Origin: Hydractinia symbiolongicarpus
Taxonomy: Eukaryota > Cnidaria > Hydrozoa > Anthoathecata > Hydractiniidae
Assembly: GCF_029227915.1 (NCBI RefSeq)
Contig: NC_079880.1
Location: 21,888,501 to 21,952,500, forward strand
DNA length: 64,000 nt
Direction: 5' to 3'
A program made the position numbers and the translations under genes. This document shows, piece after piece, positions 1-64,000 of the stretch (positions within the stretch are counted from its first letter, which is position 1; every line of letters begins with the position of its first letter). The notes under the pieces were generated by a model. The model was not told the origin of the DNA, did no database searches, and saw only the letters and a program-made list of their open reading frames with translations.

Positions 1-114
1 TTGATTTACGACATACTATCTGAACAAAAGCGCTCCACCTGAATGTGTGGCACAGTTTACGGGTCTAATTAAACGCTCCACCGAGGGTCAACGCTTAGTC
101 AAAAAGCCTATATC

Positions 115-163
115 ATAATACCCGTATACGTCCGTCTCCCATAAAGGTACCGCAAGTAGCGAG
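115..163 (+). repeat. Dispersed repeat, copy 1
   Basis: This stretch holds a GTATAC-rich head followed by the block ggtaccgcaag and cgag. The same order of blocks recurs at 1270-1336 with spacer differences. It is probably an old copy of a small interspersed repeat; no inverted ends are visible. Confidence 0.4.
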
Positions 164-1269
164 ACGCATGCATGCGGTGTAACAAAGACTAGCAGAACCA
201 TGTATTCTTCCACGGGTTATCGACTAGTATTAAATAATTGCTCTTTAAACATTTGCCAAACGGGTTGCTAAATTGAAAACAATACTTTTGTTTATTGTGA
301 TAGCCATGGAAAAAAGAGAAAGTTAAAGATCAAAATAGCTAAATTGTGGAATATTTATGTTATGTTTATATGCATGATTGACATTTTTAAGCAACAAAAG
401 GCGTTAGAAAGCACTTAACACGATAAAACACGTAACACACGATTGTTTAAATTTCAACACTTTTTAAAAACTTCTCCTAAGTATTAAAAATCTTTTCTAT
501 TTAAATCAATGAAATCATAGGCTCTTTTTGTTCGTCCGAGTCTTTTGTTCTTAAAAATATGATCGAAGTGATTTTCTCCTAACAAACGGCTACTGGTTTT
601 TATGACCAATTGACGTTCATTGTTTTTATTTTAGCAGTTAAAGCTTGCGGTGGTGTACCAAAAAATCATGCGAGAATAGGAGTAACTACATCGCAATGCA
701 GATATAACTAGCATTTTAAGACAGAGATTTTAATGAAAAAAAGAGTTTTCTCTCCGAAGAATAAGAAGCAACTGGAGAACTTCTATATTCTCCCCTTTAC
801 AGGGATGATCGAAAAGCTAATGGATTTCGGCTGTACTAAAACAAACACCTATGAATGTGGAAACATGAGGAATGGTGAAATTCACCCATGCTTGGAATTT
901 GTTGCCGGCCCTTGAGTAGAAGAGAAACGCTCGTATGGAAGGAATTAAAAGTGGCCATTTTAAAGATTGTCGAAGGTTGAAAGTGTTGTCCACTGATAAA
1001 CAAACTAGAATCGGCTGCTAAGGGGTTGCAATGCGAGTGATACAGTAATGTTTCGTGCATCTTGTAATGAAATTTTATGCGTTGAACTTTAGAATTTCGT
1101 CAGATATTATTAATTCGGCAGCATGAAAAATTAATTTTTGCATAATTACATTGCGTGCAAAATTAAATTTTATTACTACAAAAGTCATATAGATATATGT
1201 TCACAGAAGTTTGTTTTGGGAAGAAACTAGCCATGTGAATTATTTTCAAAGTGTTTTTCTATATCTATA

Positions 1270-1336
1270 CTGTAATACCTGTATAGGTCTGTGTCTGCCT
1301 GTTTGTCACGCAAAACGGTACCGCAAGCATCGAGTT
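1270..1336 (+). repeat. Dispersed repeat, copy 2
   Basis: This is the partner of the repeat at 115-163, sharing gtaatacc, gtata, ggtct/gtccgt and acggtaccgcaag in the same order. It has extra bases between the blocks, so the copies are diverged. Confidence 0.4.
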
Positions 1337-1917
1337 TTACAAAATATCCCGCAGCGCCGCCTTTGTTTTGATCGCTCACGCGTAATAGACCAATCACGAG
1401 GCTCCATTTTCACTTATAACCAATCCAAGTTCTTCGATGCCTCAACATGCTGACGGAGGAAACATGCTACGATCGCGTTAAGCTCACGAAGGCCAATATG
1501 GTTTAAAAGTGATTGTATGAGGTTTGTAGGTCTCCTTTTAATCTTTTTCTCCTCTAAAAACTTTGTAGCTATAGGTATCTTTAGGAGGATGATGGGTTGT
1601 TTTCACATATTAAGATTTCATCAAGTTTGCTAGGCATGTATAAATCTTAAACAAACCAACTTTAAGATTTTGGCTAGCTAAAACATAGATTTCGAGGCAG
1701 AATCCTGCTTATTGCAGCTAGCTCTAGCTAGCTTTATTTATTCCTATACTTTTAAATTTTTTATTCAGTAGTACACAAGCTAGTCTTATTTATTCTTTCA
1801 AAGTTTGGTATATTATTATTTAATTTTATTACTATAACGTATTATTCAATGCCGGGGCGATTGCAAATCGAAGTCAAACAATATGTGGAAGACCTGTTGT
1901 AGCTGTTCGAAAAAAAT

Positions 1918-2830
1918 ATGGTTCGACAGTGCTGTAATTATCGGGCACTAAATGCTAAAACTGAGTTTCTTTTACCACGCATACAAGATGCTCTAGATGG
2001 TTTACAAGGGAAAAATTGGCTTTCAGTCCTCGAGCAACAAAAAGCTTACCATTAAACTTATTTAGATTCCTAAAGTCGACCAATAACAGCTTTATTCACT
2101 CCATGGGGTCTTTAGCACTGGATAAGAGTGCCATTTGGTTACTCCAATGCGCAGCCCATTTCAAAAGATTCATGGAGAATACCTTATATGACTTCAGAGA
2201 TGATTTTCCATTCCCCTATCTGGATGATGTGCTGGTCTATTCAAACACCTTTACTGATCATCTCAAGCATCTTCCACAGTTGGAAAAGTGAGACGCTTGT
2301 TAGGGTTGTTAAACTATTACAGAAAATACATTCCTGATTTCTCTAAAATCACTCACCCGTTGTTTACTCTACTGATGAAAGCAGGGTCAGGGAAATTCAA
2401 TGAGATAATTAAGTCATGTGCAGTTATTAGTTGGAAATCAAACCACCAGCAAGCTTTAGAGAAGCTGATTAATGCTCTCACTTCACCACCACTGTTAGGG
2501 TATCCCAATTTTAAGTTACCATTCATCCTGCATGTATATGCCTCATCAAAAGGGCTTAGTTGTGCACTTTATCAACAAGAAGAAGGAAGATTGAAAATCC
2601 TAGGATTTGACAGTAGGTTACTTAATAAAGCTGAGAAGCAATAGCATAGTTCCAAATTGGAGTTCTTATCTTTGAAGTGGGCAGTGTGTAAACACTTCAT
2701 AGATTACTTATTCTACGCTCCAAGGGTGGGTGTATTTACAGATAACAATCCACTACTTTACGTACTGTCAACAGCAAACTTAATTCGAGGACTTGCACTC
2801 AAAAATCACTCTCTACGAGGTATTTAATTT
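1918..2830 (+). pseudogene. Ty3/gypsy pol relic (reverse transcriptase and RNase H)
   Basis: This is a decayed polymerase of a Ty3/gypsy LTR retrotransposon. Near 1918 the frame reads like the RT palm start (YRALNAKT, then LPRIQDALDGLQG). A YLDD box within FPYLDDVLVYSNTF lies around 2209-2245. From 2288 to 2644 comes the connection region (LLGLLNYYRKYIPDFSKI) and RNase H start (LPFILHVYASSKGLSCALYQ), and the frame continues after a stop at 2642 with VFTDNN near 2731. The order is that of the family, but the copy is broken by several frameshifts and in-frame stops, and no protease, integrase or LTR is visible. It ends shortly before the tandem array. It is a dead fragment; the family call is firm. 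Confidence 0.85.
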
Positions 2831-2839
2831 TTGATCTTT

Positions 2840-3112
2840 TTGTGGATGAACTAAAATATCCTAAAATTAGATGAAAGTGAGATCACTGCCAACTAATTCA
2901 TCAGACAGCTAAAATAATGAAGTTTTCCTTTACATCGGATCAAATATTCGTTTTTTGGTAAAAAGGCATTAGACGCAGATTTTGGAACAAGACAGTGCGC
3001 GATGAGCCTGTTACGTACAACCAATGCTAGAAAGGTTCACATGCTGCAATGAATGCCTACTGTGAGTTTTCAGATGAAAAACATGATGCACAATAGTCGC
3101 TATTACACTGGA
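2840..3112. other. Spacer between gypsy relic and tandem array
   Basis: No gene or repeat structure is evident. The sequence becomes array monomer at about 3113, where gcgtttcaacatgtcagc begins. Confidence 0.5.
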
Positions 3113-6100
3113 GCGTTTCAACATGTCAGCATTCGAAGGTCTTCCAAATATCAAAACAGAATGTCAAAAAAGAGAAATAAAAATAAATTTCTACGGATGT
3201 TAAAAGTATAATAAAAATGTAGATTCATGTAATAATGTATGTTCAGCAATGTCGCACTAATAAAATTACATTTCATCCAAAACTAAATAACAAATGTCTA
3301 GACACACAGTAACTTATGCTGAGAACATAGGCAACGGGAGAGAAAAACTACGACAAGAAGGCATAAGAAAGCTTAAAATATTCATCTACTACAAAAATGC
3401 TTCTGGAGAATGTAATCATTGTCCCTTCAAATCCGCCGGGATCTTCATAAGAAACTACAGCATAACATGGACAGGTCAGATGATGTTTACTTATATTTAA
3501 TTATCATTATAACCCATGTTCGTTATATATCGTACGTTTAAAGTTAAAATAAAGTATTTAAATAAAAATGTTAAATCTTTCATATTTAGACACGAACCTA
3601 ATATAATACAGCAGCCTATTATAAATGACCACATGTTATCCGAAAGCCTTGTTCACTACCAATCTGCTACCCAAGAACTTGAATAACATATACTTTATTC
3701 AAAAGGAATTTTCGACAACGTAGAACGGTTGCTGGAATTCTCTGAGGTCAAGGGTCATAAAAAGATGCTGCGATTGAAGAAGAAAAGAAATTGGCACTTG
3801 CATATCATCATGCTAAAGTATTTAGAGAAACAACTGACAGAGAATACCCAAAATTTAAAGAAACGACATTATGTTCAATAGATGGAGATCATTTACATAA
3901 ATGGGTATCACTCAAAGAACATGAATTTAACGAACTTTATAATAGATGCTATATGTATACTGTTTAACTACGACAAGAAGGCATAAGAAAGCTTAAAATA
4001 TTCATCTACTACAAAAATGCTTCTGGAGAATGTAATCATTGTCCCTTCAAATCCGCCGGGATCTTCATAAGAAACTACAGCATAACATGGACAGGTCAGA
4101 TGATGTTTACTTATATTTAATTATCATTATAACCCATGTTCGTTATATATGTATATGTATAGCGTTTCAACATGTCAGCATTCGAAGGTCTTCCAAATAT
4201 CAAAACAGAATGTCAAAAAAGAGAAATAAAAATAAATTTCTACGGATGTTGAAAGTATAATAAAAATGTAGATTCATGTAATAATGTATGTTCAGCAATG
4301 TCGCACTAATAAAATTACATTTCATCCAAAACTAAATAACAAATGTCTAGACACACAGTAACTTATGCTGAGAACATAGGCAACGGGAGAGAAAAACTAC
4401 GACAAGAAGGCATAAGAAAGCTTAAAATATTCATCTACTACAAAAATGCTTCTGGAGAATGTAATCATTGTCCCTTCAAATCCGCCGGGATCTTCATAAG
4501 AAACTACAGCATAACATGGACAGGTCAGATGATGTTTACTTATATTTAATTATCATTATAACCCATGTTCGTTATATATCGTACGTTTAAAGTTAAAATA
4601 AAGTATTTAAATAAAAATGTTAAATCTTTCATATTTAGACACGAACCTAATATAATACAGCAGCCTATTATAAATGACCACATGTTATCCGAAAGCCTTG
4701 TTCACTACCAATCTGCTACCCAAGAACTTGAATAACATATATTTTATTCAAAAGGAATTTTCGACAACGTAGAACGATTGCTGGAATTCTCTGAGGTCAA
4801 GGGTCATAAAAAGATGCTGCGATTGAAGAAGAAAAGAAATTGGCACTTGCATATCATCATGCTAAAGTATTTAGAGAAACAACTGACAGAGAATACCCAA
4901 AATTTAAAAAAAACGACATTATGTTCAATAGATGGAGATCATTTACATAAATGGGTATCACTCAAAGAACATGAATTTAACGAACTTTATAATAGATGCT
5001 ATATGTATACTGTTTAACTACGACAAGAAGGCATAAGAAAGCTTAAAATATTCATCTACTACAAAAATGCTTCTGGAGAATGTAATCATTGTCCCTTCAA
5101 ATCCGCCGGGATCTTCATAAGAAACTACAGCATAACATGGACAGGTCAGATGATGTTTACTTATATTTAATTATCATTATAACCCATGTTCGTTATATAT
5201 GTATATGTATAGCGTTTCAACATGTCAGCATTCGAAGGTCTTCCAAATATCAAAACAGAATGTCAAAAAAGAGAAATAAAAATAAATTTCTACGGATGTT
5301 GAAAGTATAATAAAAATGTAGATTCATGTAATAATGTATGTTCAGCAATGTCGCACTAATAAAATTACATTTCATCCAAAACTAAATAACAAATGTCTAG
5401 ACACACAGTAACTTATGCTGAGAACATAGGCAACGGGAGAGAAAAACTACGACAAGAAGGCATAAGAAAGCTTAAAATATTCATCTACTACAAAAATGCT
5501 TCTGGAGAATGTAATCATTGTCCCTTCAAATCCGCCGGGATCTTCATAAGAAACTACAGCATAACATGGACAGGTCAGATGATGTTTACTTATATTTAAT
5601 TATCATTATAACCCATGTTCGTTAAATATCGTACGTTTAAAGTTAAAATAAAGTATTTAAATAAAAATGTTAAATCTTTCATATTTAGACACGAACCTAA
5701 TATAATACAGCAGCCTATTATAAATGACCACATGTTATCCGAAAGCCTTGTTCACTACCAATCTGCTACCCAAGAACTTGAATAACATATATTTTATTCA
5801 AAAGGAATTTTCGACAACGTAGAACGGTTGCTGGAATTCTCTGAGGTCAAGGGTCATAAAAAGATGCTGCGATTGAAGAAGAAAAGAAATTGGCACTTGC
5901 ATATCATCATGCTAAAGTATTTAGAGAAACAACTGACAGAGAATACCCAAAATTTAAAGAAACGACATTATGTTCAATAGATGGAGATCATTTACATAAA
6001 TGGGTATCACTCAAAGAACATGAATTTAACGAACTTTATAATAGATGCTATATGTATACTGTTTAACTACGACAAGAAGGCATAAGAAAGCTTAAAATAT

Positions 6101-8158
6101 TCATCTACTACAAAAATGCTTCTGGAGAATGTAATCATTGTCCCTTCAAATCCGCCGGGATCTTCATAAGAAACTACAGCATAACATGGACAGGTCAGAT
6201 GATGTTTACTTATATTTAATTATCATTATAACCCATGTTCGTTATATATGTATATGTATAGCGTTTCAACATGTCAGCATTCGAAGGTCTTCCAAATATC
6301 AAAACAGAATGTCAAAAAAGAGAAATAAAAATAAATTTCTACGGATGTTGAAAGTATAATAAAAATGTAGATTCATGTAATAATGTATGTTCAGCAATGT
6401 CGCACTAATAAAATTACATTTCATCCAAAACTAAATAACAAATGTCTAGACACACAGTAACTTATGCTGAGAACATAGGCAACGGGAGAGAAAAACTACG
6501 ACAAGAAGGCATAAGAAAGCTTAAAATATTCATCTACTACAAAAATGCTTCTGGAGAATGTAATCATTGTCCCTTCAAATCCGCCGGGATCTTCATAAGA
6601 AACTACAGCATAACATGGACAGGTCAGATGATGTTTACTTATATTTAATTATCATTATAACCCATGTTCGTTAAATATCGTACGTTTAAAGTTAAAATAA
6701 AGTATTTAAATAAAAATGTTAAATCTTTCATATTTAGACACGAACCTAATATAATACAGCAGCCTATTATAAATGACCACATGTTATCCGAAAGCCTTGT
6801 TCACTACCAATCTGCTACCCAAGAACTTGAATAACATATATTTTATTCAAAAGGAATTTTCGACAACGTAGAACGATTGCTGGAATTCTCTGAGGTCAAG
6901 GGTCATAAAAAGATGCTGCGATTGAAGAAGAAAAGAAATTGGCACTTGCATATCATCATGCTAAAGTATTTAGAGAAACAACTGACAGAGAATACCCAAA
7001 ATTTAAAAAAAACGACATTATGTTCAATAGATGGAGATCATTTACATAAATGGGTATCACTCAAAGAACATGAATTTAACGAACTTTATAATAGATGCTA
7101 TATGTATACTGTTTAACTACGACAAGAAGGCATAAGAAAGCTTAAAATATTCATCTACTACAAAAATGCTTCTGGAGAATGTAATCATTGTCCCTTCAAA
7201 TCCGCCGGGATCTTCATAAGAAACTACAGCATAACATGGACAGGTCAGATGATGTTTACTTATATTTAATTATCATTATAACCCATGTTCGTTATATATG
7301 TATATGTATAGCGTTTCAACATGTCAGCATTCGAAGGTCTTCCAAATATCAAAACAGAATGTCAAAAAAGAGAAATAAAAATAAATTTCTACGGATGTTG
7401 AAAGTATAATAAAAATGTAGATTCATGTAATAATGTATGTTCAGCAATGTCGCACTAATAAAATTACATTTCATCCAAAACTAAATAACAAATGTCTAGA
7501 CACACAGTAACTTATGCTGAGAACATAGGCAACGGGAGAGAAAAACTACGACAAGAAGGCATAAGAAAGCTTAAAATATTCATCTACTACAAAAATGCTT
7601 CTGGAGAATGTAATCATTGTCCCTTCAAATCCGCCGGGATCTTCATAAGAAACTACAGCATAACATGGACAGGTCAGATGATGTTTACTTATATTTAATT
7701 ATCATTATAACCCATGTTCGTTATATATCGTACGTTTAAAGTTAAAATAAAGTATTTAAATAAAAATGTTAAATCTTTCATATTTAGACACGAACCTAAT
7801 ATAATACAGCAGCCTATTATAAATGACCACATGTTATCCGAAAGCCTTGTTCACTACCAATCTGCTACCCAAGAACTTGAATAACATATATTTTATTCAA
7901 AAGGAATTTTCGACAACGTAGAACGGTTGCTGGTATTCTCTGAGGTCAAGGGTCATAAAAAGGTGCTGCGATTGAAGAAGAAAAGAAATTGGCACTTGCA
8001 TATCATCATGCTAAAGTATTTAGAGAAACAACTGACAGAGAATACCCAAAATTTAAAGAAACGACATTATGTTCAATAGATGGAGATCATTTACATAAAT
8101 GGGTATCACTCAAAGAACATGAACTTAACGAACTTTATAATAGATGCTATATGTATAC
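3113..8158 (+). repeat. Tandem array, about 4.8 monomers of 1,049/1,050 bp
   Basis: Head-to-tail copies begin near 3113, 4162, 5212, 6261 and 7311; the last is truncated near 8158. Copy-to-copy identity is very high. The period alternates 1,049 and 1,050 bp because copies 2 and 4 carry a longer A run (ttaaaaaaaacg) where copies 1, 3 and 5 read ttaaagaaacg. Copies 2 and 4 also share agaacgattg against agaacggttg in 1, 3 and 5, giving a two-monomer higher-order period of 2,099 bp. Copies 3 and 4 share another variant (cgttaaatatcg). Each monomer contains two copies of a block of about 180 bp 618 bp apart. Reading frames of 68, 73 and 79 residues recur with the monomer, but I recognise no domain. 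The outermost copy carries private changes, as expected from homogenisation by unequal exchange. Confidence 0.95.
3348..3530 (+). repeat. Internal direct repeat of the monomer, first copy
   Basis: This block of about 180 bp (ctacgacaagaaggc to cgttatatat) recurs at 3967-4150 inside the same monomer and in both places of every later monomer. The 1.05-kb period is therefore itself built on an older internal duplication. It contains most of the recurrent 68-residue frame, whose CNHC segment is cysteine-rich but too short to call a zinc finger. Confidence 0.9.
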
Positions 8159-8195
8159 TTTTTCATATTTCGTTTTTTTTGCATTATGCTTATGA
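7981..8195 (+). other. Recurrent unidentified reading frame, terminal copy
   Basis: Across monomers one frame stays open for roughly 60 residues and includes EEKKLALAYHHAKVFRETTD and CSIDGDHLHKWVSLKEHE. The terminal copy adds a short hydrophobic tail after the array ends. The composition looks protein-like (charged, few low-complexity runs), so this may be an exon of a gene caught in the amplification. I do not recognise it, and no start or splice signals are compelling. Confidence 0.3.
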
Positions 8196-8375
8196 AAAGG
8201 CAAGTAGCTTAATAACTTTTCATGGCCTAATGAATATACTCTAATATTAAATACTTTATAATTTTAATAATTGTACATATTATATAACTTTATGTATTGT
8301 ACATGCTACCTTACTAAAGTAGTGGATATCTGAAACTTCGATATCATTAAATACTTATAAGTTCGTTGGAAGTAT
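8159..8375. other. AT-rich spacer after the array
   Basis: Nothing is recognisable here. Array homology stops at about 8158. Confidence 0.5.
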
Positions 8376-8513
8376 TTGTACCAAGATTTAGATTATTTTG
8401 TATATATTCCATGGAATTCCCCTATTGCAAATTCTTCAACTTCAAAACCGCGTCAAAATGTCCAACCTCCAACCACGCATCCTAATCAAACGCTAACTAA
8501 AACGACCGTTTCC
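8376..8513 (+). pseudogene. Possible 5' part of the USP-like relic, left of the inserted element
   Basis: An open, Pro/Thr/Asn-rich frame ends exactly at the inverted-repeat element that starts at 8516. The sequence right of the element (from 11400) runs directly into the USP-like catalytic start, so the two flanks may be one gene split by insertion. The composition resembles the low-complexity lead often found before such catalytic domains. This join is an inference from position only. Confidence 0.3.
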
Positions 8514-8515
8514 TA

Positions 8516-8720
8516 CGGTGGTTTCTTTGTGCCATCACAATTTGCACAAAAACCTTAATAAATTCTCCGTTTGCATACTTTGTTCAATTTGCAAGGTAGC
8601 TACCCTCTACCGTGCAAATTGCAAGCTAGCTACGCTCTACTGTGTAGCTTACAAGGTAGCTACGCTCTATCGAGCAATTTGCAAGGTAGCAACGCTCATC
8701 ATGTAATTTGCAACATAGCG
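8516..8720 (+). repeat. Left inverted terminal repeat with 30-bp minisatellite
   Basis: After the outer end, gcaaggtagc-type cores start at 8591, 8621, 8651, 8681 and about 8710, exactly 30 bp apart, each followed by tacgctcta-like sequence. The whole block is inverted relative to 11178-11397. Confidence 0.85.
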
Positions 8721-8818
8721 TTGTATTATGATGTATGTAGCGGCGCTAAAGAACAAATCATTCATGGAGGAGAGCTACTGTACTTTAAAAAGAGAACATT
8801 TTGACAAACAAGCCATAG

Positions 8819-9281
8819 GTGACATCCTCAGTGAGAGTCAAATCTATATCTTTCCAACTTCACATAACATTGAAGGTCTTTGTTGAAACGCTGCCAGAAT
8901 ATGCCTTATACGTTTACCTGCAAACTATAGTAGATGGACCTTTTGGTGGGATGTTACGAAAAAATGTTGAAAACATTCATGAATGCACCATAACAAGTGC
9001 TGAAAGCCTAATATCTTTTTTAAAAGTTAAGTTAGTCAATTGGAGCAAAAGTTACTACTTGGTTCCATCGATACTTGCGTTCTTACACCAAATTGGAGCT
9101 ACTATTGTTTGTACAATTCATTTCTGGTTCTTCAACTATATCTCCGAATGATACTTTTAAGATTGAATTTTGTAGATCAACCTCTAGCATATCTTCATCT
9201 TATAACAACCACCTGCTTAAAAGTTTTGATGAAAAAAAAATTTTTAAGCTGTTAGTTTCACACAATTTCAAAGCAATTTAA
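8819..9281 (+). pseudogene. HECT-type ubiquitin ligase C-lobe-like relic
   Basis: Two overlapping frames carry a pattern I associate with HECT C-lobes of cnidarian transposon-linked proteins. A helical stretch including PEYALYVYLQTIVDGPFGG (about 8880-8950) and ITSAESLISFLK comes first. After a frameshift near 9070 comes LLLFVQFISGSSTIS, then KIEFCRSTSSISSSYNNHLL (about 9100-9215). In HECT ligases this is the fold around the catalytic cysteine in a TC-containing loop; here that loop reads SSYNNHL, so the cysteine is not preserved. It lies inside the inverted-repeat element and converges on the integrase-core relic. A chance resemblance is possible. Confidence 0.45.
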
Positions 9282-10059
9282 CCACATATATGAACTCAAA
9301 AAATTAGTATTTTGATGATGAACCAATTTTAGATTGATAGTGACATATATTTTTTTAGTTTATATTTTTTTAAAGGCTGTTTTTGCTGCATTTTTTGAAT
9401 GACTTCTTTATACTTTGTTAAGTCCATTATCAACATTGTGATGCATATGGTCCACAACCGTTCCCTCTTTGGTTAGTCCTTCCATGGCTGAAACGTTCTG
9501 TTAATTTATAACGGAACTCATTATTTAATTTAGCTTAGTTTTTTTCTTCAACAAACCCTAATCTTTTTATTTTGATTACCATAATCATAACATTTCTTAG
9601 AAAGCGTGGTACGTAGTCAACATGTAACATTAAGATGTTTTTTGTTTTTTGTCATTGCACTTATTATTGTGTAAGTCAATTTTTTTAAGACGACTTAAAA
9701 AGCCTTTAGGTAGGTTTTTGTTGCAGGTACCAAGCTGTATTCACCAGCTCAACTGTGTTTACAACCCCTGATTTGCACTTGTTTTTCTTGTTTTCCTTAT
9801 TATTAATCACACAAAAAGTGAAATTTATGTTGGGGAGATTTTTGATTGTAAAAATGTTATTAAATTTATTAATGCATACTTCTGCAGCAGAAATGTCACT
9901 AATTTACCCCTCTGGAAATGTAAGATGTTGTAATTGACAGTACCTATAATACCAACCTTATAAAAAACCGTCAGCGTAAGGTAAAACATATAACAAACAA
10001 CAATACTACTATACTCTTTTATATATTTCTTATGGGTTGTATAAGCATTTGATACAGGT
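9282..10059. other. AT-rich interior of the foldback-like element
   Basis: This is the spacer between the two convergent relics. Short frames are present, but nothing recognisable. Confidence 0.5.
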
Positions 10060-10980
10060 GTAAGCATTCTACTGGATTTTCATCCATCCGTAAATTATTC
10101 CTATTTATCAAAATAGTCGCTAGTTCTAAAAATTCCATAGAATACAGGATGTCAGAATTTGCTTCTTGCTCGTAAGCAGACGTTACCACTGGCAAGTCTT
10201 AATAATTGTTAATTAATTTAGGACTAAAGTTCGGTCTTCCTACTTTCGCATTGATTAATCAGAATCAAAGGTAGATCGAATAGCATGACTGTTCCATGAT
10301 CGGCTAAACGCTTCCAAATGAAATCTTAACAATTTGAAAAAACGAAAAGGGCGCACTGGCTTTCTATGGGGTTAGTAAAATCCAGGTGGTTAGCTGCCAT
10401 TAAGTCCTTGAAAAAATTTATCCAGAAATTAGTCCAGGATCTTCTTAGTTGCGACCACAAACTTCTATTTTTGATCAGAGACGGACGTCCCATACTGAAA
10501 ACTTTATTGACTCGCGCAGTTGCCAGAATGTTCTCTTCAAAGAAACCTTTGGCAACCAGCAACTAAGACATTTTCTGTTCCACGATCCCCGACAATTGCG
10601 CTAGGCAAACTTTGTAACTACCCTATGTATGTGACAAACAGATTTAAAATCTTCTTGGGATTCTTGTTGGAGCTAACTAGCTTAATCCACAGTATGCGAC
10701 GAATAAACCTGTCAATCGCATCGTGTATACTAAAATCGTACAGTTTAAGTTTATCGTAGTCATCAATATGCCACAGCCACTTTGTGCCTCTTGAGAAATA
10801 CTGTTGACTGTGTAAATGTTTTCTTCATCTCCTTTCAACCCCTCCTGTGTCCACGTCCTTCAAATAAAGCGTTAGAACAGTGGCCTTTTCTGTATAGATT
10901 CTTCGTGCGAAGGATACGATGCAACCTAACGCAGGCATATGTCAATTCCATGGAATTAAGTACATATGACGTATTTCTTC
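10060..10980 (-). pseudogene. Integrase-core (rve-like) transposase relic
   Basis: Read on the minus strand, the order is GVERR (about 10835), then WLWHIDDYDKLKLYDFSIHD (about 10790-10730), RRILWIKLVSSNKNPK (about 10710-10660), IVGDRGTENV (about 10590-10565), and SQLRRSWTNFWINFFKDL (about 10450-10390). It then reads RSWNSHAIRS (about 10290). This is the motif order of the large integrase core domain family of fish and cnidarian genomes: DDE/D-type catalytic domains with the first D in WHID and the second in GDRGTEN. Both aspartates are visible. In-frame stops (for example near 10618, 10824 and 10255) and at least one frameshift near 10560 kill it. Its position inside inverted ends suggests it was the element's own transposase. 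Confidence 0.8.
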
Positions 10981-11177
10981 GTAGCTGTATCTATATCTAC
11001 AGTATGTTTTTATCACATCTACCTTTTCAGATAATCCAGTTATAGAGCTGAATATCATAGCTTTACAAGAGAAGCAGCATGGCTACCTGTAAATACGGCT
11101 GCTTTATCTATTATTTTTAAAATAATGACTCATGTCTATACTTCAGAACAACACATGTCATGTTTGAACAAGTTGTA

Positions 11178-11397
11178 CAATAGAATGTCGCTACCTTGAA
11201 AATGCACGGTAGAGCCGTTCTACCTTGCAAGTTGCATAGTAGAACGGCGCTACCTTGCAAGTTGCACGGTAGAGGGTAGCTGCCTTGAAAGCTGCACAAT
11301 AGAGGGCTACCTTTCAAGTCGGACGATAGGGTGTAGCAACCTTGCAAGCAATTATTAAGGTTGTTGTGCAAATTGTAATGGCACATAAAAACCACCG
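11178..11397 (-). repeat. Right inverted terminal repeat with 30-bp minisatellite
   Basis: gctaccttgcaa-type cores occur about every 30 bp (11190, 11220, 11250, 11280, about 11307, about 11337) and are followed by aattattaaggtt, ttgtgcaaattg and aaaccaccg. This is the inverse complement of the left end. Confidence 0.85.
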
Positions 11398-11399
11398 TA

Positions 11400-12060
11400 C
11401 TTTCCAACATTCACGCTGGGTTGATAAAAAAGGCAACTCTTGCTATGCAAACTCCAACAGTAACTGTCCTTCCAAATCTCTGGGTTCAGTTGCAATTAGA
11501 GACTTGTTTGTTGTCGCCACTAGAGAAAACTTTAGTCATAAATTTATCATTTTTAAGTCGCTCGCGTTCGGCAATTGACTCATCAATTTTTTTGCGGTCC
11601 TTGCAAAATAAAATGCACGCTCTAGGTAGGACAGAATTTTATTTCGATAACCGACATGATGTTCCTGAAATTTTACAAGTTGTTATTGATGAGTTGATTT
11701 GATTTTCATCCTTGGTGGACAACGTTCTCTCTGTAAAACTGACCACAAAAACGTCCTGTAATTGCTGTTTTTATTCATCTTCCAGAGCCCAAAAGGAGCC
11801 CATTCTAACCTTGCCAACGTTTACATCACTATCAGGCTCCTTTAATTATCTTTTACAACCTCAGCAAGTTTTAGGCGATTGCAAGTGGTATTGTCCCTAG
11901 TGCTTGTCACATTAGGAAGCAACAGTGGAGACGGAAATATCGAATTGAATTACAACAACTTTCCCTTGATAAAAAGGGTAAACTTACTTTAATGCATCAA
12001 GCGGAGAGAACTAGAAGAAAAAGTCTGAGATTCAAAAATTACACTGCTTTTAGAAGCAAT
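11400..12060 (+). pseudogene. USP-like (peptidase C19) deubiquitinase relic
   Basis: The catalytic-cysteine box appears as WVDKKGNSCYANS at about 11417-11456 (family pattern GNSCYxNS). A frameshift near 11455 moves to the frame that holds LWVQLQLET, then NKMHALGRTEFYFDNRHDVP and EILQVVIDEL (11480-11699), a layout typical of USP-like proteins with an HDxxE-type segment. After TGA at 11700 the same frame continues through CNCCF (about 11758) and CKWYCP (about 11880), matching the paired-cysteine zinc ribbon of USPs. Further stops follow (11898, 11913). The domain order and cysteines make the call solid; the copy is dead. It is immediately right of the foldback-like element, which probably inserted into it. 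Confidence 0.7.
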
Positions 12061-12079
12061 TCGTACAAGGCAATTCGTA

Positions 12080-12115
12080 CACGAAATTAACGCTGTGTGG
12101 TTATTAACGCGGTTA
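12080..12115 (+). repeat. Left terminal inverted repeat of the HIRAN element
   Basis: This is a perfect inverse match to 13151-13186 over about 35 bp, ending inward in attaacgcggtt. Confidence 0.9.
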
Positions 12116-12267
12116 AAGATAACAGGTCATTAATTAACGCGGTTGCTTGAGAAGACCTAGTTTAAGTGTGTGGAAATTAACGCGGTTAGAGACAAGTTTT
12201 GACAACTTTCATGTGACTAAACATTTTTTATTTAACAACAATTCAATGTAAAAGTTAGTAGAAATGT

Positions 12268-12460
12268 CTACTCCATAGCATCGAATGGGTTCAAATAAAT
12301 ATAATTTGTACCCATTTCCCGAGTATTTTCAACGGCGGCGGTAATACCAGCACTTTGCCAACCATTTTTTATAATAATAACTTCTTTCTTTGATTGGAGG
12401 AACTCGTACGCCTCGACCATCACTTTGAAATGATACGGTTTCAACGTAGACAACTTCAAA
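12268..12460 (-). pseudogene. C-terminal scrap of a transposase-like protein
   Basis: The minus frame reads LSTLKPYHFKVMVEAYEFLQ, then IIIKNGWQSAGITAAV and ends NPFDAME before a stop at 12268. This matches a C-terminal signature (KPLHA... Y... GW..AGI... DPF) that I associate with cnidarian DNA-transposon proteins of unclear superfamily. Only about 65 residues survive; the rest appears deleted at a junction near 12460-12485, where the opposite-strand HIRAN frame begins. Confidence 0.45.
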
Positions 12461-12466
12461 TCTACT

Positions 12467-13060
12467 TTGATTGAAGTTATGGCAGATACACATTTTGAAT
12501 TTTTCACTGCACTTAGAGGTTTTCATGTTTACTGCAACACGGTTAATTGGGAGCCGTATGTTGGGCAAAAAATATCTTTTAAGCGTGAACACAATAACAA
12601 GTACGATAAGTTTGCGGTGGTTGGACATGCGCTCTTTAAAGGTCGATTAGAAGAAATATTTGTTAGACATATTCCTAGAGAACTTTTCCGTTATACTTGA
12701 TATGCTATGGCAGGAGGAGCGAAATTCAAAGCTTTTGTTAATGATGCAAAACAGAGGCCATCCCCATTACTTTAAGGTGGGCTTGAAATACAAATCAAAA
12801 TGGAAGTAAGCTGGCTGAACAAACAAAAACTTTCGATTTACACAGCAAAAGTTGCAGAAGTTTAATATCCAATGTATTTGGATTATGTCGACAGCTCCAA
12901 AGCTATCTTGGAAGAACTTGTTGGCCATGAAATAGAAGATTCAGATAACGATGAGAAAGTGGAAAGTGACAATGAAGAAGAAAGTAATTGCGAAGAAGCT
13001 GCTGAAAACTGTAGTGACGATGAATGTATGATTACTCCAGTCCAAACTCCAGTCAATTTT
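12467..13060 (+). pseudogene. HIRAN-domain protein relic with acidic tail
   Basis: One frame runs from the ATG at 12467 to about 13060, interrupted by three in-frame stops (12698, 12773, 12863) but no frameshift. It reads FEFFTALRGFHVY, WEPYVGQKISFKREHNNKYD, AVVGHALFKG, VRHIPRELFRY, then AGGAKFKAFV and GGLEIQIKMEV. This is the HIRAN pattern (G.HVY..W.P..G..L...RE..N..D..AV, then a V.H(V/I)PRE.SR box and a GGLEI end). HIRAN domains bind 3' DNA ends in HLTF and occur as stand-alone domains in transposon-linked proteins. A Glu/Asp/Ser-rich tail follows (12930-13025). The three nonsense codons make it dead in this copy. Confidence 0.7.
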
Positions 13061-13150
13061 TTTTTCGTTTTTTTTAGATCACAAATTAAGGGTGGTTTAA
13101 TTAACACGGACCAGAAATTAAGGGCGGTTTTTATTAACGCGGTTGGAAGT

Positions 13151-13186
13151 CAACCGCGTTAATAACCACACAGCGTTAATTTCGTG
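13151..13186 (-). repeat. Right terminal inverted repeat of the HIRAN element
   Basis: This is the inverse of 12080-12115. A small palindrome (gcggttggaagtcaaccgc) sits at its inner edge. Confidence 0.9.
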
Positions 13187-13197
13187 TAATAAGGTAT

Positions 13198-14235
13198 TTG
13201 AAGAAAGTTTCGAGACAGTTTGCACATGAAAGATCTTTTAATTTCCACCTTTTAAAGGCAGTTGGTAAAGATATAAAATTATTTACCAAATGTAAAGTTG
13301 GGGATTGTGTTGCTAAGGTGTCGATATCCGAAGAAAAAAAAAGCAACACTTGTAAAAATAAAAAGCTTTTATCAGTTATGGAAAGTAAGCTTTCAGAGCA
13401 AAATAAAGAGTTAGACAAGCTAGCAGTGTGATCCAAAGAAGCATGACCAAATCATAGAATATTTAGAAACAGAAAAACCCTAAAATTTAGTGAAAATACG
13501 TCAGGCGAAGCCAAGTAATGTGTTATTAAAGAGTCGTAATAGGGTACAACGTAGAAACGAAACATGGTCCGCGTGTCATGCAATTCACGGAGGAAACGAT
13601 CAAAAGCCTGATGCAACAAAAGATGGTTTGTTAGATACCCTTTCTGCAAAAGTTAGGGCAGAAATATTGGGCTCAAAAATTTGTAATGGGAAAGCATCTG
13701 TTGCTAAAGCTGTTGTAAGACAAACTAAGAATAAATTTTGCTCAAAATATTAGGAAAGCGAGGAAAATAAGTTGCGCTCGCTCAATGTTTATTATAGTCA
13801 GGATGTTTTAGGAAAGAGAAAGTACTTGCACATTAGAAAAGGTAACAAAGTTAAAAATAAACCTAATTTTATACCATACAAAGATCTATTAAAATTAATA
13901 AGGAACGTTGACATTGGAGTTGTTGAAAACATACACCCTGTATTGTATCAAAATAAAACAGCTGATATAGTTGATGGAATGTTCAGAGACAGGTTATGCA
14001 TCACGACTTGCACAATTGTACTTGAAGTCTGGCAAACAACGATGTGACAAGGGAAAGTTTTTTTAGAACCATGGTTATGAAAAGAAAAATCCTGACTCAA
14101 AACTATTTCTAATAGTTATAGGAGGAAATGAAGCAACATCAACTGGTACAACCTTGCTCATCTCATTCCTCAATGTCGGAAAGAAAATAGCTAGCAGCAG
14201 TAAAAATTTTTCGATTTTTGGAAAAGATGCTATAA
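13198..14235 (+). pseudogene. Relic of an unnamed conserved cnidarian-type gene
   Basis: Several plus-strand frames join into a protein-like whole. There is a Lys-rich coiled segment (MESKLSEQNKELDKLAV, about 13378-13428) and a basic stretch from 13490 to 13752. The most conserved-looking block is SLNVYYSQDVLGKRKYLHIR with PNFIPYKDLLKLIRNVDIG (13776-13925). Then comes LFLIVIGGNEATSTG followed by LISFLNVGKKIASSSKNFSI (14105-14220). I have seen the last two blocks together in many cnidarian predicted proteins of unknown function (an IGGDGAP-like loop followed by SFLN.G). At least three frameshifts or stops break it. It ends where gypsy RNase H homology begins on the other strand. No function is proposed. 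Confidence 0.45.
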
Positions 14236-14430
14236 GATGATATAAATATTCATGGAATGTAGTACATCCAAACCTTATTGCAAGTGCTTCTCTTTCCAGT
14301 GTACTGTAGTGTTGTTCGGCATTCGTGCATGATCGTGGCTTGAATGCTATGGGTTGCCAACCATTATGATGCTTCTGTTTAAGGGTTGCACCCAATCCAT
14401 ATTTTGAAAAATCGCATGTGATTTTTGTAG
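14236..14430 (-). pseudogene. Ty3/gypsy RNase H fragment
   Basis: The minus strand reads CDFSKYGLGATLKQ (about 14420-14380), PIAFKPRSCTNAEQHYSTLE (about 14350-14290) and EALAIRFGCTTFHEYLYH (about 14290-14236). These are the first beta strands and the YS..E.E.LA helix of gypsy RNase H. It is a fragment of about 65 residues with no other pol domain next to it, wedged between two plus-strand relics. It belongs to a different copy from the relic at 1918-2830, as the overlapping segments differ. Confidence 0.85.
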
Positions 14431-14639
14431 GCAGTTTTTGTTTTAAAAGACCTTAAAGCAAGTTTCTCTTTTTTTTGATTTTACAAGATTTTGTGTGACT
14501 TGCGAAAGATCTCTCAGGCGTTTTTTATTTCTTACATTCCATATTTGTAACAGAAAAAACTCCAGGAATGACGGGGGCGTTTTCAGGCTCAACCCAAGTG
14601 GTAGAATGTCGAGACATCCAGATGTAAAAAGAAGCACTC
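14431..14639 (+). other. Possible upstream exon or leader of the Harbinger-type gene
   Basis: The plus strand holds an acceptor-like tttgtaacag near 14550 followed by an open stretch into the transposase start, but with a stop just after it. I cannot decide between a leader and intron remnant. Confidence 0.2.
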
Positions 14640-15300
14640 ATGGAGGTAAAAGTTAGGAATTTTAATAGGGAACGTAAAGGCTTGTTAGGGAAGCCAAGGC
14701 GACGAAAACAGGTCCTTACTGATTCTGAACAGAAACTCCTTGGTTATTTGTTACAAAAAATGCCAAAATCATTCATCGAAACTGGTCATGGTCTCACAGA
14801 TATTGTTATTGATACAACTGAATTCAAATTTCAGCATGCCCCAAATTTCGAATTAAACAGTTTAATGTTTTCAAATTACAAAAACACAGTCACTGGCAAA
14901 GCACTGATTGGCATTTCACCACATGGTATGGGCTTATTTTTCAGTGATATATACCCAGGATCAATTTCAGACTCAGAAATTACTGAGAAAACTGGTATTC
15001 TGGAACTTGTACAAGAAGAGCATGAGGTTATGTCGGACAAAGGCTTTTCAATCCAAGAACTATGTGCAAGTAAAGGTGTAACACTTAACAGACCGAAACA
15101 AAAAAATAATCCTCAATTCAGTGAAGCAGAAATTCAAGACAATTTTAACATTGCTTCTACGCGTATACACGTTGAAAGATTTATTGGCCGTGTCCGAGAT
15201 TGAACTATATTGAACAATGTTGATCTCCTAAGTTCTACTTGGATAATGCTTTGCCATATTATAAATATAACAATGTCTCCAATTGGCCCTAAAGAGTAGT
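14640..15300 (+). pseudogene. Harbinger-type DDE transposase (DDE_Tnp_4-like), C-terminal nonsense
   Basis: The open frame of 187 residues from the ATG at 14640 starts with a basic region and a helix-turn-helix-like piece. It then jumps to the catalytic core: first D in IVIDTTEFKFQ (about residue 58), YKNTVTGKALIGISPHGMG, the GSISDSEITEKTG block, second D in VMSDKGFSIQ, and catalytic E in RIHVERFIGRVRD. TGA at 15201 follows RVRD, but the same frame stays open to TAG at 15298 with residues that continue the family's C-terminus (TILNNVDLLSS and on), so a Trp codon probably became TGA. The stretch between the N-terminal part and the first D is shorter than usual, suggesting an internal deletion. 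It converges on the YqaJ gene tail at 15437. Confidence 0.8.
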
Positions 15301-15436
15301 GTGATCTGTTATCATATTTCTTTAAACAGTGCGAAAAAAACATATATGCATAATACTCTTTCCTAGTGGAGGTATTGTTTTATTTAATTTTGTTTTTGTA
15401 TATATTTTGTTACTAAAGCATAATGTGTTTTTAAAG

Positions 15437-17074
15437 TCATATGGTATTAAAATCGTCTATAAATTCAACAGTTTGTACCGATTTAGTGCAAGTTTTGACG
15501 AAAGTCCTGAGTGATTTTAATTTAAAGTCCAAATTTTTTTCTAAGAGTGCTTTTCCAAGTTGTTCCAAAACTCTTGTCTCTGTGTATGGCCAATCATATA
15601 TTTTTTGATCATTTATAATACAGTCGCAAATAAGTGTTATGATTTCCAAAAGCAGATCATCCCTTTTGATGAAGAAAAACGTACCATTTTGAGTCTCAGG
15701 ATGGTAAGAAACCAAAACACAAAATTTCGTGTCCGTGCATGACATCTGCAATTGACATTGAACAAAATAATTTGGAAAGGAATTCAAAGATTGAATTGGG
15801 CCATCTGAATTCTTTGCTCGAGTTTTAATTTCGACCAATATAGCACATGGGCCAAGAGCGTCAGGACTTGCACCATATCTTTTGTTTACTGGATGCGTGA
15901 AGAATCCACATGTTTCTGTTGAAGGTTTGGAAATTTTTTCAAAATATTTTATCCCTTCTGCTTCGTATGTTCTGCCTCTCACAATATTTTCAATTCCATC
16001 CAATAAACCTTCGTCGCTTGCTCCACTTTGTACAATATTCCAATATTTTTTCAAACTTTTCCTGTCCGTATAATCCCAACAATGATGGTAATCGGCTTCC
16101 CGTAATCATAAATTTTCTAGCCTTGTGCCATTTTTCTGAAGTCTGACAAACATCAATGTAATTAGAACCGCATGGCTTTGGAGCAATTAGAAAACTGATA
16201 TCTAAATTGATTGAGTTTAAATTTTTTTGTTTACAAATAGCCTTGCAAATTTCTTGTGTTGTGTTATTTTGTATGTCGTATGTTGTAGTATGCGTTTCAA
16301 TATGTATATCAAACAAATTTTGCTCCAGAAATTGTTGCACTGTAATTTTACTACACTCAGTATCTTGTACACTTGACAACAAAGAAGTACCTTCAGGCTC
16401 AACTTGAAACCCTGTGCTGTTTTTGATTTGTTCCACTTTCAGCGGGTCAATCCCTAACACATGACTTTTAAAAACTTCTTTACTAACATACTGATGGTCA
16501 GCTAAATAATGAAGTTGGTAGGTATAACACAAATGCTCACCCACTGAAGTTTTACGTCCAATTTCTGATTGAGAGAGAACAGTGAAAACATGTTCTGATA
16601 CAGGCTTTTCTCGATCTAACTTTGCATTTAGGTCCTGGATTATTGAAGAAACATTTCTTTTAAAGTGGGACTTGTCAGAATCTGCAGCACTAATAGCATT
16701 CTGCTTATTTTTCTTCATACTAGCTGATTTTAGATTAATATCATTTAATGGTATCATAGGAATAGATCCTTTTGAAATTCTACGGTGCCATTTCTGAAGT
16801 TTTTCTGTACATGTTAATTCGAGTATTTTCTCTTTGGTATCAGTAAAGTGTTTTAAAAACAACAATAATGACAGAACATGACAACATAGTCCACTAGCTC
16901 CCACAGGGCAGACACAATGAGCTTTTTGAGGCTTATGTTGATAAAAGTATATTACAGCTGGTCTAGAATCGTTTTCATAAGATTTTTTAATCATAGCTTT
17001 CACAAACTGACCACTTTCATCTCGTAGCGTCTTGACATTGACAATTTTTCGGCTTTGAAACATTCGAAAGGCTT
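15437..17074 (-). pseudogene. SWIM zinc-finger plus YqaJ-nuclease part of a SAP-SWIM-YqaJ gene
   Basis: Read leftward from 17074: AREAFRMFQSRKIVNVKTL, then a SWIM finger (CVCPVGASGLCCH, about 16920-16880). A conserved ELTCTEKLQKWHRRISKGSI follows (about 16810-16760), then a Ser/Lys linker. The YqaJ-type nuclease follows: SRLPSLLGLYG (about 16110-16080), RGRTYEAEGIKYFEK (about 15975), GASPDALG (about 15870) and VEIKTRA (about 15835). Asp in SPD and the E.K pair form the PD-(D/E)XK-like active site and are present. A single frameshift near 16040 separates two long frames. The N-terminal SAP exon lies at 31489-31875, beyond a 14.4-kb insertion. Such proteins probably bind and trim DNA (lambda-exonuclease-like fold); the cellular role is unknown. 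Confidence 0.8.
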
Positions 17075-17090
17075 CTCGGGCAACTTACGG
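17075..17090 (+). repeat. Left terminal inverted repeat
   Basis: CTCGGGCAACTTACGG is identical to the complement of 31473-31488. Inward the two ends differ at once (acag versus cgcg). Confidence 0.85.
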
Positions 17091-17570
17091 ACAGTCCCTA
17101 ACAGGCCAATGTAGTGATCTCACTATGGGGAAAGAACTTTTCATGTCGGTTTTTAGGCTAAAACGTAGCTTTTGATGGACTGTTCTTAAAAAAAGCTGTT
17201 AAAATATTATAAACTAAAAAATGACGTCACAGCTTCGATTTCAAGTTTCCTTGTCGGTTCGTTTTAATTGAATTTATTCAAAAATACGGCTCCCGGAAAC
17301 TTTTAACAGCTTTTTTGTTAGTCACTGACATATCAGGCACGAATTGTGACAGATAAAATATTTACAGGTTGCCCGCGCATAGTGAGAACACTGTTTTCCG
17401 ACAGTTTTTCAAATATTTCGTCAAAATAGGGCATTTTCGTCAACATTTGACGACAGTGTCGGGAATGCGTCGAGTTTTTCCGTAATGTTAGCAGAAGCGC
17501 GAAAATTGAAAATGGTAGCTTAAGGCGGTAAAATATATAAACATTATTTTTGCCGAACAATTACTGCAGT
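17091..17570. other. Left end and presumed promoter region of the 14.4-kb element
   Basis: No gene is present. The sequence is a moderately GC-rich patch followed by an AT-rich segment with aaaatatataaac about 40 bp before the first ATG at 17571. That could serve as a TATA-like element, but it is not diagnostic. Confidence 0.35.
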
Positions 17571-18397
17571 ATGGGAACTTTTTTTCAATGTGCGTTTATG
17601 AGAGCTGAAGTAATACGCAGTACTCAAAGTATTAGTTATCGCAACAAAGATGTACGTTTTAATAATTTTTTGGCTATGTTTCCGCATCAATCAATAACTA
17701 AGGAATACTTTAACAGAAAGGCCGGCGAGCTTAATGCATTTGTCAGAAAATTTAAATGGATGGGCGAAAAAAGGTGTAAGTACCTGGAGGAGTTTTCAAG
17801 AGAAAAGTGGTTAAAGCTGGACAGTGACAAGCAAAAATATCATACAACGCACGAATGTGTAGGATGCAGTTCACTTAAAGCGGATATAAATACATTTCCA
17901 ATTTCAACAACACACAGACGCAAAAAACCTAATCGGTTGAAAACACCCTTAGCTGATATCACAAATACACCAGATACACCAATAAATATTACTCTCGAAA
18001 TTCCGCACACAAAAAATGAAATTTCATATATGAAAGGAGCAGCCGAGTTTGTTCTTGACAGTGTCAATGACAAATGGGATAAAATATTTGATACACCGTT
18101 TACTAAAATTTTGACGAAAGTGAAATCAGCTAACGTTGCGGAAGTAAAAACAAATTGCGAAAAGAAAAGAGAGTTAAGGCAAAAAAATACAAAAATTAAA
18201 AAATGCCTGGAAAAAAAATGTTTTGGTCAAGGCAAAGTCATGGATACGATTTTGGGAATCAGACAGTCCAAATCTACCTACAAAAAATAAAGATCCATTC
18301 AGTATCTTGAGAATAAAGAAAAAGCAGTTGAAAGAATGATTGGTAAGAACAAATTTATTTATTTTTTATCCAATATTAGAGCAATGTTATTATAAAT

Positions 18398-18483
<86 letters not shown>

Positions 18484-21400
18484 TATAAATATATGTACAG
18501 CAACTGTTTCCAACATATGTAAAACTAATTTTAGAACAAGTTAGAACTATACTGGGCTGTATGATTTTTTACAATTTTTGTACAAAAACAAACGTTACAC
18601 ACTTTTTAGCAGGAATGAAAGAACTAAAAAAATGTTTAAAACATAATAATAAACAAACCAAATTAAAAAAACAAACAAACAAACAAACAAGCAAATAAAC
18701 ATCTTTTTAGGAAGAAAACAATCACTGCAATCTCAAACAGATGATACACCAATAAAGAAAAAGAGGCATAGTCCAGACACGAATAAAATTAATTTTGACA
18801 AAAATGCACTGTTAGAAGAAGTAAAGCATATGGAAGATGGTTCAAAGGTAGTTACGAATATAATATTCTGTAAACAGTACTTACAATATCCATTAACACA
18901 CGGATAATTTTTATAAATTTTAGATAAATTATTCTGAATTGGCACGAAAGTATGGCATTCCTGGCACCACTGGAAATACGGTTGTCATAGAATACCTGGA
19001 AAACAATGGCATCGATTTATCGAAATTCACCAACAACTTTGTTAATCCAAACCGAATGCGTCGTAAATACGAAAAATTTCCAGGTAAGAATCTAAAGAAT
19101 AATGTTTTACACATTACAACAGCTTTTTCCTGATTTTCCAATTTTTGAAAGCTTTTTTTTAATAAATTTTGTATTTTTATCACACAAATTTGTAGTTTTA
19201 AATATTCTAATGTATATATACTACTTTTGTTCTACTACTGTTCTATGAACTTTATAATCTGTAATACTACTGTTCTATAAATTGTAAAATGTATAATACT
19301 GTACCAAAAATATGTATATATACTTTACAGAGTAACATATCAACGTACGAAAAACTACATAAAAAAGATCTTGAACTATTGTTGTAAAATCATTTGGCAG
19401 GTCAGTAAATTTAAATAATTATTTGTTAATTTACTCATTTTGTTGTGAAATTCATAACACATATATATATATGTGAAACCGTTTTATTATTTAATTGAGT
19501 GAGTCATTCATATATTTACTATTTTCTTTATGTTAAGGAATGTCACGTGCTCCAGCTCTTTGTTATGGTAATGAGCATGATACCATGGCTTCATTGAATC
19601 TTGAAGAATACGAAGTTATGCCAATTGAACCACTACATGACTTCAAGGGGCATATAAAAAATGTGTGGGATGTCCTGCCTGAGATTTTAATACCTAAGGA
19701 GTATAAAAAATTCCAACAATCCTTGGATGCCACATATGGTTATAAAGATAAAATCAAAGGATCAGACTACCGAATGTCGACAATAGTGGTTTATCAAGCA
19801 ATGAAAAACAATTGCAGGAACAAAATTGAAGACCTTTTGTACACTTTGATGGAGATAGTACGTTTAGCCTACATGAAGTCACAAAAAAGATCACCAAAAC
19901 TTATTCTACGCATACATAATGTGACCTTTCAGCATGCAATGTTATGTCAGTCTGTACTTGTAAATAACCTGAAAACAATAACAAAAGAAAAACTCTATGG
20001 CATATATTTTCATTCCCTGAGGTGTCAAGAATTGTTGCTCCAAGCTCCTTACATTCAGAAAATGAAGAGCAGTTGTTCAGTAAAATAAATCAAATCAGCT
20101 TGGGAACATCATCAAGAACGTTGGAGTCTATACGTGATAATAGTATCGTTCGCATTCAAGAAGAGCAAAAATTCAATATGAAGAATGCTAGAAGTAAAAC
20201 ATCTTCCAGCACTTCTAAAATATCAATGTTTTACAAGTCTATTGTTGGTAAGTTTTAATTAGGCGTAATATATATCATAAAAGCTATTTTTTTCCTTTGA
20301 TTTTATCTTAAATACTTTATCAGCTTTTTTGAAGGGTGTTGTAATAAAACAATTTAAAAGAATAAAAAAATCCACCCATTTTCTTACGAAACTGAAAATA
20401 AGTCCACACAAACTGCACCAAAACTACACTGGCATTAATTTATTCTTGCATTAACATAGCCCCAAAGGGTAATTAAATTAAATTTCATCTTACCAATTTT
20501 CTTTAGACAATTAGTTTTAGGTATATATAGTTTTTATTTGCGAGAATTAATTTCCCAAATCAGTCAATAAAAAGTTTCGATCGTGAGATTTTAATAAGCT
20601 TAATTGTTTTGCGAAATCATGAAATCCAGAAAAATTTCTTTAATTGAAAAAAGAATCTGAAACACGTTCTTCAAATTTGTAACCTTCATAAATAGTGTAT
20701 ATACAACAATTATCCACATTTTTTTCCTATACGAAATTAATGAGCACAAAGTCTCGTGTTAAATTTTAGATGGAGGGAAAAGAAGCAGTTTTGATATAAA
20801 TCTACCAACACGGAAATATCAAGCTCATTTAGAAAGACTGGCAGACTTTCTAGTTTGTGGTGCTGGTGTTTGGTGGCACATGGATGAAGATAAAAAACGA
20901 GTAATATTTCATGATGGAGAGGAGGATGATAATGTCAGGGATGAAGGACCGCTAATGAGCCACTTCAAAAGGGACAAACTTCAATCCATAGCAAGGCATA
21001 TTAAAATTTGCTGGGAAAGATGTGTGAAAGGTAACATTGAGTTACCAATTGAACAAATTAATTTATTTGATATCAATGGTGACTTTTTGAAGTGCAAAAC
21101 ATTTCAGGATTCCATATGCAAAATAAATAAGGAAACAATGGTAGAAGACAAAACAAATATGGAAGCAAACGTAGAGATGTGCGAAACAAACAGGGATGAC
21201 TTACCAGGAAGCGAAGATAACAATGAAGTTACTGAAGTTTCACTAGAGGAACAACCTGGAATACTTGCCATGGATGATAAAGCCGTCGATTTTGAAAAAT
21301 TTATACAGGTAAAGGAAAATCATTCTTCCAAGTTAGTAACAAAAATGGTTGTTACACAGAACAGCGATTTGCTTGTGTCCAGCGTTGGTAAGATGATTGC

Positions 21401-21701
21401 ACATGTTATTGGACACTCAGTAAAATTGCAAGAGTTTGATAAACATAATGTCTTATTTAAAAATACAAAAAACGAAAACTCAAGAAAAAGGTGTAAAGAT
21501 TTAATTTTTCATTTCCGCAAATTGATTATGGATGCCCAACAGGAAGCACAAGTTTGTATTCAAACTTGGGAAAAACAGTTAGTAGACAAAAATTTGAAGG
21601 TGCCAAGTATAAATGACTTGCGGTTAAATGACACCTACAGGGAAAAATATAAAATAAATAACATTGCTCAGAAACTTTTAGATCAATGGAGGAAGATATA
21701 A
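17571..21701 (+). pseudogene. Five-exon gene of the 14.4-kb element, candidate transposase
   Basis: Predicted exons: 17571-18342, 18711-18847, 18924-19083, 19538-20247 and 20770-21701. Every junction has GT and AG, and phases match (G|GA, 0, G|GA, G|AT), giving about 900 residues. The first ATG is at 17571; the frame upstream to 17550 lacks ATG. Exon 1 encodes a basic globular part with WMGEKRCKYLEEFSREKW and a HECVGCS pair. Exon 3 looks helix-turn-helix-like (YSELARKYGIPGTTGNTVV). Exon 4 holds the most conserved-looking block: APALCYGNEHDTMASLNLEE and EPLHDFKGHIKNVWDVLPE. Exons 4-5 carry an ENEEQLFSKINQISLGTSS stretch and FLVCGAGVWWH. An in-frame TAA at 18288 and a frameshift near 20018 disable it. 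I have seen the exon 4 blocks in unannotated cnidarian and sponge proteins. Placement in inverted ends suggests a transposase; no DDE triad is proven. Confidence 0.6.
18407..18479. repeat. (TA)n microsatellite
   Basis: About 36 TA units lie within the first intron of the candidate transposase gene. Confidence 0.95.
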
Positions 21702-21851
21702 AGTGTTTGTTTTTTCAGAATATATATATTGTTAAACAATGTTTATATTTTAAATAATATATTCTAGAAATTTTGAGGACAATATTTCTAAAAAAGGTTA
21801 AATCTCACAAGTCTGGTCTTGTTTTAACTTTACACAAGAAATAAGTTTTTC
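21557..21851 (+). repeat. 295-bp direct duplication, left copy
   Basis: This covers the last 145 bp of the final exon and the following 3' sequence. It is repeated at 30265-30559 with the same length and about four substitutions, so the two flank the Penelope-like composite exactly. Confidence 0.9.
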
Positions 21852-22428
21852 ATATTTATAGTTTAAAAGTTGCGGAAATAGTGCCTGTAGGTAAATAAGT
21901 GTATGTGTTTTTAACTTTCAGCAACACGCTCATTCCAACCCAGTGCAACCCAATTTCTATTTAGGCTAAATTGTGACGAAAAAAGAAATGATACTCTAAC
22001 TTGCCCCTCCAACCTATGATAGAAGTCACGCGTGCCCCCCGCGCCCCCTCGTTCCCACAAAAAGATAAAACGACAGAACAAACACCCCTGTATTCGCATA
22101 GACGGCTCCAGTGCCAAGCACTGTCCCATTTTTTCAAACTTTAGTCCGTATTTCTATAACTTTCCCCTTTAACCCATAAGTCTAGTCACACGTGCCCCCT
22201 GCGTCCCTTCACCCCCCCCCCCCCCCCCCAAAAAAAAAGGATAACGACAGGACAATTAACCCCGCACCCTGATGAACCGCGTCAGTGCCGAACAGCGGTT
22301 ATACGTCAATGCACCTATACGCGTCCTCAATCCGATACGCGTCTTACCCTCCCATGCAGCCCTTTGCGAGCAATTGTAGTTATGGTAAATCGGCAAAATT
22401 AAATAACGCTTATATTAAGTCATAAGCC
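21852..22428 (+). repeat. Penelope-like arm A
   Basis: This arm is inverse to 24190-24757 and 29691-30264 over its full length, including a variable C run (about 22211-22229) that appears as G runs in the other arms. An open frame of 72 residues recurs in the arms but is strongly GC-biased and probably not coding. Confidence 0.9.
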
Positions 22429-22503
22429 GTTCGGTTTTCTTCCGTTCTGTTTCATTCCATTATTCGTCTCAGCATTATTATTAAAATTTTTTTTGCGCAG
22501 ATA

Positions 22504-22935
22504 ATGTCGCTGAACGCAACATACGCCGGTGAAGGAGATATAAAAAAGACAGAAATTTTCTTCAGCAATCTTAACAATAGCAATATCCAACGAATACGCG
22601 GCGAAATTTATAAGTCTATAAATGGTGACAGCTTTTTCCCAATACACACATGGCCTTTAGATATGCAGTTATTGTTCACTAACCTCCCTCTATCCGATTC
22701 AGATACATTTAAATTAATTTTATTTATGTTTGGAAATGGTTGCCCCCCACAAATTTGCATACAACATATTTTATGTAGCCACTTTAACAAAAACGCTATG
22801 AAAACGATAAAACGCATCCACCAAATTAGATGGATTACAACCAATTTGGAACACAAATTAAACACATGGTATTATTTTGACATATTTGAAAACAAAATGC
22901 TCTCTTTGAGTGGGATACCCAGGGGATCGTTATAA
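22504..22935 (+). CDS. Penelope-associated ORF1 (143 aa), copy 1
   Basis: This is an intact frame from the ATG at 22504, just after a tttgcgcag acceptor-like sequence, to TAA at 22933. It is recurrent: the same frame is intact at 28004-28435 with one residue change, so it has probably been under selection until recently. The protein is a small, mostly hydrophilic product with aromatic and His/Cys residues (CPPQICIQHILCSHF). I recognise no family. It sits upstream of ORF2 by about 115 bp, implying reinitiation, splicing or separate messages. Confidence 0.6.
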   Translation: MSLNATYAGEGDIKKTEIFFSNLNNSNIQRIRGEIYKSINGDSFFPIHTWPLDMQLLFTNLPLSDSDTFKLILFMFGNGCPPQICIQHILCSHFNKNAMKTIKRIHQIRWITTNLEHKLNTWYYFDIFENKMLSLSGIPRGSL

Positions 22936-23051
22936 AACTATTTCACATGCACCTCCCTTTTGGTCTCCCCTCCCCCCCCTTTTTAACCCCGACAAAATTA
23001 ATGATAAAGTGTTGTTCGCTATTTTTTGCTTTAAAATTTTAGTCTTTAATC

Positions 23052-23756
23052 ATGGACTGCGATCAACTCAGTACTGGCGTTCCAGAAGACTTTGACATGT
23101 TTGCTCCCCCAGAAGACTCCCCTACCTTCGTGCACCAAAGACACCTCGAAAAAGAAAAAAAACAAAGCTTGGACTTGCTCCTAAAAGAAAAATTAAAAAA
23201 AACAGAAATCGAGAACTTTGGGCCATGCATAAATATCATCCCCACCATTTCCCTTACAGAAAACCGAACTACCCACTGGAAGCAGATATGTCAACATACA
23301 GCCACCTCCCTTCACCATATTCTTCTGGAACAAGTCAATGAAAACATCACGCACATACAATCTAAATTAAACCAAATTAAATTACAATTACAGTACATAC
23401 ATATACCTACACCCATGCCAGACAACGTAACGTGCGGCCAACCCTCTCCAGGTAAGTCAGGTAAGTATCCCTCTACACCTCTGTCTCCACCTGTGACCAC
23501 AAACAAGAAAAATCCAATAACTAAAAGAACTACACTCCTCCCAAAAGAAGAAATTCCAAATCAAACGCAGCGGCCAGTACCACTCATGAATCTCAAAATC
23601 CGACCACGTAAATTATACTACAAAAACACCAACTCCAATTCCAATCGAAAAAACACCAAATCCAATGACCACCATAAAAATCAAAGAAAACCAAAACAAA
23701 ACAATTCAACAGCATCAGAAAGCACAATAAAATACAGGGATTATCGCTATTTTTAG
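23052..23756 (+). CDS. Penelope-associated ORF2 (234 aa), copy 1
   Basis: This intact frame runs from the ATG at 23052. The N-terminal third is acidic then coiled-coil-like (HLEKEKKQSLDLLLKEKLKK). The middle carries THIQSKLNQIKLQLQYIHIP. The C-terminal third is Pro/Lys/Asn/Ser-rich and strongly basic, as in nucleic-acid-binding gag-like proteins. I infer a nucleocapsid or ORF1p-like role for the retroelement; no zinc knuckle or RRM is visible. The second copy (28552-29257) is broken. Confidence 0.55.
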   Translation: MDCDQLSTGVPEDFDMFAPPEDSPTFVHQRHLEKEKKQSLDLLLKEKLKKTEIENFGPCINIIPTISLTENRTTHWKQICQHTATSLHHILLEQVNENITHIQSKLNQIKLQLQYIHIPTPMPDNVTCGQPSPGKSGKYPSTPLSPPVTTNKKNPITKRTTLLPKEEIPNQTQRPVPLMNLKIRPRKLYYKNTNSNSNRKNTKSNDHHKNQRKPKQNNSTASESTIKYRDYRYF

Positions 23757-24189
23757 TGATATATCTCTCACACACATGCACCTCCCCACTGCCATGGTAA
23801 GCCCGTACAAAATTATTTTTTCCAAATAAATTTAAATCAACAAAATATGCTATTTTTTAATTTCAACGAAGTCCAAATTTGAACAATCTCTGTACCCAAC
23901 CATATACAAAATATTTTGAGAACAAGCGCGCTCGCAACATGCACTAGTTGCACTATCGCTTGCTATAATTACCAATTTTATCTAAGCTTCTAGGCAAGAG
24001 ACTGCGGAGCGATATGCGTGACAAGATTAAAGCCACCGTCTTGCAGTAGTCACAAATTTCTTACCTCAAGTTTCTGGGGCATCGCGGGAATAAATGGTAA
24101 AGGGACGCGCGATAAATTGTTATAGACTGGCAAAGGTTGTAGCTTTTTCACCACGGACTTCTAGGCTACAACCTGTTGGGGCAAAATGC

Positions 24190-24757
24190 GGCTTATGACT
24201 TAATATAAGCGTTATTTAATTTTGCCGATTTACCATAACTACAATTGCTCGCGAAGGGCTGCATGGGAGGGTAAGACGCGTATCGGATTGCGGACGCGTA
24301 TAGGTGCATTGACGTATAACCGCTGTTCGGCACTGACGCGGTTCATCAGGGTGCGGGGTTAATTGTCCTGTCGTTATCCTTTTTTTTTGGGGGGGGGGGG
24401 TGAAGGGGCGCAGGGGGCACGTGTGACTAGACTTATGGGTTAAAGGGGAAAGTTATAGCAATACGGACTAAAGTTTGAAAAAATGGGACACCGCTTGGCA
24501 CTGGAGCCGTCTATGCGAATACAGGGGTGTTTGTTCTGTCGGTTTATCTTTTTGTGGGAACGAGGGGGCGCGCGGGGCACGCGTGACTTCTATCATAGGT
24601 TGGAGGGGCAAGTTAGAGTATCATTTCTTTTTTCGTCACAATTTAGCCTAAATAGAAATTGGGTTGCACTGGGTTGGAATGAGCGTGTTGCTGAAAGTTA
24701 AAAACACATACACTTATTTACCTACAGGCACTATTTCCGCAACTTTTAAACTATAAA
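24190..24757 (-). repeat. Penelope-like arm B
   Basis: This is the inverse of arm A and a direct repeat of arm C. It stands immediately upstream of the reverse transcriptase frame, as a pseudo-LTR would. Confidence 0.9.
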
Positions 24758-24950
24758 TATGATATTACATGAGCGGAGGCCACCCTCCTTGAATACACAC
24801 ACACTACCTGTACACCACGCTTTTCTTTCAGCGCCACGCTAATTTCAAATCTTCCCCTATAAGGTTAACCAATACATAGTTACTAAAGGTTCTTTTAAAT
24901 TTCTCCCCCCCCCCTTGTTTTAGAATTACCAGGAAGAAATTTACGCAAGC

Positions 24951-27033
24951 ATGACATCGTTGACGCAAACAACTCCCTCCATTGCAGAACACTTGGAAAT
25001 CCTACCTATAAAACGAAACATAAAACTTCCCTCGATCCGACGTCTGTTCCCACATAGCGTGGAATGGAAGAAACGCAACAAAAACTTATCCCGGAAAACG
25101 TCGGCAATACTAAAAGAAAACAAAAGAATATTCGAAAACAACCTAATTACCAATCTCTCCGCACACACATTGTCTCCAGAAGAAACGGAAATCCTCTCTC
25201 GGGGTCTCTCCTTTGTGCCTACACCAACAAAATACTCCTCCCCATCTGAAACGGGATCTTTAATAAATTTTACTACTACTATGAAAAGACAAATATTTTT
25301 CGCAAGCGAGGGCCCTGAAAATACGAAAGTTGAGCCTCACCCCTTCCACGTCCGAACAAATTGGCAACCACCTACACCTGATAACAAGGACTTGCTCGAA
25401 TATTTTGAAAAAATCACAAACGACATAAATTTAATTAATTCTCCAACTCCCGGGAAACATAATATAAATCACCAACACAGAAGAGCTCTTGTCAATCTTG
25501 CAAGAAACCCAAACATCACCATAAAACCAGCAGACAAAGGTGGGGGGATCTGCATTCTTAACACTACCGAATACATAGACAAAGTCCACTTGCACCTTAA
25601 TGATAGAAACACATACATACAAATGCCAAATGACCTAACCAATGACATTAGCAAAGAGGTAAAAGATTATGTCGATTTCCTTGTTGTTAAACAATACATT
25701 GACAAAACGACTAGACGATTTCTAACTCCCCCTAATCCACCGCGCACATCACTATTTTACGGACTACATAAAATACAGACTACATAAAATACATAAACCT
25801 GAGATCCCACTAAGACCGATTGTTTCGGGTTGCGACAGCGCCACAGACAACCTATCAAAATACGTAACACATTTCATCCAACCTTTGGTCACGAAACTAC
25901 CGTCCTACATTAAAGACCCAAAACACTTTCTCAGAGGATTGCGGGAGCTCCCACCTATGCCCGAAAATGCTTTTCTTGTAACAGCAGACGTTACGGCTCT
26001 ATACACAAACATCCCCCATGATGAAGGAATTAAAGCAGTACTCGATTTTATAAAACAATTTAGAAATGAAATGCCTAAATATACCCCACCAAATCATGTC
26101 TTTCACACGCTGCTGCATCTCATTCTTAAAAACAGTTTTTTCAAATTTATGACATCATTTTATCACCAAATTAAAGGAACGTCCATGGGTACAAGAATGG
26201 CCCCACCTTACGCAAATCTATTTGTGGCAGTACTTGAAGGCCTAATCATAGCTGATTTTCCCAGTTTTATTGAATTCTGGAAACGCTTTATAGATGACAT
26301 TTATTTCATATTTACGGGAACTGAACTACAATTAAAACAATTATTCACACACATGAACAAAATTCACCCTTCCATAAAATTTACTTTTGAGTATTCAAAA
26401 TCAGATATTCCCTTTCTTGACACACGCATATATATTGACTAGTCTTGCAAATTACAAACAACCCTATTCCGCAAACCTACTGATAGAATGATGCTTTCAC
26501 ACTACTCCTCTGAACACCCTCATCATGTTAAGGCTAGCATCGTATATACCCAGGCATTGAGATATTGCACAATCATATCCAATGACCAAAATTTAGAAAA
26601 GGAATTATATACTCTTGCACGCACATTCCTGGCTAGAGGATACCCCCTAAATCTCTTAATTGATAAATTTTCAAAGGCTCTGAATTTTTTGAGAAATGAA
26701 CTCCTCGAACCCGTCATGCACACACACGTAGAAGAAATGACACCACTCATAACTCCATTTTCCCCTGTTGGTATGGCGCAAAGTAGAATTATTCACAAAC
26801 ATTGGTCAGTTATCGAAAAAAATGAGACTTTAAAATCGATCTGGCCGTCCCGCCCCTTAACTGCATACACACGGGGCAAAAGCCTAAGAGACACTTTGGT
26901 TAAATCGGCTCAAAAACCTTTGCAATTATATAAAAATAATTTTTTTTTCTGTCTACATATATATATTTTAGGTAAAACATTATTGTGGTTTTCTTCAACA
27001 GCCTTGTCGTCCTTAAGTCAAAGGTCCTATTAA
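24951..27033 (+). pseudogene. Penelope-like reverse transcriptase, endonuclease domain not found
   Basis: From the ATG at 24951: an N-terminal region, KPADKGGGICILNTTEYID (about 25525-25580), DVTALYTNIPHDEGI (about 25987-26030), GTSMGTRMAPPYANLFVA (about 26178-26230), the catalytic box RFIDDIYFIF (about 26287-26316) and SDIPFLDTRIYID (about 26402-26440). Then come FRKPTDR and a thumb ending LTAYTRGKSLRDTLVKS. This is the Penelope-type RT motif set. Lesions: a perfect 16-bp tandem duplication (25762-25777, 25778-25793) shifts the frame, and TAG at 26440 interrupts it in frame. After LRDTLVKS, where a cysteine-rich linker and GIY-YIG nuclease usually follow, I see neither, so the copy is truncated or belongs to an endonuclease-lacking branch. 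Confidence 0.85.
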
Positions 27034-27112
27034 GCAATTATATTTTAGGGGACAAAACTCCTTCTCAAAAGGGCCAAAAATTCTCGAATTAATTTTTTGT
27101 CTTTTAATAAAA
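27034..27112. other. Transition after the reverse transcriptase
   Basis: This is a short AT-rich stretch with nothing recognisable. Confidence 0.4.
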
Positions 27113-27330
27113 CGGATCGAAAACTCCCGCCTTTTTGCAATCGGATCGAAAATTCCCGCTTTATGCTTCCTTTTGCGTCCGACAATTATCCAGACAGATC
27201 GAAAAACCCCGCCTTTTTGCAATCGGATCGAAAATTCCCGCCATTTTCGGATCGAAAATTCCCGCTCGATGCTTCCTTTTGCGTCCGACAATTATCCAGA
27301 CATATGGATCGAAATTTCCCGCTCCCAGAT
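27113..27330 (+). repeat. Minisatellite of GAAAATTCCCGC boxes
   Basis: The box gatcgaaaattcccgc or close variants occur six times (about 27116, 27145, 27196, 27226, 27250, 27306). A longer unit including gcttccttttgcgtccgaca is repeated with about 108 bp spacing. TTCCCGC resembles an E2F-type site, but the resemblance may be fortuitous. Confidence 0.7.
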
Positions 27331-27531
27331 TCGAACATTCTTGTTTACATCAAAGTCCGCAACCACCGCCGTTTAATCGAATAACGCGTTCGAAAAAATT
27401 TTTTTGGGGGCCTAGACACAACCAAAATATTATTGACATTATCTTCGAGATTCTCCAACTGTAAACATTGCTACCAACATATTTTATTTATCTTCAGTAA
27501 GTATGTTCAATTTGCATATAGCTAATGCGCA

Positions 27532-27533
<2 letters not shown>
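27331..27533. other. AT-rich spacer
   Basis: No feature is seen. Confidence 0.4.
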
Positions 27534-27582
<49 letters not shown>

Positions 27583-27589
27583 TATTTAC
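27534..27589 (+). repeat. (ATT)n microsatellite
   Basis: Roughly 18 ATT units with one interruption. Confidence 0.95.
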
Positions 27590-27930
27590 CCATGATAGCC
27601 TCTTCAGTTCCTATTGGTACTGCTATCAACGAGGGTCCTGTGAAGGGGGTCCTAGCGCATTTAAAGCTCCCATTTGAGCTACGAAAGTCGTGCAAGCACA
27701 GCAATCGCTCAACTAGACAACCGCCTAAGATATCAATCCTATTCTCATGCTGAGCACTAAGCAGAAAGGATAGAACGGGGACTTCTGTAATCGCAAGGAG
27801 TTTGCTCGGACACTTCCCTGTCGGGCAGGTGAAACATGTTTCACAGAAACAGGGAAGAAGCGGTACCTGCTCCTGATGAAGGCCGTTTTGGCAAGCTGAT
27901 CATTCTCGTTGTTTTGACAGTCCGCTCCGT
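27590..27930 (+). other. GC-richer noncoding block joining RT to the second cassette
   Basis: This unique sequence is richer in GC than its surroundings. It replaces arm A in front of the second ORF1; homology to the first cassette starts at about 27931 (ccgttcggttttcttccg). It contains an inverted pair gaaacatgtttcac. It may be the true 5' UTR or a separate insertion. It opens an in-frame extension of ORF1 back to 27836, probably by chance. Confidence 0.4.
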
Positions 27931-28003
27931 TCGGTTTTCTTCCGTTCTGTTTCATTCCATTATTCGTCTCAGCATTATTATTAAAATTTTTTTTGCGCAG
28001 ATA

Positions 28004-28435
28004 ATGTCGCTGAACGCAACATACGCCGGTGAAGGAGATATAAAAAAGACAGAAATTTTCTTCAGCAATCTTAACAATAGCAATATCCAACAAATACGCG
28101 GCGAAATTTATAAGTCTATAAATGGTGACAGCTTTTTCCCAATACACACATGGCCTTTAGATATGCAGTTATTGTTCACTAACCTCCCTCTATCCGATTC
28201 AGATACATTTAAATTAATTTTATTTATGTTTGGAAATGGTTGCCCCCCACAAATTTGCATACAACATATTTTATGTAGCCACTTTAACAAAAACGCTATG
28301 AAAACGATAAAACGCATCCACCAAATTAGATGGATTACAACCAATTTGGAACACAAATTAAACACATGGTATTATTTTGACATATTTGAAAACAAAATGC
28401 TCTCTTTGAGTGGGATACCCAGGGGATCGTTATAA
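28004..28435 (+). CDS. Penelope-associated ORF1 (143 aa), copy 2
   Basis: This is nearly identical to the copy at 22504-22935; one substitution changes Arg to Gln at about residue 29. The frame is open upstream to 27836, but that part lies outside the homologous region, so I take the ATG at 28004. Intact reading frames in both copies support real coding. Confidence 0.6.
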   Translation: MSLNATYAGEGDIKKTEIFFSNLNNSNIQQIRGEIYKSINGDSFFPIHTWPLDMQLLFTNLPLSDSDTFKLILFMFGNGCPPQICIQHILCSHFNKNAMKTIKRIHQIRWITTNLEHKLNTWYYFDIFENKMLSLSGIPRGSL

Positions 28436-28551
28436 AACTATTTCACATGCACCTCCCTTTTGGTCTCCCCTCCCCCCCCTTTTTAACCCCGACAAAATTA
28501 ATGATAAAGTGTTGTTCGCTATTTTTTGCTTTAAAATTTTAGTCTTTAATC

Positions 28552-29257
28552 ATGGACTGCGATCAACTCAGTACTGGCGTTCCAGAAGACTTTGACATGT
28601 TTGCTCCCCCAGAAGACTCCCCTAACTTCGTGCAATAAAGACACCTCGAAAAAGAAAAAAAACAAAGCTTGGACTTGCTCCTAAAAGAAAAATAAAAAAA
28701 ACAGAAATCGAGAACTTTGGGCCATGCATAAATATCATCCCCACCATTTCCCTTACAGAAAACCGAACTACCCACTGGAAGCAGATATGTCAACATACAG
28801 CCACCTCCCTTCACCATATTCTTCTGGAACAAGTCAATGAAAACATCACGCACATACAATCTAAATTAAACCAAATTGAATTACAATTACAGTACATACA
28901 TATACCTACACCCATACCACACAACGTAACGTGCGGCAAACCCTCTCCAGGTAAGTCAGGTAAGTATCCCTCTACACCTCTGTCTCCACCTGTGACCACA
29001 AACAAGAAAAATCCAATAACTAAAAGAACTACACTCCTCCCAAAAGAAGAAATTCCAAATCAAACGCAGCGACCAGTACCACTCATGAATCTCAAAATCC
29101 GACCACCTAAATTATACTACAAAAACACCAACTCCAATTCCAATCGAAAAAACACCAAATCCAATGACCACCATAAAAATCAAAGAAAACCAAAAAACAA
29201 CACAATTCAACAGCATCAGAAAGCACAATAAAATACAGGGATTATCGCTATTTTTAG
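28552..29257 (+). pseudogene. Penelope-associated ORF2, copy 2 (broken)
   Basis: This is the same gene as 23052-23756 but disabled: TAA at about 28636 where copy 1 has a sense codon, loss of one T near 28694 (aaaataaaaaaa against aaaattaaaaaaa), and further small changes near the 3' end. Confidence 0.8.
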
Positions 29258-29690
29258 TGATATATCTCTCACACACATGCACCTCCCCACTGCCATGGTA
29301 AGCCCGTACAAAATTATTTTTTCCAAATAAATTTAAATCAACAAAATATGCTATTTTTTAATTTCAACGAAGTCCAAATTTGAACAATCTCTGTACCCAA
29401 CCATATACAAAATATTTTGAGAACAAGCGCGCTCGCAACATGCACTAGTTGCACTATCGCTTGCTATAATTACCAATTTTATCTAAGCTTCTAGGCAAGA
29501 GGCTGCGGAGCGATATGCGTGACAAGATTAAAGCCACCGTCTTGCAGTAGTCACAAATTTCTTACCTCAAGTTTCTGGGGCATCGCGGGAATAAATGGTA
29601 AAGGGACGCGCGATAAATTGTTATAGACTGGCAAAGGTTGTAGCTTTTTCACCACGGACTTCTAGGCTACAACCTGTTGGGGCAAAATGC
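29258..29690. other. 3' noncoding part of the cassette
   Basis: This duplicates 23757-24189. It holds no frame of note and leads into arm C. Confidence 0.7.
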
Positions 29691-30264
29691 GGCTTATGAC
29701 TTAATATAAGCGTTATTTAATTTTGCCGATTTATCATAACTACAATTGCTCGGGAAGGGCTGCATGGGAGGGTAAGACGCGTATCGGATTGCGGACGCGT
29801 ATAGGTGCATTGACGTATAACCGCTGTTCGGCACTGGCGCGGTTCATCAGGGTGCGGGGTTAATTGTCCTGTCGTTATCCTTTTTTTTTGGGGGGGGGGG
29901 GGGGGTGAAGGGGCGCAGGGGGCACGTGTGACTAGACTTATGGGTTAAAGGGGAAAGTTATAGAAATACGGACTAAAGTTTGAAAAAATGGGACACCGCT
30001 TGGCACTGGAGCCGTCTATGCGAATACAGGGGTGTTTGTTCTGTCGTTTTATCTTTTTGTGGGAACGAGGGGACGCGCGCGGGGCACGCGTGACTTCTAT
30101 CATAGGTTGGAGGGGCAAGTTAGAGTATCATTTCTTTTTTCGTCACAATTTAGCCTAAATAGAAATTGGGTTGCACTGGGTTGGAATGAGCGTGTTGCTG
30201 AAAGTTAAAAACACATACACTTATTTACCTACAGGCACTATTTCCGCAACTTTTAAACTATAAA
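29691..30264 (-). repeat. Penelope-like arm C
   Basis: This is a direct repeat of arm B with a longer G run (about 29890-29905). It ends at the left edge of the duplicated gene segment. Confidence 0.9.
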
Positions 30265-30559
30265 TATTCAAACTTGGGAAAAACAGTTAGTAGACAAAAA
30301 TTTGAAGGTGCCAAGTATAAATGACTTGCGGTTAAATGACACCTACAGGGAAAAATATAAAATAAATAACATTGCTCAGAAACTTTTAGATCAATGGAGG
30401 AAGATATAAAGTGTTTGTTTTTTCAGAATATATATATTGTTAAACAATGTTTATATTTTAAATATTATATTCTAGAAATTTTGAGGACTATATTTATAAA
30501 AAAGGTCAAATCTCACAAGTCTGGTCTTGTTTTAACTTTACACAAGAAATAAGTTTTTC
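30265..30559 (+). repeat. 295-bp direct duplication, right copy
   Basis: This repeats 21557-21851, including the last codons and stop of the candidate transposase gene. After 30559 the sequence diverges from arm A and should be the original downstream sequence. Confidence 0.9.
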
Positions 30560-31472
30560 TAAGTCAGCATTTTAATTGCCTGTCGATTTTTTAAACCTGT
30601 GCAATACACCCGTTAAAACATAAACATTAAAACTTGTGAGTATATACATATTATTTTCAACAGCTTTTATTAAATATAGCTTTTGTATATACTTTATCAG
30701 CTAGCTATCCTTGATTTAGAAAATTAAAGATATATTGTTTTTAACAACCACTAAGGGACTTTTAGACGTACGCCCATGAAACAAGTTCAGATCAGTTTAA
30801 AAATAAAATAACAAAATCTTTTCTAAAGCACTCAAAAACTTTGACTCATTACGGTTCATTATGTGGTGCATATATCCGTACCCTACTAATGCAAGAGAAT
30901 ACTAGCTAGCTAAACTGCTTTTCTAATTAAGCTACTCTTTTGTACAGAGGCGGGATTTGCACCCACGACTATTTAGCTAGCTAATCTGTAATCTGCAGTG
31001 ATCTAAGACCTACATAAAGAGTTTGTATTTTTTGACTGACTGTTTTTTATTACTATTTATATTGCTGTTTATATAGCTATAGCTAGCTAGCTGTTAAACC
31101 ATGATGGTAAAAATTTAAACTTTAGCTAGCTAGGTAAACACTTTTGGGAGTTCTTAGTTAAATATATATACGTATATAATTTTATCTATAGCTGGAAAGA
31201 TCAAATATATACAATACAAAATGTGTCAAACCTTTTTTTTCAGTGTTCTGTTACAAATACGTCCCAAACATTTCTGTCAAAAAGACATTCGTAAAGAAGA
31301 TGGCTGCCTTCTTGCCCTCCTCTCTTCCCACACTTTAAAAATAATGGCATGTCAGCGATGTATCCTCCCACAAAATCAGCACGTCAAAAGAACACGTCAA
31401 ACAGCAAAACGCGGGAAATAATTTAAAGAAACGCGGTATACACGTGCTTCTCCCGAAAAAATTAAAGACGCG
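30560..31472. other. Right part of the 14.4-kb element, no clear gene
   Basis: AT-rich with several GCTA/TAGC-rich patches (for example about 31080-31095). A 66-residue plus-strand frame at 31221 begins with a hydrophobic run and is otherwise unremarkable. A tRNA-like arm lies near 30950. Confidence 0.5.
30945..31015 (-). other. Degenerate tRNA-like or SINE-head sequence
   Basis: On the minus strand gtgggtgcaaatcccgc forms a five-pair T-arm with a seven-base loop, close to a B box (GGTTCRANYCC). About 50 bases upstream is a purine/pyrimidine pattern that could be a worn A box. I cannot fold a full cloverleaf, so a tRNA-derived SINE scrap or chance is as likely. Confidence 0.25.
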
Positions 31473-31488
31473 CCGTAAGTTGCCCGAG
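31473..31488 (-). repeat. Right terminal inverted repeat
   Basis: CCGTAAGTTGCCCGAG is the exact complement of 17075-17090. Confidence 0.85.
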
Positions 31489-31815
31489 TTTGTCCTGTTG
31501 ACCTTGACTTCCTTCTCTTTTCTGCGAAGCATAGGGAAAAAACTCTTCTTGAGTTATTCTAGGGTAATTTGAATCATCAATTGACCACTTTGCCGATAAC
31601 TGAGGAATAGATGTTGGATCCAAGCTACAAGGAAACTTATACAAGCGAGTAGCTTTTTCCTGAAGCCTTCTAACTAGCTTAGGATATCGTACAAACTTGT
31701 GTATTTTTTGAATGAGTTCTTCTTTCGTGCCTGTCGTACTTAAACCAACATCCTTAAACCATTTCATAGCTTCATTTTTGCTTAAAGCATATATATTCCT
31801 GCCATATATTTCCAT
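31489..31815 (-). pseudogene. SAP-domain 5' exon of the split SAP-SWIM-YqaJ gene
   Basis: The first in-frame ATG on the minus strand is at 31815; the open frame reaches back to 31875 without ATG. It encodes ALSKNEAMKWFKDVGLSTTG with KEELIQKIHKFV, a SAP motif (helix-turn-helix that binds AT-rich DNA). It continues with YKFPCSLDPTSIPQLSAKW and YPRITQEEFFPYASQKREGS, then stops matching the family exactly at the inverted repeat (QGQQDK at the edge). The continuation lies at 17074 leftwards. It is therefore the N-terminus of the same protein as 15437-17074, separated by the insertion; whether an intact message was ever spliced around the element is unknown, but it seems unlikely. Confidence 0.75.
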
Positions 31816-32440
31816 ATTGGAGTAGAAGGCGAAAGCGAAAGCTATTGCAAGGTAGCCATCTTGTTTTTTTCCCACACGGGACTTAGTTAGATCGTATAGG
31901 CGGAAATTTGAATGTACCTAATACTATAAGAATAATTATATTTCAAGAGAGATGCACACCTCTAAACCTTTATTTCAGAGAATGAATGTCCTAAATATAC
32001 CATATAAATATATTCCAGACGCTTTGTTTTATGTTCAGACCAAGGGTGTTACCACAACTAGAACAGCTGGTCAATGTTGCACACCATTTAAGAAAACAAA
32101 ATAATCCATTCAATTTGCTATTTCATACTGAGATCCGTATACTTGAAATAAATTCTACAAGCAACAAATATCAATCGCAAATGAAACTTACTCTTTCAAA
32201 ACATTCCAATCAAAAGCTAAAAGGTTAATTTTACTAGATCTGCAGGCAGTTATGTTTTTTTTTTTAATTTTACTGTTTGCACTTACTCTGATATACTTAC
32301 AGATATTATAGATATATAATTACATATTATTTATAACACGACGTGAAATATATATGTAATTTCAGCTTGACATGCAAATATAACTTATAAAATTTTATTT
32401 ATTTACTTTATTTTTATTTATTTTATATATTTCTACGTGG
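31816..32440. other. 5' flank of the SAP gene, no clear gene
   Basis: AT-rich sequence with short frames only. It may contain the promoter of the minus-strand SAP-SWIM-YqaJ gene; I see no distinctive site. Confidence 0.4.
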
Positions 32441-33130
32441 GCATTTAGTGGGTTATATACGGCGAACCCTGCTACAATAGACGGCTTAATACCACCAACG
32501 AAGGCTATATACCGCAAACGACGGCTATATACCACCATATTAACGGTTAATTGATAGCAACATGTAGCAGCTATAATTTAATTAAATTACCACGTCTGTA
32601 ATAGAAATTAAAATCTAGCAAAAATGTAAACACATTGGACTTTTGCTGCAAGAGACTTTTAAACCTTTGTTAGCTTCTCCGCCATAAAAGAAGATAAATT
32701 TTAAGTTAATCTGTGTATTCGCTTAGGGATGAATAGTCATTTATATGTATACCCTGCCATAGCAAAATCCATTAGCAAGGTGTCTATCTCAAACCTCGCA
32801 ATGAAATTCTAAATTGTTTGCTAACTAGGTAAAGATAACTCGCTCATCAACAAGAACTACCTATTAAAAACAAATGCACACAGCGTTTTTGTTTGTAATA
32901 TTTTAAGCCAGACTTTTATTTAAACGTTGGCGTTTACATATTAAAAAAACTGATCCCTATGTTTAAAGTTAAATGTTACACCTAAGAAATTTTTAGACCA
33001 ATTCTTAACTGTTAATCATAAGTACGAAATATCGTCTTAACTTACCAACGCTAAATTCTCTTGCTTCAAATTCTTCACATATTTCCGAAGCCTTTACATT
33101 TGAAACCGTATAATGATCGGTAATGATACT
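32441..33130. other. AT-rich stretch with ctatataccaccat motifs
   Basis: The motif ctatataccac/gca recurs at about 32485-32540, and a longer version (tatataccaccatatt, then acggttaatt) reappears at 33222 and 38225 inside the macro-repeats. This suggests old related repeats. No gene is seen. Confidence 0.45.
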
Positions 33131-33639
33131 GTGTTTTACAACAACTAAAACCGCCAAATTGTTTAACAATCAGCTGCTAATTCAAAATGGCTTATCTCCA
33201 ATTTTCTCCAGTTATATACCACCATATTTACGGTAATTAGTAGTAACAGTAGTAACACTTAAAACTAATTTAACAAGAAACTTTTGCGAGCCAAAAAATA
33301 ACCCGATTGAGAAATAACTTTCGCAAATGAATAAGGATGAAAGTGATATAAGGCAAATTTGGTTATTAGTAAAATAAATTTTGCGAGAATTAACTTTTGT
33401 GAATAGCCTTTTTCAACATATTTAAAGGGCATAAACTTTCACGATTCTTTTCAAAAAATTTCGCGGGACCAGGCCGAAAGGGATCCTGTATGTAATGTAG
33501 CTGTTGTGCACAGTCCCATGTGTAATGAGCTGTTCAATTAAAAGAACATGGCTGACTTAACGCATTGGGGTCATATTGTGGATAATTTTTAAATCTTCCT
33601 CTGCCTGCCTACATTGCTGCTTATAATAATCAAGCTCTT

Positions 33640-34346
33640 CTTAGGTTTTTCAGGTGGTCAATTTGCTCCTTAAGAAGATTTGGATTTTGCTGCTCGGATT
33701 TATTAATGCTGCAAAAAAAGACATTATTATTTGATTGACAAGTCTCACATTTTCTGTTAGTAGTTTGGCAACTACTACCCATGGGATGACCTCTACTATT
33801 TTATACTTTCTCTGTAGTAGTGTCATATATTTTTTTGGTATGTGATGATAGAATTAATGAAATTGATTCATCCCTGTAACATGGTATCCGACCAAGCAAA
33901 AGAACAGCATGCTTTTCTACATAATTTTTAATAAACCTTTGTACATGGCAATTAGTTTCGTATGTATGAGCATTAGATGGGAGCCTATTGTTATTACCAT
34001 GTTTTTTTGGTTTTGCACCCTCCTCGTCAAAATTTTTACGACCAAAAGTTTGCAAGGATATATCAAGTAAGAAAAGGAATGTCTTTCTGCAAATTTTACG
34101 CCCATACATTAGAAAATTTATATGGCCTGAAATTGTAGATAGAAATTTTGGCAGCCTAGGAATTTGTAAAAAACTTAGTACAAACATGTCCTTTTCTTCC
34201 CCTGATAACTCAGCTACAGAATTTCTAGAACACTCTGCCTCTTCTCTAGTGAAAAGCTTAACACAATTGGAACTCCCGTTTCCCAGGTTACACCCGCACC
34301 CCTTCGCTAAAAATTCACTTATTGTACTTAACTCTGCGGTTTCCAT
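33640..34346 (-). pseudogene. Relic of an unnamed cysteine-containing cnidarian-type gene, unit 1
   Basis: The minus ATG is at 34346 (the frame extends to 34400 without ATG). It encodes SEFLAKGCGCNLGNGSSNCV, YGRKICRKTFLFLLDISLQT, KPKKHGNNNRLPSNAH and LLGRIPCYRDESISLILSS. I recall this layout (CGC...C, KICKKTFLF, K.HGN..R.P.., LPGR.P..RD) from numerous fish and cnidarian transposon-linked proteins of unknown function. TAA at 33801 breaks it, yet the same frame continues with a CETC segment to about 33640. It is divergent from the plus-strand gene starting near 34485/34717. Confidence 0.5.
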
Positions 34347-34716
34347 ATGTTCATATTTCTCATAAGTAGTAGCTGGTGTTTTTAATGAAACAAGCAACAA
34401 ACTTCAAGCGCTCAAATTTCCCTCGCAGGTAGCCGGCGGCATTGACATTGTAATTTGTAGGCTTAACCATGTGACATACGTAATATGTTTAAACTCTCTA
34501 AGACAAAAGTTCGGTTTTTCTTAACTGCAACTTCTGAGGACCGTTCATCAACTGGTCAAAGTAATCGAAATAATGATGCAGTATTCCATTTTGCCCCTAG
34601 CTACCCAACTGCCAACATTTGTATTTGCGCAACAAGACACGAAAATGGCGGAATTTTGTCCAGATAAAACAAGTCAAAACACGGTGAACAAAAAATATAT
34701 TCTTGTTTTTTTTTAG

Positions 34717-36641
34717 TGTGATAACTCAACAGCAATTGTTAAAACGGTTTTATTGGACAAGCTGGGGAGTGACATCGCAGAAGGGGAACGTTGCAGATAT
34801 AGATACCGAAGCCAGATCTACACGGTTAAAGTTTTAGCGATGAAGGGTAAGTTAACAAAGGAGACGAATTAAAAATTCCAACCTTGTCCCGGGGCCTTGT
34901 TAGGTTTTTTATATTTGAACGGCCTGACTATAAAAATCCTAGCAAGTTCTGGGGACGAGGTTAACAAAGTTGAAATTTGAAACTTTGAAGGTAATTTTTA
35001 TTGCACAGATAACAAAAAGCAATTAGATGAGTGGGAGGAAAACTGCCAGGAGAACGAAGATTGGGAACTTTCTGATACAGAACACAAGGTAATGTCGTAG
35101 CTCATAAATATGCGAGACATCCTGTTCCGATATACTAGTTTCCTAGGTTTGTAGGAGCAAATTGAATAGATAAAAATGTGACAACTAATTTTAACATAAA
35201 TAAACTAGGCACCTAATGTGACGCATCAATGATGTTACAAACAAAGGTTCTTAGGCTTGAAGGAGTTAACCATGGATACGCGAGACAACCAATTTTAACC
35301 GAATGTTCTTATAAACAAGTTTCTTAGGTCCAGCATGTAGATAAACGAGGCAACCGATTCCGGCCCTATTGTTCTGAAAAACCAGGTTCTTAGGTTATTA
35401 GGAGTAACCATGGCTGTAGATAAACAAGACAAACGATTTTAACCTTTGTTCCTTTATTCCTAATGTCTTGGGCTATAAAATCTGGGCAAATATAAACGAG
35501 AGAACCTATTTTAAGCCTCGGAAAACTGTTTCTCATGGGGTTCAAATAGGTTTTATTATTAACCAACTTCTTTTTTAGAATAGTGCAAACAAAGAAGCAA
35601 ATAAAAATGAAGTGAGAACAATTGTTCGCTTTTGAAAAAATTTCTGAGGGCTTTCCCTAATTTTTATTAAAGGATAGTTAGAATTTTAACTGTAAAACAA
35701 AAATATTAAAAAGTTTGATTTTAGAATTTTAGTGAAGATGTAATTTAGGATCACAAAGATTAAGGATGCAAATTTTTATTGTTTAGACGGACGATGGAAT
35801 GATGATGTGGTGCTGGAAAGCTCGCAAGACCAGGACAAAAGCGAGACATTTGCCCTGAACACGGTAAATTTACAAATATACTAAAATACTAACGAAGCTA
35901 GCATAAATAATCTGCGCTTCTAGAATTCTACAATGCTGGAGGAAATTGTACCATGAACCCAAACATTAAAGGTGAGTAAAACAACTTAAACGAACAAAGA
36001 GAATTTATTTATTTTTTACAAAAAGTTTACTTTCAATCTTTAGCCAATTACAAGTATTACAACCTATGAGGGTTTTTTAATTACAAGGGCGGATACACCC
36101 GTCCTAAAAACCCAAGAAAGAGGCACGCAAACGCTTAACAAATGCTGTGAGCAATGGATTGGTGCAAAATCAAAAGAATTTGCAGCAGGCGTTTCAAGAT
36201 AAAAAAGAAATTTATTTGTGAACAGGCAAGCTGCAGAACTTGTTAAAGAACAGGAATTTATATGTCCCGTTCCAGATTACGAAATGCCAACGCTGTCACC
36301 ACTAAAAGATCTTCCTAAATTCAACGAACCTTTTGCAATGGTGGATGAGCCTTATCCAAATACAACCAATCATCCCACAATTGCTGCTACTTCAGCTGCC
36401 CAGAACTCGAGTCAGTTCGCATGACACTTTAGCTAGACAATTTGCACAGTCACTGTGTTCGATAAATGTCCTTGGAGTTACAAGTGTGTTGGCCAATTCA
36501 TTGGATGCAGTCGACTGTGCATTCCAATTAATGAAAGGAATCTTCTCGAAAGAGGAGTTGCTGACATCTTCTCTGTCAGGTAAAAGAGGAAAACTGATGT
36601 TAGAAATGCAAAAACGTTTTAAAAAGAAGAGGCTATTTTAA
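34717..36641 (+). pseudogene. Degenerate multi-exon gene, possibly BEN-like, unit 1
   Basis: Exon-like blocks bordered by AG and GT: 34717-34846 (CDNSTAIVKTVLLDKLGSD, then RCRYRYRSQIYTVKVLAMK), 35009-35088 (KKQLDEWEENCQENEDWELS), 35579-35611, and 35787-35863 (acidic, VVLESSQDQDKSETF). They end in a terminal frame to 36641 with CAFQLMKGIFSKEELLTSS and SGKRGK. The first three phases agree (G|AT, then 0). The terminal part resembles a BEN domain's LF..EEL..S...G block, but this is weak. Here one T is missing in the fourth exon (gatggaatg), and the terminal frame is split near 36424. A possible ATG-bearing first exon lies at 34485. Confidence 0.45.
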
Positions 36642-37500
36642 GTGGTATTACCACCTATCCTCGTATCCTGTAGATACAGTTAAAAATCCATGTCAGGGTC
36701 TAATAAAGCAAATAACACTGCTCACATCACATGTTGATACAGCATTTTAATTAAAAATAAGAACATGCTTACTTCAATACACTGAATATTTATTTTCCAC
36801 AGTAATCCCTTTTTAGCTCTAACAACGGCATGACAAATATTATGATGCAGGAACGTGCTGAAGAATGGTCTTTTTCAGTCTATTTCTTTTTACGGAAACA
36901 TGTTTGAAGCTTTCAATATTACTGAGTGTAGATGGATAACTTCTGATTTACAATTATATAAGTTCGAAAATAAACGAACAACTTAGTTTAACTGGTAAGA
37001 GGGGTATTTTGCTTTGAAATCTGAAACTATAATTTTTGTAAACAGAGAAGTTTTTAGTGTATATATAAATAAAATGTTAAAAATAAATAGATTTAGTTAG
37101 CTAGCTACCTGTTTCGCTTTCCGTCTCCATGTACAACCGCCTGACTCAATGGCAATTCAGAAGAGAGAAAATTCCCAAGCTACCACGTGAAAAACACTCA
37201 GTGAGAATATCTAATTTACAGAACCAGAATTTAAAACTGACCGACAGCACAGATATTTTAATCCCCTTTTCTTTTATTGATTGCTATTGACAAAAACTAT
37301 GAAATTTTATTCCCAACCCCTCCTCCCTGCCAAAAAATAGAAAAAAATAGCAGGAACTTTGGCAAAAATAAAAAGCTACAGTTTTATTATCGAATTTATA
37401 AACAACGTATTTTTTTTCGCAGAAGGATGACTTACCGTGTGCCGTGTGTTACGTCTTTATTAAAGACCACCTTAATAAAATACTAGAAGCTAAACCTTAA
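36642..37500. other. 3' noncoding part of unit 1
   Basis: AT-rich with no recognisable gene. The 69-residue frame at 37277 recurs in units 1-3 only as part of the macro-repeat and shows no domain. Confidence 0.5.
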
Positions 37501-37705
37501 AGTGTTTGTTAAAGTTGGTTAAACTGTTTATTTACAAAAAGAAAAGCGTGGTTACAGAAGCATTTTAGGGTTCTTTAGATGGTATTTTTTTTAAACTTAA
37601 TAAATTTTATTAAAAGGCAAGTCGTCTTAAACGGTCCTGCTTATTTCATTCATAAAGCCACATGCATCAGTAATCTTTTTGATTGTCAGGTAGCCATGTT
37701 AACGT

Positions 37706-37935
37706 CCATTATCATGAGCACTAGTATTGGTAATAAATTGGTATCAGTAATATTGGAAATAATTCTCGATACCTTTGGTATCGAAAACAGATTGGTATTG
37801 ATAATACCAATACAATCATAAGAGAAGTATCGATGATATTATTGCACTACTGATACTTGTAATTTTTGATTACCAATGCTATCGTTATTTCTTTTGTTTT
37901 ATTATCAATACTACCGATAAAAAAATTACCAATAT
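37706..37935. repeat. ggtat/atacc-rich inverted block (unit 1)
   Basis: Dense alternating ggtatt and aatacc motifs (for example ggtatcgaaaacagattggt) could fold into hairpins. The block recurs at about 42745-42960, 48445-48660 and 54230-54460. It could be an AT-rich miniature element, although ends and target duplication are not clear. Confidence 0.5.
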
Positions 37936-38649
37936 TATAGGTTGTTACCGTTTTCCCCAAAACCGTCACAATTAGTAATTTTTTTGTGTACTGTACCATA
38001 TTTCATAATCACATTTAAATATGTTCTTTGCATGCTCCTAATATTCTTTTATACATCCAAGTTTGCAAACTTTCCATCAAGTACCTTTGTGCAAAAAATC
38101 ACCACTTTCTGTTTGGAAAGATTTACATTTTGTTTTACAACAACTAAAACCGCCAAATTGTTTAACAATCAGTTAAAAATTTCCCTGCTAATTCAAAATG
38201 GCTTATCTCCAATTTTTTCCAGTTATATACCACCATATTTACGGTAATTAGTAGTAACAGTAGTAACACTTAACACTAATTTAACAAGAAACTTTTGCGA
38301 GCCAAAAAATAACCCGATTGAGAAATAACCTTCGCAAATGAATAAGGATGAAAGTGATATAAGGCAAATTTGGTTATTAGTAAAATAAATTTTGCGAGAA
38401 TTAACTTTTGTGAATAGCCTTTTTCAACATATTTAAAGGGCATAAACTTTCACGATTCTTTTCAAAAAATTTCGCGGGACCAGGCCGAAAGGGATCCTGT
38501 ATGTAATGTAGCTGTTGTGCACAGTCCCATGTGTAATGAGCTGTTCAATTAAAAGAACATGGCTGACTTAACGCATTGGGGTCATATTGTGGATAATTTT
38601 TAAATCTTCCTCTGCCTGCCTACATTGCTGCTTATAATAATCAAGCTCT

Positions 38650-39357
38650 TCTTAGGTTTTTCAGGTGGTCAATTTGCTCCTTAAGAAGATTTGGATTTTG
38701 CTGCTCGGATTTATTAATGCTGCAAAAAAAGACATTATTATTTGATTGACAAGTCTCACATTTTCTGTTAGTAGTTTGGCAACTACTACCCATGGGATGA
38801 CCTCTACTATTTTATACTTTCTCTGTAGTAGTGTCATATATTTTTTTGGTATGTGATGATAGAATTAATGAAATTGATTCATCCCTGTAACATGGTATCC
38901 GACCAAGCAAAAGAACAGCATGCTTTTCTACATAATTTTTAATAAACCTTTGTACATGGCAATTAGTTTCGTATGTATGAGCATTAGATGGGAGCCTATT
39001 GTTATTACCATGTTTTTTTGGTTTTGCACCCTCCTCGTCAAAATTTTTACGACCAAAAGTTTGCAAGGATATATCAAGTAAGAAAAGGAATGTCTTTCTG
39101 CAAATTTTACGCCCATACATTAGAAAATTTATATGGCCTGAAATTGTAGATAGAAATTTTGGCAGCCTAGGAATTTGTAAAAAACTTAGTACAAACATGT
39201 CCTTTTCTTCCCCTGATAACTCAGCTACAGAATTTCTAGAACACTCTGCCTCTTCTCTAGTGAAAAGCTTAACACAATTGGAACTCCCGTTTCCCAGGTT
39301 ACACCCGCACCCCTTCGCTAAAAATTCACTTATTGTACTTAACTCTGCGGTTTCCAT
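38650..39357 (-). pseudogene. Relic of the unnamed cysteine-containing gene, unit 2
   Basis: This has the same sequence and the same TAA (38812) as the copy at 33640-34346, so the stop predates the duplication. This gene is absent from units 3 to 5. Confidence 0.55.
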
Positions 39358-39727
39358 ATGTTCATATTTCTCATAAGTAGTAGCTGGTGTTTTTAATGAA
39401 ACAAGCAACAAACTTCAAGCGCTCAAATTTCCCTCGCAGGTAGCCGGCGGCATTGACATTGTAATTTGTAGGCTTAACCATGTGACATACGTAATATGTT
39501 TAAACTCTCTAAGACAAAAGTTCGGTTTTTCTTAACTGCAACTTCTGAGGACCGTTCATCAACTGGTCAAAGTAATCGAAATAATGATGCAGTATTCCAT
39601 TTTGCCCCTAGCTACCCAACTGCCAACATTTGTATTTGCGCAACAAGACACGAAAATGGCGGAATTTTGTCCAGATAAAACAAGTCAAAACACGGTGAAC
39701 AAAAAATATATTCTTGTTTTTTTTTAG

Positions 39728-41681
39728 TGTGATAACTCAACAGCAATTGTTAAAACGGTTTTATTGGACAAGCTGGGGAGTGACATCGCAGAAGGGGAAC
39801 GTTGCAGATATAGATACCGAAGCCAGATCTACACGGTTAAAGTTTTAGCGATGAAGGGTAAGTTAACAAAGGAGACGAATTAAAAATTCCAACCTTGTCC
39901 CGGGGCCTTGTTAGGTTTTTTATATTTGAACGGCCTGACTATAAAAATCCTAGCAAGTTCTGGGGACGAGGTTAACAAAGTTGAAATTTGAAACTTTGAA
40001 GGTAATTTTTATTGCACAGATAACAAAAAGCAATTAGATGAGTGGGAGGAAAACTGCCAGGAGAACGAAGATTGGGAACTTTCTGATACAGAACACAAGG
40101 TAATGTCGTAGCTCATAAATATGCGAGACATCCTGTTCCGATTTTTAAAGTTTTTATATACTAGTTTCCTAGGTTTGTAGGAGCAAATTGAATAGATAAA
40201 AATGTGACAACTAATTTTAACATAAATAAACTAGGCACCTAATGTGACGCATCAATGATGTTACAAACAAAGGTTCTTAGGCTTGAAGGAGTTAACCATG
40301 GATACGCGAGACAACCAATTTTAACCGAATGTTCTTATAAACAAGTTTCTTAGGTCCAGCATGTAGATAAACGAGGCAACCGATTCCGGCCCTATTGTTC
40401 TGAAAAACCAGGTTCTTAGGTTATTAGGAGTAACCATGGCTGTAGATAAACAAGACAAACGATTTTAACCTTTGTTCCTTTATTCCTAATGTCTTGGGCT
40501 ATAAAATCTGGGCAAATATAAACGAGAGAACCTATTTTAAGCCTCGGAAAACTGTTTCTCATGGGGTTCAAATAGGTTTTATTATTAACCAACTTCTTTT
40601 TTAGAATAGTGCAAACAAAGAAGCAAATAAAAATGAAGTGAGAACAATTGTTCTTTTGAAAAAAATTCTGAGGGCTTTCCCTAATTTTTATTAAAGGATA
40701 GTTAGAATTTTAACTGTAAAACAAAAATATTAAAAAGTTTGATTTTAGAATTTTAGTGAAGATGTAATTTAGGATCACAAAGATTAAGGATGCAAATTTT
40801 TATTGTTTAGACGGACGATGGTAATGATGATGTGGTGCTGGAAAGCTCGCAAGACCAGGACAAAAGCGAGACATTTGCCCTGAACACGGTACATTTACAA
40901 ATATACTAAAATATTAACAAACCTAGCATAAATAATCTGCGCTTCTAGAATTCTACAATGCTGGAGGAAATTGTACCTTGAACCCAAACATTAAAAGTGA
41001 GTAAAACAACTTAAACGAACAAAGAGAATTTATTTATTTTTTACAAAAATCTTACTTTTAATCTTTAGCCAATTACAAGTATTACAACCTATGAGGGTTT
41101 TTTAATTCAAGGGCTGATACACCTGTCCTAAAAACCCAAGAAAGAGGCACGCAAACGCTTAACAAATGCTGTGAGCAATTGGATTGGTGCAAAATCAAAA
41201 GAATTTGTAGCAGGCGTTACAAGATATAAAAGACTTGGTAACTGCATCAGTAAATTTATTTGTGAACAGGCAAGCTGCAGAACTTGTTAAAGAACAGGAA
41301 TATGTCCTGTTCCAGATTACGAAATGTTAACGCTGTCACCACTAAAAGATCTTCCTAAATTCAACGAACCTTTTGCAATGGTGGATGAGCCTTATCCAAA
41401 TAGAACCAATCATCCCACAATTGCTGCTCCTTCAGCTGCCCAGAACTTGAGTCAGTTCGCATGACACTTTAGCTAGACAATTTGCACAGTCACTGTGTTC
41501 GATAAATGTCCTTGGAGTTACAAGTGTGTTGGCCAATTCATTGGATGCAGTCGACTGTGCATTCCAATTAATGAAAGGAATCTTCTCGAAAGAGGAGTTG
41601 ATGACATCTTCTCTGTCAGGTAAAAGAGGAAAACTGATGTTAGAAATGCAAAAACGTTTTAAAAAGAAGAGGCTATTTTAA
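39728..41681 (+). pseudogene. Degenerate multi-exon gene, possibly BEN-like, unit 2
   Basis: This is like unit 1, but the fourth exon-like block keeps the T (gatggtaatg), leaving it open. The terminal frame has TGA in aacttgagtc where unit 1 reads aactcgagtc, and a 17-bp extra segment (about 41232-41252) relative to unit 1 alters the upstream reading frame. Unit 1 and unit 2 are thus broken in different places as well as in shared ones. Confidence 0.45.
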
Positions 41682-43807
41682 GTGGTTTTACCACCTATCC
41701 TCGTATCCTGTAGATACAGTTAAAAATCCATGTCAGGGTCTAATAAAGCAAATAACTGCTCACATCACATGTTGATACAGCATTTTAATTAAAAATAAGA
41801 ACATGCTTACTTCAATACACTGAATATTTATTTTCCACAGTAATCCCTTTTTAGCTCTAACAACGGCATGACAAATATTGTGATGCAGGAACGTGCTGAA
41901 GAATGGTCTTTTTCAGTCTATTTCTTTCCACGGAAACATGTTTGAAGCTTTCAATATTACTGAGTGTAGATGAATAACTTCTGATTTACAATTATATAGT
42001 TTGAAAATAAACGAACAACTTAGTTTAACTGGTAAGAGGGGTATTTTGCTTTGAAATCTGAAACTATAATTTTTGTAAACAGAGAAGTTTTTAGTGTATA
42101 TATAAATAAAATGTTAAAAAATAAATACATTTAGTTAGCTAGCTACCTGTTTCGTTTTCCGTCTCCATGTGCAACCGCCTGACTCAATGGCAATTCAGAA
42201 GAGAAAAAATTCCCAAGCTACCACGTGAAAAACACTCAGTGAGAATATCTAATTTACAGAACCAGAATTTAAAAATGACCGACAGCACAGATATTTTAAT
42301 CCCCTTTTCTTTTATTGATTGCTATTGACAAAAACTATGAAATTTTATTCCCAACCCCTCCTCCCTGCCAAAAAATAGAAAAAAATAGCAGGAACTTTGG
42401 CAAAAATAAAAAGCTACAGTTTTATTACCGAATTTATAAACAACGTATTTTTTTTCGCAGAAGGATGACTTACCGTGTGCCGTGTGTTACGTCTTTATTA
42501 AAGACCACCTTAATAAAATACTAGAAGCTAAACCTTAAAGTGTTTGTTAAAGTTGGTTAAACTGTTTATTTACAAAAAGAAAAGCGTGGTTACAGAAGCA
42601 TTTTAGGGTTCTTTAGATGGTATTTTTTTTAAACTTAATAAATTTTATTAAAAGGCAAGTCGTCTTAAACGGTCCTGCTTATTTCATTCATAAAGCCACA
42701 TGCATCAGTAATCTTTTTGATTGTCAGGTAGCCATGTTTACGTCCATTATCATGAGCACTAGTATTGGTAATAAATTGGTATCAGTAATATTGGAAATAA
42801 TTCTCGATACCTTTGGTATCGAAAACAGATTGGTATTGATAATACCAATACAATCATAAGAGAAGTATCGATGATATTATTGCACTACTGATACTTGTAA
42901 TTTTTGATTACCAATGCTATCGTTATTTCTTTTGTTTTATTATCAATACTACCGATAGTAATTTTTTTTGTACTGTACCATATTTCATAATCACATTTAA
43001 ATATGTTCTTTGCATGCTCCTAATATTCTTTTATACATCCAAGTTTGCAAACTTTCCATCAAGTACCTTTGTGCAAAAAATCACCACTTTCTGTTTGGAA
43101 AGATTTGCCGATTTTACAGATTTTCATGTGTGGTTCAAAATCTGGAGGATTTAAATGTGGTAGGCTTTCATGATCCTTCTTTTCAAAGTGGTATATTTTC
43201 ATTCTTCAACTTTTGCAATAACTTGTATATTTTCATTCTTCAATTTTTGCAATAACTTAAACAACCCCATATTCTACGTTAACATTGACACTATATACCC
43301 TATGTATTACTTTACTTTACTTCATAAAAGGCTTGGCATTCCAATATCCTTGCTTCAATGTTATTTTGCTACCACAAAGTCTATATAACAACTTCAAAAA
43401 ATTCTTGTATTGTTCTATGTCTTTCTTTTCCATTTTCAATTCTGTTTCAATTCAAGGTTTCTGCTTCACATACGAATATTTAAGATGGCTGACGTGCCTT
43501 GTGTGTGTCAACAACAGGAAATACTGAAAAAAGGCCTAACGAAACTTTTAACTATTAAACTCGTCTACTTTATCATGCTAAATTTTAGTACAAAAACTGA
43601 TTGGTTGAAAATCGAACATAAATAAAAGTTGTTATGACAAGTCACTTTGTCTGAAAATCACGTTTTTATACATAAAAACAAGCAGTCCGTAAAAGGATTA
43701 CGTAATGTTTTTTGAAAAAAACGAGCGAAATGTACATTGTGCATTGATATCAAAAGGATGCAAAAATTTAGCAAATTGAATAGAACTTGATTCGCACTGA
43801 GATGAGT

Positions 43808-44122
43808 TCAATCTCCTTTTCTATTTCTGCATCCATGATTTAACACAAAAAGAAGAAGCTGAAAATAAACAATAGAACACTTCCAGGTCCCTTTAAAACA
43901 CCTTACAGTTGGATGCATGAGCAAAAAGGAATGAAGTTTTGGCCCATGATGCTGTATATCATGATTAACTGGAAGTAATTTTTGCCTTTTTAAAGGTACA
44001 TGCAGAAAGTTGCAAGCGATTAACGATCTTTTCCATAAACTATGGTTAATTCTGAAAAAAAGTGGTAGATAATGTTGTGCCATTGTGCCTGCATGGCTGA
44101 GATGAGCCAGGCATTTAATCAT
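43808..44122 (-). other. Unidentified 104-residue frame, unit 2
   Basis: This open minus-strand frame also stays open in unit 4 (55351-55665) but is interrupted in unit 3. It is rich in His, Leu and Cys with no domain I can name. Its conservation may only reflect the recent duplication. Confidence 0.25.
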
Positions 44123-44339
44123 GTTGCGGCTGCTTTATATCGCATTGAAGCTGTTGTCGGAATTGGACTTACAAATACAGCTTGTACAATCCCTGCTACG
44201 AGTGGCTTCTAAACAGAAAGCAAGTAGCTCCAACTAAAATTAAAGACTTGAATTTTTAGCGGAGTTAACTTTTCAGACAGAGGAAAGAAAAAGTGCTCCT
44301 TAGTATCCACACCTAAAAAGAACTTTGATTTGCTTTAAC

Positions 44340-44590
44340 ATTGTGGCGAGAAATTAATTTCTCCTAACATAATAGCAGACAAATTAAAAGAAATTAATTC
44401 TGATAGTATTTTATTTACTGCTGTACTAAAACCAGAAACTGACTTTGTAAGAGCGTGCTTACTTATTTCTGATCTAACTCAACCATCAGACGTATACAGT
44501 ATGAATGACACACTTGTAATGTCAAAAACTGAATTTGACTACAATCTAGTGGCATCCGTAACACCCGAAAAGTTATTGATAAAAAATTAA
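44340..44590 (+). pseudogene. Unidentified protein-like block, unit 2
   Basis: An open stretch includes NIIADKLKEINSDSILFTAV, ETDFVRACLLISDLTQPSD and VYSMNDTLVMSKTEFDYNLV. The composition looks coding, but there is no start, no splice context and no recognised family. Copies lie at about 50040-50290 and 55880-56130, the last with an extra A breaking the frame. Confidence 0.3.
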
Positions 44591-45185
44591 CCCAAGGACA
44601 AAGTGAGAATACTGGTTGGTGTAATTTAGAAAACATGAAATCTCTGCCTCAAAAGGCCATGACGTTTCAACAAAAATGAAGAAAGTTAAATCAGGAGGTG
44701 CAGCATTTGTAATATCTGGACATTAAACCAGAAAGTTTCAGGGATGTCATGTATTAGCCCTAATATGGCAGCACTTAAATATGGCCGTACAATGCAAATA
44801 AAAATAAGAATAATACGAGACATTTTATTTAAAATCCATATTTTTAGGATGATTTATTTTATGCTTCAGCTATGGAAAATTATCTTTGATTCAAAATATT
44901 CCCTTAAGAAAAGTATGTAGCATGGGCAACCTCTCATTTAGGCTTTAAGTACATACGGCTTCTTTTTATATTTCTTAAAATCACCCGTGACGCTTAATGT
45001 GCAGTAGGTAGGAAAGCCCGAAATAAAACAATGAATGCGCGTGTAAACAAATCGGGATATAAGTATATAACAATAATTAAAAAACAACAGAATAACTCAC
45101 ATAACTTTTTTGGTAATAATATTTACAAAACATAAGCAAAAAAATGTGATACACAGAAAATTTACAAAAGTGTTTGTACATAATG

Positions 45186-45720
45186 CAACATTGTAAAAGA
45201 CAACACTCCCTTGAGTATGAACTTAATTCTGTTAATTGCTTGTTCGACATGAATCCTTAAATTTGCTACCTTTTAGTTTTTTTACATTCAGCAACTGCCA
45301 CCTCGCTTTTGCACGTGTACCTGATGGAACAACTAATTTGCAAAAACGTAACATTAATTTTTCTCTGATTTGAAATCCAGGATCTGCCATAACTTCATTA
45401 TCCCTTTCTAAAAATTTGAAAAATCCAGATTCATTGGTAATAAATTAATCACACACGCGCCCACAATAACATTCTAATAAAAACGTTATAGATGATGAAG
45501 TGACAAAACAGCTGGCTGTTATGATATAACTTGTCTAATGACGGCTGATTAGTTATTATAGATGTTACAGAATGGCTTCACCTCAGCACAATCAAGTATA
45601 ACTCGACATTTGGAATTACCTGCTTTGAAAAATGTTTCACGCAAGTTATCACGGATAGCTTCTCTTGGTAGCCAGACAACAAGTGCATGTTGACGGTGAT
45701 ATTCTAACACGATCTGCAAG
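45186..45720 (-). pseudogene. Harbinger-type DDE transposase relic, unit 2
   Basis: Read leftward: LVVWLPREAIRDNLRETFF (about 45690-45630), CRVILDCAEV with the first catalytic Asp (about 45615), then a deletion. It resumes with VMADPGFQIREKL carrying the second Asp (about 45400-45360) and ends with LRIHVEQAINRIKF holding the catalytic Glu (about 45255-45215). All three acidic motifs are visible, but the core between the first and second Asp is mostly missing and frames shift. It differs from the copy at 14640 (MSDKGF, HVERFIGR), so it is a different family member. Confidence 0.75.
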
Positions 45721-46155
45721 GTCTTTTATCAGTAAGCCGAAACAAAGTTTCATTAAAACTAACAAAAACTAACCATGCTGTGTTAACCGTTTTACACTTG
45801 ATTTTATGCCCGTTTCGACCCCCTTCAATAATCTACTTGTTGTAACAAAGGCTTTAATAACAACATAGAAGATAGACCAATAATTGTAATAATTCATTTT
45901 GGAACCAAGTCATCGTTGTATTTTTAACAATTTAAAATGCTTTGCCTCTATACTTCTCTATTTGTACAGTTAAGGAGCTCACTTTACTGACCAAAGAATT
46001 AATCATTTCACTCTTCACTCTTATCTTTGCACGATTCACTTGTAGGCGGTGAAGAAATAGTGTAAGAGTGGTCTCGTATTGTCAGTGAAAAAATCCATAT
46101 GCGTCAGAAATATTTAAGCTATTCATTGCTGGGAACATTATCTGAAATTATTTTA

Positions 46156-47379
46156 CAAGCTGGGGAGTGACATCGCAGAAGGGGAACGTTGCAGATATAG
46201 ATACCGAAGCCAGATCTACACGGTTAAAGTTTTAGCGATGAAGGATAAGTTAACAAAGCCTCGAAAAACTGTTTCTCATGGGGTTCAAATGGGTTTTATT
46301 ATTAACCAACTTCTTCTTTAGAATAGTGCAAACAAAGAAGCAAATAAAAATGAAGTGAGAACAATTGTTCTTTTGAAAAAAATTCTGAGGGCTTTCCCTA
46401 ATTTTTATTAAAGGATAGTTAGAATTTTAACTGTAAAACAAAAATATTAAAAAGTTTGATTTTAGAATTTTAGTGAAGATGTAATTTAGGATCACAAAGA
46501 TTAAGGATGCAAATTTTTATTGTTTAGACGGACGATGGAATGATGATGTGGTGCTGGAAAGCTCGCAAGACCAGGACAAAAGCGAGACATTTGCCCTGAA
46601 CACGGTAAATTTACAAATATACTAAAATACTAACGAAGCTAGCATAAATAATCTGCGCTTCTAGAATTCTACAATGCTGGAGGAAATTGTACCATGAACC
46701 CAAACATTAAAGGTGAGTAAAACAACTTAAACGAACAAAGAGAATTTATTTATTTTTTACAAAAAGTTTACTTTCAATCTTTAGCCAATTACAAGTATTA
46801 CAACCTATGAGGGTTTTTTAATTACAAGGGCGGATACACCCGTCCTAAAAACCCAAGAAAGAGGCACGCAAACGCTTAACAAATGCTGTGAGCAATTGGA
46901 TTGGTGCAAAATCAAAAGAATTTGCAGCAGGCGTTTCAAGATAAAAAAGAAATTTATTTGTGAACAGGCAAGCTGCAGAACTTGTTAAAGAACAGGAATA
47001 TGTCCTGTTCCAGATTACGAAATGTTAACGCTGTCACCACTAAAAGATCTTCCTAAATTCAACGAACCTTTTGCAATGGTGGATGAGCCTTATCCAAATA
47101 GAACCAATCATCCCACAATTGCTGCTCCTTCAGCTGCCCAGAACTTGAGTCAGTTCGCATGACACTTTAGCTAGACAATTTGCACAGTCACTGTGTTCGA
47201 TAAATGTCCTTGGAGTTACAAGTGTGTTGGCCAATTCATTGGATGCAGTCGACTGTGCATTCCAATTAATGAAAGGAATCTTCTCGAAAGAGGAGTTGAT
47301 GACATCTTCTCTGTCAGGTAAAAGAGGAAAACTGATGTTAGAAATGCAAAAACGTTTTAAAAAGAAGAGGCTATTTTAA
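46156..47379 (+). pseudogene. Degenerate possibly BEN-like gene, unit 3
   Basis: This is 5'-truncated at the unit junction and lacks the second exon block. It shows the gatggaatg deletion like unit 1, has the TGA of unit 2 in the terminal frame, and has a damaged donor (aaggataag) after the first block. The mosaic of unit 1 and unit 2 variants suggests recombination or conversion. Confidence 0.45.
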
Positions 47380-50300
47380 GTGGTTTTACCACCTATCCTC
47401 GTATCCTGTAGATACAGTTAAAAATCCATGTCAGGGTCTAATAAAGCAAATAACTGCTCACATCACATGTTGATACAGCATTTTAATTAAAAATAAGAAC
47501 ATGCTTACTTCAATACACTGAATATTTATTTTCCACAGTAATCCCTTTTTAGCTCTAACAACGGCATGACAAATATTGTGATGCAGGAACGTGCTGAAGA
47601 ATGGTCTTTTTCAGTCTATTTCTTTCCACGGAAACATGTTTGAAGCTTTCAATATTACTGAGTGTAGATGAATAACTTCTGATTTACAATTATATAGTTT
47701 GAAAATAAACGAACAACTTAGTTTAACTGGTAAGAGGGGTATTTTGCTTTGAAATCTGAAACTATAATTTTTGTAAACAGAGAAGTTTTTAGTGTATATA
47801 TAAATAAAATGTTAAAAAATAAATACATTTAGTTAGCTAGCTACCTGTTTCGTTTTCCGTCTCCATGTGCAACCGCCTGACTCAATGGCAATTCAGAAGA
47901 GAAAAAATTCCCAAGCTACCACGTGAAAAACACTCAGTGAGAATATCTAATTTACAGAACCAGAATTTAAAAATGACCGACAGCACAGATATTTTAATCC
48001 CCTTTTCTTTTATTGATTGCTATTGACAAAAACTATGAAATTTTATTCCCAACCCCTCCTCCCTGCCAAAAAATAGAAAAAAATAGCAGGAACTTTGGCA
48101 AAAATAAAAAGCTACAGTTTTATTACCGAATTTATAAACAACGTATTTTTTTTCGCAGAAGGATGACTTACCGTGTGCCGTGTGTTACGTCTTTATTAAA
48201 GACCACCTTAATAAAATACTAGAAGCTAAACCTTAAAGTGTTTGTTAAAGTTGGTTAAACTGTTTATTTACAAAAAGAAAAGCGTGGTTACAGAAGCATT
48301 TTAGGGTTCTTTAGATGGTATTTTTTTTAAACTTAATAAATTTTATTAAAAGGCAAGTCGTCTTAAACGGTCCTGCTTATTTCATTCATAAAGCCACATG
48401 CATCAGTAATCTTTTTGATTGTCAGGTAGCCATGTTAACGTCCATTATCATGAGCACTAGTATTGGTAATAAATTGGTATCAGTAATATTGGAAATAATT
48501 CTCGATACCTTTGGTATCGAAAACAGATTGGTATTGATAATACCAATACAATCATAAGAGAAGTATCGATGATATTATTGCACTACTGATACTTGTAATT
48601 TTTGATTACCAATGCTATCGTTATTTCTTTTGTTTTATTATCAATACTACCGATAGTAATTTTTTTTGTACTGTACCATATTTCATAATCACATTTAAAT
48701 ATGTTCTTTGCATGCTCCTAATATTCTTTTATACATCCAAGTTTGCAAACTTTCCATCAAGTACCTTTGTGCAAAAAATCACCACTTTCTGTTTGGAAAG
48801 ATTTGCCGATTTTACAGATTTTCATGTGTGGTTCAAAATCTGGAGGATTTAAATGTGGTAGGCTTTCATGATCCTTCTTTTCAAAGTGGTATATTTTCAT
48901 TCTTCAACTTTTGCAATAACTTGTATATTTTCATTCTTTAATTTTTGCAATAACTTAAACAACCCCATATTCTACGTTAACATTGACACTATATACCCTA
49001 TGTATTACTTTACTTTACTTCATAAAAGGCTTGGCATTCCAATATCCTTGCTTCAATGTTATTTTGCTACCACAAAGTCTATATAACAACTTCAAAAAAT
49101 TCTTGTATTGTTCTATGTCTTTCTTTTCCATTTTCAATTCTGTTTCAATTCAAGGTTTCTGCTTCACATACGAATATTTAAGATGGCTGACGTGCCTTGT
49201 GTGTGTCAACAACAGGAAATACTGAAAAAAGGCCTAACGAAACTTTTAACTATTAAACTCGTCTACTTTATCATGCTAAATTTTAGTACAAAAACTGATT
49301 GGTTGAAAATCGAACATAAATAAAAGTTGTTATGACAAGTCACTTTGTCTGAAAATCACGTTTTTATACATAAAAACAAGCAGTCCGTAAAAGGATTACG
49401 TAATGTTTTTTGAAAAAAACGAGCGAAATGTACATTGTGCATTGATATCAAAAGGATGCAAAAATTTAGCAAATTGAATAGAACTTGATTCGCACTGAGA
49501 TGAGTTCAATCTCCTTTTCTATTTCTGCATCCATGATTTAACACAAAAAGAAGAAGCTGAAAATAAACAATAGAACACTTCCAGGTCCCTTTAAAACACC
49601 TTACAGTTGGATGCATGAGCAAAAAGGAATGAAGTTTTGGCCCATGATGCTGTATATCATGATTAACTGGAAGTAATTATTGCCTTTTTAAAGGTACATG
49701 CAGAAAGTTGCAAGCGATTAACGATCTTTTCCATAAACTATGGTTAATTCTGAAAAAAAGTGGTAGATAATGTTGTGCCATTGTGCCTGCATGGCTGAGA
49801 TGAGCCAGGCATTTAATCATGTTGCGGCTGCTTTATATCGCATTGAAGCTGTTGTCGGAATTGGACTTACAAATACAGCTTGTACAATCCCTGCTACGAG
49901 TGGCTTCTAAACAGAAAGCAAGTAGCTCCAACTAAAATTAAAGACTTGAATTTTTAGCGGAGTTAACTTTTCAGACAGAGGAAAGAAAAAGTGCTCCTTA
50001 GTATCCACACCTAAAAAGAACTTTGATTTTCTTTAACATTGTGGCGAGAAATTATTTTCTCCTAACATAATAGCAGACAAATTAAAAGAAATTAATTCTG
50101 ATAGTATTTTATTTACTGCTGTACTAAAACCAGAAACTGACTTTGTAAGAGCGTGCTTACTTATTTCTGATCTAACTCAACCATCAGACGTATACAGTAT
50201 GAATGACACACTTGTAATGTCAAAAACTGAATTTGACTACAATCTAGTGGCATCCGTAACACCCGAAAAGTTATTGATAAAAAATTAACCCAAGGACAAA

Positions 50301-50883
50301 GTGAGAATACTGGTTGGTGTAATTTAGAAAACATGAAATCTCTGCCTCAAAAGGCCATGACGTTTCAACAAAAATGAAGAAAGTTAAATCAGGAGGTGCA
50401 GCATTTGTAATATCTGGACATTAAACCAGAAAGTTTCAGGGATGTCATGTATTAGCCCTAATATGGCAGCACTTAAATATGGCCGTACAATGCAAATAAA
50501 AATAAGAATAATACGAGACATTTTATTTAAAATCCATATTTTTAGGATGATTTATTTTATGCTTCAGCTATGGAAAATTATCTTTGATTCAAAATATTCC
50601 CTTAAGAAAAGTATGTAGCATGGGCAACCTCTCATTTAGGCTTTAAGTACATACGGCTTCTTTTTATATTTCTTAAAATCACCCGTGACGCTTAATGTGC
50701 AGTAGGTAGGAAAGCCCGAAATAAAACAATGAATGCGCGTGTAAACAAATCGGGATATAAGTATATAACAATAATTAAAAAACAACAGAATAACTCACAT
50801 AACTTTTTTGGTAATAATATTTACAAAACATAAGCAAAAAAATGTGATACACAGAAAATTTACAAAAGTGTTTGTACATAATG

Positions 50884-51560
50884 CAACATTGTAAAAGACA
50901 ACACTCCCTTGAGTATGAACTTAATTCTGTTAATTGCTTGTTCGACATGAATCCTTAAATTTGCTACCTTTTAGTTTTTTTACATTCAGCAACTGCCACC
51001 TCGCTTTTGCACGTGTACCTGATGGAACAACTAATTTGCAAAAACGTAACATTAATTTTTCTCTGATTTGAAATCCAGGATCTGCCATAACTTCATTATC
51101 CCTTTCTAAAAATTCGAAAAATCCAGATTCATTGATAATAAATTAATCACACACGCGCTCACCATAACATTCTGATAAAAACGTTATAGATGATGAAGTG
51201 ACAAAACAGTTGGCTGTTATGATATAACTTGTCTAATGACGGCTGATTAGTTATTATAGATGTTACAGAATGGCTTCACCTCAGCACAATCAAGTATAAC
51301 TCGACATTTGGAATTACCTGCTTTGAAAAATGTTTCACGCAAGTATGATATTATGATATAACTTGTCTAATGACGGCTGATTAGTTATTATAGATGTTAC
51401 AGAATGGCTTCACCTCAGCACAATCAAGTATAACTCGACATTTGGAATTACCTGCTTTGAAAAATGTTTCACGCAAGTTATCACGGATAGCTTCTCTTGG
51501 TAGCCAGACAACAAGTGCATGTTGACGGTGATATTCTAACACGATCTGCAAGGTCTTTTA
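50884..51560 (-). pseudogene. Harbinger-type DDE transposase relic, unit 3
   Basis: This is the same relic as 45186-45720, with additional disruption by the 134-bp tandem duplication that repeats the first-Asp region. Confidence 0.7.
51218..51479 (+). repeat. 134-bp tandem duplication private to unit 3
   Basis: The segment tatgatataacttgtctaa to tttcacgcaagt occurs twice in tandem. Units 2 and 4 do not have it. Confidence 0.9.
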
Positions 51561-51987
51561 TCAGTAAGCCGAAACAAAGTTTCATTAAAACTAACAAAAA
51601 CTAACCATGCTGTGTTAACCGTTTTACACTTGATTTTATGCCCGTTTCGACCCCCTTCAATAATCTACTTGTTGTAACAAAGGCTTTAATAACAACATAG
51701 AAGATAGACCAATAATTGTAATAATTCATTTTGGAACCAAGTCATCGTTGTATTTTTAACAATTTAAAATGCTTTGCCTCTATACTTCTCTATTTGTACA
51801 GTTAAGGAGCTCACTTTACTGACCAAAGAATTAATCATTTCACTCTTCACTCTTATCTTTGCACGATTCACTTGTAGGCGGTGAAGAAATAGTGTAAGAG
51901 TGGTCTCGTATTGTCAGTGAAAAAATCCATATGCGTCAGAAATATTTGAGCTATTCATTGCTGGGAACATTATCTGAAATTATTTTA

Positions 51988-53229
51988 CAAGCTGGGGAGT
52001 GACATCGCAGAAGGGGAACGTTGCAGATATAGATACCGAAGCCAGATCTACACGGTTAAAGTTTTAGCGATGAAGGGTAAGTTAACAAAGCCTCGAAAAA
52101 CTGTTTCTCATGGGGTTCAAATGGGTTTTATTATTAACCAACTTCTTCTTTAGAATAGTGCAAACAAAGAAGCAAATAAAAATGAAGTGAGAACAATTGT
52201 TCTTTTGAAAAAAATTCTGAGGGCTTTCCCTAATTTTTATTAAAGGATAGTTAGAATTTTAACTGTAAAACAAAAATATTAAAAAGTTTGATTTTAGAAT
52301 TTTAGTGAAGATGTAATTTAGGATCACAAAGATTAAGGATGCAAATTTTTATTGTTTAGACGGACGATGGTAATGATGATGTGGTGCTGGAAAGCTCGCA
52401 AGACCAGGACAAAAGCGAGACATTTGCCCTGAACACGGTACATTTACAAATATACTAAAATATTAACAAACCTAGCATAAATAATCTGCGCTTCTAGAAT
52501 TCTACAATGCTGGAGGAAATTGTACCATGAACCCAAACATTAAAAGTGAGTAAAACAACTTAAACGAACAAAGAGAATTTATTTATTTTTTACAAAAATC
52601 TTACTTTTAATCTTTAGCCAATTACAAGTATTACAACCTATGAGGGTTTTTTAATTCAAGGGCGGATACACCTGTCCTAAAAACCCAAAAAAGAGGCACG
52701 CAAACGCTTAACAAATGCTGTGAGCAATTGGATTGGTGCAAAATCAAAAGAATTTGTAGCAGGCGTTACAAGATATAAAAGACTTGGTAACTGCATCAGT
52801 AAATTTATTTGTGAACAGGCAAGCTGCAGAACTTGTTAAAGAACAGGAATATGTACTGTTCCAGATTACGAAATGTTAACGCTGTCACCACTAAAAGATC
52901 TTCCTAAATTCAACGAACCTTTTGCAATGGTGGATGAGCCTTACCAAATAGAACCAATCATCCCACAATTGCTGCTTCTTCAGCTGCCCAGAACTTGAGT
53001 CAGTTCGCATGACACTTTAGCTAGACAATTTGCACAGTCACTGTGTTCGATAAATGTCCTTGGAGTTACAAGTGTGTTGGCCAATTCATTGGATGCAGTC
53101 GACTGTGCATTCCAATTAATGAAAGGAATCTTCTCGAAAGAGGAGTTGATGACATCTTCTCTGTCAGGTAAAAGAGAAAAACTGATGTTAGAAATGCAAA
53201 AACGTTTTAAAAAGAAGAGGCTATTTTAA
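51988..53229 (+). pseudogene. Degenerate possibly BEN-like gene, unit 4
   Basis: It carries gatggtaatg like unit 2 and lacks the second exon block. The terminal frame has the TGA and one base lost in ccttaccaaat relative to the other units. Confidence 0.45.
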
Positions 53230-55350
53230 GTGGTTTTACCACCTATCCTCGTATCCTGTAGATACAGTTAAAAATCCATGTCAGGGTCTAATAAAGCAAA
53301 TAACACTGCTCACATCACATGTTGATACAGCATTTTAATTAAAAATAAGAACATGCTTACTTCAATACACTGAATATTTATTTTCCACAGTAATCCCTTT
53401 TTAGCTCTAACAACGGCATGACAAATATTATGATGCAGGAACGTGCTGAAGAATGGTCTTTTTCAGTCTATTTCTTTCCACGGAAACATGTTTGAAGCTT
53501 TCAATATTACTGAGTGTAGATGAATAACTTCTGATTTACAATTATATAAGTTTGAAAATAAACGAACAACTTAGTTTAACTGGTAAGAGGGGTATTTTGC
53601 TTTGAAATCTGAAACTATAATTTTTGTAAACAGAGAAGTTTTTAGTGTATATATAAATAAAATGTTAAAAAATAAATACATTTAGTTAGCTAGCTACCTG
53701 TTTCGTTTTCCGTCTCCATGTGCAACCACCTGACTCAATGGCAATTCAGAAGAGAGAAAATTCCCAAGCTACCACGTGAAAAACACTCAGTGAGAATATC
53801 TAATTTACAGAACCAGAATTTTGACAAAAACTATGAAATTTTATTCCCAACCCCTCCTCCCTGCCAAAAAATAGAAAAAAAATAGCAGGAACTTTGGCAA
53901 AAATAAAAAGCTACAGTTTTATTATCGAATTTATAAACGTTTTTTTTTTCGCAGAAGGATGACTTACCGTGTGCCGTGTGTTACGTCTTCATTAAAGACC
54001 ACCTTAATAAAATACTAGAAGCTAAAGTGTTTGTTAAAGTTGGTTAAACTGTTTATTTACAAAAAGAAAAGCGTGGTTACAGAAGCATTTTAGGGTTCTT
54101 TAGATGGTATTTTTTTTTAACTTAATAAATTTTATTAAAAGGCAAGTCGTCTTAAACGGTCCTGCTTATTTCATTTATAAAGCCACATGCATCAGTAATC
54201 TTTTTGATTGTCAGGTAGCCATGTTTACGTCCATTATCATGAGCACTAGTATTGGTAATAAATTGGTATCAGTAATATTGGAAATAATTCCCGATACCTT
54301 TGGTATCGAAAACAGATTGGTATTGATAATACCAATGCAATCATAAGAGAAGTATCGATGATATTATTGGCACTACTGATACTTGTAATTTTTGATTACC
54401 AATGCTATCGTCATTTCTTTTGTTTTATTATCAATACTACCGATAAAAAAATTACCAATATTATAGGTTGTTACCGTTTTCCCCAAAACCGTCACAATTA
54501 ATAATTTTTTTTTGTACTGTACCATATTTCATAATCACATTTAAATATGTTCTTTGCATGCTCCTACTATTTTTTTATATATCCAAGTTTGCAAACTTTC
54601 CATCAAGTACCTTTGTGCAAAAAATCACCACTTTCTGTTTGGAAAGATTTGCAGATTTTACAGATTTTCATGTGTGGTTCAAAATCTGGAGGATCTAAAT
54701 GTGGTAGGCTTTCATGATCCTCTTTTCAAAGTGGTATATTTTCATTCTTCAATTTTTGCAATAACTTGTATATTTTCATTCTTCAATTTTTGCAATAACT
54801 TAAATAACCCCATATTCTACGTTAACATTGACACTATATACCCTATGTATTACTTTACTTTACTTTATAAAAGGCTTGGCATTCCAATATCCTTGCTTCA
54901 ATGTTATTTTGCTACCACAAAGTCTATATAACAACTTCAAAAAATTCTTGTATTGTTCTATGTCTTTCTTTTCCATTTTCAATTCTGTTTCAATTCAAGG
55001 TTTCTGCTCCACATACGAATATTTAAGATGGCTGACGTGCCTTGTGTGTGTCAACAACAGGAAATACTGAAAAAAGGCCTAACGAAACTTTTAACTATTA
55101 AACTCGTCTACTTTATCATGCTAAATTTTAGTACAAAAACTGATTGGTTGAAAATCGAATATAAATAAAAGTTGTTATGACAAGTCACTTTGTCTGAAAA
55201 TCACGTTTTTATACATAAAAACAAGCAGTCCGTAAAAGGATTACGTAATGTTTTTTGAAAAAAACGAGCGAAATGTACATCGTGCATTGATACCAAAAGG
55301 ATGCAAAAAAATAGCAATTTGAATAGAACTTGATTCGCACTGAGATGAGT

Positions 55351-55665
55351 TCAATCTCCTTTTCTATTTCTGCATCCATGATTTAACACAAAAAGAAGAA
55401 GCTGAAAATAAACAATAGAACACTTCCAGGTCCCTTTAAAACACCTTACAGTTGGATGCATGAGCAAAAAGGAATGAAGTTTTGGCCCATGATACTGTAT
55501 ATCATGATTAACTGGAAGTAATTTTTGCTTTTTTATAGGTACATGCAGAAAGTTGCAAGCGATTAACGATCTTTTCCATAAACTATGGTTAATTCTGAAA
55601 AAAAGTGGTAGATAATGTTGTGCCATTGTGCCTGCATGGCTGAGATGAGCCAGGCATTTAATCAT
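55351..55665 (-). other. Unidentified 104-residue frame, unit 4
   Basis: This is the counterpart of 43808-44122 with a few substitutions and still open; no domain is recognised. Confidence 0.25.
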
Positions 55666-57166
55666 GTTGCGGCTGCTTTATATCGCATTGAAGCTGTTGT
55701 CGGAATTGGACTTACAAATACAGCTTGTAAAATCCCTGCTACGAGTGGCTCCTAAACAGAAAGCAAGTAGCTCCAACAAAAATTAAAGACTTGAATTTTA
55801 GCGGAGTTAACTTTTCAGACAGAGGAAAGAAAAAGCGCTCCTTAGTATGCACACCTAAAAACAACTTTGATTTTCTTTAACATTGTGGCGAGAAATTATT
55901 TTCTCTTAACGTAATAGCAGACAAATTAAAAGAAATTAATTCTGATAGTATTTTATCTACTGCTGTACTAAAAACCAGAAATTGACTTTGTAAGAGCGTG
56001 CTTACTTATTTCTGATCTAACTCAACCATCAGACGTATACAGTATGAATGACACACTTGCAATGTCAAAAACTGAATTTGAATACAATCTAGTGACATCC
56101 GTAATACCCGAAAAGTTATTGATAAAAAAAATTAACCCAAGGACAAAGTGAGAATACTGGTTGGTGTAATTTAGAAAACATGAAATCTCTGCCTCAAAAG
56201 GCCATGACGTTTCAACAAAAATGAAGAAAGTTAAATCAGGAGGTGCAGCATTTGTAATATCTGGACATTAAACCAGAAAGTTTAAGGGATGTCATGTATT
56301 AGCCCTAATATACCAACACTTAAATATGGCCGTACAATGCAAATAAAAATAAGAATAATACGAGACATTTTATTTAAAATCCATATTTTTAGGATGATTT
56401 ATTTTATGCTTAAGCTATGGAAAATTATCTTTGATTCAAAATGTTCCCTTAAGAAAAGTATTTAGCATGGGCAACCTCTCATTTAAGTACATACGGCTTC
56501 TTTTTACATTTCTTAAAATCACCCGTGACGCTTAATGTGCAGTAGGTAGGCAAGCCCGAAATAAAACAATGAATGCGCGTGTAAACAAATCGGGATATAA
56601 GTATATAACAATAATTAAAAAACAACAGAATAACTCACATAACTTTTTTGGTAATAATATTTACAAAACATAAGCAAAAAATGTGATACACAAGTGCATG
56701 TTGACGGTGATATTCTAACACGATCTGCAAGGTCTTTTATCAGTAAGCCGAAACAAAGTTTCATTAAAACTAACAAAAACTAACCATGCTGTGTTAACCG
56801 TTCTACACTTGATTTTATGCCCGTTTCGACCCCCTTCAATAATCTACTTGTTGTAACAAAGGCTTTAATAACAACATAGAAGATAGACCAATAATTGTAA
56901 TAATTCATTTTGGAACCAAGTCATCGTTGTATTTTTAACAATTTAACATGCTTTGCCTCTATACTTCTCTACTTGTACAGTTAAGGAGTTCACTTTACTG
57001 ACCAAAGATTTAATCATTTCACTCTTCACTCTTATCTTTGCACGATTCACTTGTAGGCGGTGAAGAAATAGTGTAAGAGTGGTCTCGTATTGTCAGTGAA
57101 AAAATCCATATGCGTCAGAAATATTTGAGCTATTCATTGCTGGGAACATTATCTGAAATTATTTTA

Positions 57167-58350
57167 CAAGCTGGGGAGTGACATCGCAGAAGGGGAACGT
57201 TGCAGATATAGATACCGAAGCCAGATCTACACGGTTAAAGTTTTAGCGATGAAGGGTAAGTTAACAAAGCCTCGGAAAACTGTTTCTCATGGGGTTCAAA
57301 TGGGATTTATTATTACCAACTTCTTCTTTAGAATAGTGCAAACAAAGAAGCAAATAAAAATGAAGTGAGAACAATTGTTCTTTTGAAAAAAATTCTGAGG
57401 GCTTTCCCTAATTTTTATTAAAGGATAGTTAGAATTTTAACTGTAAAACAAAAATATTATGCAAATTTTTATTGTTTAGACGGACGATGGTAATGATGAT
57501 GTGGTGCTGGAAAGCTCGCAAGACCAGGACAAAAGCGAGACATTTGCCCTGAACACGGTACATTTACAAATATACTAAAATATTAACAAACCTAGCATAA
57601 ATAATCTGCGCTTCTAGAATTCTACAATGCTGGAGGAAATTGTACCATGAACCCAAACATTAAAAGTGAGTAAAACAACTTAAACGAACAAAGAGAATTT
57701 ATTTATTTTTTACAAAAATCTTACTTTTAATCTTTAGCCAATTACAAGTATTACAACCTATAAGGGTTTTTTAATTCAAGGGCGGATACACCTGTCCTAA
57801 AAACCCAAGAAAGAGGCACGCAAACGCTTAACAAATGCTGTGAGCAATTGGATTGGTGCAAAATCAAAAGAATTTGTAGCAGGCGTTACAAGATATAAAA
57901 GACTTGGTAACTGCATCAGTAAATTTATTTGTGAACAGGCAAGCTGCAGAACTTGATAAAGAACAGGAATATGTCCTGTTCCAGATTACGAAATGCCAAC
58001 GCTGTCACCACTAAAAGATCTTCCTACATTCAACGAACCTTTTGCAATGGTGGATGAGCCTTATCCAAATAGAACCAATCATCCCACAATTGCTGCTCCT
58101 TCAGCTGCCCAGAACTTGAGTCAGTTCGCATGACACTTTAGCTAGACAATTTGCACAGTCACTGTGTTCGATAAATGTCCTTGGAGTTACAAGTGTGTTG
58201 GCCAATTCATTGGATGCAGTCGACTGTGCATTCCAATTAATGAAAGGAATCTTCTCGAAAGAGGAGTTGATGACATCTTCTCTGTCAGGTAAAAGAGCAA
58301 AACTGATGTTAGAAATGCAAAAACGTTTTAAGAAGAAGAGGCTATTTTAA
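57167..58350 (+). pseudogene. Degenerate possibly BEN-like gene, unit 5
   Basis: Same block order as unit 4. The terminal stretch keeps FQLMKGIFSKEEL-like residues with a few private changes (for example gagcaaaact). Confidence 0.45.
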
Positions 58351-58797
58351 GTGGTTTTACCACCTATCCTCGTATCCTGTAGATACAGTTAAAAATCCAT
58401 GTCAGGGTTTAATAAAGCAAATAACACTGCTCACATTACATGTTGATACAGCATTTTAATTAAAAATAAGAACATGCTTACTTCAATACACTGAATATTT
58501 ATTTTCCACAGTAATCCCTTTTTAGCTCTAACAACGGCATGACAAATATTATGATGCAGGAACGTGCTGAAGAATGGTCTTTTTCAGTCTATTTCTTTCT
58601 ACGGAAACATGTTTGAAGCTTTCAATATTACTGAGTGTAGATGGATAACTTCTGATTTACAATTATATAAGTTTGAAAATAAACGAACAACTTAGTTAAA
58701 CTGGTAAGAGGGGTATTTTGCTTTGAAATCTGAAACTATAATTTTTGTAAACAGAGAAGTTTGTAGTGTATAAATAAATAAAATGTTAAAAAATAAA
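57167..58797 (+). repeat. Macro-repeat unit 5 (truncated)
   Basis: 1.6 kb with the same start junction and exon deletion. A stretch between aaaatatt and atgcaaat (about 57457) is also missing. Homology ends abruptly at 58797, after which unrelated sequence starts. Confidence 0.9.
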
Positions 58798-59327
58798 TGT
58801 GGAGTCGTCACTCTCCAAAGATAGGACCTGGTATAGTCAACCCCCTTTGCTGGCGTAATTTTTTTTGGTTGTTTTTCGCTTTTATTTTGACTGGGGTAAT
58901 AATCAAGACAGTTACAGTCACCTGTTAAAAAATCTGTTAACATAACTATCAAAATTATGCAATATGTGAACAAGAGATAAATGACTTATCCTAAGATTAC
59001 TAAGATGAGCATTGTATCATAAACCACAAAGCATATCAAAGCTTAACATTACACAAACCCTACCACACTTTGTGCACTTGTGTAGAGCGCCACCTACTAC
59101 ACCAACAAACATTGGTGGAGCGCAACCAACCGCCACAGTCAAAATATCTGATAATGCAAAGACTAATCCCAAAATACAATGTTCGAAATGACATAACCAT
59201 GTAGAAATATCCAGCAATGTATTGATAGTCATGAACCTAGCACAACTCTGCCACAGTTTATGCTCTAGTGTAGAGTGCCAAACTACACTTCCAACGATCT
59301 AACGGAGCGCTACCAACCATCACAATC
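58798..59327. repeat. Local duplication of a segment of about 190 bp
   Basis: Two related copies (about 59020-59145 and 59235-59335) share ccacactttgtgc or ccacagtttatgc, tgtagagcgcca or tgtagagtgcca, and ggagcgcaaccaacc or ggagcgctaccaacc. In addition gtggagtcgtcactctccaaa at 58799 reappears near 59434, which may mark another repeat. No gene is seen. Confidence 0.55.
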
Positions 59328-59645
59328 TTAACTATCAATACAACGACATACATTTGAAGCGACACAATTCAGAAAAGAGAACATATTTTTATTTTTTATT
59401 TTCACTATTTTTATTTTTATTTTTAAGACGGTGGAGTGGTCACTCTCCAAAGACAAGACCATTAAGGTTAAATCTAAGTCTGACAATAATCTCCAATCAG
59501 AGGCCAGGTGAAGGATTTCTTGAATTTTTGAACACTTTTTGGTGGGAAGACGTTTACCAGTTGGAACAAAGTATATTTTATGACACCTAGATGGTTTTGC
59601 TGGCTCATAATCGGATAAGAATTTCTTAATGGCTGTCACTAACAC
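59328..59645 (-). pseudogene. Short relic of an unnamed cnidarian-type ORF
   Basis: The minus frame includes AIKKFLSDYEPAKPSRCHKI, YFVPTGKRLP and EILHLASDWRLLSDLD. I recall a comparable layout (IYFVRPG.K, then a GA.DW....D block) downstream of reverse-transcriptase-like relics in cnidarian genomes. It is a fragment of about 75 residues without a proper start; the family is unnamed. Confidence 0.35.
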
Positions 59646-59934
59646 ACGTAGAACAGTATCATGGCGGGACGTGAATCAACCTTGTGAAAGGGCTGATTTA
59701 CAAGCGCCTAAAATGTGGGACATGTTACAAGAGGGTTTTTTACATAAGGTGCAACTTTTGTCCTTTTGAATTCGCCACTTGATAAGATTTAAGATAATTC
59801 CTTGAAAGTTCAAGAGGCTGTAGCACATGCAGTGACTGCTAAAAAACATTATCATAACGGCTTTGCTTCAATATAGCTTGGCGTCACAAAAGCTATTTAA
59901 AAAAGAACCGTAAACATTCCGAAACGTCACTGCA
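59646..59934. other. Spacer
   Basis: No feature is seen. Confidence 0.4.
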
Positions 59935-60353
59935 AATGGAAGAGCACAGTCCTTCTGCAACGAAGAAATCAACACCAAACAGCAGCAGCAACAGATCTCT
60001 GTTTTGTGCTTCACCTGGCACAGTAAATTTCTCTAGCAGGAGCAGAATCAATGAAACAGAAAGCAATTCATCGTCTTCAGCAAGGTCTTTATTCTTTTAA
60101 GATGAAGAAAGAGAAGCACTTAATGAAGAAAGACAAGATATGTCATCTTCTTGTGAGTTTTTATTCATTATGTAAACATAAACCTGTGTCATGTGCCTTG
60201 TCCTTCACCGTTAATCCTTAATTTCTAAGCTTTGGCATTACAAGACAAAATAAAGATGTTAGAAAATCGTTTATATACCCTACAACATCAATGTGATGAA
60301 GGGTTTCCTAATTCAAAACGCAAACAAAAAGTATTCGTTCCAAACGAAGTTAA
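59935..60353 (+). pseudogene. Possible two-exon gene fragment (Ser-rich, then coiled coil)
   Basis: From the ATG at about 59938: MEEHSPSATKKSTPNSSSN, CASPGTVNFSSRSRINETES, a stop at 60098 (TAA), then an acidic EEREALNEERQD. After an acceptor near 60240 comes LQDKIKMLENRLYTLQHQCD, a coiled coil, and KRKQKVFVPNEVK before GTATGT at 60354. It looks like the N-terminus of a DNA-binding or BEN-type protein. No downstream domain is found, so it is speculative. Confidence 0.35.
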
Positions 60354-60356
60354 GGT

Positions 60357-60387
60357 ATGTAGCTAGCTAGCTAGCTAGCTAGCTAGT
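60357..60387. repeat. (TAGC)n microsatellite
   Basis: About seven TAGC units directly after the donor site of the preceding exon-like block. Confidence 0.9.
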
Positions 60388-60469
60388 GTTATTACTCAGG
60401 TCTAATTCGGTGCAAAAAAAACTCTCTGCCTGGACTGACCGCTAATTGATAGCTACATAATTTTCCTAG

Positions 60470-60720
60470 TATCTGACAAGGATTGGGTACAGGGAAGGTA
60501 TAAGAAAGGAAAAATCTTGGGAATTTGAATTACTGACTCATAGCCCTTTATTGAAACGTAGTCGAGTTGATGTTTATTGTCTTGTGGCCAGGTTTCACTT
60601 AATGTGACGATGTCAAAATTGTAAGAATTCATCATGACACAAAATTCATCAAAAAAAGAGAGTAGAGATTGTGTATTGATATGTGCTATTGAGGTTGAGC
60701 TCCGGCGTCATTTCTTGGCT
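60470..60720 (-). pseudogene. Non-LTR retrotransposon (LINE) endonuclease N-terminus
   Basis: The minus strand reads FDEFCVMMNSYNFDIVTLSE, TW, DYVSIKGYESV. This is the start of an AP-like endonuclease in CR1/L2-type LINEs, with the catalytic E of the SETW box. About 75 residues survive; the reverse transcriptase is absent. Confidence 0.7.
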
Positions 60721-60959
60721 AATATTAGTTATTTCATCCAAGCTAATATCTAAAAATGTCAATTTGTCTCCTTAATTCTCCTTAATATCCTTACCTTTCT
60801 TCTGATTTTATTAGTGGTCACCCTGAATAAAAACATGGTGCTATTCCAACATCGAACATACCTGTAAGAAGTCTCAGTAAACAAGTTACACCAAGACCAC
60901 CAAGAAAGACTTTAAGTACTCCTTACAAAAACCTTTGTTAAGATTTAAACACACGCATG

Positions 60960-61560
60960 AAAAATTTAGAATCCTTGAATGATTGGGACTCCAGACTCTT
61001 CCAATTTTTTGAGCTTTTTAAATTTCTGTGAAGTTTGCGTAAAATATATCCCCCACCATAATGGACTCCTCCTATTTCCTTTTGTGATATATTAATATTT
61101 TTGTCAGCAGTAGCACTTGGAGTTTCTTTAATCGTAGACCATAATAAGTCAAGTTGAAGTATCGACGGAGGTATAAAATTTATTGGATGTGTAACAATAT
61201 TTGTATAGTATCAAGATTTAATTTTTCTGATGGTTTGTTATGGATAATTTTGTGTCGGTGAAGTTGATGTACTATTTTTTGTGAGATAGCTCTGTCAAAA
61301 TCATACTTTTGGTATGCTTGAAATTCTTTTGAAATAATTTCTAAAGAAACATTGCCATTAGTTACTATATTTCCCAATGCCTTTCAGAAAAGTTTGCTTA
61401 TAAAATCTTCGTAAACTAGTTCTTTTTTGTTCCCCTTCCTTAGCCTCAAGCTCATTATTATTGTGCTTTTTAATGCAATGAAGTTTTGATCCACCTTGTC
61501 ACATACTTTACAGGGAAAGTTGCCAAATCCGATCTAAAATGATAAATAGTGTGGTCAAAT
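60960..61560 (-). pseudogene. Unidentified decayed gene with KVC and GGYILRKL blocks
   Basis: Minus frames join to KFPCKVCDKVDQN (about 61515), KSTIIMSLRLRKGNKKELVY, the open frame 61180-61377 (GNIVTNGNVSLEIISKEFQA and on) and IGGVHYGGGYILRKLHRNLK near 61060-61010. The GGYI.RKL piece is like the C-terminal part of several transposase-linked proteins. There are several frameshifts. I cannot name it. Confidence 0.35.
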
Positions 61561-61699
61561 TAACATTTTCTGTGACATACAAAAGGCTTTTCCTCTTCTT
61601 CAGCAGCCTAGCTTGTTAGTCCTACTTTTTCTACCAAAACAGCTTTAATTTAGTTCAAGGGACTGTAATTTCTATTAGTAGGTTAAGAAATAGGTTGAT

Positions 61700-62296
61700 A
61701 CGATTTAGAAGGAGCAGTACCACAGCAAACGTAGGCAAAGTGCCGTCTCTTTTGGCAAGTATGACAAATTTTATCCACAACACGAGAATGGCTATCAGGG
61801 TGAAGGAACAGCCACAACGAAAACGGGATTGGGTTTAGAGTGTGAAGAAAATTTCTTACCCGGTGGTGCAGAAATCTTTAATTTGGTTTGTTTAACACGG
61901 TTTACCTCTTGATCTTCGAGTTCTGCTTTGATATTTACTTTGCACTTTTCAACAGCTACGGCTTGAATATTTCTATCTTCTAAGGTCTTGATGCGTAAAT
62001 CAAAAATTGCGTTGACGATAAAGTTGCATTTCGAAATAAATATCTTATAAATAAATATAAATATTTATCAAATAAATCTAACGCACTTTCGTATGTTTTA
62101 TCAGTACCTGGAACTAGTAGACTTTCGTAAATGTCATATACCTCTTTTCCTACGTAATTTAAAAGTAAAGCTAGTTTTTGTTGTCGGTGATGTTGAGAGC
62201 AACACAAAGGTTCTCAAAATGTTTTTTGTATTTAGTCCAATTTGTAGCGATTGTAGTAGTATCGTCTCTGTCGAATAACGGGAAACTCGGCATGGT
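61700..62296 (-). pseudogene. Ty3/gypsy-like gag with CCHC zinc knuckle
   Basis: The minus strand begins FPLFDRDDTTTIATNWTKY at 62296. After a frameshift come KLALLLNYVGKEVYDIYESL and TYESALDLFDKYL (62180-62050). A zinc knuckle CHTCQKRRHFAYVC (C-X2-C-X4-H-X4-C) follows near 61765-61725. This is the gag capsid pattern of gypsy-type elements. Stops and frameshifts abound; no pol is adjacent. Confidence 0.7.
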
Positions 62297-63635
62297 AAAC
62301 GTATTAGCGGTCATGATGTAGGTGTACGTAATCTTCTGTAAAACGCGTCGCCAATTTTATATCGTAGAATTTGAAAGTAAATACACCGCTAGTAAATAAT
62401 ATACGTCTTTCTTATATCTCGTTTATACAGCAACTGCCTGTCCAACACATATGTACTTTATCATCTTCGTCTTGGCCAAGTGGATATTATACTGAATTGT
62501 ATGAACCAAGTTACACGATACAACAGGAAGATCTTGCTTTGCCTAAAGATCTTTAAAGAGTTTAACCTCTACCGTTTGAAATAACAGAGTCGTTAGACTA
62601 GCCAAATCACTACAGCTTGCTGTTTTGTTATCTCATAAACAAAAAAAATATTTGAGGCTGTATTTTTTTTATCTACATTGCAAGCTTTTATTGCGTCTTT
62701 AAAACATTGACGAGCATGAGCATACGATAGTGGCTCATTTTTTGGTCTTAATCTTTCATTTTTTCTTAAAGATGTTTGCCTCTATATTGACAGGTGTAGA
62801 ATAACAAAATTATGTTACACATTTCAATATAGATAAATTAGAGAGTGAACATAATTTTGTGCTAGTTCTAAGGATCACGATAAATATCTGTTTTGATTTT
62901 TTTTTATAAAACTCTCAGATGTGTCTTATTAAAGATCAAATCAAAAAATCGAAAATGTTTTTCATAGTGTAAAAATCCGGAAGAGCCAACCAAACATATA
63001 TCGATAGTTCTTAGATTTGTAAGGTATTAACAACAATTAATTGTATAATGCGTTTTTGCGGCATTAAACATGTTTTTAACGAAGATTGTTTAAATTAAAA
63101 CATACTGTTTGATTAAATACTGTTATGGCATAATAACATCTTTCTATAATCGACAGAGAACGATACTCCTGTGTTAAATTTGATAAAAATAACAAAACAT
63201 GGAAAGAATCTGCTAGAAAATCTTGCACCTTAAATTTTAACGCCCATTTTTTCCAATTTTTTAATTATTGTTCATACTTTTTCCGAGTGTTTATTTTTCT
63301 ACATTTTGCATACGTTTTTGGGAATGCTTCAACTAATTCTGTCAGATCATCTTGTCATGGAAATAATGTGATTAGGTGATTTCTGATTAATTTCCTAAAT
63401 TTTGTAGAATTGTGCTAGTCTGGTGGTTGTGCTTGTTGCTGTTTTTTTCATCTCTTTTCCAAGAATTTCTCTAATGGCCGAATCTTCCGCATTGCAAAGC
63501 AGGCTACTCTGGGTCTTTAGTATTGTTGAATTTGCTGTTGTTCGCAACATTTCTGGAGCTTAAAGTATCTAGCTGGAAAGAACAAACGATTCTAATAATT
63601 TAAATTTTAAATATATTTTTTATCTTTACTATTTT
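62297..63635. other. AT-rich stretch without recognisable gene
   Basis: I see no motif, inverted ends or tandem structure. The short frame at 62371-62556 has no recognised domain. Confidence 0.5.
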
Positions 63636-63639
63636 CATT

Positions 63640-63954
63640 CTTCTTCAATAACCTGGTTTTACCCGTCTTCATTCTTTTTTCATCCTCACTATCGGAAGCG
63701 AGATCGTCCGACCATCTCATCCACAGTTTTCCACCCTGTTGGAGACCTACGTGCAAGTTTTTTTTTTAGCTTATTTCTTTTTTCTATGTACTTTTTAGGG
63801 ATTTGTAAACTCTTAACAAATTTCATTCGTCACTTATCTGGTTTTTAATGTCAGAATTAAATTCGTATTGCACTCTGTTGCCCTTGTGTTCTCTTCGGCG
63901 CTTCGGATGATTCTCTTCGTCAGGACTTGGTGATCTTGAACGTAATTTTGACAT
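63640..63954 (-). pseudogene. Basic Ser/Arg-type N-terminal ORF relic, probably retroelement ORF1
   Basis: The minus ATG at 63954 opens MSKLRSRSPSPDEENHPKRR, then VQYEFNSDIKNQISDE, a frameshift, KSLQIPKKYIEKRNKLKKKL, GWKTVDEM and SDDLASDSEDEKRMKTG. I associate the combination of an SR-type head, a GW.TV.E block and ASDSEDEKR with ORF1 (gag-like) of DIRS-type or similar elements in cnidarians. The downstream part is unreadable. Confidence 0.4.
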
Positions 63955-64000
63955 ATTTCTCTTTAACTTATTACAGCTCTGATAATTAATCGACTTGTGA

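Follow-up and report, generated by a model that had tools for sequence, protein, structure and literature searches.

RAG1 is derived from a transposon, and the spread of its relatives and the differences among them bear on the origin of V(D)J recombination. In the passages of the literature cited here, RAG-like (RAGL) elements have ends beginning with 5'-CAC and generate 5-bp target duplications (PMC7204232), and the ends of Transib are asymmetric (PMC9435367). Chapaev elements, with Hydra among the species of their published tree, are described with CAC...GTG ends and duplications of 3-4 bp, which are TWA in Chapaev3 (PMC4079192). EnSpm/CACTA and Plavaka elements are given 2-3-bp duplications and a C(2)C/H(3-4)H layout, and KDZ elements duplications of 8 bp (Zisupton) or 7 bp (Kyakuja) (PMC12730594). 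The same source describes ESTA elements of fungi with 2-bp TA duplications and a RAG1 similarity detected by HHpred (PMC12730594). CNEST from Cryptococcus, with a length of about 7.2 kb, has 2-bp TA duplications and ends starting with CACGG and is reported to form a strongly supported clade together with unclassified animal transposases (PMC12810828).

The DNA analysed here (the window) is a stretch of 64,000 nucleotides from the genome of the hydrozoan Hydractinia symbiolongicarpus. From sequence comparison and structure modelling we consider it highly probable that it carries a broken member of a transposon family characterised by CTCGGGCAACTTACGG ends and a ten-exon gene for a predicted transposase of 1,264 residues with a RAG1/Transib-type core (Table 1). 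This is a multi-copy, probably recently mobile DNA transposon family that is apparently undescribed in animals; no prior description was found by a literature text search, Repbase being outside its reach.

Table 1. Positions in the window of the transposon copy, the element nested in it and the gene that it interrupts.
Feature	Positions	Strand	Remarks
Interrupted target gene, part with SWIM and YqaJ	15437..17074	-	YqaJ E 3e-6 at 15437-16105; parts in different frames
Target duplication TT, left copy	17073..17074
5' terminal inverted repeat	17075..17090	+	16 bp, perfect; CTCGGGCAACTTACGG
Exon 1, transposase N-terminal part	17571..18342	+	In-frame stop at 18288-18290; tblastn of P0003 and P0008
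Exon 2	18711..18847	+	Compare L012 exon 2
Exon 3, HTH-like segment	18924..19083	+	Label assigned by eye; compare L012 exon 3
SAP-like exon remnant	19325..19402	+	P0001 residues 265-290, E 0.005; contains a stop
Internal-loss junction	19331..19332		Exons 4-7 missing; about 1,607 bp less than in L029
Exon 8	19538..20247	+	EPLHD block, first His of Hx4H, third catalytic residue (Glu)
Last exon	20770..21701	+	Counterpart of subfamily A exons 9 and 10
295-bp direct repeat, left copy	21557..21851	+	Flanks nested element
Nested retroelement	21852..30264	+	About 8.4 kb; direct and inverted repeats, each about 580 bp
295-bp direct repeat, right copy	30265..30559	+	Flanks nested element
3' terminal inverted repeat	31473..31488	-	16 bp, perfect; complement of CTCGGGCAACTTACGG
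Target duplication TT, right copy	31489..31490
Interrupted target gene, SAP part	31491..31917	-	SAP E 2e-4, under Pfam's own cut-off

The perfect 16-bp inverted ends and the TT duplication of the original prediction were found to be exact in the window. CTCGGGCAACTTACGG matched at exactly two sites in the whole window when up to 3 mismatches were allowed (mean expected by chance, 0.10), and the insertion flanks read ...GGCTT / CTCGGG ... CCCGAG / TTTGTCC. Excision of the segment with retention of one TT brought the SAP and SWIM halves of the interrupted gene into a single stop-to-stop frame of 503 codons, as had been claimed. For the joined target protein 75 homologues were found, 59 of which span the junction in the alignment; the surroundings of the junction were readable in 58 of them and free of gaps in 56, and the remaining 2 show gaps of 1 and 3 residues located some residues off the junction. 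The insertion ends and the TT duplication are thus fixed by an outside standard, namely the homologues that run without a gap across the rejoined junction.

A search of the genome (480.9 Mb, 76 contigs) for the 16-mer gave 100 exact matches, 46 forward and 54 reverse, whereas the reversed 16-mer used as control gave 0 forward and 0 reverse matches in the same 480.9 Mb. Pairing of each forward match with the next reverse match on the same contig at a distance of up to 20 kb resulted in 41 inverted end pairs, including that of the window, and left 18 matches unpaired. The analysis covered 39 of the 41 pairs (38 loci and the window), two pairs whose ends lie 13.8-13.9 kb apart being left out. The 2 bases outside each end agreed in 38 of the 39 copies, with locus L034 as the exception; the agreement extended to 3 or 4 bases in three copies, and a target duplication of 5 bp or longer was found in none of the 39. 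If the window is taken alone, its single site could also be read as a chance pairing of ends, or the SAP-SWIM-YqaJ gene could be thought to have an intron-like feature there. This reading is refuted by the genome copies, with 100 exact matches against none for the control, by target duplications at 38/39 pairs, and by the 56 of 58 readable homologues without a gap at the site, and we give it practically no weight.

The 38 duplicated dinucleotides were TT (9), TA (6), AT (4), AA (4), CA, AC and TG (3 each) and six singletons. TT is therefore a duplication at the window site and not a target motif, as it occurs in only 9 of the 39 copies. No fixed base was found around the 38 insertion sites, and the duplicated positions are mostly A/T (30/38 and 28/38). 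All 39 copies have CTC...GAG ends, a pattern that is inherent in the query searched. In 38 copies (subfamily A 22/22, B 6/7, C 10/10; see below) the last 120 bp contain at least two CGCGTTT motifs, with a spacing of 22-23 bp in the three copies measured, and such a pair is absent from the first 120 bp of all 39. This asymmetric 3' pair may represent a binding block.

Cross-matching sorted the 39 copies into the subfamilies A, B and C, to all of which the outer 16 bp are common because they served as query. Subfamily A comprises 22 copies with a perfect inverted repeat of 26-27 bp, ten of them exactly 7,357 bp long and the rest near that length or internally changed. Subfamily B consists of 7 copies including that of the window and has an inverted repeat of 16 bp; its full-length members L028 and L029 measure about 7.3 kb, and the other four loci, with internal losses, 2.9-3.6 kb. 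The 10 copies of subfamily C (L034, L035, L038, L041-L043, L045-L048) are 2.5-3.4 kb long and have an inverted repeat of 21-25 bp. Matches to the protein were confined to residues 1-343 in the three C copies tested (L034, L038 and L048). As subfamily C has the same ends and a 2-bp duplication in 9 of its 10 copies, but retains only this part of the protein in the copies tested, its members were probably mobilised in trans. Subfamily C as the source of an N-terminal repressor was set aside; its longest ORFs have only 109-192 codons.

Multiple copies of the 16-bp ends beside homologues of the protein, which had been named as a check, thus exist in the genome, and some of these copies are intact. 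The ten 7,357-bp A copies differ pairwise by 0-8 bases, and L013, L019 and L020 are identical and lie on contigs C4, C7 and C7, respectively, with different flanks. The reading frame check, which covered these ten of the 22 A copies, found the same ten exons in each, encoding 1,264 residues without a stop and with 0-2 residue differences from the product of L012. In L012, every internal exon border is GT-AG, and 858 of the last 861 residues of its protein are identical to P0001. Besides the transposase gene, no second ORF of at least 100 aa was found in the intact element, and no RAG2-like ORF was seen. The presence of intact, near-identical copies suggests recent movement of the family; alternatively, their near-identity could come from gene conversion.

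The window copy itself is decayed, and the five-exon gene predicted at 17571-21701 turned out to be an incomplete model of a gene that has ten exons when intact. In addition to the stop in its first exon, the frame of exon 8 breaks near 20020, between the two His of Hx4H, and about 1,607 bp are missing, a loss over which the proposed splice 19083/19538 jumps. According to tblastn with the intact protein, the missing sequence encodes residues 397-669 including both catalytic Asp. Stretches matching L029 are 95.5-98.7% identical, and comparison of P0021 with the window copy gave 96.3 and 97.4% identity in the two longest matches. Because of the lost catalytic exons, the stops and the broken frame, the window copy is not expected to yield a functional enzyme.

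The claimed element size of 14.4 kb did not hold either, since the segment consists of a transposon of the 7.3-kb type and a nested reverse transcriptase insert of about 8.4 kb. A reverse transcriptase domain (RVT_1, PF00078) was identified by Pfam at 25726-26442 (E 9e-8), and judging from its reverse transcriptase motifs and layout, we take the nested element to be Penelope-like. The two copies of the 295-bp repeat flanking it are 98.6% identical in a self-comparison, and their sequence is the host transposon's own 3' part. One large transposon of 14.4 kb that carries the reverse transcriptase as cargo would fit the inverted ends, which bound the whole segment, and two further pairs in the genome whose ends are 13.8-13.9 kb apart. 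However, the 7.3-kb copies L028 and L029, likewise of subfamily B, can be aligned collinearly with the window copy and have no insert, the insert is bordered by a 295-bp duplication of host-transposon sequence, and among the seven B copies only that of the window is long enough for the reverse transcriptase. A single large transposon is thus very improbable, and we treat the reverse transcriptase as part of a nested insertion. The 295-bp flanking repeat is much longer than an ordinary target duplication, and the nested element also contains a 2.3-kb internal direct repeat.

Protein searches yielded 15 relatives in the first and 20 in the second search, three of them in common and 32 in total, and the named sources were Hydractinia symbiolongicarpus, Clytia hemisphaerica and Mytilus edulis. 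Thus, of the predicted occurrence in cnidarians and sponges, the cnidarian part stands and a mussel is added, but no sponge was among the relatives found. Scans of viral and prokaryote contigs, each using two peptide patterns, confirmed no relatives. In viral contigs the ends matched three times in isolation, which was taken as chance, and phage records contained no relatives. Among the Pfam transposase models none matched the intact protein or any of 15 members at E 1 or better, and among those of NCBIfam none matched the 4 members compared. The profile search proposed as a check did not reveal a transposase either; searches against PDB profiles gave a weak SAP match at best. A SAP model matched 3 of the 15 members (best E 7.9e-6). 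The family also suggests that some proteins labelled 'uncharacterized', in Hydractinia and Clytia as well as in a mussel, represent transposases which repeat annotation may miss.

Structure prediction, the other check proposed for the protein, indicated an RNase H-like fold with a conserved acidic triad. In both of two models, which rest on shallow alignments (25 and 18 rows), the best structural matches were RAG1, Transib and BbRAGL, with RAG1 at the top over 456-463 residues; HIV integrase was also matched, and Hermes (hAT) scored far lower than RAG1. Conservation was counted in alignment A5, which was reduced from 32 to 25 proteins by omission of seven short ones. In P0002 numbering and among rows with letters, D240 is conserved in 15/16, D336 in 18/18 and E615 in 21/22 rows. 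Two Cys (C354 and C356) occupy the expected place in 19/19 and 19/20 rows, mostly as CxC and in some rows as CxxC, and the Hx4H motif (H594 and H599) is found in 21/22 and 23/23 rows. Together with H467, these residues correspond to D492, D588, C606, C608, H726, H851, H856 and E872 of the L012 product, as derived from motif positions. As their counterparts in RAG1 we assume D600, D708, C727, C730, H937, H942 and E962. By arithmetic from the alignment end, the register of the Glu agrees with RAG1 within one residue in both structural comparisons, and with HIV integrase exactly in 1/3 rows, 2/3 rows being 3 residues off.

At the sequence level, alignment with mouse RAG1 by hhalign was not significant (E 0.2), 39 of 200 shuffles being equal or better and reversed RAG1 scoring 21.06 versus 20.49 for RAG1. 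The best local path of this alignment places Hx4H and the Glu opposite H937, H942 and E962. A loose long path aligns both Cys, but in it the two Asp miss D600 and D708 by 4 and 3 residues, respectively, and the global modes gave no useful alignment with RAG1. The transposase core is predicted to be of the RAG1/Transib type, RNase H-like and with a D-D-E triad from which we infer catalysis, and to be split by a putative zinc-binding insertion (CxC or CxxC together with Hx4H) that carries a SAP-like segment. The ends around homologues, the 2-bp duplications, the predicted fold and the conserved D-D-E together argue that this protein is the transposase of a DNA transposon with these ends, in agreement with the original prediction.

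The predicted fold and the Hx4H motif would place the protein with the CACTA-Mirage-Chapaev-Transib/RAG1 group, an assignment which is partly supported: the His motif, the fold and the duplication length, for which we used the range given in the cited passage (PMC12730594), agree with this group, the Cys motif agrees loosely and the ends do not. With RAG1, RAG-like elements (ProtoRAG) and Transib the family has in common the predicted core fold, the D-D-E, the zinc insertion and an Hx4H that precedes the Glu. A position inside the lineage leading to RAG1, as a divergent member of Transib or of the RAG-like transposons themselves, would fit the leading structural matches of both models, the single gene found, as in Transib, and the two ends that differ beyond the inverted repeat like the asymmetric ends described for Transib (PMC9435367). 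We nevertheless regard such a position as unlikely, since the Hydractinia ends are CTC and the duplication is 2 bp in 38/39 copies instead of 5'-CAC and 5 bp, and no sequence similarity is detectable. Moreover, RAG1, Transib and RAGL are the sole members of the clade in the structural tables and would rank first whichever of its members was compared; a family is not excluded by its absence from these tables. The ends (CTC...GAG, CTCGGGC), the 2-bp duplication and the lack of a visible RAG2-like ORF also set the Hydractinia element apart from RAG1 and RAG-like elements, and the SAP-like segment within the zinc insertion distinguishes the family from RAG1.

Chapaev and Chapaev3 likewise use a DDE transposase, but the ends and the 3-4-bp duplication of Chapaev differ from those of the Hydractinia element. 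EnSpm/CACTA and Plavaka are similar in duplication and Cys/His layout, whereas their ends differ and no Pfam transposase model was matched. KDZ elements (Zisupton, Kyakuja and Dileera) and hAT elements also have large eukaryotic transposases; for Zisupton and Kyakuja, duplications of 8 and 7 bp are reported, in contrast to 2 bp here, and for the latter the structural match of Hermes lies well under that of RAG1. A quite possible, if somewhat doubtful, alternative is that the family belongs to a 2-bp-duplication branch of CACTA-Mirage-Chapaev (CNEST/ESTA) and would then add a new family from animals to a superfamily whose description dates from 2025-2026. Element length, 2-bp duplication and RAG1 likeness all agree with this assignment; compared by description, CNEST shares the length of about 7.2 kb and the 2-bp duplication, and ESTA the duplication and the likeness to RAG1. 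On the other hand, the ends begin with CTCGG instead of the CACGG of CNEST, and TA constitutes just 6/38 duplications whereas TA is the duplication reported for CNEST and ESTA. CNEST would be the likeliest home of the family, if one exists.

With confidence slightly short of even, we propose that the family represents an animal lineage at superfamily level, hitherto represented by unannotated proteins alone, which would combine a RAG1/Transib fold, a SAP-like segment, CTC...GAG ends, an asymmetric 3' block and 2-bp duplications at unselected sites, and which would be moving today in Hydractinia. If this is true, the stagger of its transposase would be unusually short for a RAG1 fold, and a branch beside the ancestor of the V(D)J recombinase could be studied in a living animal. 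With its intact, near-identical copies in a hydrozoan used in the laboratory, the family would also be a comparison point beyond the RAG-like elements and Transib, and it might yield a new genetic tool. In the proposed mechanism, the transposase, with its core preceded by helical segments in the predicted enzyme, would bind the inverted ends and perhaps also the paired CGCGTTT at the 3' side. It would then excise the element and join it to the target with a 2-bp stagger and without a fixed target sequence. The window copy arose by insertion into the SAP-SWIM-YqaJ gene and has lost its catalytic exons, suffered a broken frame and received the retroelement.

By analogy, the interrupted gene may itself be part of a transposon. 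The SWIM label of this gene is that of the original prediction; a domain search of the window gave no SWIM match, and PF04434, which we take to be the SWIM zinc finger, is present in its homologue P0068. A DDE_Tnp_4 ORF at 14628-15203 (E 6.5e-31) adjoins the gene. This arrangement resembles the gene set of ISL2EU, described in the cited passage as a DDE transposase together with a YqaJ protein in most autonomous elements (PMC4482050), and three mobile elements are therefore possibly nested in each other. The best inverted match found for the ends of a surrounding ISL2EU-like element was 12 bp long and one of many, and no ends were assignable.

Elsewhere in the window, positions 3112-8163 consist of tandem units of about 1,049 bp with more than 99% identity. 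At positions 33132-58798 a block of about 5-5.8 kb recurs several times, as tandem or segmental copies with 96-99% identity, and two of these blocks share a minus-strand ORF of 200 residues (33801-34403 and 38812-39414).
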